A program made the translations under genes and the position numbers. A DNA stretch of 64,000 nt, taken from the NCBI RefSeq assembly GCF_001874645.1, contig NZ_CP017886.1, positions 1 to 64,000 of the forward strand, read 5' to 3'. This DNA comes from Pseudomonas frederiksbergensis (GTDB taxonomy: Bacteria > Pseudomonadota > Gammaproteobacteria > Pseudomonadales > Pseudomonadaceae). Under the pieces are notes generated by a model, which saw only the letters and a list, made by a program, of their open reading frames with translations, searched no databases and had not been told where the DNA came from. Below are positions 1 through 64,000 of the stretch, in pieces (the first letter of the stretch is position 1; each line of letters starts with the position of its first letter).

Positions 1-359
1 ACCGCACCTGGAACAGGGACTGTTACCCCACCAGTGACCAATCCGGGAACGAACCCGACGACGATTAACGTTACCGTCGATCTCGGGCCAAATCCGGGTG
101 TTCCGACGCCGGGTTTAGAAGCAACTCCAACTGGCTCCCAAATTTTGGCGCCGTTGTTGAACATGATGGGCTTAAAGCGTTCCAAGTTCCGAACCATTCA
201 GCGGAATGTCCGAAGCCTCAATTCGATTTGCCGGTTATCAATACGCATGTCGTGATGGATGCCCAGTGCAAGTTGTTTGAAGACGTTCGGCCTCAACTTT
301 TTAGCGGTGCGTTTTTGGCGTGGGTTATTGCCGCGCTCTTTATCGTTCTTTCGGCGTGA
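1..359 (+). pseudogene. Adsorption (pIII-like) protein, C-terminal part, frameshifted
   Basis: This is the 3' end of the gene seen whole at 8884-10271. It encodes the proline/threonine/glycine-rich linker and the C-terminal membrane anchor that holds pIII in the virion and inner membrane. Relative to the second copy, four bases are missing near 168, which shifts the frame. The anchor itself (ending in a hydrophobic run of about 17 residues and stop 357-359) is open here. The 5' end is cut by the window start. Confidence 0.8.
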
Positions 360-367
360 GGTGAACC

Positions 368-655
368 ATGTTTGCTATTTTACTTTCCGCTGTTAACACG
401 TTGCTCGCGTTCCTGGTGCGAGGGGTATTAATCAAGTTTGTCGTTTTCACGGCCTTGTATTTCATTGTGTCCGAGCTGGTTTCTGCCATGGTGTCATTGC
501 TGCCTAACGGCAGCTCTTTGACTTCGGCCTTCACTGGTATTAGTTCGGCTACTTGGTATTTCCTTGATCTCTTCGCAGCTTCGCAAGGCATTCCGCTTAT
601 CATTGCCGCGCTTGTAACTCGGTTCATCATCCGCCGTATTCCGGTAATTGGCTGA
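368..655 (+). CDS. Minor coat protein pVI-like, DUF2523 (copy 1)
   Basis: A 95-residue protein identical to that at 10280-10567, with three hydrophobic segments and a short basic C-terminus. Proteins of the DUF2523 type sit between the adsorption protein and Zot in many inoviruses and act as the minor coat protein that terminates assembly. Its stop overlaps the Zot start (TGATG). The order pIII-pVI-Zot is the main support for the call. Confidence 0.85.
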   Translation: MFAILLSAVNTLLAFLVRGVLIKFVVFTALYFIVSELVSAMVSLLPNGSSLTSAFTGISSATWYFLDLFAASQGIPLIIAALVTRFIIRRIPVIG

Positions 656-1707
656 TGCCTATTAATGCCTATACCGGGCTGATGGGCTCGGGCAAAAGCT
701 TCGAGTGTGTCGTCTCCGTTATCGTCCCAGCGGTCGCTAAAGGGCGCCGGGTTGTGACAAACGTCGACGGTATCGACTCCGATGCCATCCGTGCATACAT
801 CAACGAGAAACAGGGCATTGCCCTGGAGAAACTCGGCGAAGTGGTGCTGCCAAAACGAAGACGTTTTCAAGGCTGATTTTTTGCCACACGGCCAGCCGGT
901 GGACACGTTCTGCCAGCCCGGTGATTTGATCTGCATCGACGAAGCTTGGCGATTCTGGGGTTCTGATTCGAAGATCGGCACCGAACACCGGATTTTCTTC
1001 CGCGAGCATCGTCACTATGCCCACGCTGAAACCGGTGTGACCTGTGACCTGGTACTTATGGTTCAGGACATTTCCGACCTTCATCGCATCTTGAAAACGG
1101 TGGTCGAGCTGTCGTTTCGTACCACCAAAATTAAGTCGCTGGGTTTGAATAAAATCTACCGAGTTGAGATGTGGGAAGGCTGGAAACAGACGGCCAAAGC
1201 CCGTGTTGACGTGATGAAAAAAAGTATGACCCGGAGATTTTCCCGCTCTATTCGTCGTACTCAGGCGGTCACGGCAAAGAAGTCCAGGTGGATGACCGAC
1301 AGAACATCCTGAAAAACCCAAAGGTCTGGTTTTTCCTGTTCATGATTGTTTTCGGCGGTGTCGGGTCGGTCTGGGGTGTCCTGCACTTCTTCAACCGTGG
1401 TGCTGCTCCCGCTACGGTCGTTCAGCAAGCCGCAAGCGCCGCGCAACCAGCGCCCAATATTGTGCCTTCTGCTCCTTCTCAGGTGCTTTCCACTGAATGG
1501 CGTATGCTGGGGAAATTGTCGTTGATGGTCAGCGACAAGTCGTCCTGGTGAACACTGACGGCGTGATCCGTTACGAGCATCCGAGCAACTTCCAGAATTC
1601 AGGCCGCGTTATGACTGGTCAACTCGACGGCCAGCGCGTCAGCACCTTCAGCGGTGGCAAGCCTCCGGCCGCGTCCTCCGTTCCTCTCCCTGGTAAAAAA
1701 TCCATGA
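655..1707 (+). pseudogene. zot: Zot/pI assembly ATPase, frameshifted (copy 1)
   Basis: Phage-assembly ATPase of the Zot/pI family. The N-terminus has a Walker A (GLMGSGKS, residues 8-15) and a Walker B (LICIDEAW), followed by a single membrane span and a periplasmic tail. Compared with the second copy it lacks two bases at about 847, one at about 1220 and one at about 1503, and has one extra A at about 1697, so no single frame covers it. Where the second copy has its own frameshift (a lost T in the GTTTTC at about 865 here) this copy is correct. Together they define an intact 351-residue frame. Confidence 0.85.
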
Positions 1708-2919
1708 TCCGGTTCTTGTTATTGTGCCTGTTGTCATTTTCCGCGATTGCCGCCGATAAGCAGGCGCCGTATCAGTTCGATCTGACCGGCTTGCCGATTG
1801 GCCAAGTGGCTCAAATTTTCTATGCCGATGCCTTCCGTAAGCCCTACATCCTGTCGCCGGAAGTGCTCGAGGACGGTCGGCCTGTGTCGTTGCGTGTTCA
1901 GGGCTCCGCCGTCCAGGTGCGCGCGATTTCGTCCGTCTTCTTGATGCCTTTTGGTTACGCTGTTACGCAGCGCAACGGCGTCGATCACGTCATGCCGAAA
2001 AAAGAGCCAGCACCGCCTCCTGGTGAATACTTTCTGTACCGACCGCTTTACCGCGATGTGGCCTATCTGTCCGAAACGCTCGCGCCATTGTTCCAGGGAA
2101 AATTTGGTGTTGATCGCGGGATTTCTGTTCCTGGTCAAACTCCGATGACCGGATCTGCTCCGCGTGGATCGGCTGCCAGCCTGTTAAATCGTGATGCTGA
2201 TCAGCTGGTTTTTGTCGGTACAAAGGCTGAAATTGCCAACTTGCGTTCGTTGTTGCCCCAGGTTGATATCGAGATGGGCGAAGTGATGTTGCGTAGTGCA
2301 GTTTATGAGGTTCAAACCGGCGACCGTGACGGTTCCGCTTTTTCCCTGGCTGCCTCGTTGCTCAAGGGTAAAGTATCGATCAACTTGGCCGGTAATCCGC
2401 TCGATAACTCCGTCAGCATTAGTACGGGCGACTTCAATGCCGTCCTGTCGGCTCTGTCGTCCGATTCGCGTTTTAAGGTGTCAGTCAGCCGAGTTTGCGT
2501 GTGCGATCAGGTAAAGAAGCGACGATAAACGTCGGTGCAGAAGTGCCGGTGCTGGGTGCCTTGTCGTATCCGCAAGGTGCTGGCCAAGCTGTCCAGTCGG
2601 TCGAATATCGTAACTCTGGGGTGATTTTTACCATCACCCCTCAGGTGCGCCAGGCTGTTGTCGATCTGACCATTGATCAGCTTTCCAACTTCGTGCAGAC
2701 CACTACCGGCGTGAATGGAAGCCCGACTTTGACCAAGCGGCAATTGACTACAAACGTGCAGATGCGCAACGCCGAGGTGGTCATTTTGGGTGGATTGACC
2801 GAGGAAAAACCTCAGAAACGCAAACTGGCCTATCTTTCCTGCCGTCTATTTTCCGTTCCAAGGTTACTGAGTCGAGCAAATCGGAAATCTTGCTGGTTAT
2901 CCAGATGATGAGGATGTGA
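1704..2919 (+). pseudogene. Inovirus secretin (pIV-like), frameshifted (copy 1)
   Basis: Outer-membrane secretin through which the phage is extruded. It begins with a signal peptide, and its start overlaps the Zot stop (ATGA). Relative to the intact 406-residue copy at 11618 it has a lost C and a gained T near 1925-1955, a lost G near 2480, a lost CAG codon near 2680 and a lost A near 2805. The two single-base changes near 1925-1955 cancel, so only a short patch is garbled there. Confidence 0.85.
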
Positions 2920-2939
2920 GGGCAGGGTGCTTCAATCAG

Positions 2940-3215
2940 TCAGAACCCGTAGGAGCGGGCATGCCCGCAGCGCGTCAGCGCGAGGACTTGACCACTCCTA
3001 TGGGTACATTCATAGAGTAAATAGGGAGGAGGGATGCGTTGACGGCGCTGTTCCGCGTCTGGCTTGCGCATCACCTCTTTTAGGCGCTGGGAAGGACCTT
3101 CAAGGTCTGACGGCGCCGCGCCGCTAACAGCAAGCATTAACGCATCGCGGCGTTTCTTTTTGCCGTCCATGATTTCAGCGAAACTACTTTCTGACGGAAT
3201 ATGCTGGCTCATCAT
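2940..3215 (-). CDS. Small hypothetical protein opposite the phage operon (copy 1)
   Basis: Minus-strand frame with a polar, protein-like composition (MMSQHIPSES...). The start is taken at the ATG ending at 3215, behind an AAAGG-like site. The C-terminus differs from the copy at 12929 because one G is missing in a G run near 3027. I do not recognise it. Being transcribed against the virion genes, it may belong to an integration-state or repressor function, but nothing in the sequence shows this. Confidence 0.35.
   Translation of the reverse strand: MMSQHIPSESSFAEIMDGKKKRRDALMLAVSGAAPSDLEGPSQRLKEVMRKPDAEQRRQRIPPPYLLYECTHRSGQVLALTRCGHARSYGF
2955..2968. repeat. REP-type palindrome after secretin (copy 1)
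   Basis: GCGGGCATGCCCGC is a perfect 14-base palindrome preceded by GTAGGAGCGGGC. It resembles the pseudomonad REP core, in which TGTAGGAGC is followed by a short palindrome. It lies about 35 bases after the secretin stop, so it could also end transcription or protect the transcript. Confidence 0.55.
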
Positions 3216-3364
3216 CGCTGCCTTTGGCTGTGCGTCATTGGATGCTAGCACGGGCTTGATTCGCCGTAGTTCGGGCTCGACACCTTGTCGATTTAGCAGC
3301 TAAATTTCAGACCGTTCCTTCCGGCGTTCAACCGGCTTTTCACCGTGAAAATCTGAGTATCTTG

Positions 3365-3402
3365 TTATAACTAAACTAAAGAACTATTTAGTTTAGTTAT
3401 AA
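3365..3402. promoter_or_regulatory. 16-bp inverted repeat over a promoter (copy 1)
   Basis: TTATAACTAAACTAAA, a 6-base loop, then its exact complement. The right arm runs into a TATAAT at 3398-3403, about 20 bases before the ATG at 3423. A perfect inverted repeat covering a -10 box is what an operator looks like. The same structure is at 13285-13322. Confidence 0.65.
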
Positions 3403-3422
3403 TGCAATGGAATATGTAGAGT

Positions 3423-3818
3423 ATGAATATGCAGGGAACTGAAAAGCAGAAAGCGCTGGCCACCTTGATTAAGGCGGAAGCTGTTCAGTCAATCGCTGCT
3501 GCGGGGCTTTCGGCTCCCCATTTCCGCGATGCATGTGCTGCCTTGTCGGAAGCGGTCGAGGCTATTACAGATTCATCCTGGATCATTTCCAACCGCTACA
3601 ACCTTGGACTTAAAACGGGCTTCATTTATGGCACGGATCGGCCCACGATCACCGCTCAGGAAGTCTCATACCATCAGTTGTTACGCAACGAGCATTGGCG
3701 AAATCCCTATCTGCGCAAAGGAACCTCCAGCTTCACCAAGCAACATCAGGCCGCGTTAAAAGCCATGTTTCAGGAAGCATGGCGACTTGAGCGGATTTCT
3801 CCCGAGGTGATCCAATGA
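3423..3818 (+). CDS. Hypothetical 131-residue phage accessory protein (copy 1)
   Basis: Identical to 13343-13738. Soluble, no membrane segment, no motif I recognise. It is expressed from the promoter with the 16-bp inverted repeat and overlaps the next gene by four bases, so the two are co-translated. It lies between the virion genes and the attachment site, the usual place for cargo (moron) genes. Confidence 0.6.
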   Translation: MNMQGTEKQKALATLIKAEAVQSIAAAGLSAPHFRDACAALSEAVEAITDSSWIISNRYNLGLKTGFIYGTDRPTITAQEVSYHQLLRNEHWRNPYLRKGTSSFTKQHQAALKAMFQEAWRLERISPEVIQ

Positions 3819-4000
3819 CAGAGCCAATTTATGATTATGACCCAGCTGACTCGCTGGTTGATTCAGAGGCCGTAGCTGTCTTTTTGGCTGATGCTCACGA
3901 CACGGGTGACGCGGCTTTCATTGCCGAAGCGATGGCCGTTGTTGCACGTGCCAAGTTTCGTATCGATGCAGATGACGAAGGACAGAAGCCATCGTTCTGA
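3815..4000 (+). CDS. 61-residue protein like the N-terminus of an addiction-module antidote (copy 1)
   Basis: Identical to 13735-13920. The pattern of an acidic start, then VAVFLADAHDTGDAAFIAEA and VARAK resembles the first half of COG3636-type (HigA-like) antidote proteins. The helix-turn-helix half of those proteins is missing. Its partner by overlap is the 131-residue protein. Family assignment is tentative. Confidence 0.5.
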   Translation: MTEPIYDYDPADSLVDSEAVAVFLADAHDTGDAAFIAEAMAVVARAKFRIDADDEGQKPSF

Positions 4001-4074
4001 AGCCGTGTTGCTACTAGCAACACCTGATCACCTGGTGAAAAGGACTGAGCAGAGCCCCACAAGGAGAATCCTTA

Positions 4075-4193
4075 GGTTCGCATAATATCGATGACGTTAT
4101 GGTAGCTATGCCGTCGAGATCGACGAATTTAGCGCCGGGATAATGGCGAAGCCCCGGCGCTGAATTTATCCATAACGTCCATTATGCGAGGCT
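4075..4193 (+). other. Inovirus attP: forked hairpin with two inverted half-dif sites
   Basis: The junction between two phage copies starts with GGTTCGCATAAT (the XerC arm of dif). CGCATAAT at 4079-4086 pairs with ATTATGCG at 4181-4188, and GACGTTATGG at 4093-4102 pairs with CCATAACGTC at 4170-4179. Between them is an unequal internal loop of 6 against 1 bases. Inside, AGCGCCGGG (4131-4139) pairs with CCCGGCGCT (4153-4161). This is the layout of the CTX-phi attP(+), in which the folded single strand is the XerC substrate. No XerC binding can be proven from sequence alone. Confidence 0.8.
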
Positions 4194-4198
4194 CATGA

Positions 4199-4244
4199 CT
4201 TACTTACGTAAGGGGTGACGTAAGTAAGTGATTACGTAAGTAAG
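4199..4244. repeat. Three copies of an 11-mer (ACGTAAGTAAG), one inverted
   Basis: CTTACTTACGT at 4199-4209, then ACGTAAGTAAG at 4218-4228 and 4234-4244. The first two face each other across an 8-base spacer. The cluster lies just inside the phage left end, upstream of the HTH gene at 4337. It could be that protein's operator or an iteron-like site. The sequence does not decide. Confidence 0.6.
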
Positions 4245-4266
4245 GGTAGGTTGCTGCTGGTTTTTC

Positions 4267-4286
4267 ATTTTCGCGTCCGCGAAAAT
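4267..4286. repeat. 9-bp inverted repeat upstream of the HTH gene
   Basis: ATTTTCGCG, two bases, then CGCGAAAAT. A perfect hairpin about 50 bases before the start at 4337. It may be an operator half-site pair or a single-strand secondary structure used in phage replication. Confidence 0.45.
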
Positions 4287-4336
4287 TGACCCTATAACCT
4301 TCGGTTAAATGCTGTTTCTGCGCCCAGGTGGAATTG

Positions 4337-4630
4337 ATGACAGAGCAAGAAAGCTACGCCAGTGTCTGGGACGCAATATGCGATTCACCAGGTGAAGCGA
4401 CCGTCATGAAGCTCAAGTCGGAGCTGCTGATGGTTTTGCAGACTCGCGTCAAAAGCTGCTCGGGCAAGGAAGAGGCGGCTGCTTTTCTTGGCATTACCAA
4501 GCCGCGGCTAACTGAGTTAGTCCAGGGCAAAATAGATCGTTTCACCCTTGAGCAGCTCGTCCAGTTGCTTGTAGCTGCCGGCCTGGACGTAGAAATCCAG
4601 GTCAAACCTCGACTGCCCGAAGGGCATTAG
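4337..4630 (+). CDS. XRE-type helix-turn-helix protein (HTH_37/COG5606-like)
   Basis: A 97-residue protein. The centre reads KEEAAAFLGITKPRLTELVQ, a clear helix-turn-helix, followed by a LEQLVQLLVAAGLDVEI tail as in COG5606 DNA-binding proteins, which often pair with RelE/HigB-like toxins. The ATG at 4337 is chosen because AGGTGG lies a normal distance before it. A GTG at 4328 is also open. No toxin gene is next to it. It sits alone at the phage left end, with repeats 4199-4244 upstream as a possible operator. Confidence 0.7.
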   Translation: MTEQESYASVWDAICDSPGEATVMKLKSELLMVLQTRVKSCSGKEEAAAFLGITKPRLTELVQGKIDRFTLEQLVQLLVAAGLDVEIQVKPRLPEGH

Positions 4631-4710
4631 GCGCCATGATTTTTCACGGTGAAAACTCGATCTTTCCGCGCCGATACCCGGCAACGCCGGCCGATCTTCA
4701 GGCAAAGAAA

Positions 4711-4740
4711 AACCCCAGCGATCGCTAGACCACTGGGGTT
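4711..4740 (-). terminator. Hairpin terminator of the minus-strand phage genes
   Basis: AACCCCAG (4711-4718) pairs with CTGGGGTT (4733-4740). On the minus strand the stem is followed by TTTTTC. It lies 90 bases past the stop of the 4830-5255 gene and could also end the HTH transcript from the other side. Confidence 0.7.
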
Positions 4741-4829
4741 CCCTTCGCGGGTCGCGTTCCCAGAATCACGCACCTGGTACTTCGCGCCCTAATTACTGCT
4801 TTTGCTCTGTTGCGTGACGCAACACGGTT

Positions 4830-5255
4830 TCATGATTCCGCTGATTCTTCATCCCAAGCGGTTACATATTCTTCCTTGTCAGCGATTTTCGCTGCTTGTG
4901 CGTAGTCTTCTTTGAACTCCGGATCGTCCAGCCACCCCGGTACCATTTGATCAGCGCTGTTGTTCCATCTGTGGTACATCGCGAGAAGGATTCTCTGGAT
5001 GTCAGTCGCGTCCAGGGCAGTTTCTGCGGAGCTTACAAATTCGTCCTGCATCAGGGTCACAAGCATGTCTACCCGGCTTTTTTCTTGGGCCGCTTTCATC
5101 TTCTTGAACAAGGCCACGCTTGCTTCTGTCGTCTCTATTGTTTCCACCGTCTGCGAGTCCTCGTAGCGGGAAATATTGTTTCTGACCACACGCGCTTTTT
5201 TGGCTTTTTCCTTGGCTCTTTGAGCCCGTTTCGCTTGCTTCTGTGACGATGCCAT
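4830..5255 (-). CDS. Hypothetical basic/acidic 141-residue protein
   Basis: The first 25 residues are almost all Lys/Arg/Ala, then comes a mixed helical body with a WNNSADQMVPGWLDDPEF stretch and an acidic end. No family recognised. The start is preceded by AGGTAAG. It lies in the minus-strand group with the zinc-ribbon gene and the repressor, followed by a terminator. Genes in this place in inoviruses often affect lysogeny or superinfection, but that is inference from position only. Confidence 0.6.
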   Translation of the reverse strand: MASSQKQAKRAQRAKEKAKKARVVRNNISRYEDSQTVETIETTEASVALFKKMKAAQEKSRVDMLVTLMQDEFVSSAETALDATDIQRILLAMYHRWNNSADQMVPGWLDDPEFKEDYAQAAKIADKEEYVTAWDEESAES

Positions 5256-5318
5256 GGGTTTTTCTTACCTAGAAGGTGCCGCGATTGTCGTCAAATAGTC
5301 GTGGTATTGACCATGTCA

Positions 5319-5633
5319 TTACGTTTTATAGATCCGCTTGAACCAGGTGCGCTCACGAAAAAAACGTCTGCAATTTTTGAAGGAAAACCACCAACCTAGA
5401 AGCGTGGTAGCTCCGCAGACGATCCATAAGACTGTGCTGTTTGTGATGGAGAGCAGGTCATGAAACAGCTTTCCTACCAAGAAGCCCGCTACGACCGAAA
5501 GCACTGTCAGCGTTATAGCGATAAAAGGAGGCGTGCCGTAGCTAATCTCTGCGTGGCAGCCTCGGCATACGCGGGCTCCCCATGGGACATTGTTCATGCA
5601 ATGCGGACATGACAGATTTCTATCCGAACTCAC
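5319..5633 (-). CDS. Zinc-ribbon membrane protein
   Basis: A 104-residue protein. Residues 8-30 hold CPHC and CRGC pairs typical of a zinc ribbon. Two hydrophobic segments follow (IAITLTVLSVVAGFLVG and LWIVCGATTLLGWWF), then a basic C-terminus. It is probably an inner-membrane protein with the ribbon in the cytoplasm. In prophages such proteins are sometimes exclusion factors. Nothing more specific can be said. Confidence 0.6.
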   Translation of the reverse strand: MSSDRNLSCPHCMNNVPWGARVCRGCHAEISYGTPPFIAITLTVLSVVAGFLVGKLFHDLLSITNSTVLWIVCGATTLLGWWFSFKNCRRFFRERTWFKRIYKT

Positions 5634-5690
5634 GTTTCACTCCTTTGACCTGGTGTCGGCACTTTTTGGAATTGGTTTTGGTTGAAGCGG

Positions 5691-5714
5691 GTGGGGGTGC
5701 TGTTACACCCCCAC
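5691..5714. repeat. 9-bp inverted repeat downstream of the repressor gene
   Basis: GTGGGGGTG, a 6-base loop, CACCCCCAC. It lies between the repressor and the zinc-ribbon gene without a U run, so it may attenuate read-through rather than act as a full terminator. The rest of 5634-5858 shows nothing else. Confidence 0.45.
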
Positions 5715-5858
5715 TTTAGTACGGAATCCCGTATTTCCAGCATCCATGAATGACTGGCTTTTTCTACCTCAAGGCTTCCTGTTCGTATCCGAAAAGCACA
5801 CCTTTTAGGGCAATTTTTGCCTGATGCCGAATCTCTGGCGGCAGTGCCTCAAATCGCT

Positions 5859-6119
5859 TCAGGATAGAACCATGTCTTGGGAAACCAACATTTCAGACGG
5901 GTCGAGCAGTAGTTCGTCCGTCGTGGTTCCAAGCACATGTGCAAGGCTTACAACCTTGTCCGCAGATGGCATTCCACGACCTGCCTCGTAGGACGTGTAA
6001 CTCGATTTACTAACGCCTGCAGCCTCCCAAACCGCTTGTTGCGTTAAGCCCTTCGCCTCTCGGTAGCGCTTAAGATTTGCACCAATGGTCACGGCTCTGT
6101 CACCTGAGTGGTTGTTCAT
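5859..6119 (-). CDS. XRE-family phage repressor
   Basis: An 86-residue protein with a full HTH_3 domain: LKRYREAKGLTQ, then AVWEAAGVSKSSYTSYEAGRG, then VVSLAHVLGTTTDELL. The ATG at 6119 is chosen (GGATAGG before it) over an upstream frame extension. It is divergent from the replication gene with a perfect 18-bp palindrome in between, the classic layout of an inovirus immunity region. It most likely represses rep and itself. Confidence 0.8.
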   Translation of the reverse strand: MNNHSGDRAVTIGANLKRYREAKGLTQQAVWEAAGVSKSSYTSYEAGRGMPSADKVVSLAHVLGTTTDELLLDPSEMLVSQDMVLS

Positions 6120-6151
6120 GTGACCTATCCTATTCGCTGGATACTCGTACA

Positions 6152-6169
6152 GTACCGATATATCGGTAC
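6152..6169. promoter_or_regulatory. Repressor operator: perfect 18-bp palindrome
   Basis: GTACCGATATATCGGTAC is a perfect palindrome lying between the divergent repressor and rep genes, immediately upstream of the putative rep promoter (6178-6207). The placement supports an operator for the XRE protein at 5859. Confidence 0.75.
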
Positions 6170-6177
6170 ATTTATGC

Positions 6178-6207
6178 TTGCATTTCACAATTACAAGGTC
6201 TCATAAT
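6178..6207 (+). promoter_or_regulatory. Putative sigma-70 promoter of rep
   Basis: TTGCAT at 6178-6183 and CATAAT at 6202-6207 with an 18-base spacer, 43 bases before the rep ATG at 6250. Confidence 0.4.
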
Positions 6208-6249
6208 CCTGCCAGTTCTGTTGGAATACAGATATTGACAGGTAATGGC

Positions 6250-7381
6250 ATGTTCATCGACTGGCTCAAGGTTTCGCAGGAATTCGAGGAGGACCTTCCC
6301 GTCATCTCGGATACCGCGTTCGCTGCGATTGACACCTTGACTGGTGAGGTCATGAGCACTCGTTATCGTGCTGTTAAACATGAGGGTAGCCATAGTTCTC
6401 GGATCCATATTCAGATCCAGGGCCGCAAGGTGACTGTTGATGGCAATCCTTCCAGGCTGAATCGGCATGACAATCTCTGGGCTTTGAAACGGTTGAGCAG
6501 TGCATCACCGTTTACAACGAACTTCTCGCTGAGTACGGCTTGCCCCCGTTTACGAATGCACGCGCTTCGAGATTCGCCAAGGCGAGTCAGGGGCAAAAAG
6601 CTCTCATCTCTGGGCCGATGGTTGCTGCATCCATCGCATTGACCTGACCACGAACATATCGGTGGGGAAGGGCAATGAGACCGCTTATTTGCGTGGTCTC
6701 GCGAGTCAACGAATTGGACACTCGATAGGCCGACTGTTTCCAAATGGCCGATCTGTTGATTGGACAACATCAGGAAGCGGGAAGGGCGCACGCCTCCAGT
6801 ACAGAAAGGCTTATGACAAGTCGTTTGAAATACTGGACAAGCATCTTCCGAAAGTTAAAAAAGCATTCGGGGAAGCATCCCCAGAGTTTAAGTATGCTCA
6901 GGACATTTATAACTATGCCGCAGAAACAGGCATTGTCCGTTTAGAGCAAGAGCTTAAAAGTGAATATCTAAGCCGTGAAAAGCTATGTTTCTGGGGCCTC
7001 TTTGATGAAGGCAAATATCAAACTCTACACAATGAGTTTTTGAGCGTAGACCAACGCCTGAAGGTGACAAAGATGGATATTGCCAGCATTTCGCAACAGC
7101 TTGTGCTAGAGAATATTGTGGATTCCACAAAGGCAGCTAATACGACAGCGTGGTATGCCCATCTTTGGATGACCGGGCAAGAACTAGACTTTACGAAAAA
7201 TCAGGTCAGGGTTCATGCGGCACGCCTTAACCGTATTGGTATTAATATTCGCAATGCATGCGACCTTAAAACCTTTAGTACCGTATTCATTCGAGAAATG
7301 CGGGAGATTAATCCCGTTAAAGGAATTGCCCCTCCAACCTGGTACAAGCGGCCTAATCACTTGCAGCGGGTTGCAGCATGA
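6250..7381 (+). pseudogene. Inovirus replication initiator (gene II/Rep-like), two frameshifts
   Basis: Rolling-circle replication protein of the phage. The frame opens with MFIDWLKVSQ, breaks at TGGGCTTTG (about 6480; one G added restores NLWGFETVEQCITVYNELL), and breaks again near 6615 (one G added restores an IHRIDLTTNISVG motif typical of the Phage_CRI/gene II family). With both G restored the length is 1,134 bases, 377 residues. Both losses are in G runs, so sequence error is the simpler reading. It is followed by a gene overlapping by four bases. Confidence 0.8.
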
Positions 7382-7611
7382 GAACTGTAAGTCTTCAAGG
7401 CATCCAGCTTACAAGCGGGCAACGGCGCCGATTGGCTGAACAGCAGCAAGTTCGTACTTCTTTTATCAATCCTGTTCTTGCTCAGCAGGTCGAGCAAACG
7501 CTTAAGGCTGTTGAGGCACGGAAAGAGCAGGGCGTTAAGCCTGAGCGTATTTGGTTTGTAGAGCGTCAAGAAATAGGAACAACCTGTGTTGCCGAATGGA
7601 TGGGTTTCTAA
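7378..7611 (+). CDS. Hypothetical 77-residue phage protein
   Basis: The start overlaps the rep stop (ATGA) and the stop overlaps the next start (TAATG), so it is a translationally coupled member of the early phage operon. It is mostly helical, rich in Gln/Glu/Arg, with no motif I recognise. Confidence 0.65.
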   Translation: MRTVSLQGIQLTSGQRRRLAEQQQVRTSFINPVLAQQVEQTLKAVEARKEQGVKPERIWFVERQEIGTTCVAEWMGF

Positions 7612-7865
7612 TGGATAAGAACCAGTTTCAAGTTTTGCGTTGGAATGTCGAGTCTGACATTCGCAATCACGTTACTGATGAAGCACTAATTAAAAGCATA
7701 GCTAACGATGTTATGCGAACTATTCTGACTGACTTCGCGACACAAGCCGTGACTCGGCAACGCAATCACCGACAGTTTTTAACTTTCAGGCGCAATCCTG
7801 AAACCACAGCGCCCAGTTGGGCCTATCGCAAGCCGGGCATAAGCTCCCGACTTCCAACATTGTAA
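7611..7865 (+). CDS. Hypothetical 84-residue phage protein
   Basis: The start at 7611 shares a base with the previous stop. The N-terminal two thirds look helical. The C-terminus is basic and proline-rich. No known family. It lies in the early operon between rep and the ssDNA-binding protein. Confidence 0.6.
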   Translation: MDKNQFQVLRWNVESDIRNHVTDEALIKSIANDVMRTILTDFATQAVTRQRNHRQFLTFRRNPETTAPSWAYRKPGISSRLPTL

Positions 7866-7878
7866 TGAGGGCAATACT

Positions 7879-8170
7879 ATGTCGAATGTAATTCTTGTTG
7901 GTTACCGGTGTTAATCGTACTGGCACGGCTTCTAAGTCTGGAAAGCCTTACTGCATGTATGAAGCATATGTTCATCTTCCAAATGTTCCGTATCCTCAGA
8001 AAGCTTCCTTTTATGCCGAGCTGCCAAGCCAAGTCCCGCAGCCTGGAACCTATGAGTGCGATGTTATCGCAGATGTTCGCGATGGCCGTTTAACTTTTGA
8101 TGTTGATCCGCGCCAAGCACGACGAGTCAATTCTGTTTCCTCACAAGCGCCTGTATCTAAAGCCGGATAA
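7879..8170 (+). pseudogene. Phage ssDNA-binding protein (gene V-like), one extra base near the start
   Basis: From ATG 7879 (behind GAGGG) the frame reads MSNVILV and then hits a stop. Removing one G near 7899-7901 joins it to TGVNRTGTASKSGKPY and on to 8170, 96 residues. The region KPYCMYEAYVHLP and the beta-strand-rich body fit the inovirus gpV fold, which coats the phage single strand. The position after rep and before coat genes agrees. The functional protein is probably intact in the real genome. Confidence 0.7.
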
Positions 8171-8176
8171 ATAAAC

Positions 8177-8406
8177 ATGGCAGTTTGTACGCTTCTAGAT
8201 GCAAACGGCTTTGTGACGTCCACTAAAGAAACCATATGTTCTCATTTGTCATGCTTAGCCTTCTGAGTTTGCTTCCGTTCAAGCCGGCTGCGCCGTTCGA
8301 TTACACCCAGGCATTTGCCTTTTGGTCGTTTGCGTTCGGTACAACGCTGCTTTTTTGGCTGATATCTGCGGTGGGCACCGTCTTGAACCTCATACGTCAT
8401 CGGTAG
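8177..8406 (+). pseudogene. Small phage membrane protein, frameshifted (or 56-residue protein from 8236)
   Basis: From 8177 the frame reads MAVCTLLDANGFVTSTKETIC and then ends early. Adding one base near 8240 joins it to FVMLSLLSLLP... FDYTQAFAFWSFAFGTT... and stop at 8406, 76 residues. Proteins with this plan (short polar start with Cys, then one membrane span and a basic end) lie just before the major coat gene in many Pf-type inoviruses. A separate start at 8236 giving 56 residues is the alternative. Confidence 0.55.
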
Positions 8407-8453
8407 GAAAGCCGTACCGGCCGGATGCCGGTTATTAAGAAAGGGTAACAACC

Positions 8454-8676
8454 ATGAAACTGAAACAACTGCTGTCCGCTTCCGTTTAACTGCCGGGTCG
8501 TTGCTGCTACTGCGTCGCAAGCCGCCTCCGCTGCTATTGATTTGACCACCATTACCGGTGCTTTCACTGCTGCTGATGTTGTCGCAGGCATTCTGGCTAT
8601 TGGTGCAGTTCTGGCGACTATTTACGCGACCTCCAAAGCCGCTTCGATGGTTCTGGGCATGATTCGCGGTCGCTGA
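8454..8676 (+). pseudogene. Major coat protein (pVIII-like), one-base frameshift
   Basis: ATG 8454 follows AAGAAAGGG. It reads MKLKQLLSASV then stop. The downstream frame gives a signal-peptide end (VVAATASQAASA) and a mature coat with an acidic start (AIDLTTITGAF), a long apolar helix (VVAGILAIGAVLATIY) and a basic C-terminus (MIRGR). Removing one base gives 73 residues. This is the plan of inovirus major coat proteins: signal peptide, then about 50 mature residues. The terminator right after supports it. Confidence 0.75.
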
Positions 8677-8690
8677 TCGTAACTAGCGAC

Positions 8691-8720
8691 GGGGCATTGC
8701 TTCGGCGTGCCCTTTTTTTT
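8691..8720 (+). terminator. Rho-independent terminator after the major coat gene
   Basis: GGGCA ... TGCCC stem with a TTCG loop region followed by eight T. Filamentous phages have a strong terminator in this place to keep coat mRNA abundant. Confidence 0.85.
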
Positions 8721-8791
8721 CGCCTTCAGGAAGTTGAAAACAGTGAACACGCCTAGTCGAAAACGCCTTTTTATCGTCGGAGTTGATTCCC

Positions 8792-8887
8792 ATGACCACC
8801 AATGACGCTTGGTATTTGCTCATGTTCGTCTTCGGCCTTATGTGTGCCTGGGCGGTAGTTACTGGCTTTGCGGATAACGACCTATGA
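8792..8887 (+). CDS. 31-residue minor coat/membrane peptide (pVII/pIX-like)
   Basis: MTTNDAWYLLMFVFGLMC... with one membrane span and a short polar end. The stop overlaps the adsorption-protein start (ATGA at 8884). Size, hydrophobicity and position match the small minor coat proteins of inoviruses. Confidence 0.65.
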   Translation: MTTNDAWYLLMFVFGLMCAWAVVTGFADNDL

Positions 8888-10271
8888 AAAATTTCTTCCT
8901 AAAGTTCGCGGTAATCAAGATTTTCGTTTTTGCTCTGGTATTCACGCCGTTTTTTGCGTCTGCCGCTTCCGTTGCTGCCTATTCGCCGAAAGTTGGTAAT
9001 ACCGTTGCGGGTGTGATTCAGCAAAAGTCGATTGCTCGCGGTTTTGCTGCCAACGATCCAAAATACGGGGCAACCGTTGCAGCTATTGGTACTGCCCTTA
9101 CGATTGTTGCGTCTGCTGCCGTCGGTGGTGCAACTGCACCTTTCTGGTTAACCCTTTTAGTTGGCAGTGCCGTAACTTTCGCCGTCTCTCTGGCTGCGGA
9201 CTCTTTGTACAAATGGGCATTTAACAGTGACGGTTCTATCGCTGTGACTGGCTCGCAACCAAATGATGGTTATTCCGACCCAATTGGCACGTATACCCCT
9301 CAACCAACTGTTATTGGTGGCCCTTATCTTTCTATCGGTGGAAGTACTTGTGCTTCGGGTTCTCCCGCCACGGTTGCACTTTGCGTCTATGGCGATCCTC
9401 TCTATAACAATGGAAAGACCAACGTTCACGTAAATAGCTGCGTGCAACAAGGCCCAGGCTTTTTGTGTAACGTCGGCTGGACTGATATCAATGGTCAGCC
9501 AGGCAGTGAGTCGATGAGTGTTTTTGGTTACACGTCGGGCTCTATGAGTGCCTGTCCTACTAATGCTTATTACAAGAACGGTGGCTGTGTAACCGCTTCT
9601 GGAAGCCCCTCACCTAATGCCGGTCAGTCGCAAGACAAGCCGAATGCTTCACCGGCTCAGGCGTTGGCATCGGTTCCCGCGGCTGATCTGTCGAAGCCTG
9701 CAAACCCTGCTTTGATGGCTGACACCATCAACAAAGCTTGGCAGAAAGCGGCTATGGATCCGATGTATCAGGGAGTTCCTTATTCCTACTCCGATCCCGT
9801 AACGGCTGCTGACGTTGCTGCATGGCAGGCCTCTAACCCAGCCTCGTACCCAACGGTGCAGGATTTGCTGTCGAAGGCGGTCAACCCGGCGACCGGTTCG
9901 GTTCCAGTTACCGCACCTGGAACAGGGACTGTTACCCCACCAGTGACCAATCCGGGAACGAACCCGACGACGATTAACGTTACCGTCGATCTCGGGCCAA
10001 ATCCGGGTGTTCCGACGCCGGGTTTAGAAGCAACTCCAACTGGCTCCCAAATTTTGGCGCCGTTGTTGAACATGATGCCGGGGCTTAAAGCGTTCCAAGT
10101 TCCGAACCATTCAGCGGAATGTCCGAAGCCTCAATTCGATTTGCCGGTTATCAATACGCATGTCGTGAGGATGCCCAGTGCAAGTTGTTTGAAGACGTTC
10201 GGCCTCAACTTTTTAGCGGTGCGTTTTTGGCGTGGGTTATTGCCGCGCTCTTTATCGTTCTTTCGGCGTGA
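8884..10271 (+). pseudogene. Adsorption protein (pIII-like), lost T near the 3' end
   Basis: A signal peptide (FALVFTPFFASA) is followed by a long glycine-rich mobile domain with two cysteine-containing sections (STCASGSPATVALC; VNSCVQQGPGFLCNV), a Pro/Thr-rich linker near 340-370 and a C-terminal anchor. One T is missing near 10167, so the frame runs wrongly to 10308. With the T (present in copy 1) it ends at 10269-10271 with a hydrophobic anchor, 462 residues. It is the virion tip protein that binds the host pilus/TolA. Confidence 0.8.
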
Positions 10272-10279
10272 GGTGAACC

Positions 10280-10567
10280 ATGTTTGCTATTTTACTTTCC
10301 GCTGTTAACACGTTGCTCGCGTTCCTGGTGCGAGGGGTATTAATCAAGTTTGTCGTTTTCACGGCCTTGTATTTCATTGTGTCCGAGCTGGTTTCTGCCA
10401 TGGTGTCATTGCTGCCTAACGGCAGCTCTTTGACTTCGGCCTTCACTGGTATTAGTTCGGCTACTTGGTATTTCCTTGATCTCTTCGCAGCTTCGCAAGG
10501 CATTCCGCTTATCATTGCCGCGCTTGTAACTCGGTTCATCATCCGCCGTATTCCGGTAATTGGCTGA
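10280..10567 (+). CDS. Minor coat protein pVI-like, DUF2523
   Basis: 95 residues with hydrophobic segments at about 4-35, 35-50 and 60-90. It lies directly between the adsorption protein and Zot, with its stop overlapping the Zot start. It likely sits in the inner membrane before assembly and caps the virion end with pIII. Confidence 0.85.
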   Translation: MFAILLSAVNTLLAFLVRGVLIKFVVFTALYFIVSELVSAMVSLLPNGSSLTSAFTGISSATWYFLDLFAASQGIPLIIAALVTRFIIRRIPVIG

Positions 10568-11621
10568 TGCCTATTAATGCCTATACCGGGCTGATGGGCT
10601 CGGGCAAAAGCTTCGAGTGTGTCGTCTCCGTTATCGTCCCAGCGGTCGCTAAAGGGCGCCGGGTTGTGACAAACGTCGACGGTATCGACTCCGATGCCAT
10701 CCGTGCATACATCAACGAGAAACAGGGCATTGCCCTGGAGAAACTCGGCGAAGTGGTGCACTGCCAAAACGAAGACGTTTCAAGGCTGATTTTTTGCCAC
10801 ACGGCCAGCCGGTGGACACGTTCTGCCAGCCCGGTGATTTGATCTGCATCGACGAAGCTTGGCGATTCTGGGGTTCTGATTCGAAGATCGGCACCGAACA
10901 CCGGATTTTCTTCCGCGAGCATCGTCACTATGCCCACGCTGAAACCGGTGTGACCTGTGACCTGGTACTTATGGTTCAGGACATTTCCGACCTTCATCGC
11001 ATCTTGAAAACGGTGGTCGAGCTGTCGTTTCGTACCACCAAAATTAAGTCGCTGGGTTTGAATAAAATCTACCGAGTTGAGATGTGGGAAGGCTGGAAAC
11101 AGACGGCCAAAGCCCGTGTTGACGTGATGAATAAAAAGTATGACCCGGAGATTTTCCCGCTCTATTCGTCGTACTCAGGCGGTCACGGCAAAGAAGTCCA
11201 GGTGGATGACCGACAGAACATCCTGAAAAACCCAAAGGTCTGGTTTTTCCTGTTCATGATTGTTTTCGGCGGTGTCGGGTCGGTCTGGGGTGTCCTGCAC
11301 TTCTTCAACCGTGGTGCTGCTCCCGCTACGGTCGTTCAGCAAGCCGCAAGCGCCGCGCAACCAGCGCCCAATATTGTGCCTTCTGCTCCTTCTCAGGTGC
11401 TTTCCACTGAATGGCGTATTGCTGGGGAAATTGTCGTTGATGGTCAGCGACAAGTCGTCCTGGTGAACACTGACGGCGTGATCCGTTACGAGCATCCGAG
11501 CAACTTCCAGAATTCAGGCCGCGTTATGACTGGTCAACTCGACGGCCAGCGCGTCAGCACCTTCAGCGGTGGCAAGCCTCCGGCCGCGTCCTCCGTTCCT
11601 CTCCCTGGTAAAAATCCATGA
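10567..11621 (+). pseudogene. zot: Zot/pI assembly ATPase, one lost T
   Basis: Walker A at residues 8-15 and Walker B (ICIDEAW) about 95 residues further. A membrane span (WFFLFMIVFGGVGSVWGVL) lies about two thirds along, then an Ala/Pro-rich periplasmic part with a DGQRQVVLVNTDGVIRYE section. The frame is broken by a missing T in GTTTC at about 10780. With the T (copy 1 has it) the gene is 352 codons. It powers assembly and extrusion together with the secretin, whose start it overlaps. Confidence 0.85.
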
Positions 11622-12838
11622 TCCGGTTCTTGTTATTGTGCCTGTTGTCATTTTCCGCGATTGCCGCCGATAAGCAGGCGCCGTATCAGTTCGATCTGAC
11701 CGGCTTGCCGATTGGCCAAGTGGCTCAAATTTTCTATGCCGATGCCTTCCGTAAGCCCTACATCCTGTCGCCGGAAGTGCTCGAGGACGGTCGGCCTGTG
11801 TCGTTGCGTGTTCAGGGCTCCGCCGTCCAGGTGCGCGCCGATTTCGTCCGTCTTCTTGATGCCTTTGGTTACGCTGTTACGCAGCGCAACGGCGTCGATC
11901 ACGTCATGCCGAAAAAAGAGCCAGCACCGCCTCCTGGTGAATACTTTCTGTACCGACCGCTTTACCGCGATGTGGCCTATCTGTCCGAAACGCTCGCGCC
12001 ATTGTTCCAGGGAAAATTTGGTGTTGATCGCGGGATTTCTGTTCCTGGTCAAACTCCGATGACCGGATCTGCTCCGCGTGGATCGGCTGCCAGCCTGTTA
12101 AATCGTGATGCTGATCAGCTGGTTTTTGTCGGTACAAAGGCTGAAATTGCCAACTTGCGTTCGTTGTTGCCCCAGGTTGATATCGAGATGGGCGAAGTGA
12201 TGTTGCGTAGTGCAGTTTATGAGGTTCAAACCGGCGACCGTGACGGTTCCGCTTTTTCCCTGGCTGCCTCGTTGCTCAAGGGTAAAGTATCGATCAACTT
12301 GGCCGGTAATCCGCTCGATAACTCCGTCAGCATTAGTACGGGCGACTTCAATGCCGTCCTGTCGGCTCTGTCGTCCGATTCGCGTTTTAAGGTGGTCAGT
12401 CAGCCGAGTTTGCGTGTGCGATCAGGTAAAGAAGCGACGATAAACGTCGGTGCAGAAGTGCCGGTGCTGGGTGCCTTGTCGTATCCGCAAGGTGCTGGCC
12501 AAGCTGTCCAGTCGGTCGAATATCGTAACTCTGGGGTGATTTTTACCATCACCCCTCAGGTGCGCCAGGCTGTTGTCGATCTGACCATTGATCAGCAGCT
12601 TTCCAACTTCGTGCAGACCACTACCGGCGTGAATGGAAGCCCGACTTTGACCAAGCGGCAATTGACTACAAACGTGCAGATGCGCAACGCCGAGGTGGTC
12701 ATTTTGGGTGGATTGACCGAGGAAAAAACCTCAGAAACGCAAACTGGCCTATCTTTCCTGCCGTCTATTTTCCGTTCCAAGGTTACTGAGTCGAGCAAAT
12801 CGGAAATCTTGCTGGTTATCCAGATGATGAGGATGTGA
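11618..12838 (+). CDS. Inovirus secretin (pIV-like)
   Basis: The only intact large virion gene in the window, 406 residues. A signal peptide (LLLCLLSFSAIA) is followed by an N-domain with the FDLTGLPIGQVAQIFY type of STN/N0 fold, a second N-domain, and a C-terminal secretin core (VPVLG, ITPQV, VVILGGL motifs). It forms the outer-membrane ring through which the phage leaves. Its start overlaps the Zot stop. Confidence 0.92.
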   Translation: MIRFLLLCLLSFSAIAADKQAPYQFDLTGLPIGQVAQIFYADAFRKPYILSPEVLEDGRPVSLRVQGSAVQVRADFVRLLDAFGYAVTQRNGVDHVMPKKEPAPPPGEYFLYRPLYRDVAYLSETLAPLFQGKFGVDRGISVPGQTPMTGSAPRGSAASLLNRDADQLVFVGTKAEIANLRSLLPQVDIEMGEVMLRSAVYEVQTGDRDGSAFSLAASLLKGKVSINLAGNPLDNSVSISTGDFNAVLSALSSDSRFKVVSQPSLRVRSGKEATINVGAEVPVLGALSYPQGAGQAVQSVEYRNSGVIFTITPQVRQAVVDLTIDQQLSNFVQTTTGVNGSPTLTKRQLTTNVQMRNAEVVILGGLTEEKTSETQTGLSFLPSIFRSKVTESSKSEILLVIQMMRM

Positions 12839-12873
12839 GGGCAGGGTGCTTCAATCAGTCAGAACCCGTAGGA

Positions 12874-12887
12874 GCGGGCATGCCCGC
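12874..12887. repeat. REP-type palindrome after secretin
   Basis: GCGGGCATGCCCGC preceded by GTAGGAGC, with a second small inverted repeat (GCGCGTCAGCGC) right after. Same as at 2955. A pseudomonad REP inside a phage genome suggests host-derived sequence near the operon end. Confidence 0.55.
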
Positions 12888-12928
12888 AGCGCGTCAGCGC
12901 GAGGACTTGACCACTCCTATGGGTACAT

Positions 12929-13135
12929 TCATAGAGTAAATAGGGGAGGAGGGATGCGTTGACGGCGCTGTTCCGCGTCTGGCTTGCGCATCACCTCTTT
13001 TAGGCGCTGGGAAGGACCTTCAAGGTCTGACGGCGCCGCGCCGCTAACAGCAAGCATTAACGCATCGCGGCGTTTCTTTTTGCCGTCCATGATTTCAGCG
13101 AAACTACTTTCTGACGGAATATGCTGGCTCATCAT
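12929..13135 (-). CDS. Small hypothetical protein opposite the phage operon
   Basis: 68 residues from the ATG ending at 13135, highly charged (DGKKKRRDALM; QRLKEVMRK). A GTG start at 13171 would add 12 residues. Nearly the same as 2940-3215 but with a different end because of a one-base difference in a G run. No family recognised. Confidence 0.35.
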   Translation of the reverse strand: MMSQHIPSESSFAEIMDGKKKRRDALMLAVSGAAPSDLEGPSQRLKEVMRKPDAEQRRQRIPPPLFTL

Positions 13136-13284
13136 CGCTGCCTTTGGCTGTGCGTCATTGGATGCTAGCACGGGCTTGATTCGCCGTAGTTCGGGCTCGA
13201 CACCTTGTCGATTTAGCAGCTAAATTTCAGACCGTTCCTTCCGGCGTTCAACCGGCTTTTCACCGTGAAAATCTGAGTATCTTG

Positions 13285-13322
13285 TTATAACTAAACTAAA
13301 GAACTATTTAGTTTAGTTATAA
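13285..13322. promoter_or_regulatory. 16-bp inverted repeat over a TATAAT box
   Basis: Arms 13285-13300 and 13307-13322 are exact complements with the loop GAACTA. The right arm runs into TATAAT (13318-13323), about 20 bases upstream of the ATG at 13343. Likely operator of the accessory pair. Confidence 0.65.
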
Positions 13323-13342
13323 TGCAATGGAATATGTAGAGT

Positions 13343-13738
13343 ATGAATATGCAGGGAACTGAAAAGCAGAAAGCGCTGGCCACCTTGATTAAGGCGGAAG
13401 CTGTTCAGTCAATCGCTGCTGCGGGGCTTTCGGCTCCCCATTTCCGCGATGCATGTGCTGCCTTGTCGGAAGCGGTCGAGGCTATTACAGATTCATCCTG
13501 GATCATTTCCAACCGCTACAACCTTGGACTTAAAACGGGCTTCATTTATGGCACGGATCGGCCCACGATCACCGCTCAGGAAGTCTCATACCATCAGTTG
13601 TTACGCAACGAGCATTGGCGAAATCCCTATCTGCGCAAAGGAACCTCCAGCTTCACCAAGCAACATCAGGCCGCGTTAAAAGCCATGTTTCAGGAAGCAT
13701 GGCGACTTGAGCGGATTTCTCCCGAGGTGATCCAATGA
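13343..13738 (+). CDS. Hypothetical 131-residue phage accessory protein
   Basis: Soluble, helical start (EKQKALATLIKAEAVQSIAA), then a segment with Tyr and Trp residues. No toxin signature that I can see. Overlaps the next gene by four bases (ATGA). Both copies are free of indels, unlike the virion genes. It could be the effector of a two-gene module with the 61-residue protein. Confidence 0.6.
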   Translation: MNMQGTEKQKALATLIKAEAVQSIAAAGLSAPHFRDACAALSEAVEAITDSSWIISNRYNLGLKTGFIYGTDRPTITAQEVSYHQLLRNEHWRNPYLRKGTSSFTKQHQAALKAMFQEAWRLERISPEVIQ

Positions 13739-13920
13739 CAGAGCCAATTTATGATTATGACCCAGCTGACTCGCTGGTTGATTCAGAGGCCGTAGCTGTC
13801 TTTTTGGCTGATGCTCACGACACGGGTGACGCGGCTTTCATTGCCGAAGCGATGGCCGTTGTTGCACGTGCCAAGTTTCGTATCGATGCAGATGACGAAG
13901 GACAGAAGCCATCGTTCTGA
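13735..13920 (+). CDS. 61-residue protein like the N-terminus of an addiction-module antidote
   Basis: Starts inside the previous stop. Its YDPADSLVDSEAVAVFLADA pattern recalls the beginning of COG3636-type antidotes, which then continue with a Cro-like HTH that is absent here. The same sequence occurs in both phage copies, so the short form is not a local error. Confidence 0.5.
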   Translation: MTEPIYDYDPADSLVDSEAVAVFLADAHDTGDAAFIAEAMAVVARAKFRIDADDEGQKPSF

Positions 13921-13994
13921 AGCCGTGTTGCTACTAGCAACACCTGATCACCTGGTGAAAAGGACTGAGCAGAGCCCCACAAGGAGAATCCTTA

Positions 13995-14022
13995 GGTTCG
14001 CATAATGTATATTATGTTAAAC
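13995..14022. other. dif: Chromosomal dif site (XerC/XerD)
   Basis: 28 bases in 11-6-11 layout: XerC arm GGTTCGCATAA, centre TGTATA, XerD arm TTATGTTAAAC. It matches the proteobacterial dif core CGCATAATGTATATTATGTT without mismatch. It is the right end of the prophage array and marks the terminus region where chromosome dimers are resolved. Confidence 0.95.
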
Positions 14023-14037
14023 GAGGTGCCATGTTAG

Positions 14038-15229
14038 GGAAACTCTGAAAAAGACTTTCAGATTTGGTGAAATAGCCGCCTGATCCGAACACGACGGTTG
14101 AGCCCCGATGAAACAGATGTCCTTCGCCGATGCCGAGTACGCCGGCAAACGTAAGCAGACCCGCCGCGAGCGTTTCCTGATCGAGATGGATCAGGTCGTG
14201 CCCTGGAAGGGTCTGATTGCCTTGATCGAGCCGAATTATCCGAAAGGCGAAGGTGGTCGTCCGGCGTATCCATTGATGGCGATGTTGCGGGTTCATCTGA
14301 TGCAGAACTGGTTCGGCTACAGCGATCCGGCGATGGAAGAAGCGCTGTACGAGACCACTATCCTGCGCCAGTTTTCGGGGCTGCATCTGGATCGGATTCC
14401 CGATGAAACCACGATCCTCAACTTCCGACGTCTGTTGGAAAAACATGAGTTGGCCGGCGGGATTTTGCAGGTCATCAACGGTTATCTGGGCGACCGTGGC
14501 CTGATGTTGCGCCAAGGTACGGTGGTCGATGCGACGATCATTCATGCGCCGAGTTCGACCAAGAATAAAGAGGGTAAACGCGACCCCGAAATGCATCAGA
14601 CGAAGAAGGGGAACATGTATTTCTTCGGGATGAAAGCGCATATCGGCGTCGATGCCGAGTCGGGTTTGGTGCATAGCCTGGTGGGCACGGCGGCCAATGT
14701 GGCGGACGTGACGCAGGTCGATCAGTTGCTGCATGGCGAGGAATCATACGTGTCTGGCGATGCCGGTTACACCGGTGTGGACAAGCGTCCTGAGCATCAG
14801 AATCGCAAGATGATCTGGTCGATTGCCGCACGGCCCAGCAGCTATAAAAAACACGCGAAAAAGAGTTTGATCGGGCGCCTGCGGCGCAAAATCGAATATG
14901 CGAAAGCACAAGTCCGGGCGAAGGTTGAGCATCCATTCCGAGTGATCAAGCGTCAGTTTGGCTATACGAAAGTGCGCTTTCGCGGCCTGATGAAAAACAC
15001 CGCGCAACAGGCCACGCTATTTGCCCTGTCGAACCTGTGGATGATGCGAAAACGGCTGCTGGTCGCGGGAGAGATGCGCCTGTAATGCGGGAAAAGCGCC
15101 TTGAAAAGGCGTCGCTCAAGGGTGAAACGATGAGTTAAGAATAGGAAAGGTCTGATTTCTGACCAGCCAGCGTTTTTTGAACCTCTACCAACGAGGGCAT
15201 CAAAAATCGCTGACTACTTCAGACCTTCC
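14038..15229 (+). mobile_element. IS5-family insertion sequence, 1,192 bp
   Basis: Ends are imperfect inverted repeats: GGAAACTCTGAA at 14038 and, on the other strand from 15229, GGAAGGTCTGAA. The flanks are TTAG (14034-14037) and CTAG (15230-15233). Both fit the YTAR target of the group, but they differ by one base. Length and single transposase gene agree with the IS5 group. It lies 15 bases right of dif. Confidence 0.85.
14108..15085 (+). CDS. IS5-family transposase
   Basis: 325 residues, full length for the group. DDE catalytic core: VDATIIHAPSS contains the first Asp, GDAGYTGVDKR the second, and the end has the R-x-x-V-E-HPFRVIKRQFGY(x)VR(x)RGL block with the Glu. The N-terminus has the DUF772-type RPAYPLMAMLRVHLMQNW. 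No frameshift. Confidence 0.95.
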   Translation: MKQMSFADAEYAGKRKQTRRERFLIEMDQVVPWKGLIALIEPNYPKGEGGRPAYPLMAMLRVHLMQNWFGYSDPAMEEALYETTILRQFSGLHLDRIPDETTILNFRRLLEKHELAGGILQVINGYLGDRGLMLRQGTVVDATIIHAPSSTKNKEGKRDPEMHQTKKGNMYFFGMKAHIGVDAESGLVHSLVGTAANVADVTQVDQLLHGEESYVSGDAGYTGVDKRPEHQNRKMIWSIAARPSSYKKHAKKSLIGRLRRKIEYAKAQVRAKVEHPFRVIKRQFGYTKVRFRGLMKNTAQQATLFALSNLWMMRKRLLVAGEMRL

Positions 15230-15471
15230 CTAGAGATGTTCATGAGTTGTCGGTTATCACAAACCTACGCTTGTTTTTTCACGAAACCCAGTTTCCGTAA
15301 AATTCATGGGTTTGCCGCGTCCACTTCATCTGGCGTACGCGCTGTCCAATCACGAACCCCCGCTCCCTGATCATCTGCATCTCGGCCGCACGCCATGCTC
15401 CTTAATCTTCTGCTAAACCTATAGAAAGACCGTGAGCTAATACTGCATTTTAGTCTGGGAGAACCTGGATT

Positions 15472-16583
15472 GTGCCGCCATTTTCCCCTTTCCCTATGTT
15501 CGCTCCCTACGACCATTGGTGGCCAAACCAAGACTCCAAATTTCCTGGGAACGACCATGTGCGCCAGCGGCTCAGTGCGGTTGATCCAGCTTCCAAGCCT
15601 TTCATCAATCTGTGGTATTGCGACCGTTATCTACGCTGGGTAGCTCATACTTGGACTCCTGGTACAGCGTATGACTTATACACACTGGAAACCAGCGCGT
15701 TGATGCAGATGCTTAATTGGAGCTTTTCAAACGGCACCTCACTCATAGACTGGAATCAAGAAGATATCGAGGCATATATCACACATGTCTCTGCACCGCC
15801 CGAAACCTGGGTTGCAATCTCTTCATTAAAGCGTTTCATACCGACTCCAAGTGAGTTCTCTGAATGGCTCATCAATCCACAATGGCGGCCATACAAATTT
15901 GGGACTGGCGCCGTTCGTAATCGAATTTCGAATTTTCAACGCCGAGGAAATAAATTCTTTGAATTTTACAGAAGGGAAGTTGGATTAAATGGAGCCGAAA
16001 TAATAGTGTTGAATCACAAGAGCCGCGCCTTCGATAGCAAGGTGTTATTCACAAGAGATGAAATGGACTGGTGCCTTAAAGAGATTGAGTGTATGGAGCT
16101 CCCTGAACTAAAAAGGAAAATTATTTCAACTTATATTGCTATTGCTCTATATTGCAAAGGCCCAGAACGCAAAGTGGTTGGCTCGTTAAAGCACGATGCA
16201 ATGTTAAGTCAGTTTTTTAAGAAAAAGGGGGGTGGCATGAACGCCTTGGAAATCCTGACGAGTGCTTGCCACCGGGCTTCACGAAAATTTTCGAAGATTA
16301 TCTCGACTGCTTGGGCATAAACGTAAATCAGCCTTTGCCAGAACAGATACTATTTCCTATTGATGCGGGGTTTTACAGAAGCTGGGCCGCCTTTCGTATT
16401 GCATTGTCTGCGCGAGCAAACACGTCGCTAAATCAACAGGTCAAAAATACGCATTATAAATGGGATCAATTGAGTTTCCAGCGCATCCGAGTCTCATTTT
16501 CTGAGTCGAAAACCCGATCTCGACCTAGAAATCATGCAGAAAGCCGACTCCATGCACTGCTGCGCGCCAATAACTATTACTGA
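15472..16583 (+). pseudogene. Integrase/recombinase-like gene, frameshifted
   Basis: The first frame (GTG 15472, GGGAGAA before it) gives about 250 residues with a long helical N-terminal part (CDRYLRWVAHTWTPGTAYDLYTLE). At the G run near 16230 the frame breaks. Adding one G continues as WHERLGNPDECLPPGF and on to 16583. Overall it looks like the core-binding half of a tyrosine recombinase, but I do not see the R..HxxR..Y set, so it may be truncated or another family. Lower GC than neighbours. Confidence 0.4.
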
Positions 16584-17388
16584 ACCTCTTCGCTGGCCGA
16601 CTTATCCCAGGACGGTTGCTAAGCCGGTTTATGATTTATCAGCGCCTGCTATGCCCTCAATTAATTAACCACGGCGAATAACGCCGCCTTCCTCGCACGA
16701 TTGTCGTCGGTTTATCTCTCGTGCAAGATCATCGCAACCCCGCCCTTCGAAAATTGTTCACTAGAGCAATGCTTTCCTCGCAGCTGCAAATGTCCAGCAA
16801 TCGAATATTTCCTGAGCCGCTGGAGGGCGTCCCGAAATCCAGAAACGCGTGGTTCATCCCGATATATATCACTCTTGGCGCTGATCATCTGCTCGCTCGC
16901 ACCGTGATGGATTGTGTTCATGTTGTTCCTGCTTCAGCTCGTGTCGCAGCTGTCCAGCATCGTTCTGAGTCGGCCTCAATAGCCGCTTCTCGCAGAGAGG
17001 CTATTTCATCGCGGGAATGGCTAGCTGGTCGATGAGCTGCTCTCTAGCACCCTCCTCTCTATCTGACGCGATGACCAAGGCATTGAGCTTACCTGTAAGC
17101 CGCGCAATGGTGTCGTCTTGGCTGGTCTTGGCTGGTCTTGACCTTGGTCTGCTGACTTGAGTCGCTTAGCAGACGCGCGTTGTCTCGAATCTAGCGGCTT
17201 GAGTATCATTGTTCAGTAACCATAGCTCGGCTTGATGAAACGACCCCATGTGGTTTCTGTGCAGTGGGGTAATCGCGTCCGCTGCTTCGGCCTGCACGTC
17301 CAGTACGACCGGCAGCTGCCAAGTGGTAAGATGTGGCGAACTGCCAGCGGAGCTGGCCAACAAGATAATGAAGTAAAGGGATGCCAGT
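16584..17388. other. Non-coding gap before the ABC-type defence operon
   Basis: No frame here looks like a gene on either strand. There is a short direct repetition of GGTCTTGGCT at about 17118-17140. The sequence is probably decayed gene matter between the integrase remnant and the operon. The end contains the ribosome site AAAGGGA for the gene at 17389. Confidence 0.5.
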
Positions 17389-17871
17389 ATGATCAGACGG
17401 TTTCGGCTGGAGCAGAAGTCGCTTTACGAGAAACTGGTCATTGCTCAGCGCTTGTCGGACATGCTGGAAAAATTCCTCGACGGGCGTCGGGCTCCGCTGG
17501 AAATTGGCGCCGAGCAAGGTGGTATCGAAGAGTGGGATGACGTCGTAATTGTCCATTCCCGAGATTCATTTGAGCACCTGCAGGTCAAGCGTCAGACCAC
17601 GGACTTCTGCACCAAAGACCCCGATATGCAAGTGTATCTGGGCAAGCTTGCAAAGCTCCGACTCGCCCGTAAAAAGAAGCGCGCAAAACCTGCTTCCGGC
17701 TCCTCTGAACCTGTTGTTACGGACGAACCCACCTCGGACGAACCCGCTGATGCCGCTGATGCCGCTGATGCCGCTGATGCCAATGCTGACGCGGCCAAGG
17801 ACAGCCTTTCCGTTCTTGACTCGGCGTTTTCGAGCTTAGCCAAGCATGCCCGCGCCGGCACATTCGCTTAA
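17389..17871 (+). CDS. PD-(D/E)xK-like nuclease domain protein (N-terminal part of an ABC-3C effector)
   Basis: 160 residues. The section G45-I-E-E-W-D50-D51 followed by H-L-Q65-V-K67 matches the D...(E/Q)xK active site of restriction-like nucleases seen in DUF4297/Cap4-type defence proteins. A low-complexity Ala/Asp linker (residues 119-135, coded by 9-base repeats) and a SSLAKHARAGTFA end follow. The stop TAA at 17869-17871 is in the same frame as the next gene, which starts with the very next codon, TTG. The two may be one protein interrupted by a nonsense codon. Confidence 0.6.
   Translation: MIRRFRLEQKSLYEKLVIAQRLSDMLEKFLDGRRAPLEIGAEQGGIEEWDDVVIVHSRDSFEHLQVKRQTTDFCTKDPDMQVYLGKLAKLRLARKKKRAKPASGSSEPVVTDEPTSDEPADAADAADAADANADAAKDSLSVLDSAFSSLAKHARAGTFA
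17746..17781 (+). repeat. Four tandem copies of GCTGATGCC
   Basis: 9-base units coding Ala-Asp-Ala, at 17746, 17755, 17764 and 17773, in the linker behind the nuclease domain. The unit length keeps frame, so copy-number change would alter linker length only. Confidence 0.9.
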
Positions 17872-19419
17872 TTGCCTGAACGTCGATTTCAGCTGACGCT
17901 TGTAGGAGCGAATCTGAAAATCAAAGACGATCTAACCGTTAACCATCTGGACGAGCTGTGTAAGCTGTGCCGCCAGGACGGACTCAATCCCAAAGATCTG
18001 GCTCACCGTGTTGACGGCCCGACAACGCGGGCTCACCTCTGGCTCACAACGTGGTGTGGCTTCGAGAATTGGACGCAGATCATCGACACCCTGAAGCTTG
18101 TCACGGTTGCCTGCGTTGGGAATGACGCGACATTGGAGCAGCGCTCAGTCCAATCCCTGGGCAGGCATTTCACGAATCCAGAACGCACGCTCGAACGGCT
18201 AATCTCGGTAATCACCGCAGAGACCTCTGACGTTTCGGCCTTGGGGTGTCATGCGATCATCCGCGAGCTTAGAGATGAGCTTCGCCCTGATATCGAAACA
18301 TGGGCTCAATATCTCTTAGGGGATGAAATTCAGCCTGCCGGCAAGACATGGTCTTTTTCTGGCACCCATGATCTCGGTGCGCTCGTCCCCCGATCAGCAC
18401 AGGGCGTGGTAGATCACTTGTGGGGTAGCTCCCCCGGGAACCGGAGGCTCAGGGTGTATGCACCATACGCACCTCCTGTTGGAGCAACGCTTACGCGTCC
18501 ATCCGCAATATTGCGAATGGCGCTGCACTTGCCCCACGGTAGTCAGAGCCTAATGCTGGGCGAACCAACCTGGCGCTCCAGCGTTAGCCATGAAGTTGGG
18601 CATACCCTCGGTTGCGCCGAAAGTGACCTCAGAGATCTCCCGTGGATAGAAAATGCTGAGCGGCTCGTGTGCACCCTGGATCATGAGTTCAAGACCCAAG
18701 GCGCTGCTCGAGCGGAAGCTGCAGCGCTCGCGAACGCCATGGACGACCTGGTGTGGCAACGACTTATTCAAAGCCTCTCTGCAAAGCTTGCGGCCGTAAA
18801 AGACCCGGCCCTTGCTGATGCCATGGAAACGATCTGGCTGGAGTGGTTGGACGGCTTTACCAATAATCCCGAGAGCCGCCGTCAATTTCTGGAACAGCTT
18901 CTGTACCCGGAAACGGAGGGAAAAAATGCCACGCATGCGCTTCGCCTCGGCCCTCGCACCGTAGACCTATTGGTCACCGCGGTGGAATTATTGTTGCTGG
19001 TTGCGGTGGGGGTTGGTGGCACCGGCACTGCCTGGAAGCACTTCCCGGATTTTGGAGAGGTGTTGAGCATCGCTCTCAGGTACTGGTCTGGCCCCGCAAG
19101 TGGAGCGCCCGAAGTCCGTGAGCTATCTGACGATCCGTTGATCAACGTTATCGGCCCGTCCCCTGCCCCGGTCGTGATTCTGTCAGGCGTGAGCACTCCT
19201 CCCTCAGAGCTGTTGAATATCGGAATGGCTGACGATGCAGAGACGGCCACCAGTATGGCGGCAGAACGTCGACCACATCTGCTCGTGACCCGCTCAGGGG
19301 TATTCAATCAATTGCGCTTCGGTACGCTAGCCACGGTGCGGCAACACTTTAGTAAACAATTGCAAGATCGACTGCTCGCCCGCCAGTCAGCCATCGATAC
19401 GAATACGAAAGGAATCTGA
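17872..19419 (+). CDS. ABC-three-component-like large component
   Basis: 515 residues from TTG 17872, with no stop or gap between it and the preceding frame except one TAA. Begins with LPERRFQLTLVGANLKIKDD and LDELCKLCRQDGL. HEVGH at about residue 239 matches a zinc-protease HExxH by pattern. A strongly hydrophobic stretch lies at about 363-388 (LLVTAVELLLLVAVGVGGTG). The C-terminus ends with a small domain (RPHLLVTRSGVFNQLRFGTL). Operon order (this, middle component, Rad50-like ATPase) is that of ABC-3C defence systems. Direct family membership is inferred. Confidence 0.5.
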   Translation: MPERRFQLTLVGANLKIKDDLTVNHLDELCKLCRQDGLNPKDLAHRVDGPTTRAHLWLTTWCGFENWTQIIDTLKLVTVACVGNDATLEQRSVQSLGRHFTNPERTLERLISVITAETSDVSALGCHAIIRELRDELRPDIETWAQYLLGDEIQPAGKTWSFSGTHDLGALVPRSAQGVVDHLWGSSPGNRRLRVYAPYAPPVGATLTRPSAILRMALHLPHGSQSLMLGEPTWRSSVSHEVGHTLGCAESDLRDLPWIENAERLVCTLDHEFKTQGAARAEAAALANAMDDLVWQRLIQSLSAKLAAVKDPALADAMETIWLEWLDGFTNNPESRRQFLEQLLYPETEGKNATHALRLGPRTVDLLVTAVELLLLVAVGVGGTGTAWKHFPDFGEVLSIALRYWSGPASGAPEVRELSDDPLINVIGPSPAPVVILSGVSTPPSELLNIGMADDAETATSMAAERRPHLLVTRSGVFNQLRFGTLATVRQHFSKQLQDRLLARQSAIDTNTKGI

Positions 19420-19420
19420 A

Positions 19421-20020
19421 ATGCTAACAATCTCGGAGATGGTTGAAGCCATCTCTAACCGTGCCGAAGGTCGCTATGACGTTTCCTATGCCGATTCGGT
19501 GGAATTGCCACCGCCATTGGCTGAGATCGCTACCGCAGGGATGCAGCTCAAACGGGTCAATCAGGAGAATGCGGGCTGGCGGACGGTCTTGATCGCAGCC
19601 TTTCCCTACGATGTGGCAAAAATCCAGGGGGCGTTTCGGTGGGCCGCGGATGTCCGTGACATGCTTCCAGAGCCGCAAACTGCTGACCTCTACATGTTCA
19701 TGCTCATTGAAGGTGTCGCGTCTGAGGATGCTGCTCGTCTCGAGACGGACGACCGTTTCTGCAGAAAGGTAGTCGTCAGAGAGGACGAAGACGCCGGTTC
19801 CTTTCTCGACCGTAGCTTCCTTGCGACACTTTCGATTCCTGGTAGCTCAGACAGCATTAGTGATCCATTGTCAGCTTCCCTCAGCGCCCTTGTCCTGGCG
19901 CATGCCTGGGTTGAGCCGCATCGCGATACATGGCGAGACCTGTTGCTGTCTGGAAAGTCGGGTAGTGAGATCGCTGAAGCCCTCAAGGTTTCGGCGTTCG
20001 GCGAAGAGGACGAGCAATGA
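19421..20020 (+). CDS. ABC-three-component middle component-like protein
   Basis: 199 residues starting one base after the previous stop and overlapping the ATPase gene by four bases. The DDRFCRKVVVREDED section resembles the D-x-x-F-x-RK-V motif of the ABC-3C middle component 1 family, a small linker protein between effector and ATPase. No membrane segment. The call depends mostly on the operon. Confidence 0.55.
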   Translation: MLTISEMVEAISNRAEGRYDVSYADSVELPPPLAEIATAGMQLKRVNQENAGWRTVLIAAFPYDVAKIQGAFRWAADVRDMLPEPQTADLYMFMLIEGVASEDAARLETDDRFCRKVVVREDEDAGSFLDRSFLATLSIPGSSDSISDPLSASLSALVLAHAWVEPHRDTWRDLLLSGKSGSEIAEALKVSAFGEEDEQ

Positions 20021-23000
20021 AGCATTTAAAGTCCATCACGCTCTCGAACATCCGCCGGTTTGGCGCTGAAACTACGATTGAGCTCAGCCGCGGGGCAACC
20101 ATTCTCCTGGCCCCCAATGGCACCGGGAAGACGGCGATCTTTGAAGCCATCGAGTTCGCACTGACTGGCAAGATCTCTCGCCTGGACGGAAATCTTGTCC
20201 CGATTATCCGAGACTCTCAATCCATGGCTCGAGTGAGCCTTGATTTCGGTGATCTGCAAGCCAGCGCGCAAGTTACCAACATCGGAGACGTTGAGACATC
20301 GGGCGATCTGAGCCCTCTTTTTCCAGAGACAGCCTCTGAAGACATCCCCTTTCTGCTCAGGCTTACCCACCTGCTTGATCAGCGTGAGGGTGAATGGCTG
20401 GTCAAGGCAGATCCCAAAGTCGCTGGTTCCCAGCTGGAGCGGTTGCCAATTGGTAAAGATGGCAGCCAGGTAAGCTCTGCCCTTGGCAGCATCCGCCGAG
20501 CGCTCACAGAGCAGCTTAAGCACGCGAAAGCCTCGCTGGAATCGCTCGAAGCCGAGTTTGCTGAATGGCAGAGCTTCAGCCTTGACCGAGATCAGGCGGC
20601 TGCGCAGACCCAAGGGGCGCTTCGCAGCAGGGAAAGCATTGCCGAATCGATATCGGACATTGCGCACCAGGCGCAAAGCTTCGACCAACTGCCCGCTGGC
20701 CTGCTCGTACCGCCACTGGGCCAATATGGGTTGGAAACGGTGCATGATGCGTTGGAGCAATTGGTGCAAATCAAGCTTGAGCGACTTCGTGAGCAGATCA
20801 AGGCATTGGCTGAGGTCGACGGCCTCATAGGCCGGTTTGTATCTGAACAAGCTCGTTCAGAGCAGCTCAGTGCCGAATTCATCTCCGCGACGCAGGAGCT
20901 GGATCAGAAGAAAGAAAATCGCTCGTTGGCCGTGGCTACTCTTGAGCAGCTTCAACGAGAGTTGGTCGCCGCAGAAACTGAGCGCGATACGATTGCTCAG
21001 CAGCTCAACCGGTACGTGAATGAGACCAAGGCGAAAGAGGCGGTCGAACAACGCCAGCAGGTGCTTAAGTCCGCCGACGATGCCCTCACCAACACTGAGT
21101 TGGAAGCTTCTACGGCGCGCAGAGTGCATGAGGGGCATGAGCAGATCCGTGTCCAACACGACCTGATTAATGGACAGCGCAAGACGCTGCTACAGATTCA
21201 CGCCGACCTTCTCACAGCTCAGGAACTCCTGGATCGCTGGGAGCTGACCCTTCAGCACGTTGCGGAGGTTACCGGCACCATCAGCGGTGAGGAGGTACAT
21301 GAGGACATCCTCAACGAACAGCTTCGTGTTGCGCTATTCGCCAGGGCCGCCGCCGAAGTAGAAGATCAGGCCGCTAAGAGCCATCACGAAAATCTGACCT
21401 CGGCGGCTGACTCGATACGCCAAGCCGTTGCATCCATCGCGGCCCACTTACCAAGCGATCGTGGTGATTGCCCATTATGTGGCGAAGAGCATGGCGCGGT
21501 CGCATTACATGAGCGTGTCGCCAAGGCGCTGGCGGCTATTGACCCCAATGTCGTCGAAGCTGAACGGCGTTTGAAAAAGGCCGCTGATATTCTGCGTGAC
21601 TGTACAGAAGCGGTAACGGGCGCCGAAGCAGAATTGAGTGCATGCAAGAACAGGATCACTCAACTGGAGTCACAGCAGGCATCCCTGAAAGCGGATATCG
21701 CCGAGATCAGCTCCAACATTCTTCTTGGCGGCGATACTGTGCCCTTGGCGAAAGAGTCCATCCGGCTTCGCGTTGGTGCCAATGCTGCTGCGAAGCTGCA
21801 GCTGGACGAGAAACAAAGCAAACTCGCATCGCCAGCAACCTCAGAGATTTTTGAGCAATCCAGGAACGCATACGACGCAGCTGTTCGTGCAGTAGACGCC
21901 GCGCGGCAGGCCCGGTCGGAAGCCAGCACCAGGCTGGAGCAAGCCACTGCGGCGTTGGCAGCGATCACCGCCGACGCCCCGCCAGCGCAATCCTTGGCAG
22001 AGCTGTCCACCGCGCAGAACCAGAATGCCAATCAGCTAGTCGAGCTAGGCGCTAAGGTGACTGCCGAGCAGTCCGCCCTGGATCGTCAGCAGGCTCAGCT
22101 GACAGATGCCACGAATACGGCAGATGATCTGGAGACTCAGCTATCCGAGGCCCAAGCTCGATTGGCTACGATTAGAGCGTCCTGGCGTCAGCTCTCATTC
22201 ACCGGCGATCCCACTGTCGAGGTTGCGAGCAGTCATGAGACTCAGCTGCAGTCCACCAGCACAGAGCTTACCAGGCACTCAGAGGCACTTCAGACCATCA
22301 AAATAGAGATCGGCGCCTGGAGCAAAATAGAGCAGGCCCGTCTCGCACAGGGCCTTCTGGATCGGCGGCGCGGCGAGCGGTCGGAAGATGACTTTTCGAC
22401 TCACCTTCATCAACAAGTGGAGTCGAAGCGGACGGGCATGCAGCGTCTGTCGCAGCTATCTGCAGCGATGGAGTCGCTTAATCAGTTCCTTTCCTCCGAA
22501 ATCGCGAACGTCCAGAAACACGTCCAGGCGGTTATGCCTCGGTGGCAGGCACTGCTCAAGCGCGTGGTCAGAGAACAAAGGTTCACCGGGACGAACCTGA
22601 GTTTCCGAAGCTCCTATCAAAAGCCACGTGCTGAGGTGTCTGTGCCGCTCCACGGGGGGTTAGCCCCAGTACCCTCGATAGCCAGTGAAGCCCAACTGAC
22701 GGATCTGCAACTGACGTTTCTGCTATCAATGGCGTTGGAGCATCAGTGGTCTCCGTGGCGCGGACTTCTCCTTGACGACCCCACACAGCATCACGACCTG
22801 GTGCACGCCGCGTCTGTCTTTGATGTGCTTCGCGACTACATCATTGATCATGATTTCCAGGTGGTCATCGCCACCCACGACGCCCTTCAGGCCCGTTACT
22901 TCATGCGCAAACTGCAGAATGATGGGATCGAAGCACGCATATGGTCACTTGTTCCCACCCCTGAGGGCGTAACCGCGGTGGAAACCCCTTGGCCGGGCAG

Positions 23001-23025
23001 AAGCCAGATAACGGTGAGCGAGTAG
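20017..23025 (+). CDS. Rad50/SMC-like ABC ATPase of the defence operon
   Basis: 1,002 residues. Walker A (APNGTGKT) at about 32-39. Two long coiled-coil arms about 160-480 and 510-800. A CPLC hook at about 485, as in Rad50. Walker B (GLLLDDPTQHHD) at about 915-926 and an H-loop (ATHD) at about 952. It is expected to sense or bind DNA or a DNA-protein state and drive the nuclease component. Size and layout match the ATPase partner of ABC-three-component systems. Confidence 0.85.
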   Translation: MKHLKSITLSNIRRFGAETTIELSRGATILLAPNGTGKTAIFEAIEFALTGKISRLDGNLVPIIRDSQSMARVSLDFGDLQASAQVTNIGDVETSGDLSPLFPETASEDIPFLLRLTHLLDQREGEWLVKADPKVAGSQLERLPIGKDGSQVSSALGSIRRALTEQLKHAKASLESLEAEFAEWQSFSLDRDQAAAQTQGALRSRESIAESISDIAHQAQSFDQLPAGLLVPPLGQYGLETVHDALEQLVQIKLERLREQIKALAEVDGLIGRFVSEQARSEQLSAEFISATQELDQKKENRSLAVATLEQLQRELVAAETERDTIAQQLNRYVNETKAKEAVEQRQQVLKSADDALTNTELEASTARRVHEGHEQIRVQHDLINGQRKTLLQIHADLLTAQELLDRWELTLQHVAEVTGTISGEEVHEDILNEQLRVALFARAAAEVEDQAAKSHHENLTSAADSIRQAVASIAAHLPSDRGDCPLCGEEHGAVALHERVAKALAAIDPNVVEAERRLKKAADILRDCTEAVTGAEAELSACKNRITQLESQQASLKADIAEISSNILLGGDTVPLAKESIRLRVGANAAAKLQLDEKQSKLASPATSEIFEQSRNAYDAAVRAVDAARQARSEASTRLEQATAALAAITADAPPAQSLAELSTAQNQNANQLVELGAKVTAEQSALDRQQAQLTDATNTADDLETQLSEAQARLATIRASWRQLSFTGDPTVEVASSHETQLQSTSTELTRHSEALQTIKIEIGAWSKIEQARLAQGLLDRRRGERSEDDFSTHLHQQVESKRTGMQRLSQLSAAMESLNQFLSSEIANVQKHVQAVMPRWQALLKRVVREQRFTGTNLSFRSSYQKPRAEVSVPLHGGLAPVPSIASEAQLTDLQLTFLLSMALEHQWSPWRGLLLDDPTQHHDLVHAASVFDVLRDYIIDHDFQVVIATHDALQARYFMRKLQNDGIEARIWSLVPTPEGVTAVETPWPGRSQITVSE

Positions 23026-23080
23026 CCACCACCAGCCCTCGACGATGTGTGAGCAGTCAACAGGGCCTGAAGGCTAAAAC

Positions 23081-23111
23081 GACCGTGCCAAGCTTTCGGT
23101 TTGGCACGGTC
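23081..23111 (+). terminator. Hairpin after the ABC-type operon
   Basis: GACCGTGCCAA pairs with TTGGCACGGTC, 11 perfect pairs with a 9-base loop. No clear U run follows, so termination is probable but not proven. Confidence 0.6.
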
Positions 23112-23212
23112 ACATGATGCCTACGCTGAGCCTGATAACCTTCATCGCCATGTATTGCGCGCCAGAGACCAGCAAACGAGATATTGGTGAGTTCGCTCAG
23201 CCGATCCCGCCG

Positions 23213-23673
23213 CTACGACGGAGAGTAACCAGGGTACCCGCCGAGGTAGTCCGCTCGTATTCCCAAGGTGGGATCCGCCATGAAATTTAAAGCATGATTT
23301 TTCGCAACCGTAGGTAGCGAGTCCCACCAGGAGATTCGAATCGCATGGTTCTCGCAACACGCGAGCGAAAACCGGAGCAGCATGTCCTCAATCTTTGCCC
23401 CGCCGCGCCCTGATTCCGCCAAGGAGTAGATGAATCGCTGGTAGCTTAAATCGCTTGATTCATGCCATGCGAGAACGAATGCCCAACCATATTCGGAGGG
23501 GCTGTGAAGAGAACTAGGAGATCCAGGTCTCTGGTTTCGGGGCCCAAGTCCTGTAGCTGGCGGCCTTGAAAATCAAAATCAGAGAAGATCAGCCCCGAGG
23601 CCTGCAGCGAGCATCGAGACGTTGAGCCAAAGATAATTAATTTCAGACCCGTAAAATCGTTGGCCGATAGCAT
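23213..23673 (-). pseudogene. Decayed C-terminal copy of the 28569 CxxC/HNH-like gene
   Basis: Two frames together match the last 150 residues of the intact protein at 28569-29603: (L/I)QA(S/T)GL(I/L)F.D(F/Y)DF.GR..QDLGPE, FTAP, then after a shift near 23460 HESSD, GGAK(I/L)EDMLLR, CENHA(I/V)RISWW. No start or N-terminal half is present. It sits directly downstream of the helicase gene, while the intact gene sits directly upstream. Confidence 0.85.
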
Positions 23674-23795
23674 CGGGATTGCCCACCCTGCCCTCGCCTA
23701 CCACGACGCCTTATCTGCATCGCCAACTGCTCCGTCGATGCAGCCAGCTTGGGACTGCCGCGCACAAATCGATCCTGTGCGCGGTCAGTCAATTC

Positions 23796-26700
23796 TCAGA
23801 TAGGTAGTGCTTGCTGCTCCTCACCGGCAGTCGTTGGTGCTGCCAACTCACCGATGTCCTCGTCATCTTCATCCATGGATGTGCTAACCGCGGATGACCA
23901 TTCCCGTAGCTCTACTACAGCCGGGAGCTTTTCCAAGGCATTAGTCGGTTCGATCCCGAGCTCAGCTAGGCGCTGCAGAAGCTCTCCGAAGATTTCCTCC
24001 TTATGCATGCTCCAGGACGAAGCAAAGCACCGCCAGAACGTCCAGCCTGCACGCTCGAGGATACGTTGGCGATTCATGTCTGCCTCCCAGCGATCGGGGC
24101 CATGGAAAGCGTCCCCATCACACTCGATGGCCAGACGATTATCGTTGGCGCCTTCTACGACCATGTCGAGCCTGAATGCCCCACTCTTCACCTGCGGGAT
24201 GACGCGGTATCCCCGCTCAACCAATCTGCTGAATACCTGCTGCTCGAACCCAGACTCGCACAGCTTGATGAGGCCATCCTGATCGACCTCCTGCTCAGTT
24301 AGCGGTTTGCTGAAGTACTCGAGGAGTGTACGACGAACATCTTTCTGGGAGAGGTGATCAAGAGTGACCGAGCGAATCAGGTACATCCTGTCACGCGCAC
24401 GGCTAGCGGCTACGTTGAACCGCTGTTCAGCAGCATTGCCTGAAAGCGGATGGCAGTTCTCCGGATCTGCGACCATGGAAATGAAGATGATGTCGCGCTC
24501 GCTCCCCTGGAAGGTGCTGGCGTCACCACACGCAAATTCGCGTGCGTGGAGCTCCACGGCCGGGCATCGTTCACGTACTAGCGAATCGATGAATTTGGCT
24601 TGTTCCATGCCCCCTAGCAGCGTCACCACACCAATCGAGCGACCCGCATACTTGTCGTCCTTGATAAGTGCCTGGATTTCTTCAACGATGGCTTCGGCCT
24701 CAAGCTTGTTGCAGCCCTTCTTGTTCCTCACTCCGTCTTTGACGTAGATGTCCACCAGCGGTGGATCGAGGCGCTCGGATGGTCGAGGGATTCGAAGGGG
24801 CTGGATCGCACCGCCGTAGAACTGGTTGGAATAGGAAATGATGGGAGGGACGCAGCGGAAATGCTCACGCAGCATAACCATGTGACCAGCGAAGACTCGC
24901 GATGCCAAATCGTAAAGAGATTTATCCGGCGTCATGTCGGCGCCATAGGGCTGGTCATTCAGGAACCGGTTACGAAGCTCGCCGATCCTCTTGCCGGATT
25001 TGAAACCGCCATCGGGAGAAACCTGCTTGTCATCCCCTACTACCAGTACCTTTTTGGCCCTGACGATAGCCGGCAAAGCCCATAAGTCTGACTGGCTCGC
25101 CTCATCCACAATCACCAGGTCGAAGGCGCCTATTTCCGCCGGCATGGACTCAGAAATCTTGGCGTGACTCATGATCCAGCATGGCACGGCGCCGGCAGCA
25201 TCCTGCATGCACTGTTGAGCATCGCGGCGATAACGCTCCGCGTTCGGCCCTGTCCCCTGCCCTATCTTGCGTATCGCTGTCGAGTAGCCGGCTAACGCTT
25301 GCAGTACCATCGGGCTGGCATTGGCCTTAGTGGACAGCCAAGCCGCTCGGCTCACCACTTCCCGATACATACGCGCCAGGCCAGCCTCGAGTTTTACCCG
25401 CTTGCCGTTTAGCTCGACGAGTTCATGACGCGCTTCGATGCTCTGCAGGTGAGAGCGTATCTGCGCATGCTGCCACGCCTCCTTCCAACTACTTGGGAAA
25501 GCCAGGTCTTCAGCACCGTTCTCAACGGGGACAGTCAACAACCGATCGGAGAGCTTTTCCGCTCCAGCTGTCATCACCCGATGCGCGCCCTCCCTGACAT
25601 GATTCAGGAGGCCACCGAGTTCTCTGATCCGCTGCAGTTCTGTCAGCAGGTCGACATACTGGGATACGATCCGATGCGTATCCTGATCCGGGCTGCCCAG
25701 GCACTCCAGAACAAATGTACGAAGCCGGCAGGCGATAGGGCCCTCGCCCGCGACTTTGGCCTGCAGAATCGCGAGCGAGGCGCCCGCCATACTGAGATCT
25801 AATCGCGCAAGGTTTTGAGTGAGGTGTTGCCGCAGGCCACGAATCTCGGCAATTGTCAGCCGATGCATGTTATCCGGCGCGTCTGCGAAGACCTCCTCGC
25901 AGAGCGGCTGTACCTTGTCGACGTACCGTGAGGTGAGCTCGAGAGCCGCCTTAACTGTACTAACGGTCAGCTCCAGTTGCCGCAGATGGGCCATTCCCGC
26001 TTGAAGTCGCGGGATCCCCAGGGTCTCGGCCAGCGGGTTCCAACGCGCAGTGAAGGATCGCACGTCCACGTAAAGCTTCAGGTAGTCCTGGACGGTCTTC
26101 CAGTGCTCGGCAGACTTCGGAGCCGAGCCATTGATCCGGACATGGCTGATGTGTGTCTTGGCTTGGGATGCTCCGAAGCTCATCAGACCAAACGGCTTTC
26201 CTGTTTCGGTAGCTCTATCCACGGCCTCGGACGTTTTCTCGCAATCCAAGGCTTCCTCTGGGAATTCAACAGAGTTTTCCAGCATGACCTTGCGGCGTTG
26301 CATCAACGCCTGCGCGGCTGGAAGCATGCCTACAAGGACTGAAATCTCACTGTCGTAGCGTCCACCTGCCGCCTTGAATCGCAGCTCCAGCGACCAAGGA
26401 GTTTCGCAGTCCCCGCCGTCGTGCAACACCACAAGCTTTTCTTCGCACTGATCCAGTTCCAGATCCAGCTTCCTGGCGGCAGCGACAACGGCTTCACTGT
26501 CGGATTTCAGGGGCATGAGATCACCCTGACCCAGGGCATATTCGAGCGACTTTAGCTGGCAGAGTGAGCCATGGAGCTTGCCGATATCCGCCGCTGCCGG
26601 TAATTGCTCCAACTCAGGCAGACTGTAGTTGACGTAGACAAGGTCATGCCCGAGGTCGCGACGGGCCTGTCTTAAGCTTCTACCGAACTCATCGTCGAAA

Positions 26701-28382
26701 GGCAGTGAGTGTTCGAGAGACAATGAAAGTTCGTCGTCAAACCAGGCGTATTGGTCGCCGCCCTTCATCAGAAGCTCAGCAAGCTCTTCCGCACGATACT
26801 TGGCATCGCCTACCTGGATATCGGAAAGCTGATTCAGGGCAATCTCATTGACGCGGCGATCAAGCCTCACCAGCTCGGTATGAGCAAGATCAATGGACTG
26901 GTGCAGGCGATCAATCTCTCCCCGAGCAAGTGATGGATTGATTTGCGAAACTTGGTGTTGGATAGCCTCAATCGAGCCTTGGAATTGCCGGATCCCCTCG
27001 CGGTCACTGGTCAGCAGCGCAACCGTCAGTGGCCGAACCTCAGCCGGTATTTTCGACTGGAGTACCTTCAGGGCCTGCTCGCCACGTGAGGTGACAAGCA
27101 CACGTTTGCCAGTCGCCAGGTAGTGGCAGATGATGTTGGCGATCGTATGGGTTTTGCCGGTACCGGGAGGGCCCTGAACCGCCACGCCTGGTGCGTGCTC
27201 CAGACGTTGAACGATAGTGACCTGCTCGTCGTTGTATGGGAGGGGAAAATACAGTTCCTTGGGCTCAGCCCTCGATCCATCCATACTTCGGCTGGACAGC
27301 CCGCGGAAGTTGACGTGCTGGTAATCGATTGCAATCGTCGATGCCGGGGTCACCAACGCAAGCGGGCCGGCAGGCAGCTCTAGACAGTCCTTAAGTTTCT
27401 CTCGGATCTTGCGAAGGTCGTTGATCAACCAGTTGCTGGGTTTGGGGCGCGCAAACACGACCCATGCATCGCTTACCTGCAGAGTGTCACCTGGTTCCGG
27501 GAAGCCCTGGGCGCCGTCTCCCATCACTTCCAGATATTTGCCTTTGCTGTCTAGGCTTCTGGCCGAGAGCTTGAGTACATCAGAAAAGGTTGATGGCAAG
27601 AATGGGTTCAAAGGGGAGTCGGCATGCCTGCCCAGGTGATCGCGAATAGCTCGTTCGCACTCGCTGGCGCCAGGGATATTGGCGTTAATCAGAGCATCGA
27701 ACTCGATCATCGGCTCTGTAGCACGCGGGCGGACTTCCACCGCCATGCTCTCCTCGTTCAAAGAGATGTCGAGCGCCTGGGTCAACAAAGGATAATTGAA
27801 TCCCTGCTGCGCATCGTTGATTGTTAGCGTCCAAGCGCTGACGCCGATGCCCCATACCAACTCCCGGGCAGATTTTCCCGTCTCCATCTGCTGCATCAAT
27901 GCAAACATGTCGCCATAGAGGCTGATGGTCTTGCGACGGGGCTTCTCAAGCTCAGCCCATTCGTGCCACTGGATAAGGTATGTCGTAAGCGCAGCCGAAG
28001 CTTGCGTGCGCACCTCGGATTCCACTGCGCCGATATCGCCCTCCGGATCTTTGTCCTGCTGCTCCCGGATAAGCTGGAGGAGTGCCTGCTCGGAGAGCGC
28101 TGGGGGCTTGGCGGGATTGTCACTGACTTTGATGAGGGAGCTGTAGCCGCCATCAACTGGTGCTGGAGCACGTGATTCTTCGAGCCGTTCGATCTGCAGC
28201 CAGACATTGTCGCCTGGGAATTGGAGATCAAAGTGCAACCCAGGGAGACCTAGAAGGCCCGCCGGTGGATACACGTCATTAACAGAGCTCGTTAGCTGAA
28301 AACGCGACGGATCAAGCTCCTTGAGGCTTTCCTCTGCATACTCAAATAGCCGGCTGAGGAGCTCGTTAGGCGTCCGTTGCAT
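23796..28382 (-). CDS. SF1 helicase with C-terminal Vsr-like nuclease domain
   Basis: 1,528 residues from ATG 28382 (CGGAG before it). A frame extension to 28502 has no ribosome site. Helicase motifs: Walker A (GPPGTGKT) near 403, DEASQSD near 1091, GDDKQ shortly after, LREHFRC, FQGSERD and AASRARDR. The last 130 residues carry a DUF559/Vsr fold: FRLDMVVEG, then IECDGDAFH and RQRILERAGWTFWRCF with the usual D, E-x-D and W positions. Such UPF1-like helicase-nuclease fusions are defence proteins (several one-gene systems are known). Which one, I cannot say. Confidence 0.85.
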   Translation of the reverse strand: MQRTPNELLSRLFEYAEESLKELDPSRFQLTSSVNDVYPPAGLLGLPGLHFDLQFPGDNVWLQIERLEESRAPAPVDGGYSSLIKVSDNPAKPPALSEQALLQLIREQQDKDPEGDIGAVESEVRTQASAALTTYLIQWHEWAELEKPRRKTISLYGDMFALMQQMETGKSARELVWGIGVSAWTLTINDAQQGFNYPLLTQALDISLNEESMAVEVRPRATEPMIEFDALINANIPGASECERAIRDHLGRHADSPLNPFLPSTFSDVLKLSARSLDSKGKYLEVMGDGAQGFPEPGDTLQVSDAWVVFARPKPSNWLINDLRKIREKLKDCLELPAGPLALVTPASTIAIDYQHVNFRGLSSRSMDGSRAEPKELYFPLPYNDEQVTIVQRLEHAPGVAVQGPPGTGKTHTIANIICHYLATGKRVLVTSRGEQALKVLQSKIPAEVRPLTVALLTSDREGIRQFQGSIEAIQHQVSQINPSLARGEIDRLHQSIDLAHTELVRLDRRVNEIALNQLSDIQVGDAKYRAEELAELLMKGGDQYAWFDDELSLSLEHSLPFDDEFGRSLRQARRDLGHDLVYVNYSLPELEQLPAAADIGKLHGSLCQLKSLEYALGQGDLMPLKSDSEAVVAAARKLDLELDQCEEKLVVLHDGGDCETPWSLELRFKAAGGRYDSEISVLVGMLPAAQALMQRRKVMLENSVEFPEEALDCEKTSEAVDRATETGKPFGLMSFGASQAKTHISHVRINGSAPKSAEHWKTVQDYLKLYVDVRSFTARWNPLAETLGIPRLQAGMAHLRQLELTVSTVKAALELTSRYVDKVQPLCEEVFADAPDNMHRLTIAEIRGLRQHLTQNLARLDLSMAGASLAILQAKVAGEGPIACRLRTFVLECLGSPDQDTHRIVSQYVDLLTELQRIRELGGLLNHVREGAHRVMTAGAEKLSDRLLTVPVENGAEDLAFPSSWKEAWQHAQIRSHLQSIEARHELVELNGKRVKLEAGLARMYREVVSRAAWLSTKANASPMVLQALAGYSTAIRKIGQGTGPNAERYRRDAQQCMQDAAGAVPCWIMSHAKISESMPAEIGAFDLVIVDEASQSDLWALPAIVRAKKVLVVGDDKQVSPDGGFKSGKRIGELRNRFLNDQPYGADMTPDKSLYDLASRVFAGHMVMLREHFRCVPPIISYSNQFYGGAIQPLRIPRPSERLDPPLVDIYVKDGVRNKKGCNKLEAEAIVEEIQALIKDDKYAGRSIGVVTLLGGMEQAKFIDSLVRERCPAVELHAREFACGDASTFQGSERDIIFISMVADPENCHPLSGNAAEQRFNVAASRARDRMYLIRSVTLDHLSQKDVRRTLLEYFSKPLTEQEVDQDGLIKLCESGFEQQVFSRLVERGYRVIPQVKSGAFRLDMVVEGANDNRLAIECDGDAFHGPDRWEADMNRQRILERAGWTFWRCFASSWSMHKEEIFGELLQRLAELGIEPTNALEKLPAVVELREWSSAVSTSMDEDDEDIGELAAPTTAGEEQQALPI

Positions 28383-28568
28383 GTTGATACTCCGTAATAA
28401 TTCAGGGGTGCGATTACATCGGTAAAGATGGCGCCAAGGATGCCATATTGCCTCTACACGTGGTCTCGAAATTAATCTCTTCCGACGAGTGTCCAGACTC
28501 ACTGGGCAAGTTCAGATTGAACCGCAGGTACCAGTCTTCCGCAGATTAGGCGTAGAGGCATGTACGTC

Positions 28569-29603
28569 CTATCTATAAGTGTGTAAATCGCTCGATCCGT
28601 CTTGGACAGAATCAAATGTCCAATCGGCCAGCCCTTCACAGCCACGGGCAAGGTAGTCAGATGGTACGCCTACTCTTGGATCAGCCCCCACTGCCAATGC
28701 GGCAAGCCCTGCACTCTGGGCCGACGGGTTCAATCCATTCCACCAAGAGATACGGACAGCATGATTCTCACAGGCCAGTGAAATTCGCAGCAGCATATCT
28801 TCAAGCTTTGCACCGCAGCGGAAGCCTTCTTGTAGCGACTGACGCACCAACTGACAGGTCTGGTCGCTTGACTCGTGCCAGGCGAGAACATACGCCCACC
28901 CTTGATCAGTGGGGGCCGTAAAAAATGTCAGTAAATCGAGCGCTTCAGCCTCTGGCCCCAGATCCTGGATCTTGCGCCCAAGAAAATCATAATCTGGGAA
29001 AAGCAGGCCTGTGGCTTGTATCGAGCAAGGAGAGCTTGACCAAAAGACAATGAATCGGAATTCAGCAAAATTCCTCTGGGCGAGTGCCGCATCGTAGATG
29101 ACTTTGTGCCAGTGGAGATGCTGAAAACCAAACGCCTGACCTTGAGCAGCATCCTGTAGTAATTGGCGGTTGGCTTCAGGCAAATCTGGGTGGTCGATTA
29201 TAGCTGCCAGGGAGCGTGCGGCATTCTCTTTGACAAAGTACTCACGACAAACGCTGCGGTAGGCGTAGAGGGCAACCTGTTCATGATCGAATGTCAGTGG
29301 CCTGTCATCGATAGGCGCGAACAGTCTGTTGTCGTGGTGCTTGCACATGCCACGGAAGGTAGAAACCTTCTTGATCCCCGCTTTCTTCAGTTGAGGCTTG
29401 CCCCCGGTAGCTCTCAACGTGGTGAGATCTGCGGAGAGCCGGTAAACGTGCCCCTGTTCCTCGATCAGACTGAGCTGGCCGCCCTTCTGGATGGAATGCG
29501 CAGAGATGATAGCGTCGCAGCGGGCCCCATTTTCGTGATGGAGGCATCGCCCCCTGTTGCGCTGCTGCGCCATTGCTGCCTGATGCGCCTTAGTGAAGGA
29601 CAT
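28569..29603 (-). CDS. CxxC/HNH-like protein upstream of the helicase
   Basis: 344 residues from ATG 29603. A start 13 codons earlier is also open. The N-terminus holds CLHHENGARCDAII followed by AHSIQKGGQLSLIEEQGHVY, a zinc-ribbon or HNH-like arrangement with Cys and His as ligands, and a second CKHHDN about 50 residues on. The C-terminal half is the part repeated in the pseudogene at 23213. Same strand as the helicase and about 190 bases upstream, so the two probably form one unit. Function unknown. A nuclease partner is the plausible reading. Confidence 0.6.
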   Translation of the reverse strand: MSFTKAHQAAMAQQRNRGRCLHHENGARCDAIISAHSIQKGGQLSLIEEQGHVYRLSADLTTLRATGGKPQLKKAGIKKVSTFRGMCKHHDNRLFAPIDDRPLTFDHEQVALYAYRSVCREYFVKENAARSLAAIIDHPDLPEANRQLLQDAAQGQAFGFQHLHWHKVIYDAALAQRNFAEFRFIVFWSSSPCSIQATGLLFPDYDFLGRKIQDLGPEAEALDLLTFFTAPTDQGWAYVLAWHESSDQTCQLVRQSLQEGFRCGAKLEDMLLRISLACENHAVRISWWNGLNPSAQSAGLAALAVGADPRVGVPSDYLARGCEGLADWTFDSVQDGSSDLHTYR

Positions 29604-29913
29604 GACGATCTCTATGTATTGGTGCCTACTCAGAGGATGCATTCCGGCACTATAGGTCGCTAGATGCCCGGGGCACCTTTCAAACCGATAAGAGGGGCAT
29701 GTTCTCTCAGGCTCTTACGGCCTTTCTATCTGCCGATGGGGCGGACGGCCATTGGTATCTGGTGCAGGCAGCATCCAGCTTCATAATCGGAGCCAGGGGG
29801 GCGAATGACTCAACCTTTTCCATTAGCATTTGGGATAGACGCTGATGAGCGAATCTCCAAGCTGACGTGCCTTCATCATGGCTACGCGGATTTCGTGTGA
29901 TCTGATCCATGCT

Positions 29914-30984
29914 TCATCTCCTAGGGCGTTTCGAAGGCTTGGCGGGCCCCGCAATTTGCTGATCCTGTACACCTGAGGAGGCATAGTTACCCTCCTCCGG
30001 GCCTGGCTCACCAATCGCAGCCTGTCGCAGTTGCTCATTCTCTTTCTGAAGGGACGCTACCTGCGCCACGGTTTCTTGCTCACGCAGATCGCCTAACGCG
30101 GCGGCCTTGTGGAGTCCCTTAACCTCTTCACGCAGAGCTGAGATCTGCCCCATGAGGTGCTCGGCCACCCCAGCGGACTTGGCCTCACCCTGGCGCAGTG
30201 CCTCAACTTGGGTGTTGAGAGACTGAACCAAAGCTTCCTGAGTATGCAGAGCTTTGGTTTGCTGTCTGGCTTCACCGAGCAGGCGTTCATTGTCGCGATT
30301 CAGTCGGGTCAGGTCGTCCTGTTTTACGGCAATGGTCTCCCTCAGCTTGCGCTGCTCAACTTGCATCTCATGCAGTTGAGACTCGTGCTTGCGTTGATCC
30401 TGATCTCGCTGCTCCTTCGCCGCCTCCCGATAGTGCTCAAGCGCCCCACGGGCCTGAACGTGCTTTTCTTCCAGCGAATGGATGTGCTTGTCCTTTTCCG
30501 CAACCAGAGACTCTAGGTCGGTACAGCGCTGACTGAGGCCTGCGTTGCGGGTCAGCTCAGCCTGAAGCGAGGACTGGGTGGTTGCAAGTTCAGCGCTCTG
30601 CGTCTCCATCGCGGCCTGTTGGGTGGCCGAATTACGTTGAGCGGTAGCCAGATCCGATCTGAGCTCGATGATCTGGTTTTCCAGCGCGGCCCGCTGCAAG
30701 TCAAAAGCTTCGGTCGCCTGGGAGATTACTTCCTGGCCCTCCTCCATAAGCTGATCCAGCAGCGTTTGCACCATGCCGTTGAGCGTGTCGCTTATACGTT
30801 CACGTGATGCCACGGGCTCTGGATTGGAGGGCTCAAGCTCTTTAAGGTACCGAGAAATCGTTGTCTTGGAGCCCGTATTTCCGAGCTCTACGCGTACTGC
30901 GTCGATGCTGGGGTTGGCCCCCCTGGCCAGCAGCGCCTGACGTGCTCTTTGCACAACAGCTTTATTGATTCCGCCTCGGGCCAT
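29914..30984 (-). CDS. KfrA-like DNA-binding coiled-coil protein
   Basis: 356 residues. The first 60 residues (INKAVVQRARQALLARGANPSIDAVR, then GSKTTISRYLKELE) are the KfrA N-terminal DNA-binding domain. The rest is a continuous coiled coil to about 330 with a basic tail (KPSKRPRR). It diverges from an integrase gene with palindromic sequence between. KfrA proteins bind their own promoter and stabilise plasmids. On islands they accompany integrases. Confidence 0.85.
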   Translation of the reverse strand: MARGGINKAVVQRARQALLARGANPSIDAVRVELGNTGSKTTISRYLKELEPSNPEPVASRERISDTLNGMVQTLLDQLMEEGQEVISQATEAFDLQRAALENQIIELRSDLATAQRNSATQQAAMETQSAELATTQSSLQAELTRNAGLSQRCTDLESLVAEKDKHIHSLEEKHVQARGALEHYREAAKEQRDQDQRKHESQLHEMQVEQRKLRETIAVKQDDLTRLNRDNERLLGEARQQTKALHTQEALVQSLNTQVEALRQGEAKSAGVAEHLMGQISALREEVKGLHKAAALGDLREQETVAQVASLQKENEQLRQAAIGEPGPEEGNYASSGVQDQQIAGPAKPSKRPRR

Positions 30985-31012
30985 GGGGATCTCCTACGAT
31001 TTCGTACTGTGT

Positions 31013-31025
31013 TACATGTCATGTA
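31013..31025. promoter_or_regulatory. Palindrome in the KfrA promoter region
   Basis: TACATG-T-CATGTA, perfect arms around one base, inside a looser TGTTA...TAACA repeat (31010-31036). It lies just upstream of the KfrA gene and before the divergent integrase. Likely operator of KfrA. Confidence 0.5.
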
Positions 31026-31181
31026 GGTACATAACATTTTTTAGAAATTTTACGCCTTTTGATCTTGGTTTACTAGAAGCTCATAATAGTGCTTTATGGC
31101 TTCTTCACCCTTTGTGACGTCCGGAAAACCTCCCAGCGGCGTCTGCAGGCAGATACGCTCTGATTTCGAAGGCAAAGTACG

Positions 31182-32165
31182 ATGGAAAAAGCAGATCGGT
31201 ACCTCAGCGCCGGCACCCGGGAGAACACCCGAAAAAGCTACCGGGCGGCGATTGAGCACTTCGAGGTGACTTGGGGCGGGTACCTGCCCACGACCGGCGT
31301 GAGTGTCGTTCGCTACCTGGCGGAGTACGCCGACAAGCTCTCTATCAATACGCTGAAGCAACGTCTTGCAGCCCTAGCGCAATGGCATCTCACTCAGGGT
31401 TTCCCTGATCCGACCAAGACGCCTGATGTTCGCCAGATGATCAAAGGCATCAGGGTCGTGCACCCAGCACAGGTCAAACAGGCTGCCCCGCTACTACTGA
31501 GGCATCTGGAGCAAGCGGTCACATGGCTTGAAGGGGAAGCTGCAGTTGCGCTTAAACGTGGAGATTACAAATCACTGGTGCGCCACCGTCGCTCAGTTGC
31601 GATCATCTTGATCGGGTTCTGGCGTGGCTTTCGAGGCGATGAGTTGGCCAGGCTGACGGTGGAGAACACGAAAGCTATAAGCGGAGAAGGCATTACCTTT
31701 TTCCTGCCCTACACCAAAGGTGACCGCCAGCATGAAGGAACGACCTTCCAGACGCCGGCGCTCGCCATGCTCTGCCCCGTGGAGGCCTATATCAACTGGA
31801 TAACAGTATCCGGGATCGCGAAAGGCCCGGTGTTCCAGAGGATTGATCGTTGGGGCAATCTGTCAGGCAAAGGCATGCAGCCGCATAGCCTCATCCCGGT
31901 GCTGCGCCGCATTTTCAATGAGGCAGGATTGCCTGCGCAGTTGTACAGCAGTCACTCGATGCGGCGAGGTTTTGCGACCTGGGCGTCGGCTAATGGGTGG
32001 GACATTAAGGGATTGATGAGTTATGTAGGCTGGAAAGACATAAAGTCCGCGTTGCGCTATGTGGATGCCAGCGTGTCCTTCGGCGGAATTGCTTTGCGCG
32101 CCGCCCAGCAAGCGCCCGCCCTGGAGAATAAAGGGATTTCCGGTGATCACCCACACACCGATTGA
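31182..32165 (+). CDS. Tyrosine site-specific recombinase (island integrase)
   Basis: 327 residues. N-terminal SAM-like domain (TRENTRKSYRAAIEHFEVTW). Catalytic set: R in FWRGFRGDEL, K in YTKGDRQ, H-x-x-R in SHSMRRGFATWAS, W in VGWKDIKSALRYVD and the Tyr in RYVD. Complete and intact. Paired with the divergent KfrA gene. It may have mobilised the defence island or be a remnant of a plasmid-like element. No att site could be identified. Confidence 0.93.
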   Translation: MEKADRYLSAGTRENTRKSYRAAIEHFEVTWGGYLPTTGVSVVRYLAEYADKLSINTLKQRLAALAQWHLTQGFPDPTKTPDVRQMIKGIRVVHPAQVKQAAPLLLRHLEQAVTWLEGEAAVALKRGDYKSLVRHRRSVAIILIGFWRGFRGDELARLTVENTKAISGEGITFFLPYTKGDRQHEGTTFQTPALAMLCPVEAYINWITVSGIAKGPVFQRIDRWGNLSGKGMQPHSLIPVLRRIFNEAGLPAQLYSSHSMRRGFATWASANGWDIKGLMSYVGWKDIKSALRYVDASVSFGGIALRAAQQAPALENKGISGDHPHTD

Positions 32166-32635
32166 CGCCTACCGGGCAGGCTTCAAAAACTCGGTTAGAA
32201 AGCCGTGAAAGCGTTCATTCAGAATAGAGCACTCGGAAAACTTATCCGCACCTCTGGAATCCGTTGGATAGGCCATGGCTGCCCTGCCCCGAATAGTCTT
32301 GCCATGCCGTCAGGTCAGTCCCGAGTCTTCCACGTGAGGTTATTACGACAAAATGAATGGCTCAACGATATTAATGACGTTGGAGGGTGGTGGGCGTACC
32401 GGCGCATACATTGGCCCGACATACTCAGTAGTAGCCCCATTAAGTGATTCGGCCATCCTGCTGGCGATCGGTGAAGAGTCTCTAGGTTGTCTGGCGTCTA
32501 TGATGGTGAGCCCAGGGCTGTTCAGGCAAAGGCTGATCTTGTCCGCCCAGAAAGTCCGGGGCACCAAGCGCTGGCAACCCTGGGACTATGTGACGGGACA
32601 CTGGCCTTAGTTTCCATCGGAGCCCCACTGGTTGG
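32166..32635. other. Gap between integrase and the PIN-like gene
   Basis: No frame with protein-like composition. Possible decayed matter. I see no tRNA, repeat or clear terminator here. Confidence 0.5.
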
Positions 32636-33793
32636 TCACCGGTTCTCATACTGGATATTTTCTGCCCCGAGCAGGTTTTGCAGGAAGGCCAACTCCTCAG
32701 CGTCGCACTTGAACAGCCTCTCATCGAACACGATGCAGGGCTTTCCTCCATTCGGAAGACCAAAGGTGTGGATCGTCATGCCCATCCAGAGAACCGCCAG
32801 GTTCTTATCTCGGGTGAGCAGCGCTGATCGCCACGCTGGCGGCTCCTCCTGGAATTTGCGCAACAGCGTCAGTAGGAAAATATCCCACATCGCGTTATAT
32901 GCTTCAGCGGGGCCATACACCGCTGCGGGCTTCAGAACCTTCTTCGCAGGATTGAGCCCTTGAGACGCGGTCAGAGCGCTGAGTGCGACAGCCACGCACA
33001 GGTGCTGGGAGGACAGCCCGAGATCCTGCACCGCCTTGATGATTGACTCCCATGCAGCGCGACGCCGGCTTCGACCGGTGGTAGCCATGAGCGAAGGCGC
33101 TACCTTTTGCAGAAACCGGATGCCATTGGAAAAGTCCTCACGATAGCCGTCCAACAACACCTGGATGTCTTTAAGGGTAAAGGGCTGCTCAGGCCATACC
33201 CTGATATGGGGAAGCGCCTGTTTTAGGGTTGCCACCGCGATCGCCAGCTGATCTCTGACTGCTTCAGCGGTCGGAAGCTCTTGGGTGTTCCCCTCCAGCG
33301 CAAACGGCAGCGGGTTTAAATAGCAACCACAGGACTTGTCGCCCAACATCTCTAGAAAATCGCTCAGGGGCTCGGATCCCGACTTCCTCTTACCGTTGTC
33401 GAAACAGGCCTTGATCTCCGATACGATATTTCTGTCAACGAAGATGTTGGTGCCTGCAAGACTGTAGATAAGGGGTGCCCAACCACCATCGACAAGGCAG
33501 ATGCTCTCGTTTCTCACTTTGGGGTCAAGCTGTAACCGAGCGCTCATTCTATGGCCCACCGGAACTGCAACGTTTCCGACGAAACCTGACCCATGCTCAA
33601 CGGTTCCTTGTATCGCAACGGTCACCGATTCGTTGTTTTGATACCTGAGCCAGTCATCCAGTGTGAGCGCCCCTGCGGTGACGCCCCCTAAAGCCACACC
33701 GGAAACATGGTCTGGAAGCACCTCATCATGCCCCAGCAGCATCACTGAAACTCGCGAACCGTCCTGTTGCAATGTGAATCCCCCCGAGAGCAA
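32636..33793 (-). CDS. Hypothetical protein with PIN-like features
   Basis: 385 residues if the TTG at 33793 is the start. ATG 33742 would remove 17. The middle has GTNIFVDRNIVSEIK and the C-terminal part LLTRDKNLAVLW, which is the spacing of the first and last acidic positions of PIN nucleases. The N-terminal 90 residues look like a beta-rich domain. No family I can name. Lies inside the island between the integrase and the RES gene, so a toxin or defence role is possible but not shown. Confidence 0.45.
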   Translation of the reverse strand: MLSGGFTLQQDGSRVSVMLLGHDEVLPDHVSGVALGGVTAGALTLDDWLRYQNNESVTVAIQGTVEHGSGFVGNVAVPVGHRMSARLQLDPKVRNESICLVDGGWAPLIYSLAGTNIFVDRNIVSEIKACFDNGKRKSGSEPLSDFLEMLGDKSCGCYLNPLPFALEGNTQELPTAEAVRDQLAIAVATLKQALPHIRVWPEQPFTLKDIQVLLDGYREDFSNGIRFLQKVAPSLMATTGRSRRRAAWESIIKAVQDLGLSSQHLCVAVALSALTASQGLNPAKKVLKPAAVYGPAEAYNAMWDIFLLTLLRKFQEEPPAWRSALLTRDKNLAVLWMGMTIHTFGLPNGGKPCIVFDERLFKCDAEELAFLQNLLGAENIQYENR

Positions 33794-33921
33794 CCCTAAA
33801 AAACACCAGCCAAGCGCCGGTCAGCATTGCCAATTATTCGTGGATGCAAGCATACAGAGGGTGCACATAGGCGGGAATGCTCATCCACACGCGCTAGGAG
33901 GGATTGCGATTCTGCGAATGA

Positions 33922-34120
33922 CTATGGGTATGGTCGTGAGGCCTGGCCATCCGACTTTGCTACGAGCTCGGCGCCCTTCTCAGAGCGAAGATCCAGCGTG
34001 ACCGATTTTTTGTTTGTGGCTTCGCTGAGCCAGACCATGGTGCCGCCATACTCAGTGGGCGTTCCGAACTTGCACAAGGTGTCGCCGGCAGGTTGCTCGA
34101 TCTTGATGACCTCCACGTCG
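33922..34120 (-). pseudogene. CoA-transferase family III (CaiB-type) fragment
   Basis: About 60 residues match the start of CaiB/BaiF proteins: EVIKIEQPAGDTL, then NKKSVTLDLRSEKGAELV. Both ends are lost. A remnant left by island rearrangement. The rest of 33794-34307 shows no gene. Confidence 0.75.
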
Positions 34121-34307
34121 TTCTGACAGTGGCCTAGTAAGGATATACAGCCTAGCTAGGGTTGCTACCGCTTGAAACCTGAGACATCAGGGGATTTAGA
34201 GGATCACTTGCAAGGTGGCAAACTGACCAGCTTTTCAACCGACCAAAACCTAGATGGCTTTGGTCAGCCCGCCGGGCGCAGTGACGAAAAGCGTCCGGGG
34301 TTGTGGC

Positions 34308-35660
34308 TCATCGTGGCCCGTAGTAACGGGGCCCTTCTGTCCATGGCACGTAATTAACGCGATCAGTCTCGTAGCTGAACCTGACACCCTGGATCTTGTG
34401 AATCATTATCCGTTCGCGGTTGAGTCGCAGACACGGATCCGGGATCGGAGCTTGGCTCATCGAGCTGGGCAGGGAGTCATGCGGCGATGGGCCGGCTTCC
34501 CAGATCTGTGGGTAGAAGCTCCAACGATCTTCATCCAGCTCCCATAAATCTGCATGATCCATTGCCTCATGATCCTCGGTCTTTTCAACGCCGCTGGCTT
34601 TGTGGAAGAGAATCACATTGTGGCCCGGCGATGCGCCTTGTGCTCCCTGTACCGACGGAAAGAGGATGCCGTCCAGGTTGAGCGACTCGCTGGTGGCGAG
34701 AAAGTCAGCGATCGCCTGTGTGATGAGATACCCCTGATCAGCGCTTTCTGGCATAACGGGCATCAGCATTTGTTGCTGCAACTCTCGAAGGAATGCACAT
34801 CGCTGTGCTTGTTCACTGCGTACAGGATCAAAATAACTGAGGGAAGCATCCGGACAGATTCCGCCCAAGTCGCTCAGATTTAGAAGCCTCAACGGGCGAA
34901 CAATCTCGAAAGTCGCGGTAACCACCCAGCTTCCTACAGGCGGACGTACTTCCGCCATGGCAGTTTCATCATCGGTCGCTCCGTAGAAGACGGAGATACC
35001 AGCAGCGTTCATCCGCCCAGCGGAACCCTTGCCTCTGGGCGTAGGGCCTAGGTGCTTTTCCGGATGCTTGAGCGCAAGGGTCATACCCTCTTCACTCTGA
35101 AAACTACGTGCGCGCTGAAAAGATTTGAGAGGTTGGCCAGCCCCGGCAATCGTGATGGCCGATTGAGACCCGGTCGCGGTGTGAAGCTTGTCGATCCCGC
35201 TGAAGATCCGCTCTAACACTACACCCACGAAGGGATTGACCAGCCGGGATTCAAACTGGAGGCTCTGCTGCATTTTTACCCAATCGGATGTCATTTGAGC
35301 GGATGCAAACGTCTCTTCGATAAAGAATGGATCATCATCCTCGCCCTCCTCACTCCAGCCTTCACGAATCTCAGCATCCAGATCCTCAAGCAGTGACGTA
35401 TCTTCGGCGCCTAAGACCGTTTCTACCACGTCATACAGTGAGTGCCCTACCGGCGGATAGCCGTGGTGGATGACCGATCCAGGTTGTTCAGCGTAAGCGA
35501 ATGAAGACCAGATAGCGTCCTGGCATTCGGACAACAGCTCGTCGAAATCAACCACTGGCCGCTCCCGGCCGCAGTAGTCACATTCCTCGACGTCGTTGTG
35601 TTCATATTTTTCTTGCAGGTAGCTGTCTACCAAGCAGTCGATACACACCAGCTTTGCCAT
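34308..35660 (-). CDS. HEPN/RES N-terminal and RES-domain protein (NAD-depleting toxin type)
   Basis: 450 residues from ATG 35660 (MAKLVCIDC). An upstream in-frame ATG is less likely. The start has CIDC and CDYC pairs, the zinc element of RES N-terminal domains. The RES domain follows in the second half: R in RARSF, then GRMNAAGISVFYGATDDETAMAEVR with the catalytic-type Glu, and DGILFPSVQG with the Ser. RES toxins degrade NAD+. No Xre-type antitoxin lies next to it, so it is probably an abortive-infection effector of single-gene type. Confidence 0.8.
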   Translation of the reverse strand: MAKLVCIDCLVDSYLQEKYEHNDVEECDYCGRERPVVDFDELLSECQDAIWSSFAYAEQPGSVIHHGYPPVGHSLYDVVETVLGAEDTSLLEDLDAEIREGWSEEGEDDDPFFIEETFASAQMTSDWVKMQQSLQFESRLVNPFVGVVLERIFSGIDKLHTATGSQSAITIAGAGQPLKSFQRARSFQSEEGMTLALKHPEKHLGPTPRGKGSAGRMNAAGISVFYGATDDETAMAEVRPPVGSWVVTATFEIVRPLRLLNLSDLGGICPDASLSYFDPVRSEQAQRCAFLRELQQQMLMPVMPESADQGYLITQAIADFLATSESLNLDGILFPSVQGAQGASPGHNVILFHKASGVEKTEDHEAMDHADLWELDEDRWSFYPQIWEAGPSPHDSLPSSMSQAPIPDPCLRLNRERIMIHKIQGVRFSYETDRVNYVPWTEGPRYYGPR

Positions 35661-35937
35661 CGCCTCACCATTTCCTTGGAATGAATCGTTCCTGACGCTA
35701 GACAATCTGTCGGGCCTAAACCATCCAGTCAGCGTGATCTCATTGTGGGCCATCATACCGCTATCATCCAGCCAGGCCAGCCGCAGTCCAGCGTGGATGC
35801 TCCTGACCTGCTATTCAGTCTACCTTTTCAAATGTTTGGTTTGGACAGATAGAGAGTCCAGTACGCCATAGATTCGAGATCATCCAGCGCATAGCGAAGA
35901 ACAGAATTTCATTCTGGCGGTAACTGTTGCTACGGTG

Positions 35938-36776
35938 TTAGGACGGCATGTTGCAAGTATCGCTACCGGTGAATGGCAGATCGGGACGACTTTCAAAATA
36001 AAAGTCAGTCACTGACTCATGCTCAGAGATTACTCCGAGCATTTTTTCGGCATATACGGAGATCATTTCCTCGACATCTGGACGCTTGACGCGGGATGCG
36101 AGCTGACCTGCTGCCTCGCAGAAAATTGCGACTGAGTTCGCTGCAAGGTAGTAGGCGAACGAGATTTTCTCTGCCCTCGTTGCCGTATGAGCCGCATCCT
36201 TAGTCACCGCATCATCTTGAGCCAACTCTATGAGTGTTTGATTGAATACATCCTCTGAGAATCCGTGGATTGAATCAGAGGCAGGCGCAAATAGAATATG
36301 GTACAAGCGCTCCATTCCGACGGAAATGAAGCGATTTTTTGCGTCCGGCCATCCGGGCACTTTTCTGCTGCTGTCCAACGGCTTGAACATATGCTTCATC
36401 ATCGCAACCTGCTCTACAAACGCCTCCGCTCGTTCCAAACCTTTAGGATCAGAATCGTTTTTGGCGTATGTCACCCAATGATCAGCACGTTTTTTTGTCT
36501 GGCTAAGGTAATGAATCAATAGAGAGCGGCTGCGGTTAGTCGTGACGTCGTTTACGATCAATATCAAGTTGATGGCGTTTTCTAGCGAGCACCTGGCTAG
36601 CGCTTCCGCCGAGGAGTAGCAGCTAGCCTTTAGGCAACTCAGGATGCCCACATTCAAGTCATTAAGGTTTGAGCCTATGGCGTAGAGCGCGACTTTTGGG
36701 AGAAGCGTGTACTCTCCATCCTTATTAAAATCGAGCAAGCTCAGTGCCTTATAGGTTTGCTCTTGGCATTCTTTGT
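35938..36776 (-). pseudogene. Hypothetical gene cut at its 5' end by an IS3 element
   Basis: From KECQEQTYKALSLLDF (just inside 36776) to the stop at 35938 the frame looks real: helical, with AEALARCSLENAINLILI resembling DUF5677-type proteins. The apparent first 43 residues come from the inverted-repeat end of the IS, so the native start is gone. Whether the stump is still expressed from the IS is unknown. Confidence 0.6.
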
Positions 36777-36837
36777 AGTGGTCTAATGATTCCGGACACC
36801 CATTTAGGCGAGAATACCCGCCAGATCGAGGTGTCAG

Positions 36838-37146
36838 ATGACCAAGCAACGCCGTACCTTTTCCGCTGAATTCAAACGCGAGGCTGCCGACCTCGTGCTC
36901 AAGCAAAACTACAGCTTCATCGAGGCCAGCCGCTCGCTCGGCGTTGGCGAATCGGTTCTGCGCCGTTGGGTCGACCAGCTTCAGCAGGAGCGCACAGGCA
37001 TCACCCCACAGAGCAAGGCGCTAACTCCAGAGCAGCAAAAAATCCAGGAGCTGGAAGCTCGGATCGCTCGCCTTGAGCGCGAGAAATCGATACTAAAAAA
37101 GGCTACCGCGCTCTTGATGTCGGAAGATCTCGAGCGTACGCGCTGA
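36838..37146 (+). CDS. IS3-family OrfA
   Basis: 102 residues. HTH (EFKREAADLVLKQNYSFIEA, SRSLGVGESVLRRWV) followed by a leucine zipper (ELEARIARLEREKSILKKAT). Complete and typical. Confidence 0.93.
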   Translation: MTKQRRTFSAEFKREAADLVLKQNYSFIEASRSLGVGESVLRRWVDQLQQERTGITPQSKALTPEQQKIQELEARIARLEREKSILKKATALLMSEDLERTR

Positions 37147-37181
37147 TCAATCAGTTAAGCGTCCATGAGCCAGTTGATTGC

Positions 37182-38050
<869 letters not shown>

Positions 38051-38053
38051 CCA

Positions 38054-38650
38054 CTACATCCCCAGCCGTTCGCTAACTGGCGACAACGCCAACGACGCTA
38101 TTATCTCTGCGTGGCAAACCTCCAGTATTTCATCCGCGAGGGATGAATCATCCGGGCAGGCGCGCGACAACATGATCGCACCGATTGCATGCGCTAGCAG
38201 GTCGATCATTTTTGCTCGAACGTCTTGCTTCGTCGCATCCAGACCCGCCTGGTACTTTTCCTCGAGTGCTGCGAGCGTGTTTTCTACGCCACTGGCAAAG
38301 GTCGCCTTTAACTCATCTGACTGGCGGGCAGCGTCGCCACACAGCGCTGCCATAGTGCATCCGCCGCCCCTGCCGTCTCGGTGATCCCGCGACACGTACA
38401 TATTTACGAACCCCGCAACATCGAGGTCGCAGGTACTGGCTAGGGATTGCGAAAGGCTATTTTCAGCCGCCTCGGCCATCAAGTCTGCCTTGGAACCGAA
38501 GTGCTTATAGAAGCCTCCCTGGGTAAAACCGGCAGTGGCCATCAGCTCCGCCACACCCACACCATCGTAGCCACGCTCACGAAACAGCTCTGAAGCCGTA
38601 TCCACAATATGAGCCCGGTTGGCGAGTGATTGCGTCTTGGTGATCTTCAT
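38054..38650 (-). CDS. TetR-family regulator
   Basis: 198 residues. N-terminal HTH (IVDTASELFRERGYDGVGVAELMATAGFTQGGFYKHF) is clear. The stop codon comes from the IS3 end (TAG of TAGTGG), so the last residues may be altered. Divergent from the ene-reductase gene across 170 bases. Likely controls it, in the manner of NemR-like regulators. Confidence 0.85.
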   Translation of the reverse strand: MKITKTQSLANRAHIVDTASELFRERGYDGVGVAELMATAGFTQGGFYKHFGSKADLMAEAAENSLSQSLASTCDLDVAGFVNMYVSRDHRDGRGGGCTMAALCGDAARQSDELKATFASGVENTLAALEEKYQAGLDATKQDVRAKMIDLLAHAIGAIMLSRACPDDSSLADEILEVCHAEIIASLALSPVSERLGM

Positions 38651-38816
38651 TTCGCGCCCCTATGCCTCCTAAACAATTGCCTCACTATACTCTGATGTCG
38701 ATCATAATCAAAATTGTTGACGCCTTTGATTATGACTGACATCATAAATCCATTGCCGCAAGCCTTTGCCGCTACGGCGCAGATCGCCATCATTGATCAA
38801 CGAGTATGGAATCGAT

Positions 38817-39917
38817 ATGAACGACAAGACCTTGTTTGAACCCTACACGCTCGGCTCACTGACGCTTTCCAACAGAATTGTAATGGCGCCATTGACGCGA
38901 AACCGCGCTGGGGCAGGCTTTGTTCCGAGCGAGCTTGCTGCGATCTATTACAGTCAGAGAGCGTCCGCAGGCCTGCTGATTTCCGAGGCTACCCAGATCT
39001 CACAGCAAGGACAGGGTTATCAAGATACGCCTGGGATTTATACGCAAGCGCAGATAGAGGGATGGCGTACAGTCACAGAAGCCGTTCATGCGAAGGGCGG
39101 ACGTATTTTCCTGCAGCTGTGGCATGTCGGACGCGTGTCCCACATCGACCTTCAGGAAAATGGCGCCGCACCGGTAGCACCCTCTGCGCTTCGCCCAGCG
39201 ACGAAGGTTTTCGTCAACAACAGTTTCGTAGATGTTTCGGAACCTAGAGCCCTCGAAATCAGCGAACTATCTGGAATCGTTAAAGACTTTCGCCGAGCCG
39301 CATTAAACGCGATTGCTGCAGGTTTTGATGGCGTAGAAATCCATGGTGCTAACGGCTATTTGCTTGACCAGTTCCTCAAGGACGGTGCGAATGTGCGCAC
39401 GGATGCCTACGGTGGCTCGGTTGAAAATCGTGCTCGTCTTCTGCTGGAAGTCACAGCGGCCGTCGTGAGCGAAATCGGTGCTGAGCGAACAGGTATCCGT
39501 TTATCTCCAGTCTCCCCCGCTAATGGTGTTTCCAGCACCGACCCGCAAGCTCAATTCGACTACCTCGTCGATCAACTCAACGCCCTGGACCTGGTTTACC
39601 TGCATGTGGTCGAAGGCGCTACCGGCGGGCCGCGCGAGGTTGCGCCCTTCGACTTCGGCTCCTTGCGTCTACGCTTCAAAAACACCTACATCGCCAACAA
39701 TGGCTACGACCTGAATCTAGCTACCTCGACACTGATCGAAGACAAGGCCGACCTCATCGCCTTCGGACGTCCGTTTATTGGCAACCCTGATTTGGTAGAG
39801 CGACTCAAGACCGATGCCGCTTTATCCACATTCGACCCTACCACTCTGTATGGCGGCGATGCAGCGGGCTACATCGACTACCCGACGCTTGCCGAGTCCA
39901 GCTCCGCGCAGGGCTGA
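38817..39917 (+). CDS. Old yellow enzyme (NADH:flavin oxidoreductase, alkene reductase)
   Basis: 366 residues from ATG 38817. TIM barrel with FMN contacts. Motifs: LTLSNRIVMAPLTRNRA, QLWHVGRVSH, GFDGVEIHGANGYLLDQFL with the substrate His/Asn, DAYGGSVENRARL, and the final IAFGRPFIGNPDLVERL. It reduces activated alkenes, quinones or nitro compounds. First gene of a rightward group of reductases. Confidence 0.93.
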   Translation: MNDKTLFEPYTLGSLTLSNRIVMAPLTRNRAGAGFVPSELAAIYYSQRASAGLLISEATQISQQGQGYQDTPGIYTQAQIEGWRTVTEAVHAKGGRIFLQLWHVGRVSHIDLQENGAAPVAPSALRPATKVFVNNSFVDVSEPRALEISELSGIVKDFRRAALNAIAAGFDGVEIHGANGYLLDQFLKDGANVRTDAYGGSVENRARLLLEVTAAVVSEIGAERTGIRLSPVSPANGVSSTDPQAQFDYLVDQLNALDLVYLHVVEGATGGPREVAPFDFGSLRLRFKNTYIANNGYDLNLATSTLIEDKADLIAFGRPFIGNPDLVERLKTDAALSTFDPTTLYGGDAAGYIDYPTLAESSSAQG

Positions 39918-39969
39918 ACAGTCACAGAGACTGAATCGCTTATCGACATCCATTCAAGAGCATATATTT

Positions 39970-40758
39970 ATGAGCATCCCTGAAACCGTACTCATTACCG
40001 GCGCCTCGACAGGCATCGGCGCGACTTACGCCGAGCGCTTTGCCCAGCGCGGGCACAACCTAGTGCTAGTTGCCCGCGACAAAAACCGGCTAGACGCACT
40101 TTCCTCCCGTCTGCGTGAGAAACACGGCGTTGCCATTGACGTTATTCAGGCTGACCTGACTCAAATCAGTGATTTGACGACCATCGAAGCTCGCCTGCGC
40201 GATGACGCCAGCATCGGCATCCTCGTGAATAATGCGGGCGCCGCCCAATCCGGCAATTTCATCGAGCAATCCACAGACAGCGTTGCCAACCTTGTCGCGC
40301 TCAACACCACAGCTCTGGTACGACTTGCCAGCGCAATTGCCCCACGGCTCGCACAAGCCGGTAATGGCGCGATCATCAATATTGGCTCGGTCGTAGGACT
40401 GGCACCGGAATTCGGGATGACCGTCTACGGCGCGACCAAGGCCTTTGTTCTATTTCTATCGCAAGGGCTGAGTCTTGAGCTCTCGCTCAAAGGCGTCTAC
40501 GTGCAAGCTGTTCTGCCAGCAGCCACCCGCACGGAAATCTGGGAACGCGCGGGCATCGACATCAATACTTTGAGCGAAATCATGGACGTGGGCGATCTGG
40601 TCGATGCCGCGCTGGTCGGTTTTGATCGTCGCGAGCCGGTGACCATTCCGCCGTTACAAGACGCCGCTCGTTGGGATGCTCTGCAGGCTGCCCGCCAAGG
40701 TTTGCTTTCAGAGATCCGCCAATCCGCAGTCGCGGAGCGCTATCAAGCCGAGGCGTGA
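39970..40758 (+). CDS. Short-chain dehydrogenase/reductase
   Basis: 262 residues. N-terminal TGASTGIG cofactor motif, NNAG at about 80 residues on, catalytic Ser in NIGSVVG and YGATK. The C-terminal half has DaaRW..L.AAR repeats. Follows the old yellow enzyme by 52 bases; probably the same operon. Substrate unknown. Confidence 0.9.
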   Translation: MSIPETVLITGASTGIGATYAERFAQRGHNLVLVARDKNRLDALSSRLREKHGVAIDVIQADLTQISDLTTIEARLRDDASIGILVNNAGAAQSGNFIEQSTDSVANLVALNTTALVRLASAIAPRLAQAGNGAIINIGSVVGLAPEFGMTVYGATKAFVLFLSQGLSLELSLKGVYVQAVLPAATRTEIWERAGIDINTLSEIMDVGDLVDAALVGFDRREPVTIPPLQDAARWDALQAARQGLLSEIRQSAVAERYQAEA

Positions 40759-40856
40759 TTGTCATGCAGCAGACGCTGATGCGCATATCTCAATGCAAAA
40801 GCGCCCGCTGCACTCTTGTTTTCACCTATCCGACCCCATAAGGGCACGGAGCGCAC

Positions 40857-41048
40857 ATGATCGCAGAAGTCACAAAACTTCACCCCTCATCGTCGGCGCA
40901 GTTCGTCAAGGTCGCGAACCAATGGATCACCGTTGAAGGAACCGCATTCGCTTACAGGGGCGTGGGGCCCAAAGATGAGATGCCGCTCGTGATGTTGAAT
41001 CATTCGCCGGTCATGGCGGGATCTTCCAATATCACACTGATTTCGTGA
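40857..41048 (+). pseudogene. Alpha/beta hydrolase fragment
   Basis: The first 60 residues match the start of a hydrolase (VEGTAFAYRGVGPKDEMPLVMLNH), then the frame ends before the nucleophile. The remainder is absent: the next gene begins 105 bases later. An internal deletion is likely. Confidence 0.7.
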
Positions 41049-41153
41049 CTAGAGCGACGGCATTTTTGAATGCCTGAACACCTTTGGCTCGCCTTACAGC
41101 AGCACGCTGGGTTGCGCATGCTGCCATCCCATTGAAACCATGAGAACTGAATC

Positions 41154-42152
41154 ATGAAAGCCTTCCTGATCGATCGTTACGGCAAGAGTCATGGACGTAT
41201 TGGCGAGGTTCCGGAACCGGAACCGGGAATCAACGACGTCCTGGTTGAGGTGCATGCCAGCAGCGTCAACCTGCTGGATTCGAAGATCAGCAAAGGTGAA
41301 TTCAAACTGATCCTGCCGTACACATTCCCGCTGATTATGGGTAACGACTTAGCCGGCGTCGTCGTTCGCGTGGGGTCAGGCGTGCGCAACTTCAAGCCCG
41401 GTGATGAGGTCTATGCCCGCCCGCCCCAAGCGTGCATCGGAGGCTTTGCCGAGCTGATCGCGATTGAGGAAAGTGCCCTCGCACTGAAACCCAAAAATAC
41501 CACCATGGAAGAAGCTGCTTCCCTCCCCTTGGTTGCGCTGACTGCCTGGCAGGTGCTGGTTGAAACAGCACGGTTGAAGAAGGGGCAAAAAGTCTTTATC
41601 CACGCGGGCTCCGGTGGAGTCGGCACAGTTGCCATCCAGCTTGCAAAACATCTGGGCGCTTTCGTTGCGACGACGACCAGCACAAGTAACGTGGATTGGG
41701 TTAAGGCGTTGGGAGCAGACGTCGTCATCGACTACAAGCAGCAAAACTTCGAAAACGCCTTGTGCGACTACGATGTTGTATTGAACAGCCTCGGCCCTGT
41801 CGAGCTGGAAAAATCACTCAGCATTCTAAAGCCTGGTGGCCAGCTTATCTCCATCTCTGGGCCACCGACGGCAGAGTTCGCAAAAGAACAAAAGCTGTTC
41901 TGGGGACTGGGTTGGGTAATGCGTCTGTTGAGCAGCGGCATACGCAGAAAAGCCCGCAAAAAGGACATCAGATATGCGTTCGTGTTCATGCGCGCGAGCG
42001 GTGCTCAATTAGAGAAAATCACTAAGCTTGTCGAGTCGGGAGTTATTAAACCTGTGATTGACCGAGTCTTCCCTTTCGAGTCAACGGCTGAGGCATTGAC
42101 CTATGTCGAACGAGGAAGAGCCAAAGGTAAAGCGATCATTAAGCTTATATGA
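41154..42152 (+). CDS. MDR-family zinc-free alcohol dehydrogenase/quinone reductase
   Basis: 332 residues. GroES-like N-terminus (MGNDLAGVVVRVGSGVRNFKPGD), then the NADP-binding AGSGGVGTVAIQLAKHLGA. No zinc-ligand cysteines of the classical enzymes. Quinone-reductase type. In the reductase group controlled by the TetR gene, though its own spacing suggests separate expression. Confidence 0.9.
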   Translation: MKAFLIDRYGKSHGRIGEVPEPEPGINDVLVEVHASSVNLLDSKISKGEFKLILPYTFPLIMGNDLAGVVVRVGSGVRNFKPGDEVYARPPQACIGGFAELIAIEESALALKPKNTTMEEAASLPLVALTAWQVLVETARLKKGQKVFIHAGSGGVGTVAIQLAKHLGAFVATTTSTSNVDWVKALGADVVIDYKQQNFENALCDYDVVLNSLGPVELEKSLSILKPGGQLISISGPPTAEFAKEQKLFWGLGWVMRLLSSGIRRKARKKDIRYAFVFMRASGAQLEKITKLVESGVIKPVIDRVFPFESTAEALTYVERGRAKGKAIIKLI

Positions 42153-42211
42153 CTCCAACCATCACTTAACAAAATCGTTTGCATATGGCCTTTTGAGCAT
42201 TGGAGTATCAA

Positions 42212-43024
42212 ATGAGTACATCTTCCGAAAGAACCGCGATAGTGACCGGTGCATCATCTGGTATTGGTCGCGCAACTGCCGAGGCTCTCGTACGGGCGGG
42301 ATATACGGTGTTTGGCACGAGCCGCAAGGACGGCGACAGTCCAGCGCAGGTGTCCATGCTCACTTGCGATGTGACAGATGGTGACTCTGTCAGTGCCCTT
42401 GTTTCAACCGTACTCGCTCAGACCGGGCGGATCGACCTTTTGGTCAATAATGCCGGTGTCGGCCTGCTTGGTGGCGCTGAGGAGTTCTCGATCCCCCAGG
42501 TGCAGGCACTGTTCGATGTCAATCTGTTCGGCGTAATCCGTATGACGAATGCGGTACTTCCTTCGATGCGGCAACGTGGCCAAGGGCGCATCATCAATAT
42601 CGGATCGATTCTGGGATTGGTACCCGCGCCCTACTCCGCTCATTATTCAGCGGTCAAGCACGCTCTAGAGGGCTATTCGGAATCTCTTGATCACGAGCTT
42701 CGTGCCTTCAACATCCGAGTGTCGGTCATCGAGCCGGCATTCGTGCGTACCGTCTTCGATCAAAACGGTATTGAGCCGGACTCGCAATTGAAGGAGTACG
42801 ACGAGGCTCGAGCCGGGTTCAAGGCACTGCTAGGCGATGTGATGCCGAAAGCCGATCTTCCAGAAGTCGTGGCGGCTGTAGTAGTGAAAGCGGCGAGCGA
42901 TGCCCGCCCTCAGCATCGCTATACTGCCGGCAAGGCAGCGCGACAAATCAGCATACTGCGCCGCTTTGCTCCCGCAGGTATTTTTGATAAGAGCTTGCGC
43001 AAGCAATTCCGCCTGCCGGCCTGA
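42212..43024 (+). CDS. Short-chain dehydrogenase/reductase
   Basis: 270 residues from ATG 42212 (GGAG at 42201). Cofactor motif TGASSGIGRATAE, NNAG, catalytic GSILG and YSAVKHALEGYSESL. C-terminal IEPAFVRTVFDQN. A full, typical classical SDR. No sequence cue to the substrate. Confidence 0.9.
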   Translation: MSTSSERTAIVTGASSGIGRATAEALVRAGYTVFGTSRKDGDSPAQVSMLTCDVTDGDSVSALVSTVLAQTGRIDLLVNNAGVGLLGGAEEFSIPQVQALFDVNLFGVIRMTNAVLPSMRQRGQGRIINIGSILGLVPAPYSAHYSAVKHALEGYSESLDHELRAFNIRVSVIEPAFVRTVFDQNGIEPDSQLKEYDEARAGFKALLGDVMPKADLPEVVAAVVVKAASDARPQHRYTAGKAARQISILRRFAPAGIFDKSLRKQFRLPA

Positions 43025-43360
43025 ACCACAGGGCCTGCGGTTGCTTATGCAAGGCATAGCAAATGGAAATTAACAGTGTTGCAGTGTTGCAAGCTGCTGA
43101 GCCTATGCTCCGGCGGGTAAAATGACTGACTGTAATGGATCAACTCCAAGGGCAGGATGGCAGTAGCATTCGACACCAACTGCACGTCGGAACTCGCTCC
43201 ACTGACGAGGTCACTGACCTACATCAAACTCTCGGCCCAGGCGCGTGACACTAGTCGGCCTCGCCATAGTTCGCTCAGGTCAAGGCGGGCTATCACCTCA
43301 TTAACGCATATAAGTTCTTTAGAAAACTCAATTGATGACTGCTCGGAGCTTCATCGAAGT
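43025..43360. other. Gap without a supported gene
   Basis: Between convergent genes. No frame of gene-like composition and no clear hairpin with a U run. Probably the 3' regions of both neighbours plus lost sequence. Confidence 0.4.
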
Positions 43361-43882
43361 TTATTCGTTCCGGCGCACTGCCACGACATCGATTTCAACG
43401 CGCATACCACGGTTAGCCAAACCGGCCACTTGCAGCGTGGTGCGGGCAGGCAGGTTAGGTTGTACATCAGTACCAAAGAATTGTGCGTAGCCATCCGCAA
43501 AGCCTTTCAGATCCATTCTATTATCCAAAGCAGGATCGCCCACTAGAAATACCTGCATCTTCACTACATCACCAAGCCCCAAACCAATGTTCGACAAGGC
43601 TAGCTCTATCGCTCGCAGCACCGCGACCGTCTGTCCTTTGGTGTCTCCACCATAAGCAAGAGGACTGTCGAGCGGTTGACTGGAGTCTTGTATGGGTGGA
43701 AGTTTTCCAGATAGATAGACTATGGAAGCCGAAGCAGGTACCTCAACCGCAGCAGCAACAGGGACGGACGAGTTGGCGACAGCATAACGAACGACATCAT
43801 TCACCGCCGCATATGTAGCGCTGATCATTGTGGCGGAGATAGAGAAAGCAACTAGAATCTTTCTGCTTGTGGGCCGAAGCAT
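43361..43882 (-). CDS. RidA-family protein with a signal peptide
   Basis: 173 residues. Residues 1-25 are a signal peptide (KILVAFSISATMISATYA). The RidA core follows, with the Arg and Glu of the active site in ARTTLQVAGLANRGMRVEIDVVAV. RidA proteins are normally cytoplasmic and hydrolyse 2-aminoacrylate-type imines. A periplasmic form is uncommon but known. Same strand as, and about 85 bases downstream of, the beta-lactamase gene. The longer N-terminal part of the core (SIVYLSGKLPPI) is complete. Confidence 0.85.
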   Translation of the reverse strand: MLRPTSRKILVAFSISATMISATYAAVNDVVRYAVANSSVPVAAAVEVPASASIVYLSGKLPPIQDSSQPLDSPLAYGGDTKGQTVAVLRAIELALSNIGLGLGDVVKMQVFLVGDPALDNRMDLKGFADGYAQFFGTDVQPNLPARTTLQVAGLANRGMRVEIDVVAVRRNE

Positions 43883-43967
43883 AAAAGTATGTCCTTACCA
43901 AAAAAAACTACATCACGATTGTCTTGCTGATGTCATCCAACATCAGCAAGACAAGACGCGTGGTATA

Positions 43968-44777
43968 TCAAGCAGCAGGAAGTGCGCCGACAGTCTTTAA
44001 CACTTCACGGCCGATCGCCTCTCGCTTATGAGCGTCAGCCATCCGGCCGGGGGTGTCAATGTTAAGAGCAAAAAAGACCGGGCCGGTAGGCAACTCGACC
44101 CAGCCGACCCACCAGCCTACTTGTTTCCCCAAGCCGGTTTTAGCGCGCATAACCCATTCGTGGCCCGCACCAACAACCATAATATCTTTTGTCAGAAGCT
44201 GATGCTCTCGCTTAAAAGGAAGCTCATTCCGATACAGCTTGCGCAGAAATTCAACTTGTTCTACAGCTGAAACCTCGAGGCCACCATTAACCCAATAATC
44301 GCGAGCTTTAACGCTAGTACTTTGGTTGCCGTAATTTATGTTGTTCAGATACTCACCGGCCTTACGTTCCCCAATCTGCTTTGCAAAGCCACGATAGACC
44401 CACAATGCGGAATATCGCATGGCCGAACGTAATGTTTGGTCTTGGTTATGTGTAGGGATCTCGTTAATCTCCCCGTCCCACTTGAATACCTGAAACTCAT
44501 CCACGACTGCCTTCGAGTCCAATGCAAACAATGTATGAGGAATCTTGAAAGTCGAGGCTGGGGTGAAGCGCTGCCCCGACCGTTCCTTGTTGTAAACAAA
44601 GGTCTTGCTTTCGCCGCCGCGTTCATCCGTTACAACAATCGTACCATTGGTATTGAATGCCTCAAAGATCTGCCCCCATCCCATCATCTCAACCACAGGC
44701 GCACGAGCTTGCGCCAGCGCAGCACCAGAACAGAAAGCAAAACATACAGCCAGCCACGAGATGCGACGCCCAATCAT
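43968..44777 (-). CDS. blaOXA: Class D (OXA-2-like) beta-lactamase
   Basis: 269 residues with a signal peptide cut near residue 22 (GAALA). STFK with the acylated Ser at 75 and carboxylated Lys at 78, YGN (NINYGNQS) and KTG (RAKTGLGKQ) are present. DEFQVFKWDG, HNQDQTLRSAMR and WWVGWVELPTGPVFFALNIDTP are close to OXA-2. The usual S-x-V motif reads S-A-L (RYSALWVYR). The ribosome site GGAGTGAG precedes the ATG. Not next to an integron or IS end, so probably resident. Spectrum cannot be told from the sequence. Confidence 0.93.
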   Translation of the reverse strand: MIGRRISWLAVCFAFCSGAALAQARAPVVEMMGWGQIFEAFNTNGTIVVTDERGGESKTFVYNKERSGQRFTPASTFKIPHTLFALDSKAVVDEFQVFKWDGEINEIPTHNQDQTLRSAMRYSALWVYRGFAKQIGERKAGEYLNNINYGNQSTSVKARDYWVNGGLEVSAVEQVEFLRKLYRNELPFKREHQLLTKDIMVVGAGHEWVMRAKTGLGKQVGWWVGWVELPTGPVFFALNIDTPGRMADAHKREAIGREVLKTVGALPAA

Positions 44778-45210
44778 TAGAACTCACTCCAATTAAATGA
44801 ATTTGGCATGATAGATATAAAGCAGTTTCAATCCGATTAACATAAGGAAGGTTTCAAAATTCAGCACAACGCAAGACTCCTCAAGACAAATTTTTGGTGC
44901 CGCTGTGCCGCGCGAGGTAATTATACTCGCCGTGACCACCCGATCTAGAAACAGGAATTTATTGACTCATATGTACGAAGCTTTCCATATAGAACTATCC
45001 CGCTCGCCACTCTCTTGACCCTCTCTGCTTTCTTGGCCGCACCAGCGTGTGCTACTGATAAAAATCCGATAATTTTTACTGGCTTAATAAGCCGCGCCCT
45101 GTATTGTCGAAGACTAAGTTTCAAGTACGAATTATGCGGAGATAAGGGTAGGATTTCATTCGCAGATCTGTAACCCATTGTTACGTATGGGCATCTTATG
45201 GCAACCCTGA
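44778..45210. other. Region upstream of the beta-lactamase gene
   Basis: AT-richer than the flanks. It contains the promoter area of the OXA gene. A minus-strand frame at 44945-45178 has no clear ribosome site or family, so I do not call it. Confidence 0.4.
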
Positions 45211-45297
45211 TCAGTACTGCTGGCCTTTCTTGGTCTGATGCATTTCCGGGTCGCGCTTACCGTCCTCATTCTTGGTCGAACTCGGCGCATTGATCAG
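45211..45297 (-). pseudogene. IS5-family transposase remnant
   Basis: NAPSSTKNEDGKRDPEMHQTKKG matches the central part of the transposase at 14108 with few changes. Only about 28 residues remain. The upstream part of the open frame (to 45474) is unrelated. Confidence 0.8.
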
Positions 45298-45548
45298 CCT
45301 GGCCTTGAGTGTTTTTTGAAAATAGCCTGCTATAGCACCCCGTCCATCCATGGTTGAGGCAATAGTTTTGACCGTTTCATTCCTCATATAAAACCTAGAC
45401 AGCCCCTCGAGTTCCTTTACCGACGGATCTTTCCAATTCAGGTATAGGTTCCGTTCGATGTAGGAGCGCGTCATGGATGAAACCGTTACTTACCGCAGGG
45501 CGACTGCCGAGGATGGGGATGTTTCTCTGAGGGGATGCATCAAGGCCA

Positions 45549-45584
45549 GCGCGGCAGTCGTGGCCAAGCTCACGACTGCCGCGC
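45549..45584. terminator. Strong hairpin at the cluster end
   Basis: GCGCGGCAGTCGTG pairs with CACGACTGCCGCGC, 14 perfect pairs, loop of 8. On the plus strand CTGTTTTT follows (45587-45594). For the minus-strand FAD gene ending at 45594 it lies immediately downstream, so it can end transcription from that side also. Confidence 0.75.
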
Positions 45585-45593
45585 CCCTGTTTT

Positions 45594-47117
45594 TCAGACA
45601 TGCTCTTCCACGCGCTCAACCCTGTGCGTTTCTTCGCGCCATTGCATCGCGTCCGCGCAACAGAAGGCGTGTCGCCCGTTGATTTCCAGCGCAGAGGTGA
45701 AGAAGAACTGCCCCACAGTTAGCTCGCCGACCGCATAAATCTGCCGTGCCGAGCCCGTCCGGCCCTGAATGCGGTAGGTATCCGGGTCGACGCAGATGCC
45801 ACCCATCGGATGACAGGTGGCCGTGCCGTTCTTGATCAGCGAGCCCAGCAAGGTCGACTCAATGAGGTTTGCATCTCGAGGAAAGCCAGTTGCGTAGATC
45901 ACCCGATCATAGACATGCTCCCAGCCAGCCCCGCGAATGCTCAGTCCTGGCACATCAACTGGCTCGGGCGCGGCGAACGCACCGGGGACGAACTCCAGCT
46001 GGCCGCTTCGCAGGTAACCGAGGATCTTGCGCGCGTTTTCCGCCGGGATGGAGACGCGGTAAGCCATGAAGAAGCTGAAATACTCTCTCATGAACCTGGC
46101 TTGTGCAGTGTCGTCCAGCGCCTGCCAAAGGTGTTCGATGAAGCCGTTGGTTGCATAGAGGATGGCCTGCCAGATACGCGGAGCTTGCGAGACATTGATC
46201 TCGTTCTCGATGAAGCTGATGACGTCGGCCGGCGGTGCCGGCAGAGGGATCACGGCACTTGTCGAGGCCGGGTCATGGGCGGCCAGCTCCTTGCGAAATA
46301 GTGCGACCAGATCACTGATCTGCAACGGCCCGTTTTGCGCGACCAGCGCGCGAACACCCTCGCGGGTCAGGTGCTTGAGCTCGACGCGCTCCTGGGTTCC
46401 GCGAACCACGGGGAAATAGCCGCTACGCGAATGCATGCGAATCAACTCGCGATGCCCGCCTTCGATCAGCGCGATCACCGTGTCGATGGCGCTCAACCGC
46501 GCACCGATTACGGCCACCCGCTCGTCCGGGGAAATTGTCTTCAGCAGGCGCGCAACCGGATAGGGTGTCGCCAGGACGCGCTCGTCGTACTTGTCGGGAT
46601 CAACTTTCTTGGCCAACGGCCCGCAGAACAGCAAGACCTTGTGCGTGGCGATACTCAGCCCGCATCGCGTTCGTACGGTCTCCATTCCGTCAATCAGATC
46701 GATAGCGCAGACCTCGGCATTCATCAGCACCAATAGGCAGCCGAGCGAGGCGCCACGCAATACGATCTTCTTGATCTGGTCCTGCAGGTAAACGCCGAAC
46801 AAAGCCCGCGGAGCAAAGCTCTCCGGGGTCGGACGAAACTCGGGAAAGGCATGCCGCCACGCCCCGGGATGGTCCTCCAACCAGCGCTGGAAATGACCAG
46901 GGAGATGCGGATAGGGCGTAATGAAACCGGTCTTGGTATTGAGGATGTTGCTCTGCAGATCAGCCTCATAAGCCGCGCCGCGCCCGAAGTCTTCGCGTTT
47001 TTCGAAGAGGTAAATGGTCCCGGCCGGTGTATTGCATGCAGCGACGCGATCCAGGTGACGTTGCAGGAATGCGATAGCCGTCGCGCCGCAGCCGACGATT
47101 GCAAAGGCATTTTTCAT
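45594..47117 (-). CDS. FAD/NAD(P)-binding oxidoreductase
   Basis: 507 residues from ATG 47117 (AAGGAAA). Rossmann motif at the start (FAIVGCGATAIAFLQRH), then FEKREDFGRGAAYEADL, a second nucleotide site (ERVAVIGARLSAIDTVIALIEG) and a C-terminal TGF. Similar to the FAD-NAD(P) proteins (PF13454, YdhS/HpaW-like) that occur in biosynthetic clusters. Role likely N- or C-oxidation of an amino-acid-derived intermediate, by inference. Confidence 0.75.
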   Translation of the reverse strand: MKNAFAIVGCGATAIAFLQRHLDRVAACNTPAGTIYLFEKREDFGRGAAYEADLQSNILNTKTGFITPYPHLPGHFQRWLEDHPGAWRHAFPEFRPTPESFAPRALFGVYLQDQIKKIVLRGASLGCLLVLMNAEVCAIDLIDGMETVRTRCGLSIATHKVLLFCGPLAKKVDPDKYDERVLATPYPVARLLKTISPDERVAVIGARLSAIDTVIALIEGGHRELIRMHSRSGYFPVVRGTQERVELKHLTREGVRALVAQNGPLQISDLVALFRKELAAHDPASTSAVIPLPAPPADVISFIENEINVSQAPRIWQAILYATNGFIEHLWQALDDTAQARFMREYFSFFMAYRVSIPAENARKILGYLRSGQLEFVPGAFAAPEPVDVPGLSIRGAGWEHVYDRVIYATGFPRDANLIESTLLGSLIKNGTATCHPMGGICVDPDTYRIQGRTGSARQIYAVGELTVGQFFFTSALEINGRHAFCCADAMQWREETHRVERVEEHV

Positions 47118-47283
47118 CAAGGTATTTCCTTATATTAAACCGCTTCCCTTACGTGTGTTTCTGCCCGGCAGCAGACGTGGCGTAGCCAGCCACTCCCCGT
47201 TCCAGAGGAACGCAGAACAGCTCGCGGTTAGCCGAATCAGGACACTTCAGCGTCGCCAAACCTCGCCCCTGCCAGACCGGTAG

Positions 47284-48471
47284 TCACGAAATGGCAGACA
47301 GGAACTCTCTCAAGCGCGCGGCCCCGGCCCTGACCTGCTCGGCATCGCCGGAGTACGACAATCGCGCATGACCCGGTGCGCCAAAAAAGCTGCCGGGAAT
47401 CAGCGCGACGCCATATTCCTCCAGCAGCAAGGCGCAAAATGCCTCGTCATCGGCGATCAATCTGCCATGCAGGGATTTGCCCAGGGTCTGGCTGATATCC
47501 ATGAGCAGATAAAACGCCCCCGCTGGTTGGCAGAACCTCAGGTGTGGCGCCCCCTGCAAGTCGGCGAGCAATGCCTGGCGCTGGTTGTACAAGCGGTTTC
47601 TTGCTGCGTAGGAGAACGTCTGGTCACCGCTGAAGGCCGCCGCTGCCGCAGCCGCCGGGATCGGTGGGATGTTCGAGATCGAGTTAGAATTGAGCGTGGT
47701 GACTGCCGCGGCAATCCGTTCATTGGCCGCCAACAGCCCGACCCGCCAGCCCGGCATCCCATAGAGCTTGGATACGCTGTCGATCTTGATGATGCGGTCG
47801 CTCAGATCCGGTGCGACCGAAAGCAGACTGGGGCAGCTATCTATGTCGTAGACGAATCGCTGATAGACGTCATCCGAAATGATCCAGACATCCTTTTTAC
47901 GCAGCACCTCTGCCAACGCCGCGAATTCCTCGGCGGAATACACGGCGCCGGTAGGGTTGCCCGGCGAGTTCAGCATGACCACCCGCACGTTGTCGGACAA
48001 GGCATCTTCAAGGGCTTGCGCCGTCATCTTGAAATCGGTTTGCGCCGAGCAGGTGACGTTGACCACGCCAGCTCCGACCAGATCGGCAATGTCGAAATAG
48101 GTCGGCCAGCAAGGGGTGGACACGAGGATCTCGTCGCCGGGGCGGATGATCGCGCGTAGCACACTGAACAACAGGTGCTTGGCGCCGAGGCCGGCCACCA
48201 GATTCTGCTCGCGATAGTGGGTGAACCCCTGTCCGTGCAGGTAACCCAGATACGCCGCCAGCAGCGCTTCATCTCCGCGGCTCGAGCCATACCCGCCGGT
48301 GTGTTCGCAGGCAGCCTTGACGGCCGCCTCGACAATATGCGGCGCCGGAAGAAAACCCGGCACACCGACACCGAGATCGATCACTGGATGCAGCGTTTCC
48401 CTGACCTTCTGAACGACACCCAGGATCGGGCAAAACCGTGCAAATTCGAGATCTGGCGAAAGAGTAGGCAT
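47284..48471 (-). CDS. PLP-dependent aminotransferase, class I/II
   Basis: 395 residues. Lys Schiff base in IDSVSKLYGMPGWRVGLL; NSPGNPTGAVYS and DDVYQRF are family motifs. Upstream GAGAGA ribosome site. In this cluster it is expected to convert a 2-oxo acid, such as 4-hydroxy-2-oxopentanoate, to an amino acid. Confidence 0.9.
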   Translation of the reverse strand: MPTLSPDLEFARFCPILGVVQKVRETLHPVIDLGVGVPGFLPAPHIVEAAVKAACEHTGGYGSSRGDEALLAAYLGYLHGQGFTHYREQNLVAGLGAKHLLFSVLRAIIRPGDEILVSTPCWPTYFDIADLVGAGVVNVTCSAQTDFKMTAQALEDALSDNVRVVMLNSPGNPTGAVYSAEEFAALAEVLRKKDVWIISDDVYQRFVYDIDSCPSLLSVAPDLSDRIIKIDSVSKLYGMPGWRVGLLAANERIAAAVTTLNSNSISNIPPIPAAAAAAAFSGDQTFSYAARNRLYNQRQALLADLQGAPHLRFCQPAGAFYLLMDISQTLGKSLHGRLIADDEAFCALLLEEYGVALIPGSFFGAPGHARLSYSGDAEQVRAGAARLREFLSAIS

Positions 48472-48494
48472 AAAAGTCTCTCCGTTACGCTGAG

Positions 48495-49373
48495 TCAGGC
48501 TGCGCGTTTGATCACGCGGCCTCGGGCCATGAGCGCGGCCATGTGGGTTGCGGTCGCAGTGATGATGTCGAGGTTGCCGGCGCTTGGATCGAGAAAGTCC
48601 CCTGCCCCTTCAACGCGCACCATGGTGAACAAGCGTCCCTCGCTGTAATGCAGATCGACGATCACCTGATACCCAGGCACGGCAGACTGCACCTGGGTCA
48701 CGGCACGTTCCACTTCACGGCGGGTGGCGGCCAGATCAACCGTCTCTATCAGCGCCGAAACCGCGGTCTGCATAAAGACATTCGGCTTGGCCGGATTGAT
48801 GTTGAGGATCGCCTTGACGTCCTTGCAGCCGGTGAAATGGCTCAGCGCATTCTCGGTGGTAGTGATGTAGTTGCTCAGGTTTCGCCGAGTGGCCGGGCCG
48901 GCGCTTTCGGCGCTGATCGAGGACACCACTTCGATGTAGTGCGCGCCCGGATTAGCCCGGGCGATCGCGGCCGCAAGCGGGATGGAAGCCTGGCCACCAC
49001 AGGTGATCATGTTGATATTGCTCGCCTCGGTCAGCTCCACGCCGTTGAGGGATGGCACGCACAACGCGCCCAGAGAGGCCGGGGTCAGGTTGATGATCGC
49101 TTTCCCGGCCTCGATCAGGCGCGGTGCGTGGGCTTCATGGTCGGCCGCCGAGGTGGCATCGAACACCAGATCAAATTCGTTGATCCGGGCAAAAAGGCCG
49201 TCGATGCCGTCCGCGGTGGTGGCGACCCCGCGCTCACGGGCGAACGCAAGGCCGGATGAGTGCAGGGAGCGACCGGCAACCAGCGTGCAATCCAGATCCG
49301 GATGGGCGAGCACCTTGCACAGGATGTCGCAGCCGATATTGCCACTGCCGATGATGGCGGTTTTCAAAGTCAT
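48495..49373 (-). CDS. Acylating acetaldehyde dehydrogenase-like enzyme (DmpF/MhpF family)
   Basis: 292 residues. NAD site AIIGSGNIGCDIL, FDATSAADH, catalytic Cys in MITCGGQASIPLA, and INPAKPNVFMQTAVSAL. A little shorter than the usual 310. Located 16 bases downstream of the aldolase. Normally turns acetaldehyde into acetyl-CoA. In a synthetic direction it would give an aldehyde from an acyl-CoA for the aldolase. Confidence 0.9.
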   Translation of the reverse strand: MTLKTAIIGSGNIGCDILCKVLAHPDLDCTLVAGRSLHSSGLAFARERGVATTADGIDGLFARINEFDLVFDATSAADHEAHAPRLIEAGKAIINLTPASLGALCVPSLNGVELTEASNINMITCGGQASIPLAAAIARANPGAHYIEVVSSISAESAGPATRRNLSNYITTTENALSHFTGCKDVKAILNINPAKPNVFMQTAVSALIETVDLAATRREVERAVTQVQSAVPGYQVIVDLHYSEGRLFTMVRVEGAGDFLDPSAGNLDIITATATHMAALMARGRVIKRAA

Positions 49374-49389
49374 TTTTTCAGCTCCAGAG

Positions 49390-50397
49390 TCAGGCGACGA
49401 CGGGTTGAGAAAGGCGGCTGGCCACCGAGATGATCAGGTCTTCCTGGCCGGCCACGGCGTTGCATCGCGCAAGCTCTTCATAGATTTTTCGCGGCTCGAC
49501 GCGAAATTCCGCCGCCGCGCGCGCGACGTGCTTCTCGAACCCGCTGCAAACGCCGTAGAGGCCGCTGATCAGATTGGCAGTCTTCACCACCGTGGGAGTC
49601 CTGACCGGCGCGAAATCCTCAAGGCTCTCGACGGCGCGGCAAAGGTCAAAGACCTTCACCCCGGTCTCGAACGTGTAGCGCTCGAGCACCGCGCACAGCA
49701 CCTCCAGCTGGGTATTGCCGGCACCCGCGCCGAATCCGCGCATGCAGCCGTCAATGATGGTCGCCCCGGCCTGGGCAGCAGCCAGCGAGTTGGCGACCGC
49801 CAAGCCAAGATTGTTGTGGCCATGGAAACCCACGGGAATGGCGAGCTCCCTGACCAGCAGGCCGATCTTTTCGCGGGTGCTGTCCGGGTCAAAGTGCCCC
49901 GCCGAATCCATCAGAACCAGGGCATTGGCGCCATAGCCCTGCTGCTTCATTGCTTCTTCGAGCAGCGTCTCGGGGCTGGCCATGTGGGTCATCATCAGTA
50001 CGCCCTGGACGTACGCGCCCTTGGACCGCGCATGATCGATGTAGCTCTCGGTCAGGTTGGCCTCGGTGCAATGGGACGCGATGCGCAGCACGTCGACGCC
50101 GATCTGCAGTGCGGTATCGATGTCGCTCAGCCTGGCAAACCCGGGAATCATGTGGATGCCGAGTCTGGAATGCGTCAGGTTGGCTCGCGCCGTTTCGAGC
50201 ATCTCGCTGTCTTTGTAGCGCGCAAGTCCGAGTTGCAGGGAGGACGCACCCAGGCCATTTCCGTGGCCGACTTCTACAACGCTGAGGCCGCAGCCATCGA
50301 CAGCGCGGCAGTAGGAGGCAATATCCTCCAGGCTCAGCGAATGGGAGACAGCATGATTTCCGTCACGCAGCGTTGGGTCGTGAATAGCAATACTCAT
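49390..50397 (-). CDS. 4-hydroxy-2-oxovalerate aldolase-like enzyme (DmpG/MhpE family)
   Basis: 335 residues from ATG 50397. Start motif DPTLRDGNHAVSHSL with the active-site Arg-Asp, GHGNGLGASSLQLG, metal-binding HGHNNLGLAVANSL and RGFGAGAGNTQLE. DmpG has D where this protein has N in G-H-G-N. The usual 2-hydroxypentadienoate hydratase and ring-cleavage genes are absent from the cluster. Confidence 0.9.
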   Translation of the reverse strand: MSIAIHDPTLRDGNHAVSHSLSLEDIASYCRAVDGCGLSVVEVGHGNGLGASSLQLGLARYKDSEMLETARANLTHSRLGIHMIPGFARLSDIDTALQIGVDVLRIASHCTEANLTESYIDHARSKGAYVQGVLMMTHMASPETLLEEAMKQQGYGANALVLMDSAGHFDPDSTREKIGLLVRELAIPVGFHGHNNLGLAVANSLAAAQAGATIIDGCMRGFGAGAGNTQLEVLCAVLERYTFETGVKVFDLCRAVESLEDFAPVRTPTVVKTANLISGLYGVCSGFEKHVARAAAEFRVEPRKIYEELARCNAVAGQEDLIISVASRLSQPVVA

Positions 50398-50436
50398 CGA
50401 GATCAAATCCTTGTCATTCGAAGTTTTTTGCAGCAA

Positions 50437-51471
50437 TTACTGTTCAGGCTGAGGGTTTTCCTGCAGCAGCCGTTTGGGCAGGAACGCCGGCGAAATATGG
50501 ATGATCGACATCCGCACCACGTGATTGAGCATCACGAAGGCAGGATCGAGCTTGAGCAGCAAAGCCGCTGCAGTCATCACCTCAACACCGCCAGGAACCC
50601 ACGACATGAACAGCGAAAGGAACGGCTTGCCGGTCAGCTTGCTGAACGCGAAGGCAACCAGCAGTGTCGTGCAGAACGTCAGGGCGGTGACCACCAGACC
50701 GGCGCGGATGTAGCGCACGAAATCCTTGAACGTGATGTCCTTGAGGCGAATGCCGATCAGGCCGCCGAGCAGGATCAGCGCAACGATCGCCAGCGGATCG
50801 GGAACATGCAGATGGGCTTGAGGAAAACCGACGTTGACCGCGGCGGTGCAAATCAGCCCGGTCAACATGTAAGGCGCGGGAACATCGAAGCGCTCCAGCA
50901 GATAACCGACGACCACAGCCGCGATCGCCGGAGGGATCACGCCAAGGTAATCATCAAACGAGCCCAGCATCGGCGCCGCGCTTTCGGCGTGCCCACCGGC
51001 AATGATCGTCACCACCAGCAACAGCGCGAGCAAACGGACAATGTGCACGAACGCGATGCGCCCGGAGGCCGGCCCCTCCTCTCCCGAGACCGTCATCACC
51101 GCCGCCATTGCGCCGGGAATGGAGCCGAGCAGGCTTTCTATATGCCCCCAGCGCTCCATGCGCCGCAGCCAGTTGTAGCCGACGAAAATCTGCGTGGTCA
51201 TGCAGATGAGCAGACCGACCAGAATGCTGAAATCCGTCAGCTCACGCATCATCGAGGCGGTGACGATGGAACCGACACTGACCCCGAGCAGCAACTGCAC
51301 GGTGGCCACGAACGGATACGGCATGCGCATGCGCACACCCATTTTGCTGAGCGCCGTGACCAGGCAGATCGCGCCGATCAGCTCACCAAGCGGAAGCCCG
51401 GTCATGTAACCGAGCCATGCGCCTAGGGCCGCCACGGGAATCGGGATAAGGCTTTCGAACACAGTCTTCAT
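50437..51471 (-). CDS. AbrB-family membrane protein
   Basis: 344 residues with about ten membrane spans. Two internal repeats, each with a GAWLGYMTGLPLGELIGA or PPAIAAVVVGYLLERF type pattern. This is the PF05145 AbrB/ammonia-monooxygenase-like transporter family with largely unknown substrates. Placed between the ligase and the aldolase, so a substrate or product carrier is likely. Confidence 0.85.
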   Translation of the reverse strand: MKTVFESLIPIPVAALGAWLGYMTGLPLGELIGAICLVTALSKMGVRMRMPYPFVATVQLLLGVSVGSIVTASMMRELTDFSILVGLLICMTTQIFVGYNWLRRMERWGHIESLLGSIPGAMAAVMTVSGEEGPASGRIAFVHIVRLLALLLVVTIIAGGHAESAAPMLGSFDDYLGVIPPAIAAVVVGYLLERFDVPAPYMLTGLICTAAVNVGFPQAHLHVPDPLAIVALILLGGLIGIRLKDITFKDFVRYIRAGLVVTALTFCTTLLVAFAFSKLTGKPFLSLFMSWVPGGVEVMTAAALLLKLDPAFVMLNHVVRMSIIHISPAFLPKRLLQENPQPEQ

Positions 51472-51558
51472 TGGATATCCACTTTTCTGCAGGCGTGACG
51501 ATTCCGTCCAGCTCAGGAAGGTCAGCTCAATTAATGTCGAAAGGGTGTGCGGTAAGGT

Positions 51559-52800
51559 CTATACCGCGGCGGCGATTTCGCTGCCCGACCAGTCGCAACT
51601 CTCGTGAAACCAGGCTTCGACCTGATGCAGCTTGTCGCGCAACTCGGCCTCATCCTGGCCTGCCACGATGGCGTTGAGGATTTCCGAGTTGGTGAATTCC
51701 ATGCCGCCATAGGAGGTCATCTTCCTGGCGGAAATTCGGTACTCCAGAACACCGTCGAGCGGGCAGGTTTGCGGGACTTCACGCAGCAGACCGACCCGCG
51801 GCGGGATGCTGATATGCCCGACCATCCGCAGCGGCGCGGCCATTGGCTCAGGGCGGTAGAACGGATCATGCAGCGCGCGCAGGAAGCTCATCCGCGGATC
51901 AATGCCCCAGGCGTGTATCAGCTCCTGATTGAAGAACACCCCGCCCAACCGCGAGGCGATTTCGCAGAGGACGATCTCGTCATTTCCATCCACGAAAAGT
52001 TCGAGATGAAACAGCATGGTCGGATCGGATGGCAGCACATCTTCGACCAGCGAACGCGCATAGCGAACCAGCCTGTCGCGCATTGGGTTGTCGGCGTCGA
52101 GCATGTGCAGGTCATGTGATTTTCCGCCGAGGAAATCCAGCGCCGAGGTCATGACCCGAACTGGTGAAACCAGGATCGGACGGCCATCGATGTACAGGCC
52201 ATTGACGATGTAATGGCTGCCACGCACATAGCTCTCGATCATCAGGTTGTGAAACGTGCTTGAAGTGCGCCCGGCCAGCCATTCCCGCAGCTGCTGCGCG
52301 TCGTCGAGCACCTCCACGCCGTTCGAGCCGCGACCATCGCGAGGCTTGATGACCACCGGGAAACCGAAGCGCTCGCTGAAGCGAACCGCTTCCGTGGCAT
52401 TGCTGATCGATGCCATTTCGGCGATGGCAAACCCGCAGTCCCTGGCGCGTTGCTTCATCAGGAACTTGTCCCGGTAAAACAAGGCGCGATCCTCGGCACC
52501 CAGCGTAATCCCGAGCCGATCATTGAGGCGCGCCACCCGCAGCACATCGATCTCGGCCAGCGCCACGCACAGCGGCGCATGGAGCTCCCGTGCAAGCTCA
52601 TAGACGTCGATCTCGACCAGCGCGCTGTCGTTAAAGTTGTCGAAGAGCTGGTAGCGGACGGTATGGCCCAGATGCGCCGCAATCTCTTGAGATCGCGAGG
52701 CGCAGCTCAACAGCATGCCTCCCAGGCCAAGCGCGGCAGACCAGCTCGCGGCAGAGTGCTGGAGAAGAATTTTCGGCGGACAAAAAACAATGAGCTGCAT
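51559..52800 (-). CDS. ATP-grasp ligase
   Basis: 413 residues from ATG 52800. Core: FGFPVVIKPRDGRGSNGVEVL, LMIESYVRGSHYIVNGLY, LFVDGNDEIVLCEIASRLGG. These are the nucleotide, carboxylate and metal sites of the ATP-grasp fold. C-terminus ends with a small dimer domain. Expected to link two carboxylate/amine partners, for example amino acids. Confidence 0.9.
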   Translation of the reverse strand: MQLIVFCPPKILLQHSAASWSAALGLGGMLLSCASRSQEIAAHLGHTVRYQLFDNFNDSALVEIDVYELARELHAPLCVALAEIDVLRVARLNDRLGITLGAEDRALFYRDKFLMKQRARDCGFAIAEMASISNATEAVRFSERFGFPVVIKPRDGRGSNGVEVLDDAQQLREWLAGRTSSTFHNLMIESYVRGSHYIVNGLYIDGRPILVSPVRVMTSALDFLGGKSHDLHMLDADNPMRDRLVRYARSLVEDVLPSDPTMLFHLELFVDGNDEIVLCEIASRLGGVFFNQELIHAWGIDPRMSFLRALHDPFYRPEPMAAPLRMVGHISIPPRVGLLREVPQTCPLDGVLEYRISARKMTSYGGMEFTNSEILNAIVAGQDEAELRDKLHQVEAWFHESCDWSGSEIAAAV

Positions 52801-52966
52801 ACGGCTTTCCTTACAATCTTCCATAGTTTGTTAATCTCCAACCCCAGGCACATCAAATCCACGCCGGATCCGGAGCTTCAGTATCTTGATAAAAACCTGA
52901 AGTACAGACCAATACCGAATCCGTCGTTATTGATACTTTCCTAAGCGCTGTTCAGGTCGTTGTCTG

Positions 52967-53797
52967 TCAGCCCAGGTATTCGCCGCACTCACGCATCACC
53001 GCAGCCTTGCGCTGCAGGTATTGGCCGAAGATTTCCTGGGCGGCGGACTTGACCACCGCGATGCCCATGACATCGACGAACTCCTCGACCGCTGCAACAG
53101 CGTGGGCGAAGTGATTGCTTTCGGTGCCACCGGTGTGCACGGTGACCCAGGCAACAGTGGCCCGTACCTTCGCGGGCGGCACGCCCATGTCGCGTTCGAA
53201 CCATTGCTTGAACAGCGGATGGATGAACTCCACTTCACCGTGGGTGTAGACCTCGTGAACCAGGGTGACCAACAGCCCCTGCAACAGGTCGCGGTCACGC
53301 AGGCGTCGCGCGTCCGTCCAGTCCTTGAAGGCCTGCGCCGACGGCAGGCAGTTGTCTTTCAACAGCCACTGATCGTCACCGCATATCGGCGTTGCCATGT
53401 TGTAAAAAAGCTCTGAATGCAGCGTATTGCTCAGTGCGCCGAGGTCCTCGTCGGTGATCCGTTGCAGGCTGCCGCAGACCCGGTAGAGCCGTTGCGCGGC
53501 TTCGCCCCACTGCTCGGAGCGCGCCAGCAGCGTGATGCGGTTGGCCAGGCCGGACACACTGGCGGCCGAGTTGTTGGTTTTCGACCAACTGCCAAAGAAC
53601 TTGCGCAACTGCGGCGCAGCATGGCGGCGCGAGGTGAGCGTCTGGAACGTACTTTCGATGTCCAGCAGTTCCGATTCCTGGCTGCGAAACGCATCCACCA
53701 ACGCTTGCTTCAGAACCCCGGCCGGCATCAGCTCCAGTACCGGCTCTATCACGTTCAACAACTGGCTTTGCAGCGTCAGCAGGTTACTCACGGTCAT
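52967..53797 (-). CDS. Heme-oxygenase-like (HDO-type) putative diiron enzyme
   Basis: 276 residues from ATG 53797. An all-helical protein. VHEVYTHGEVEFIHPLF and VHTGGTESNHFAHAV contain the His/Glu sets expected for metal ligands in heme-oxygenase-like diiron oxidases. Such enzymes catalyse N-oxygenation or C-C cleavage in natural-product pathways. No close family name is clear. An iron-free TenA-like role is the alternative. Confidence 0.55.
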   Translation of the reverse strand: MTVSNLLTLQSQLLNVIEPVLELMPAGVLKQALVDAFRSQESELLDIESTFQTLTSRRHAAPQLRKFFGSWSKTNNSAASVSGLANRITLLARSEQWGEAAQRLYRVCGSLQRITDEDLGALSNTLHSELFYNMATPICGDDQWLLKDNCLPSAQAFKDWTDARRLRDRDLLQGLLVTLVHEVYTHGEVEFIHPLFKQWFERDMGVPPAKVRATVAWVTVHTGGTESNHFAHAVAAVEEFVDVMGIAVVKSAAQEIFGQYLQRKAAVMRECGEYLG

Positions 53798-53836
53798 CTC
53801 ACTTTTTTCCTTGTTGGATGATGATTTCAGGCACAT

Positions 53837-55006
53837 TCACGGGCGCGGGAGCGGCGATGATGGCAATGCGGAATACTTCCAACCACCCCGCACGATCAGC
53901 AGCGGCAGCAACTGAAAAACCGCGATCAACGCGATACAGCCAGGCCAGCCCCATTGCTCCCACAGCACGCCAGGCACAAACGCGCCGAAGCTGCCGCCCA
54001 GGTAGTAGCAGGTCAGATACACGCCCACGGCGCCGGCCTTGTCTTGCCGGGCATGGGCGGTGATAAAGGCATTGGCCGCGGACTGGGCGAGGAACACGCC
54101 GGTGCAACTGAGTGCCAGACCGACAACGATCAGCCACAACGATGACCACAGGGTCAGCACCGAGCCGCTGACGCCCAGCCATGCCGCCACCCTCACCAAT
54201 TCACTGCGAGGCCGGGCCTTGCTCATGCGCCCGGCGATCGGCACCACCACCAGTGCCAGCAGGAACACCGCATAAATCGAACCGAGCGCAGCGGTGCCCA
54301 GCGCAAACGGCGCCCGACTCAGGTGTAAGCCGACATAGGTAAACATCGCGACCTGGGCGAACAGCACGCAGAAACCCACGGCGCAGGTGGCCAGCAACGG
54401 CCTGCTTAGCAATTCGCTGCGCATTGCCTGGCGATCGGCAGGCGTTTGTACGGGGGACCGAAGGTTGCGCGGCAACAGCAGGAAAATCCCCAGACCGATG
54501 ATCAGATTCAAGCCGGCCAGCACTGCCAGCGCCAGGCGCCAATCATCGAACTCGGTCACCAGGCCGGTCAAAAAGCGTCCGCTAAAGCCGCCCAGAACCG
54601 TGCCGGCGATATATAGGCTGGTCATTTCCGTCACGGCCCCGCCGCTCCAGCGCACGCCGATGTAGGCAACGCTGGTGGCAAACACCACCGGAATCAGCAT
54701 GCCTTGCACCGCTCGCCAGAGCAGCAGCTCGCTGAAACTGCCCGAGCAGGCCGCCATCACCGCAGGCAGTGCCAGCGATATCGCGGCCACGGCGATGACC
54801 CGGTGCTGCTCGACCCGCGCAGTCAACCGGCCGACAAAGGGGGCGGTGATTGCCACGGCCAGGGTGGTGACGGTGATGCTCCAGCTCGCTTGCCTGGCGG
54901 AAATGTGAAACGCCGAGGCCAACTCGTTGAGCAGCCCTTGAGTGGCATAAAGGTTGATAAAAGCGGCGCACCCAGCCAGAAACAAAGCAACTCGAGGACA
55001 ACTCAC
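53837..55006 (-). CDS. MFS transporter (exporter)
   Basis: 389 residues from GTG 55006 (GGGAA before it). A longer frame runs to 55105 but has no start of its own. Twelve spans with the typical GRLTARVEQHR loop. YnfM-like. Divergent from the LysR gene and at the head of the cluster, so it is probably the product exporter controlled by that regulator. Confidence 0.85.
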   Translation of the reverse strand: MSCPRVALFLAGCAAFINLYATQGLLNELASAFHISARQASWSITVTTLAVAITAPFVGRLTARVEQHRVIAVAAISLALPAVMAACSGSFSELLLWRAVQGMLIPVVFATSVAYIGVRWSGGAVTEMTSLYIAGTVLGGFSGRFLTGLVTEFDDWRLALAVLAGLNLIIGLGIFLLLPRNLRSPVQTPADRQAMRSELLSRPLLATCAVGFCVLFAQVAMFTYVGLHLSRAPFALGTAALGSIYAVFLLALVVVPIAGRMSKARPRSELVRVAAWLGVSGSVLTLWSSLWLIVVGLALSCTGVFLAQSAANAFITAHARQDKAGAVGVYLTCYYLGGSFGAFVPGVLWEQWGWPGCIALIAVFQLLPLLIVRGGWKYSALPSSPLPRP

Positions 55007-55113
55007 GCGATGATTCCCAAGATTATTTGTAATATTTTTTAACAATTTTATAAGATAGGCCGTCGAATTGATCCAATACCTATTTCTGACCGATTGATAC
55101 CTCAAGGATGACG

Positions 55114-56013
55114 ATGATTGACCTCCGCCGTCTGCGCTACTTCCTGATCGTCAGCGACGAGTTGCACTTTGGCCGTGCCGCGGCACGCCTGCACATTGCC
55201 CAGCCGCCACTGACGCGGCAGATTTCGGCACTGGAGGCGGAACTGGGCTTTCGCCTGTTCGATCGCAGCACCCGCAACGTCACGCTCACCTCCGAGGGTC
55301 GGCACTTTCTGCCCTACGCCCGGGCTGTACTGGAGCAAGTCGATCTGACGGCGAGCATTACCAGCAAGCTGGCGGCGGGTTCCGCTGGTCATCTGGCGGT
55401 GGGCTACGCCAGTTCGATTGCGCTGTCGGACATCTTCAGCCAGACCATTCAGGCCTTCTGCTCGGCGTATCCGGATGTGCAATTGACCGTGGAAGAAGGC
55501 GCGTCCAGCACCCAATGGTCGCAGCTCATCGAGGGACGTCTGGATATCGGCATGAGTCGTATGCAGCCGCCCGCCGAAGATGCCGAGATTCAAGCCATCT
55601 GCCTGGACAACGAGCCGCTGGTCGCGGCCATTGCCAGTGACAGCCCGCTCGCCCGGCAAGAACAGGTGACACTTGCCGAGCTGAGCGCCTACCCGTTGAT
55701 CGCCTTCCCGACCGACTACGGTTCCGGATTGAACGAGATCATCGAGGCGCTATATCGGCGCCAGGCGCTGACACCCGTGCCCGCGCCGAAGGGCAAGCAG
55801 ATCACCTCGATCATCGCCCTGGTCGCCGCAGGCCGTGGCGTCGCCGTGGTGCCCCAGTGCACCCAGACCCTGGTCAAGCGCGGTGTGACCTATCGGCCCT
55901 TGGCCGAACCCGGGGCCACCGCCCCCTTACTGGTATTGACGCGCAAACGCGAGCGCAGCCCGCTGGTCAAGGCATTTGTCGAAATCATCGAGCAGACCCT
56001 GCGAGCGAAGTGA
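55114..56013 (+). CDS. LysR-family regulator (YnfL-like)
   Basis: 299 residues from ATG 55114 (AAGG). HTH: LRRLRYFLIVSDELHFGRAAARLHIAQPPLTRQI. Effector domain complete. Divergent from the exporter with a region of about 107 bases that holds both promoters. Candidate regulator of the cluster. Confidence 0.9.
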   Translation: MIDLRRLRYFLIVSDELHFGRAAARLHIAQPPLTRQISALEAELGFRLFDRSTRNVTLTSEGRHFLPYARAVLEQVDLTASITSKLAAGSAGHLAVGYASSIALSDIFSQTIQAFCSAYPDVQLTVEEGASSTQWSQLIEGRLDIGMSRMQPPAEDAEIQAICLDNEPLVAAIASDSPLARQEQVTLAELSAYPLIAFPTDYGSGLNEIIEALYRRQALTPVPAPKGKQITSIIALVAAGRGVAVVPQCTQTLVKRGVTYRPLAEPGATAPLLVLTRKRERSPLVKAFVEIIEQTLRAK

Positions 56014-56124
56014 ATGATTTTAGTGGTTGGATGGGCGGTGGTTCGTTGGCGCATGACGATCCGCTTGTGAGGCTAAAAATGGTGTCCACATAAATTGAAC
56101 TGTCCCCACAAAGCTGATCGCTGG

Positions 56125-56307
56125 ATGGTAGGCCGGACGACCCGTTGCAGCAGGATCAACACCTTCAACCCCACGTGCACCGAGGTCGAGTTCATCGACG
56201 GAAACGTCGACCACTCGGACTGGATTTTCTTCAGCTACGTAATCGTCCAGGCACTCCGGCAGCAGCGTCACCTGCGTCCGAGTCTCACCTTCAATGAATC
56301 GCTTCAT
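56125..56307 (-). pseudogene. IS1182-family transposase remnant
   Basis: MKRFIEGETRTQVTLLPE, EENPVRVVDVSVDELDLG and GRPAYHPA are the start of IS1182-type transposases. Ends after about 60 residues. Confidence 0.75.
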
Positions 56308-56402
56308 GATCGCTCCCGATCAGATCTCGACGATCAAAAGGTTAGACAATCACTGGCGTTTTCACACAGCCTGGGTCGATAGCGGCCTTTCGTGAATGAC
56401 TG

Positions 56403-57257
56403 TCAAGCCCTCCGCGTGGAGCAATACTCCACAATGAGCTGAGTGACCGCTGCCACAATCGCCTGATCCGCGTCAGGAGAAGTAAACAATCGAAATTGCG
56501 CATCCGGCAAATCCGGCAACCCTTGTTCTACCCCAAGAACCGCCAGTCCTTGCCTCAACTGACTGAGTGTCATGGGCGCTACCGCGAAGCCCGCAAGCGC
56601 CGCCGCCCGCAACCCGGCAGTGCTACTGCATAACATCGCAGTGCGTTGGGCGATCCCCGCCTGGGCCAGCCTCGTCAGCGCTACCTCGCGATAAGGGCAC
56701 GGCTCGGGGAACAGAGCCAGTGGCAACGGCGTCGGTAACTGGGCGACGGGTTGTGCCGACCAGGCCCACACCAGCGGCTCTTGCCACAGCAGCAGCCCCG
56801 CTTCGCTGGTTTCGCATAGAGAACCGATGACCAGCTCCAGATGACCTTGCTTCATCAGGTTCAGCAACATGCCAGGAATGCCCACCTGCACGTCGATCTC
56901 CATGCCCGGGTACTGCGCCGCGAAATCCTGAAAAGTGCGCAGTAACCGCGATTCGACAAAATCCTCGGACACCCCGATCCGCAGCCGTCCGTGAAAAGGC
57001 ATGCGCGTCAGTTCTGCCCAGGCATCGCGGTTCAGCACAAGGATCGTGCGCGCATAAGAGACCAAGCGCTCGCCATCGGGAGTCAGTTGCTGGGAGCGGG
57101 TGGTACGCGTCAACAGGGGTTTACCAATCTGTTCTTCCAATCGCCGCACGTGGCCACTGACCGCAGATTGAGTGAGGTGCAGCTTCTGCGCTGCACGACT
57201 GAAGCCTTCTTCATCGACGACGGTGACAAATGTTTTGAGCAGCAGAGTATCGAACAT
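56403..57257 (-). CDS. LysR-family regulator
   Basis: 284 residues from ATG 57257. HTH LLKTFVTVVDEEGFSRAAQKLHLTQSAVSGHV. Divergent from the azoreductase gene with 106 bases between. Probable regulator of azoR. Effector domain ends in a short Arg-rich tail. Confidence 0.9.
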   Translation of the reverse strand: MFDTLLLKTFVTVVDEEGFSRAAQKLHLTQSAVSGHVRRLEEQIGKPLLTRTTRSQQLTPDGERLVSYARTILVLNRDAWAELTRMPFHGRLRIGVSEDFVESRLLRTFQDFAAQYPGMEIDVQVGIPGMLLNLMKQGHLELVIGSLCETSEAGLLLWQEPLVWAWSAQPVAQLPTPLPLALFPEPCPYREVALTRLAQAGIAQRTAMLCSSTAGLRAAALAGFAVAPMTLSQLRQGLAVLGVEQGLPDLPDAQFRLFTSPDADQAIVAAVTQLIVEYCSTRRA

Positions 57258-57363
57258 AGTTTTATACGTGATCAATGGCGTATGAATTTACGATTTATAT
57301 TTCAAATTTAACTATGTTGCAATGTTCCCACCTGCCCTATCTCCCCACCACTCGAGGCGTGCC

Positions 57364-58005
57364 ATGACTACTCTTCTCCATATTGAATGTTCTCCGCGCA
57401 AGCAGCGTTCGGCCTCCCTGGAAGTCGCCCGCAGCTTCATTGCGCGTTATCAAGAAAACACCCCAGACACCGAAATCATCACTCTCGACCTTTGGAACAT
57501 GGCTTTGCCGGAATTCGATGATCTGGCAATGGAGGCCAAATACGCCGGACTCAATGGCACGCCCTTGACCTCCGCACAACAAGACGCCTGGAACACGTTG
57601 AAAGAGTTGGCAGGTCACCTGCACCGCTCGGATGTGCTGGTGATGTCAGTACCGCTGTGGAATTTCAGTATCCCGTACAAACTCAAGCACTTCATCGATC
57701 TGGTGTCGCAGAAAGACATCCTGTTCAGCTTTGACCCGGAGCGCGGCCTGGAAGGCATGCTGCTCAACAAAACCGCTGTGGTGATGTACGCCCGTGGCCT
57801 GGATTATTCGGCGCAGTCGATCACACCGGCAACGTGCTTCGACTTTCAGAAGCCCTATGTTGAAGCCTGGCTGAAATTTGTCGGTGTAACGGATGTGCAT
57901 TCGGTGATTGTGGAGAAAACCATCCTAGGGGAAGACGTTGATCTCAGCGCGCGTGAGGCCGCGACTCAGCAGGCCAGGAGATTGGCAGATAGTATTTGTC
58001 GCTGA
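57364..58005 (+). CDS. azoR: FMN-dependent NADH-azoreductase (AzoR family)
   Basis: 213 residues from ATG 57364. Flavodoxin-like fold: HIECSPRKQRSASLEVA, PLWNFSIPYKLKHFIDLV, and the conserved VVMYARGLDYS. Reduces azo dyes or quinones. Divergent LysR. Confidence 0.9.
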   Translation: MTTLLHIECSPRKQRSASLEVARSFIARYQENTPDTEIITLDLWNMALPEFDDLAMEAKYAGLNGTPLTSAQQDAWNTLKELAGHLHRSDVLVMSVPLWNFSIPYKLKHFIDLVSQKDILFSFDPERGLEGMLLNKTAVVMYARGLDYSAQSITPATCFDFQKPYVEAWLKFVGVTDVHSVIVEKTILGEDVDLSAREAATQQARRLADSICR

Positions 58006-58173
58006 CTCTTCAGGGGCTCGTTCAACCTGTGTGGGGGCTCGTTACCCGCCAGATGGCGAGCCGCCTGGTTCGGTCCAAGACATTTGCGCATAGGTCAGGT
58101 CCTGTCCGTTTCCCTGCCGTCCGCCTTCCTCCGCCGGCTACCGCTGCGGCGACAAATCACCCCTTCGATCCTG

Positions 58174-58839
58174 CTAAGGATCTATCTCAACCGCATCAAG
58201 GCCGACGCAGCGAACTTCGCCTACGGGGCATCGAAGGACTCTATAGATCTCAGAAATAACCTGCATCGTCGCGTCTTCGATCGTTCCTTCATTACGGCAT
58301 AAAACCCAGCCGTGATCTGCAATCGCTCGCTCGAACGCCTTGGTACAAGCGACATGTTCTTCCAGCTTATGGATCACAGTACTGCTCAGCCCACGCCGTC
58401 GTGCCGCTGCCCTCGCCCATGAAATATCAGGGGCGGTGACAACCCCGACATGCAGGTCTGGCACTCGCACGTTTCGATCAATGTTTAACTGTAGAATCTC
58501 TGCAAACGGGACTATCCGGCGAAATGCGGCATCAGACGGGTACCAGCGATCGATCAAGATGATGCTGCCTGGTGGCTGTTTAGCCAGCACGTGCTGGGAA
58601 ATCCAGGTACGGCTATCAGCAAAGCGCTCACAAACCCCCAACTCAAAATCCCGGGTGGGATTTCTGACGAGCTTGTTAACGAGGGCCATTGTTTCACCCC
58701 TATAGGGATCGCTTTTTTTCTCGCAAAGTCGGATCACCTTTTTGTTGTCTGCCCTCAGTACTTTCGTAACGGCCTCCAGCAGTGTGGTTTTGCCGGTTCC
58801 CTTGGGCCCATCTAGAGAAACAAACAGCGGACGATTCAT
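58174..58839 (-). CDS. Thymidylate-kinase-like protein
   Basis: 221 residues. P-loop GPKGTGKTT, DRWYPSD and a LID-like AAARRRGLS. Distant from the housekeeping Tmk, as no holB or ycfH gene is near. Possibly a nucleoside kinase or a defence-type accessory. Function not certain. Confidence 0.7.
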   Translation of the reverse strand: MNRPLFVSLDGPKGTGKTTLLEAVTKVLRADNKKVIRLCEKKSDPYRGETMALVNKLVRNPTRDFELGVCERFADSRTWISQHVLAKQPPGSIILIDRWYPSDAAFRRIVPFAEILQLNIDRNVRVPDLHVGVVTAPDISWARAAARRRGLSSTVIHKLEEHVACTKAFERAIADHGWVLCRNEGTIEDATMQVISEIYRVLRCPVGEVRCVGLDAVEIDP

Positions 58840-59092
58840 TCTTCAAATAACGATTGATATACGGTTTTTTTTGCCCGGTTCGTTCGCTGGAACCGCTTGG
58901 CGCGACTACGCGAATCGAGTGAAAGGCCCTTATGAACAGACATTGATGAACACTCTAACCTGGTTTCTGGCTAACGGGTCTCAAAATCCGGGGTTACAGC
59001 CGCTTATGAACATCGGTCATCGCCCATTAGTTAAATTATGTATCGGCGAATGAACGCAGCGAGGGCTGCGCGGTGACATTGCTCAGCGCTCG

Positions 59093-59884
59093 TCAACTGC
59101 CGCCGAACCAGTTGTAGCCCTGGTCTTCCCAGTAGCCTCCGCTGTAGGTGTTGCTGACGAATATCGCCTGAATGTGCTTGGGGTTCTTGTAGCCGAGCTT
59201 GGTGGGCATGCGCAGTTTCATCGGGAAACCGTATTGGCGAGGTAGAACCGCTCCGTCATAGGTCAGTGTCAGCAGGGTTTGCGAATGCAGTGCGGTGGCC
59301 ATGTCGATGCTGGTGTAGTAGTCGTCCGCACATTTGAAGCCGACATATTTCGCGTCCGTGTCGGCACCGACCCGTTTCAGGAAGTCGCTAAACCGTACCC
59401 CGCCCCACCGACCGATTGCGCTCCAGCCTTCGACGCAGATGTGCCGAGTGATTTGCTCGGTCTGCGCCATGGCTCGCAGCTCTTCGAGCCGCCAGCTGCG
59501 CTTGTCCGCCACCAGCCCGGTCACTTCCAGTCGATAACCGGCTTCCTCGACCACAGGCGCCTCGTCAATGTCGTAGAAGGCGTTGAAGGGAAACGGTCGG
59601 GTAATCATCGACTCCGGATAGGTCGGCGCCAATGCATTAGGGTTGAACAACCAGCCCTGCACCCGATCATTGAACCTGGACATCGATGACAGGGCAGTTT
59701 CAACGCTTTCGCTGTTGCTTAGATTGCAGCCGGACAACATAACCACACCGCCGAGGGTCAGGCCTCGTAGCAGGAACGACCGGCGCGAGCGGTCTTCTAT
59801 TTGTATTTGAGGCGCAATGATTTTTCTGGCGTCTGTCAGAATGGATGACTCGTCCAGCCCTGCCCCTTCATTTCGCTTGCTCAT
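59093..59884 (-). CDS. Periplasmic molybdopterin oxidoreductase, lipoprotein type
   Basis: 263 residues from ATG 59884. A twin-arginine start (SRRSFLLRGLTLGG) joins a lipobox (MLSGC). Sulfite-oxidase fold: CVEGWSAIGRWGGVRF carries the molybdenum Cys, LPRQYGFPMKLRMPTKLGYKNPK. Start overlaps the cytochrome b stop (ATGA), so the pair works together, like MsrPQ in plan but with a cytochrome b partner. Confidence 0.85.
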   Translation of the reverse strand: MSKRNEGAGLDESSILTDARKIIAPQIQIEDRSRRSFLLRGLTLGGVVMLSGCNLSNSESVETALSSMSRFNDRVQGWLFNPNALAPTYPESMITRPFPFNAFYDIDEAPVVEEAGYRLEVTGLVADKRSWRLEELRAMAQTEQITRHICVEGWSAIGRWGGVRFSDFLKRVGADTDAKYVGFKCADDYYTSIDMATALHSQTLLTLTYDGAVLPRQYGFPMKLRMPTKLGYKNPKHIQAIFVSNTYSGGYWEDQGYNWFGGS

Positions 59885-60519
59885 ACGCGCTCCTTGCGAC
59901 CGACGATCATCGCCCACAGTGTTTTAGGAACCAGTGCGACCATCACCAGATGAACCGCGACGAACCCCATCAACAGCGCCATCGCGATGAAGTGCACGTG
60001 ACGTGCGCCCTCGTAGCCGCCCATCAACTCGCGCAGTGTTGCGAACTGAACGGACTTCCAAAGCACCAGCCCGGAGACAACCATCATCGCGATGTCGACC
60101 ATTACCAACAGATAAGCAACCCGTTGCACCTGGTTGTAGTGATTCAAGTCGGCATGCCCCAAACGTCCCCTCAACGCGGCCCATAGGTCACGCATCACAC
60201 CTTTGGGTGACACCGGGAAAAAGCGACGTGAAAGACGGCCACTGGCAACATTGATGATCAAATAGACGAGGCCATTGAAAACCAGCAACCACATTGCAGC
60301 GAAATGCCACTGCAGCGCCCCGCCCAACCAACCGCCCAGAGTGATCGACGTTGGAAAGCTGAAGCCGTACAGAGGAGACGCATTATAGATTCGCCAACCA
60401 CTGGTCACCATCACCAGCACGGCCAAAGCATTCAACCAATGAGTCAACCTTAGCCAGCGAGGATGGCTGATCACCGGACGCGGGGAGGTAACGCTGGTCG
60501 ATGTAGGCAACGCTGACAT
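59881..60519 (-). CDS. Cytochrome b/b6 membrane subunit
   Basis: 212 residues from ATG 60519. Four or more spans. His ligands in RLTHWLNALAVL, WHFAAMWLL and ARHVHFIAMALL. Supplies electrons to the molybdopterin protein next to it. Confidence 0.85.
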   Translation of the reverse strand: MSALPTSTSVTSPRPVISHPRWLRLTHWLNALAVLVMVTSGWRIYNASPLYGFSFPTSITLGGWLGGALQWHFAAMWLLVFNGLVYLIINVASGRLSRRFFPVSPKGVMRDLWAALRGRLGHADLNHYNQVQRVAYLLVMVDIAMMVVSGLVLWKSVQFATLRELMGGYEGARHVHFIAMALLMGFVAVHLVMVALVPKTLWAMIVGRKERV

Positions 60520-60700
60520 GATCGGCTCCAAGCGTTAGGTTTGTAGGGATTATGTAGGCCTAAACATCCCTAAATCCTCACGTAAAGTTAAAGTTAACGT
60601 GATAACTCCCAAGCTAATTGTAGACGTCATAAATCGCCCCTATCAGCGGGTGCAGAGGCGTACTCACCACGCTCATGGAGTTGGAAGCAAAAGTCCTCGA

Positions 60701-61738
60701 TCAGCTCACTCGATTGCGACCATTGCGCTTGGCTCGGTAAAGCGCGTCATCGGCACGGGTCAGGAGGCTTTCAACATTGTCACCTGTTTTGGCAAGAGCG
60801 ACGCCGAAGGATGCAGTTACTGTATCGAGCACCTCGTCAGTGCCACGTGCCTTGATCCGCAACGACTGAATTTTAAGACGCAGCTGTTCAGCGAAGGTAT
60901 GGACGTTAGTGATATCGGGGCAGTTCTGCAGAATCACGCAGAACTCTTCGCCACCATAGCGTGCAGCCAAGGCTTCGGGTGGAAGTGAGTTCCGTAACAC
61001 TTGACCGACATGCTCAAGTACGCGGTCACCCAACGGATGACCATACTGATCATTGAATTGCTTGAAATGGTCGATATCCAGCATGACCAACGCCACCCCA
61101 TGAGGAGCGTTGCTCAGCGCATGCTCCAGTAAGCGAGTGAAGGTGGCTCGGTTCAACACCTTAGTCAGGCCATCCAGCGTCGCGGCCAGTTGGGCTCGCT
61201 CGAGCTTGTCCCTCAGACTTTTAATCTCATTTTGCGCGGAATGCAGCTGAGAAAGGAAAAGCTCTTGCTGATCTTGCATTAGCTGGGTGCTTTGCTGCAG
61301 CTCGCTTAGTATTGTGGGCAACCTCTCATTGACCGGCTCCTCAAGCATTTCCATGCACTGCCCAAGGCTGGTTTGAAAGTTGAGATTGCTCTTCATGCTT
61401 TGCGAGACATCACGCTCCATGTCGTCAACCAGATTGATTGCTTGTTGCTGTCCAGCGCGGGCGTCCTCCAATTCGTGGCGAATGATGTAGTCGCGAAAAA
61501 GCTTCGCAGCGGATTCGGGAGGAAAACAGTCGAAGTCTTTGACAACCCTGTCCAGATGACGATTGAGCTCCGGTTCCTGACCTTTGCTGTAGGTGTACCA
61601 GAGCGCATAGTGCACGGGATTAGGTGGGATGTTGTGACGCACCATCAGTGGTACGGCCTGCTTCAGCAGAGCCACCGCTTCGCGGGAGTCCTCTGGATAC
61701 AGCGTTAGGGCGGTCGCATGCGTCTCTGATTGGCTCAT
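60701..61738 (-). CDS. Diguanylate cyclase (GGDEF)
   Basis: 345 residues from ATG 61738. N-terminal coiled coil with no membrane segment. GGDEF domain: LTKVLNRATFTRLLEHAL, DIDHFKQFNDQYGHPLGD, and the active loop reads RYGGEEF. Complete, expected active. Alone on its strand. Confidence 0.9.
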   Translation of the reverse strand: MSQSETHATALTLYPEDSREAVALLKQAVPLMVRHNIPPNPVHYALWYTYSKGQEPELNRHLDRVVKDFDCFPPESAAKLFRDYIIRHELEDARAGQQQAINLVDDMERDVSQSMKSNLNFQTSLGQCMEMLEEPVNERLPTILSELQQSTQLMQDQQELFLSQLHSAQNEIKSLRDKLERAQLAATLDGLTKVLNRATFTRLLEHALSNAPHGVALVMLDIDHFKQFNDQYGHPLGDRVLEHVGQVLRNSLPPEALAARYGGEEFCVILQNCPDITNVHTFAEQLRLKIQSLRIKARGTDEVLDTVTASFGVALAKTGDNVESLLTRADDALYRAKRNGRNRVS

Positions 61739-62315
61739 AATGTCACTGTGGTTGTTTTTACTGGCAAATATGAAGTCAGGGCAGCATATCCGTATGTGTA
61801 GCAAACAGCCATCAGTGTCAGCAAATCTGACACACCCGCTACCTTAATCGTTTCTAATGCCCCAAAAGACCGTACGCCCTTGTGTAGTGGTCAACTAATC
61901 CCGGACACGACGTTAGTTTTTTTCTCGGCCTGAGCTGACTGTCAGCGCCGAGGTTGACTTGACGCTGGGTGCTGATAACAACTAAAGAGCTATGAGCTAC
62001 AGTTGTACTGCCTCATTTTGGCGAGCCTGGGTGCAGGAAGTAGCGAAAATAAGGAGTGTGGGTGTTACAGAATCGCAGACTGGCCCGGCCAGTCATTGGT
62101 TGGCTATACCTGTCGGCATCGTCTGTCATCAAATGCCAAGTCACTGACGTTCAATGAAAAGCAGTCGCTTTGCGCGTGACGATACTGGCTTGCTAATCGA
62201 AGTCAGTCGGTTAATTGAAAACCCACTTATACATTACGTCGGATGCCTCTCCTCCCCAATGGTGTGTGGGGTGCTGGCAGATGCATCTCAGTAAAACACT
62301 CATGGAGAGAGCAGC
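61739..62315. other. Intergenic region with an IS-end relic
   Basis: Apart from the repeat at 61883 I see no gene. The SorA ribosome site (GGAGAGAG) is at the right end. Confidence 0.5.
61883..61908 (+). repeat. Orphan IS3-type terminal repeat
   Basis: TGTAGTGGTCAACTAATCCC and the following GGACAC match, base for base, the right end of the IS3 element at 38056 read from the other strand. No transposase accompanies it. Confidence 0.85.
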
Positions 62316-63557
62316 ATGAAGTTCAGTCTTGTTGATAACGGCAACCCGAGCCGCCGGCGCATTCTACGCGATGCCTTCGCCCTGGCTTTGGCAGCGTCTC
62401 CATTGGCAAACCTTGCCAAAGCAGCCGAAGAAGCACCGGAAGAAGTGACCTTTGCTGCCGGCCCACGGCCGCTGGTGCAATACCCGCAAAAAAGACCGTT
62501 GACCCTGGTGACCACCCGCCCGCCGCACCTTGAGACGCCATTCCCCGTCTTCAACGAAGGGCCCATCACCCCGAATGACGCCTTTTTTGTGCGTTACCAT
62601 CTGGCCAATTTCCCTACCAGCATCGATCCGGACAGTTACCGTCTGACGATCAAGGGCTCGGTCAACACACCGCTGTCACTTTCCCTTGCCGAACTCAAGG
62701 CGCTGGCCGAACCGGTAGAAGTGGTGGCCGTCAATCAGTGTTCGGGTAACAGCCGTGGCTTCTCGATGCCGCGCGTGTTCGGCGCTCAACTGGGCAATGG
62801 TTCAATGGGTAATGCCCGCTGGGTGGGGTTACCGCTCAAGGCGATATTGGAAAAGGCCGGGGTGAAAGCCGACGCCAAGCACGTGACCTTCCGTGGGCTC
62901 GATAAGCCAGTGCTGCCGAGCACTCCGGAGTTCATCAAGGCCCTGGACATCAGTCATGCCATGGACGGCGAGCCCATGATCGCCTGGTCGATGAACGGTA
63001 CTGACTTGCCATTCCTCAATGGTTACCCGATACGTCTGGTGGTGCCAGGCTACTTCGGCACGTACTGGGTCAAGCACTTGAGTGAGATCGAAGTCGTCGA
63101 CCACACCTACGACGGTTTCTTCATGGCTAAAGGCTACCGCGTTCCGGACAACGATTGTTTCTGCATCGCCCCCGGTACCACTGCGGCGCAAACGCTGCCT
63201 ATTTCCAAGTTGCCGGTACGCAGCTTCATCACTAGCGTCAAACACGGCGATGTGTTGCCGCTGAAAAAAAGCGTGGTGCTCAAGGGCATTGCGTTCGACG
63301 GCGGCGTTGGGGTCAACAAGGTGGAAGTGTCGATCGACGGCGGAAAAAGTTGGCGCGAAGCCAAGCTTGGAGCGGATCTTGGCCGTTTCTCCTTCCGTGA
63401 GTGGACGCTGCCGATCACCTTTACCCGCAAGGGCGCCACACAGTTAATGGTGCGAGCCAGTAACCATGCGGGTGAGACGCAGCCGCTGCGAGCCGACTGG
63501 AACCCCGGTGGTTACCGCCGCCACGTCGTAGAAACCAGCCACGTGACCGTCGCCTGA
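62316..63557 (+). CDS. SorA/SoxC-like molybdopterin sulfite dehydrogenase
   Basis: 413 residues. Twin-arginine leader (SRRRILRDAFALALAASP). Molybdenum domain with the Cys in VAVNQCSGNSRGFSMPR, then the C-terminal dimerisation domain (VNKVEVSIDGGKSWREAKL). Followed by a cytochrome c 11 bases later, the SorAB arrangement. Oxidises sulfite in the periplasm, with the cytochrome as acceptor. Confidence 0.9.
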   Translation: MKFSLVDNGNPSRRRILRDAFALALAASPLANLAKAAEEAPEEVTFAAGPRPLVQYPQKRPLTLVTTRPPHLETPFPVFNEGPITPNDAFFVRYHLANFPTSIDPDSYRLTIKGSVNTPLSLSLAELKALAEPVEVVAVNQCSGNSRGFSMPRVFGAQLGNGSMGNARWVGLPLKAILEKAGVKADAKHVTFRGLDKPVLPSTPEFIKALDISHAMDGEPMIAWSMNGTDLPFLNGYPIRLVVPGYFGTYWVKHLSEIEVVDHTYDGFFMAKGYRVPDNDCFCIAPGTTAAQTLPISKLPVRSFITSVKHGDVLPLKKSVVLKGIAFDGGVGVNKVEVSIDGGKSWREAKLGADLGRFSFREWTLPITFTRKGATQLMVRASNHAGETQPLRADWNPGGYRRHVVETSHVTVA

Positions 63558-63568
63558 GGGGGCCCCGC

Positions 63569-64000
63569 ATGAAACGCATAACCACCTTGCTGTGCGCGGC
63601 TCAGGTTTGTTTGGCTGCCATGGCTAGCGCAGCGCCACTAACGATCACATTGCCGCCCGAAACGGCTGTGTTCAAACCCAATGCTCTGCCCGGGTACCCA
63701 TTGGCTCAACAGAAGTGCTCCACCTGCCATTCTGCCGATTACATCAACTTCCAGCCTCCCGGCATGAGCCTGGCGCAGTGGACTGGAGAAGCGAGCAAGA
63801 TGCAGCACGTGTATGGTGCTCCGATCAGCGATCAGGATGTGAACATCATCGGCGCCTACCTTGCGGTGACCTATGGCAGCGCCCATGCGAGCGATGCCGA
63901 GGTGCAGGCTGCCTCGAGCCCATCGGCAGCCCAAGCCCCGGCGGCGCCTGTAGCCAAAGTCGGCGCCATGGCCTTGCTGCAGAGCAACTCGTGTCTATCC
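63569..64000 (+). CDS. Cytochrome c (SorB-like), cut by window end
   Basis: Signal peptide (LLCAAQVCLAAMASA) from ATG 63569, then CSTCH at about residue 50. An Ala/Pro-rich linker is followed by a possible second heme segment (LLQSNSCLS...) where the window ends. Partner of the sulfite dehydrogenase. Confidence 0.85.
   Translation, partial: MKRITTLLCAAQVCLAAMASAAPLTITLPPETAVFKPNALPGYPLAQQKCSTCHSADYINFQPPGMSLAQWTGEASKMQHVYGAPISDQDVNIIGAYLAVTYGSAHASDAEVQAASSPSAAQAPAAPVAKVGAMALLQSNSCLS

Follow-up and report, generated by a model that had tools for sequence, protein, structure and literature searches.

A mobile Pseudomonas cassette with a DmpF/DmpG-type enzyme pair and a predicted role in making an exported small peptide

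Related systems and gene content of the cassette

Enzyme pairs of the DmpF/DmpG type are best known from the breakdown of aromatic compounds by meta-cleavage. In nikkomycin biosynthesis, the SanN/SanM pair is said to form an aldehyde and add a 2-oxo acid, and NikS is reportedly the ligase. The mangotoxin cluster mboABCDEF of Pseudomonas, like the cassette described here, holds a heme-oxygenase-like dimetal oxidase (HDO) and an ATP-grasp amino-acid ligase; the sections of the source used here describe two ligases, a flavin/Fe2S2 reductase and an arginine deiminase, and neither an aldolase pair nor an FzmM-like enzyme, and they count at least 25 unique clusters combining HDO and ATP-grasp genes, naming none that resembles the present one (PMC13185094). 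The aspartate N-hydroxylases FzmM and CreE are grouped, in the part of the source used, with PcxL of phosphonocystoximate synthesis (PMC10404684).

The window is a stretch of 64,000 nucleotides from Pseudomonas frederiksbergensis. In it, a LysR-type regulator (55108..56013, plus strand; PF03466/PF00126) diverges from a minus-strand operon encoding, in order, a predicted MFS exporter (53837..55105; PF07690; likely start near 54985), a predicted HDO (52967..53836; likely start 53797, 276 aa), an ATP-grasp ligase (51559..52824; PF13535), an AbrB-family membrane protein presumed to be a transporter (50437..51471; PF05145, TIGR03082), a DmpG-type class II pyruvate aldolase (49390..50436; TIGR03217; likely start 50397), a DmpF-type acylating aldehyde dehydrogenase keeping the CGGQA motif (48495..49373; TIGR03215), a class I/II aminotransferase whose nearest solved structures are aspartate aminotransferases (47284..48471; PF00155), and an FAD/NADPH enzyme with an FzmM-type N-hydroxylase fold in its structural model (45594..47120). 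The six genes from the ligase to the FAD enzyme form the core. The enzyme classes are assigned from sequence and models; the nine genes are real, and the names given to them in an earlier sequence-only reading are correct.

The dehydrogenase, aldolase and ligase logic resembles that ascribed to nikkomycin SanM/SanN and NikS. By sequence, the only link is through distant Streptomyces ligase relatives labelled NikS (28-30%), and no nucleoside or pyridine genes are among the nine window genes. No description of this cluster was found in the literature searched, and it looks like an uncharacterised pathway.

With a probability of roughly 55%, the mobile cluster makes an oxygenated, ligated and exported small peptide via a hydroxy amino acid, for which we infer the direction, substrates, order of steps and product. 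The DmpF-type enzyme would convert acetyl-CoA, or another short acyl-CoA, to an aldehyde; the identity of the acyl-CoA is a guess because the cluster has no acyl-CoA-forming gene. The altered aldolase would then join the aldehyde to pyruvate; the resulting 4-hydroxy-2-oxo acid, probably (4R)-4-hydroxy-2-oxopentanoate, would pass to the aminotransferase and become an amino acid of the 4-hydroxynorvaline type. The alpha-nitrogen of this amino acid would be oxygenated by the FzmM-like flavoenzyme, the ATP-grasp ligase would join the N-oxygenated form to another amino acid or an amine, and the product would leave through the AbrB protein and, in most Pseudomonas versions, the MFS protein. The LysR/MFS-HDO module would contribute further oxidation, again in most Pseudomonas versions. 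An order of aldehyde, 4-hydroxy-2-oxo acid, amino acid and finally a ligated, oxidised product had been proposed in the sequence-only reading, and the core genes appear to fit it. A narrower version is tentative, with the odds somewhat against it: a biosynthetic DmpF/DmpG branch, its aldolase (4R)-selective through the positions that invert BphI, would feed the FzmM-like enzyme and the ligase to give an N-oxygenated peptide of 4-hydroxynorvaline for export, and no such class of antimetabolite is described in the literature searched.

Mobility of the cassette and distribution of its modules

The nine-gene block is horizontally moving. The 10.4-kb cassette (45594-56013) has a GC content of 60.7% compared with 54-56% in the flanks, and homology to two related loci spans 45568..56040 (L017, giving the extent of the mobile cassette) and 45585 to 56033 (L016), while the DNA flanking the cassette in its relatives is unrelated. 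No transposon-type terminal repeats were found at the cassette, only short repeats of a kind often arising by chance and a perfect 14-bp inverted repeat (hairpin, 45549..45584) that lies directly beyond the operon, at the margin of the homologous cassette. In a set of 57 genomes that includes the window's own, no exact empty site was found; the left flank gave partial matches only, the best being 383 bp at 69% (G025), and five other genomes hold nearly whole copies of the right-flank gene pair, with short matches in three more. Promoter and terminator counts were at shuffle level, and Rfam and tRNA scans of the 64-kb window were empty.

The gene neighbourhood is conserved, occurring not only in the window but also at nine other loci in Pseudomonas and at two on Roseobacter plasmids. 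The distribution is patchy, with the six-gene core (type A) present in 10 of 398 Pseudomonas genomes. Both Roseobacter plasmids examined, which are plasmids of marine bacteria, carry a counterpart of the core in which the FAD enzyme is a distant paralogue and a second ligase is present. Likeness of the AbrB protein is 50% at these Roseobacter loci and 27-33% at loci carrying a ligase/FAD/AbrB trio. LysR stands beside the operon in seven named type A loci and in all 10 Pseudomonas genomes. Genes in the relatives' loci were called by codon score, which misses some genes in L097, L180, L183 and L185, and statements of absence therefore rest on tblastn.

LysR/MFS-HDO is a separable module, and MFS and HDO lie outside the invariant core. 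The sequence-only reading had counted MFS and HDO as cluster members, which holds in the window and in most Pseudomonas clusters; both are absent from 2 of the 10 Pseudomonas type A clusters, the two Roseobacter loci examined contain no HDO, and the two genes recur with a phosphonate cluster. The MFS gene accompanies HDO in loci of type A and type B and also in the solo loci. In 15 of 80 HDO loci the module fronts a PEP-mutase cluster (type B); it stands alone in L027 and L034, and in L023 (identical with locus L103) and L102/L009 it persists beside the ligase, an AbrB fragment being all that is left of the other genes. The HDO fold matched CADD (20.4), HrmI (20.3) and UndA (20.2), with TenA and PqqC, neither of them a diiron enzyme, at 15-18. 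E48, E117, H127, H181, E182, H186, E188, E226, H229 and H232, which may include a 3H/3C or 3H/4C dimetal ligand set, are conserved in 90% or more of 79 sequences.

Type B joins LysR/MFS-HDO to MFS2, an aminotransferase, HDO2 and PEP mutase, with fumarase in 7 of the 15 loci; identities of the shared genes over these loci are 61-89% for LysR, 62-75% for MFS and 68-85% for HDO. The PEP mutase scores 425 bits against a cut-off of 319.55, and a C-P bond is therefore presumed. None of the aldolase, ligase, AbrB protein and FAD enzyme was found in the 15 loci at the cut-offs used. The Flavophos text, consulted because of phosphonates, contains none of the terms "heme oxygenase", "HDO" and "fumarase" (PMC12871164).

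The module may instead serve detoxification or self-resistance and travel with antimetabolite clusters, the HDO destroying or trimming the product and the MFS protein pumping it out. Its place before two kinds of cluster, its solo loci, its retention beside the ligase in reduced loci and the loss of MFS and HDO from two type A clusters all favour such a role, as does a 2026 paper on a protective factor tied to the HDO enzyme family (PMC13232832). However, most characterised HDOs are biosynthetic according to the portion of the source used (PMC13108848), and HDO relatives elsewhere adjoin an NRPS (L041) and AMP-binding/GT2 genes, and a protective role is considered unlikely. Since the portable module is common to the PEP-mutase cluster, the HDO substrate in one cluster would constrain that in the other.

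The DmpF/DmpG-type pair

For the peptide pathway proposed above, the pair would supply the hydroxylated carbon skeleton. Both proteins belong to the DmpF/DmpG (BphJ/BphI) families: the aldolase scores 329.7 against a TIGR03217 cut-off of 286, and the dehydrogenase 317 against 282.25 for the acetaldehyde equivalog TIGR03215. The aldolase, which shares 36% identity with DmpG and 42% with the NAH7 aldolase, keeps R17, D18, H21, H200 and H202 (DmpG numbering, by alignment), which we take to be the catalytic and metal residues of DmpG and which are common to both. Compared with meta-cleavage DmpF/DmpG, the gene order is reversed and dmpE is missing.

The L88 and Y291 of the catabolic DmpG/BphI subgroup are replaced by H and C in the window aldolase. 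It falls in a separate clade in which these positions are naturally replaced; of the 37 sequences outside this clade, 36 carry L88 and all carry Y291. By numbering offset, the two positions equate with L87 and Y290 of BphI, which are said to set its stereochemistry, laboratory changes at both reportedly inverting it. Judged by sequence, the window aldolase is without the residues that fix stereochemistry in the catabolic enzyme, and His and Cys at these positions lead to a (4R)-4-hydroxy-2-oxo acid as the predicted product. This sharp prediction is testable with purified enzymes, and the cluster recasts a textbook aromatic-degradation pair as a candidate route to gamma-hydroxy amino acids.

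The pair might use an acyl-CoA or aldehyde other than acetyl-CoA, and the amino acid would then be a longer or polar relative of 4-hydroxynorvaline. Aldehyde-pocket positions 88, 89 and 90 are H, M and I instead of L, L and L, and BphI L89A accepts a wider range of aldehyde lengths in the part of the source used (PMC3962088). Position 90, however, changes from Leu to Ile, which is not smaller, and the dehydrogenase lies above the acetaldehyde equivalog cut-off, so that this substitution of substrate is doubtful.

A catabolic operon degrading a 4-hydroxy-2-oxo acid or an amino acid, with importers in place of exporters, is improbable and was set aside. The best-known role of the pair speaks for it, and the aminotransferase could begin by removing the amino group from an amino acid substrate; within the aldolase clade, one member adjoins SDR/TPP enzymes and another a fumarylacetoacetate-hydrolase-family gene, and these could be catabolic. 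However, no DmpE hydratase homologue was found in the 12 loci searched (ten from Pseudomonas, the window among them, and two from Roseobacter plasmids), and an NAH7 catechol 2,3-dioxygenase query gave no match at E<=1e-5 in the window or in any of 18 related loci, six of which repeat another's DNA. The sequence-only reading's statement that hydratase and ring-cleavage genes are missing thus extends from the window to its 11 relatives, and the meta-cleavage pathway near relatives that would have counted against that reading did not appear. Nothing in the own genome exceeded the TIGR03211 cut-off, and the NAH7 decarboxylase and semialdehyde dehydrogenase had no homologue in the window or loci searched; the NAH7 hydrolase gave one match, a 23% alpha/beta hydrolase in Phaeobacter (L105). 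The ligase, the N-hydroxylase-like enzyme and HDO also fit catabolism poorly, as does a patchy, mobile cluster.

The FAD enzyme and the ligase

The sequence of the FAD enzyme alone matched no solved relative. Its model, with two dinucleotide domains and a wedged helical domain, has FzmM as the closest solved structure (19% identity over the aligned fold, with different gene neighbours), and the enzyme is best read as a predicted FzmM-type amino-acid N-hydroxylase, although such a fold fixes neither the substrate nor even N-hydroxylation. The FAD enzyme of the sequence-only reading is present, and a generic oxidase or oxidoreductase was set aside for the FzmM match. FzmM Asn62, on the flavin side, aligns to N60, conserved in at least 90% of 67 sequences.

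Production of nitrosuccinate from aspartate, the CreE/FzmM reaction, as a source of nitrous acid for building an N-N or N-nitroso group would agree with the closest structure. It is quite unlikely: FzmM Arg13, one aspartate contact in the part of the source used (PMC10404684), aligns to Thr13 and is not kept, and neither the nine genes of the window nor the annotated neighbours at L104/L105 include a CreD-kind lyase. A new substrate is likely for this FzmM-type enzyme. A role in passing electrons to the HDO, comparable to that of MboB towards MboA, whose second oxidation requires a dedicated reductase in the sections used (PMC13185094), is very improbable and was set aside for the FzmM match and the FAD gene occurring without HDO in L200, L202, both Roseobacter loci and the trio loci.

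Likeness between the window enzyme and the FAD enzyme of Roseobacter is only about 27%, and the two may therefore act differently. The idea of an inseparable pair of FAD enzyme and ligase loses weight from Thioclava, in which the FAD homologue (60%) stands in an unrelated setting with no ligase within 12 kb. The ligase scores 32 against a PF13535 cut-off of 27, and its best solved relative is the L-amino acid ligase 4wd3 (E 4.2e-13). Other ligase relatives lie in different clusters (Pantoea L108, Klebsiella L109, Streptomyces L111) or in a locus without annotation (Photobacterium L110). The LAL C-terminal domain has no match in the window ligase and is present in the second ligase of Leisingera.

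Gene content and distribution of the cassette

All nine genes proposed by the sequence-only reading were found in the window, at 45594-56013, and curated models agree with the families it gave to eight of them; the exception is the heme-oxygenase-like dimetal oxidase (HDO), for which no curated model exists. Eight genes form a minus-strand operon in the order MFS, HDO, ATP-grasp ligase, AbrB, DmpG-type aldolase, DmpF-type dehydrogenase, aminotransferase and FAD enzyme, with the LysR gene divergent from it. The reversed pair was also borne out, the aldolase gene preceding the dehydrogenase gene, whereas the NAH7 plasmid has the opposite order, dmpE-dmpF-dmpG. From the enzyme families, the pathway would run from acetyl-CoA reduction through aldol addition to pyruvate, transamination, N-oxygenation and ligation to product export, and we give this scheme as a whole a probability of about 0.55.

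The neighbourhood is conserved in relatives, as the sequence-only reading had proposed to check. An HDO alignment scan of named genomes gave 91 confirmed loci, and the best 80 were typed by tblastn at chosen identity cut-offs, which were looser for type C. Seven carry all nine genes (type A), 15 combine HDO with PEP mutase (type B, LysR and MFS present in 15/15), 47 have at least two of the ATP-grasp-like, GT2 and AMP-binding genes nearby (type C), and 11 belong to none of these. Among these 11, L022 and L039 are partial type B loci in which tblastn did not find PEP mutase, and L027 and L034 carry LysR|MFS-HDO without other cluster genes. The window's HDO, from a 6.1-Mb Pseudomonas genome, has a 97% match to a P. 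antarctica protein.

An aldolase of about 85% identity or higher was present in 10 of 398 Pseudomonas genomes, own genome included. In the corresponding loci (the window and nine fetched loci), tblastn found the six core genes (ligase to FAD enzyme) and LysR in 10/10, and MFS and HDO in 8/10, both missing from L200 and L202; this set overlaps the named HDO loci, six of its members having DNA in common with L016, L018, L019, L020, L021 and L042. In an earlier sample of 199 genomes, 13 had the ligase at E<=1e-40: five with the complete cluster, one (G102) with the cluster lacking MFS-HDO, two (G190, G127) with LysR|MFS-HDO-ligase and an AbrB fragment only, four (L096-L099, L099 being a 7.5-kb contig) with ligase, FAD enzyme and AbrB and no aldolase match, and one (G055) with a distant ligase match (28%).

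Among 293 aldolase-matching plasmid records, ten had an aldolase at 60-80% identity, all from Leisingera or Phaeobacter, and the same ten top the ligase search. The two loci examined for gene content encode ATP-grasp, FAD enzyme, AbrB, a second ATP-grasp, dmpG, dehydrogenase and aminotransferase, and HDO is absent from both. Their identities to the window are 73% (aldolase), 69% (dehydrogenase), 54-56% (ligase), 50% (AbrB), 49-50% (aminotransferase) and 27% (FAD enzyme). The second ATP-grasp of Leisingera has a LAL_C2 domain and matches the L-amino acid ligase BL00235 (5.9e-28), which argues for a peptide as the cluster product.

Mobility and flanks

DNA homology between the window and L016/L017 (96-97% identical) stops at 45585/45568 and 56033/56040, even though the L016/L017 sequence continues for about 2.6 kb past one end and 7.8 kb past the other. 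No flank match to the window above 150 bases was seen in the seven named type A loci. GC content is 60.7% in the cassette vs 54.3% (30-45 kb) and 55.7% (56.1-64 kb) in the flanks, and in G011 some 500 kb separate the cluster copy from a homologue of the gene pair found on the right flank in the window. Together these comparisons indicate that the cassette has moved as one unit. L018, L019, L020 and L021 have a flank in common, so in these four the cassette occupies a single fixed site.

A short ORF at the right edge (56020-56307) has no Pfam match and presumably resembles the N-terminus of IS1182 transposase. To the left, a gene with a penicillin-binding transpeptidase domain (PF00905; 43968-44777) is one that we take to resemble class D beta-lactamases, and 17872-35756, encoding an ABC-3C CTD2 protein, an SMC-like ATPase, a REase_MTES_1575-domain helicase and a HEPN/RES-domain protein, is a probable defence island.

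The HDO and its genomic settings

The HDO model (pLDDT 94.9) has a heme-oxygenase-like fold and scored 20.4 with CADD, 20.3 with HrmI and 20.2 with UndA, vs 15-18 with the non-diiron TenA and PqqC. Foldseek E-values were weak (best 9.5e-4) and a 24-sequence HDO profile found no PDB sequence match, so the modelled protein is best described as a distant HDO with a putative metal site. LysR, MFS and HDO also head the type B cluster of MFS2, aminotransferase, second HDO and PEP mutase, the last scoring 425 bits vs a cut-off of 319.55. The type A core can thus occur with or without the HDO, which may tailor the product or may protect the host.

Class II fumarase, perhaps a resistant target, occurs in 7 of the 15 type B loci (among the best 80 of 91), including the phosphonate-type cluster of Pseudomonas protegens FD6 (L028, 7729-17045; LysR | MFS, HDO1, MFS2, aminotransferase, HDO2, class II fumarase, PEP mutase). 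In type C loci such as L053, L060, L069 and L089, the genes that follow an HDO homologue (~41-51%) encode an ATP-grasp-like protein, a GT2 and an AMP-binding enzyme; in L053, the one scanned for domains, the ATP-grasp-like protein had no Pfam match. In Telmatospirillum siberiense (L041, 3409-4230 onward), a very long open reading frame for an NRPS directly follows an HDO homologue (61%).

Aldolase clade and predicted stereochemistry

The aldolase alignment compared 31 loci of the window's clade (support 0.999, FastTree, midpoint-rooted) with 36 other loci and the structure row 1NVM; the loci are the best-scoring subset of the Pseudomonas and other searches plus eight plasmid loci, and the window and NAH7 are each listed twice. 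R17, D18, H21, H200 and H202 are conserved in every aligned aldolase. DmpG L88 is kept in 36/37 sequences outside the clade vs 0/31 inside (His 28, Phe 3), and Y291 in 37/37 vs 0/31 (Cys 13, Phe 17, Val 1), the window having His/Cys. A dmpE homologue lies nearby in 31/36 loci outside vs 1/31 inside, most flanks being only ~1.5 kb, and the single inside match is a fumarylacetoacetate-hydrolase-family gene in Streptomyces L116.

By the numbering offset from Thr 87, Leu 88, Leu 90 and Tyr 291 of DmpG, L88 and Y291 would correspond to L87 and Y290 of BphI. According to a review (PMC3962088), BphI Y290F lost stereocontrol, and L87N/Y290F and L87W/Y290F were active on the (4R) form only. By analogy with these mutants, the natural His/Cys pair predicts (4R) or relaxed selectivity for the window aldolase. 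That the aldolase-dehydrogenase pair forms a (4R)-selective biosynthetic branch, serving in this cassette to make an exported N-oxygenated 4-hydroxynorvaline peptide, is a tentative extension, which we consider less probable than the general pathway.

The mangotoxin work (PMC13185094) puts the number of unique HDO + ATP-grasp clusters at 25 or more; the window cluster may therefore be one of these, unnamed. In the available text of the open-licence literature, supplements aside, no description of the aldolase/N-hydroxylase/ligase combination was found.

Within the clade, the aldolase adjoins KAS III and ACP genes in Streptomyces, SDR and TPP enzymes in Paraburkholderia, and in Pseudomonas either AMP-binding, PhyH, LysE and thioesterase genes or carbamoyltransferase, aminotransferase-like and HpcH aldolase genes. 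By neighbourhood, viewed within 1.5 kb for most of the 31 loci, the clade is thus partly biosynthetic.

The first Pseudomonas setting (L179, L181, L182; domains scanned in L179 alone) comprises dehydrogenase, aldolase, AMP-binding enzyme, PhyH, a leucyl-tRNA synthetase editing-domain protein, LysE exporter and thioesterase. In the second (L178, 6075-12318, genome G325), an aldolase-dehydrogenase pair is followed by carbamoyltransferase, an aminotransferase-like gene and an HpcH/HpaI aldolase. The Streptomyces loci (L106, L115, L116), where KAS III and acyl carrier protein genes accompany the dehydrogenase-aldolase pair, are on plasmids, and in L106 and L115 NRPS and 4-hydroxyphenylacetate hydroxylase-like genes also adjoin the pair.
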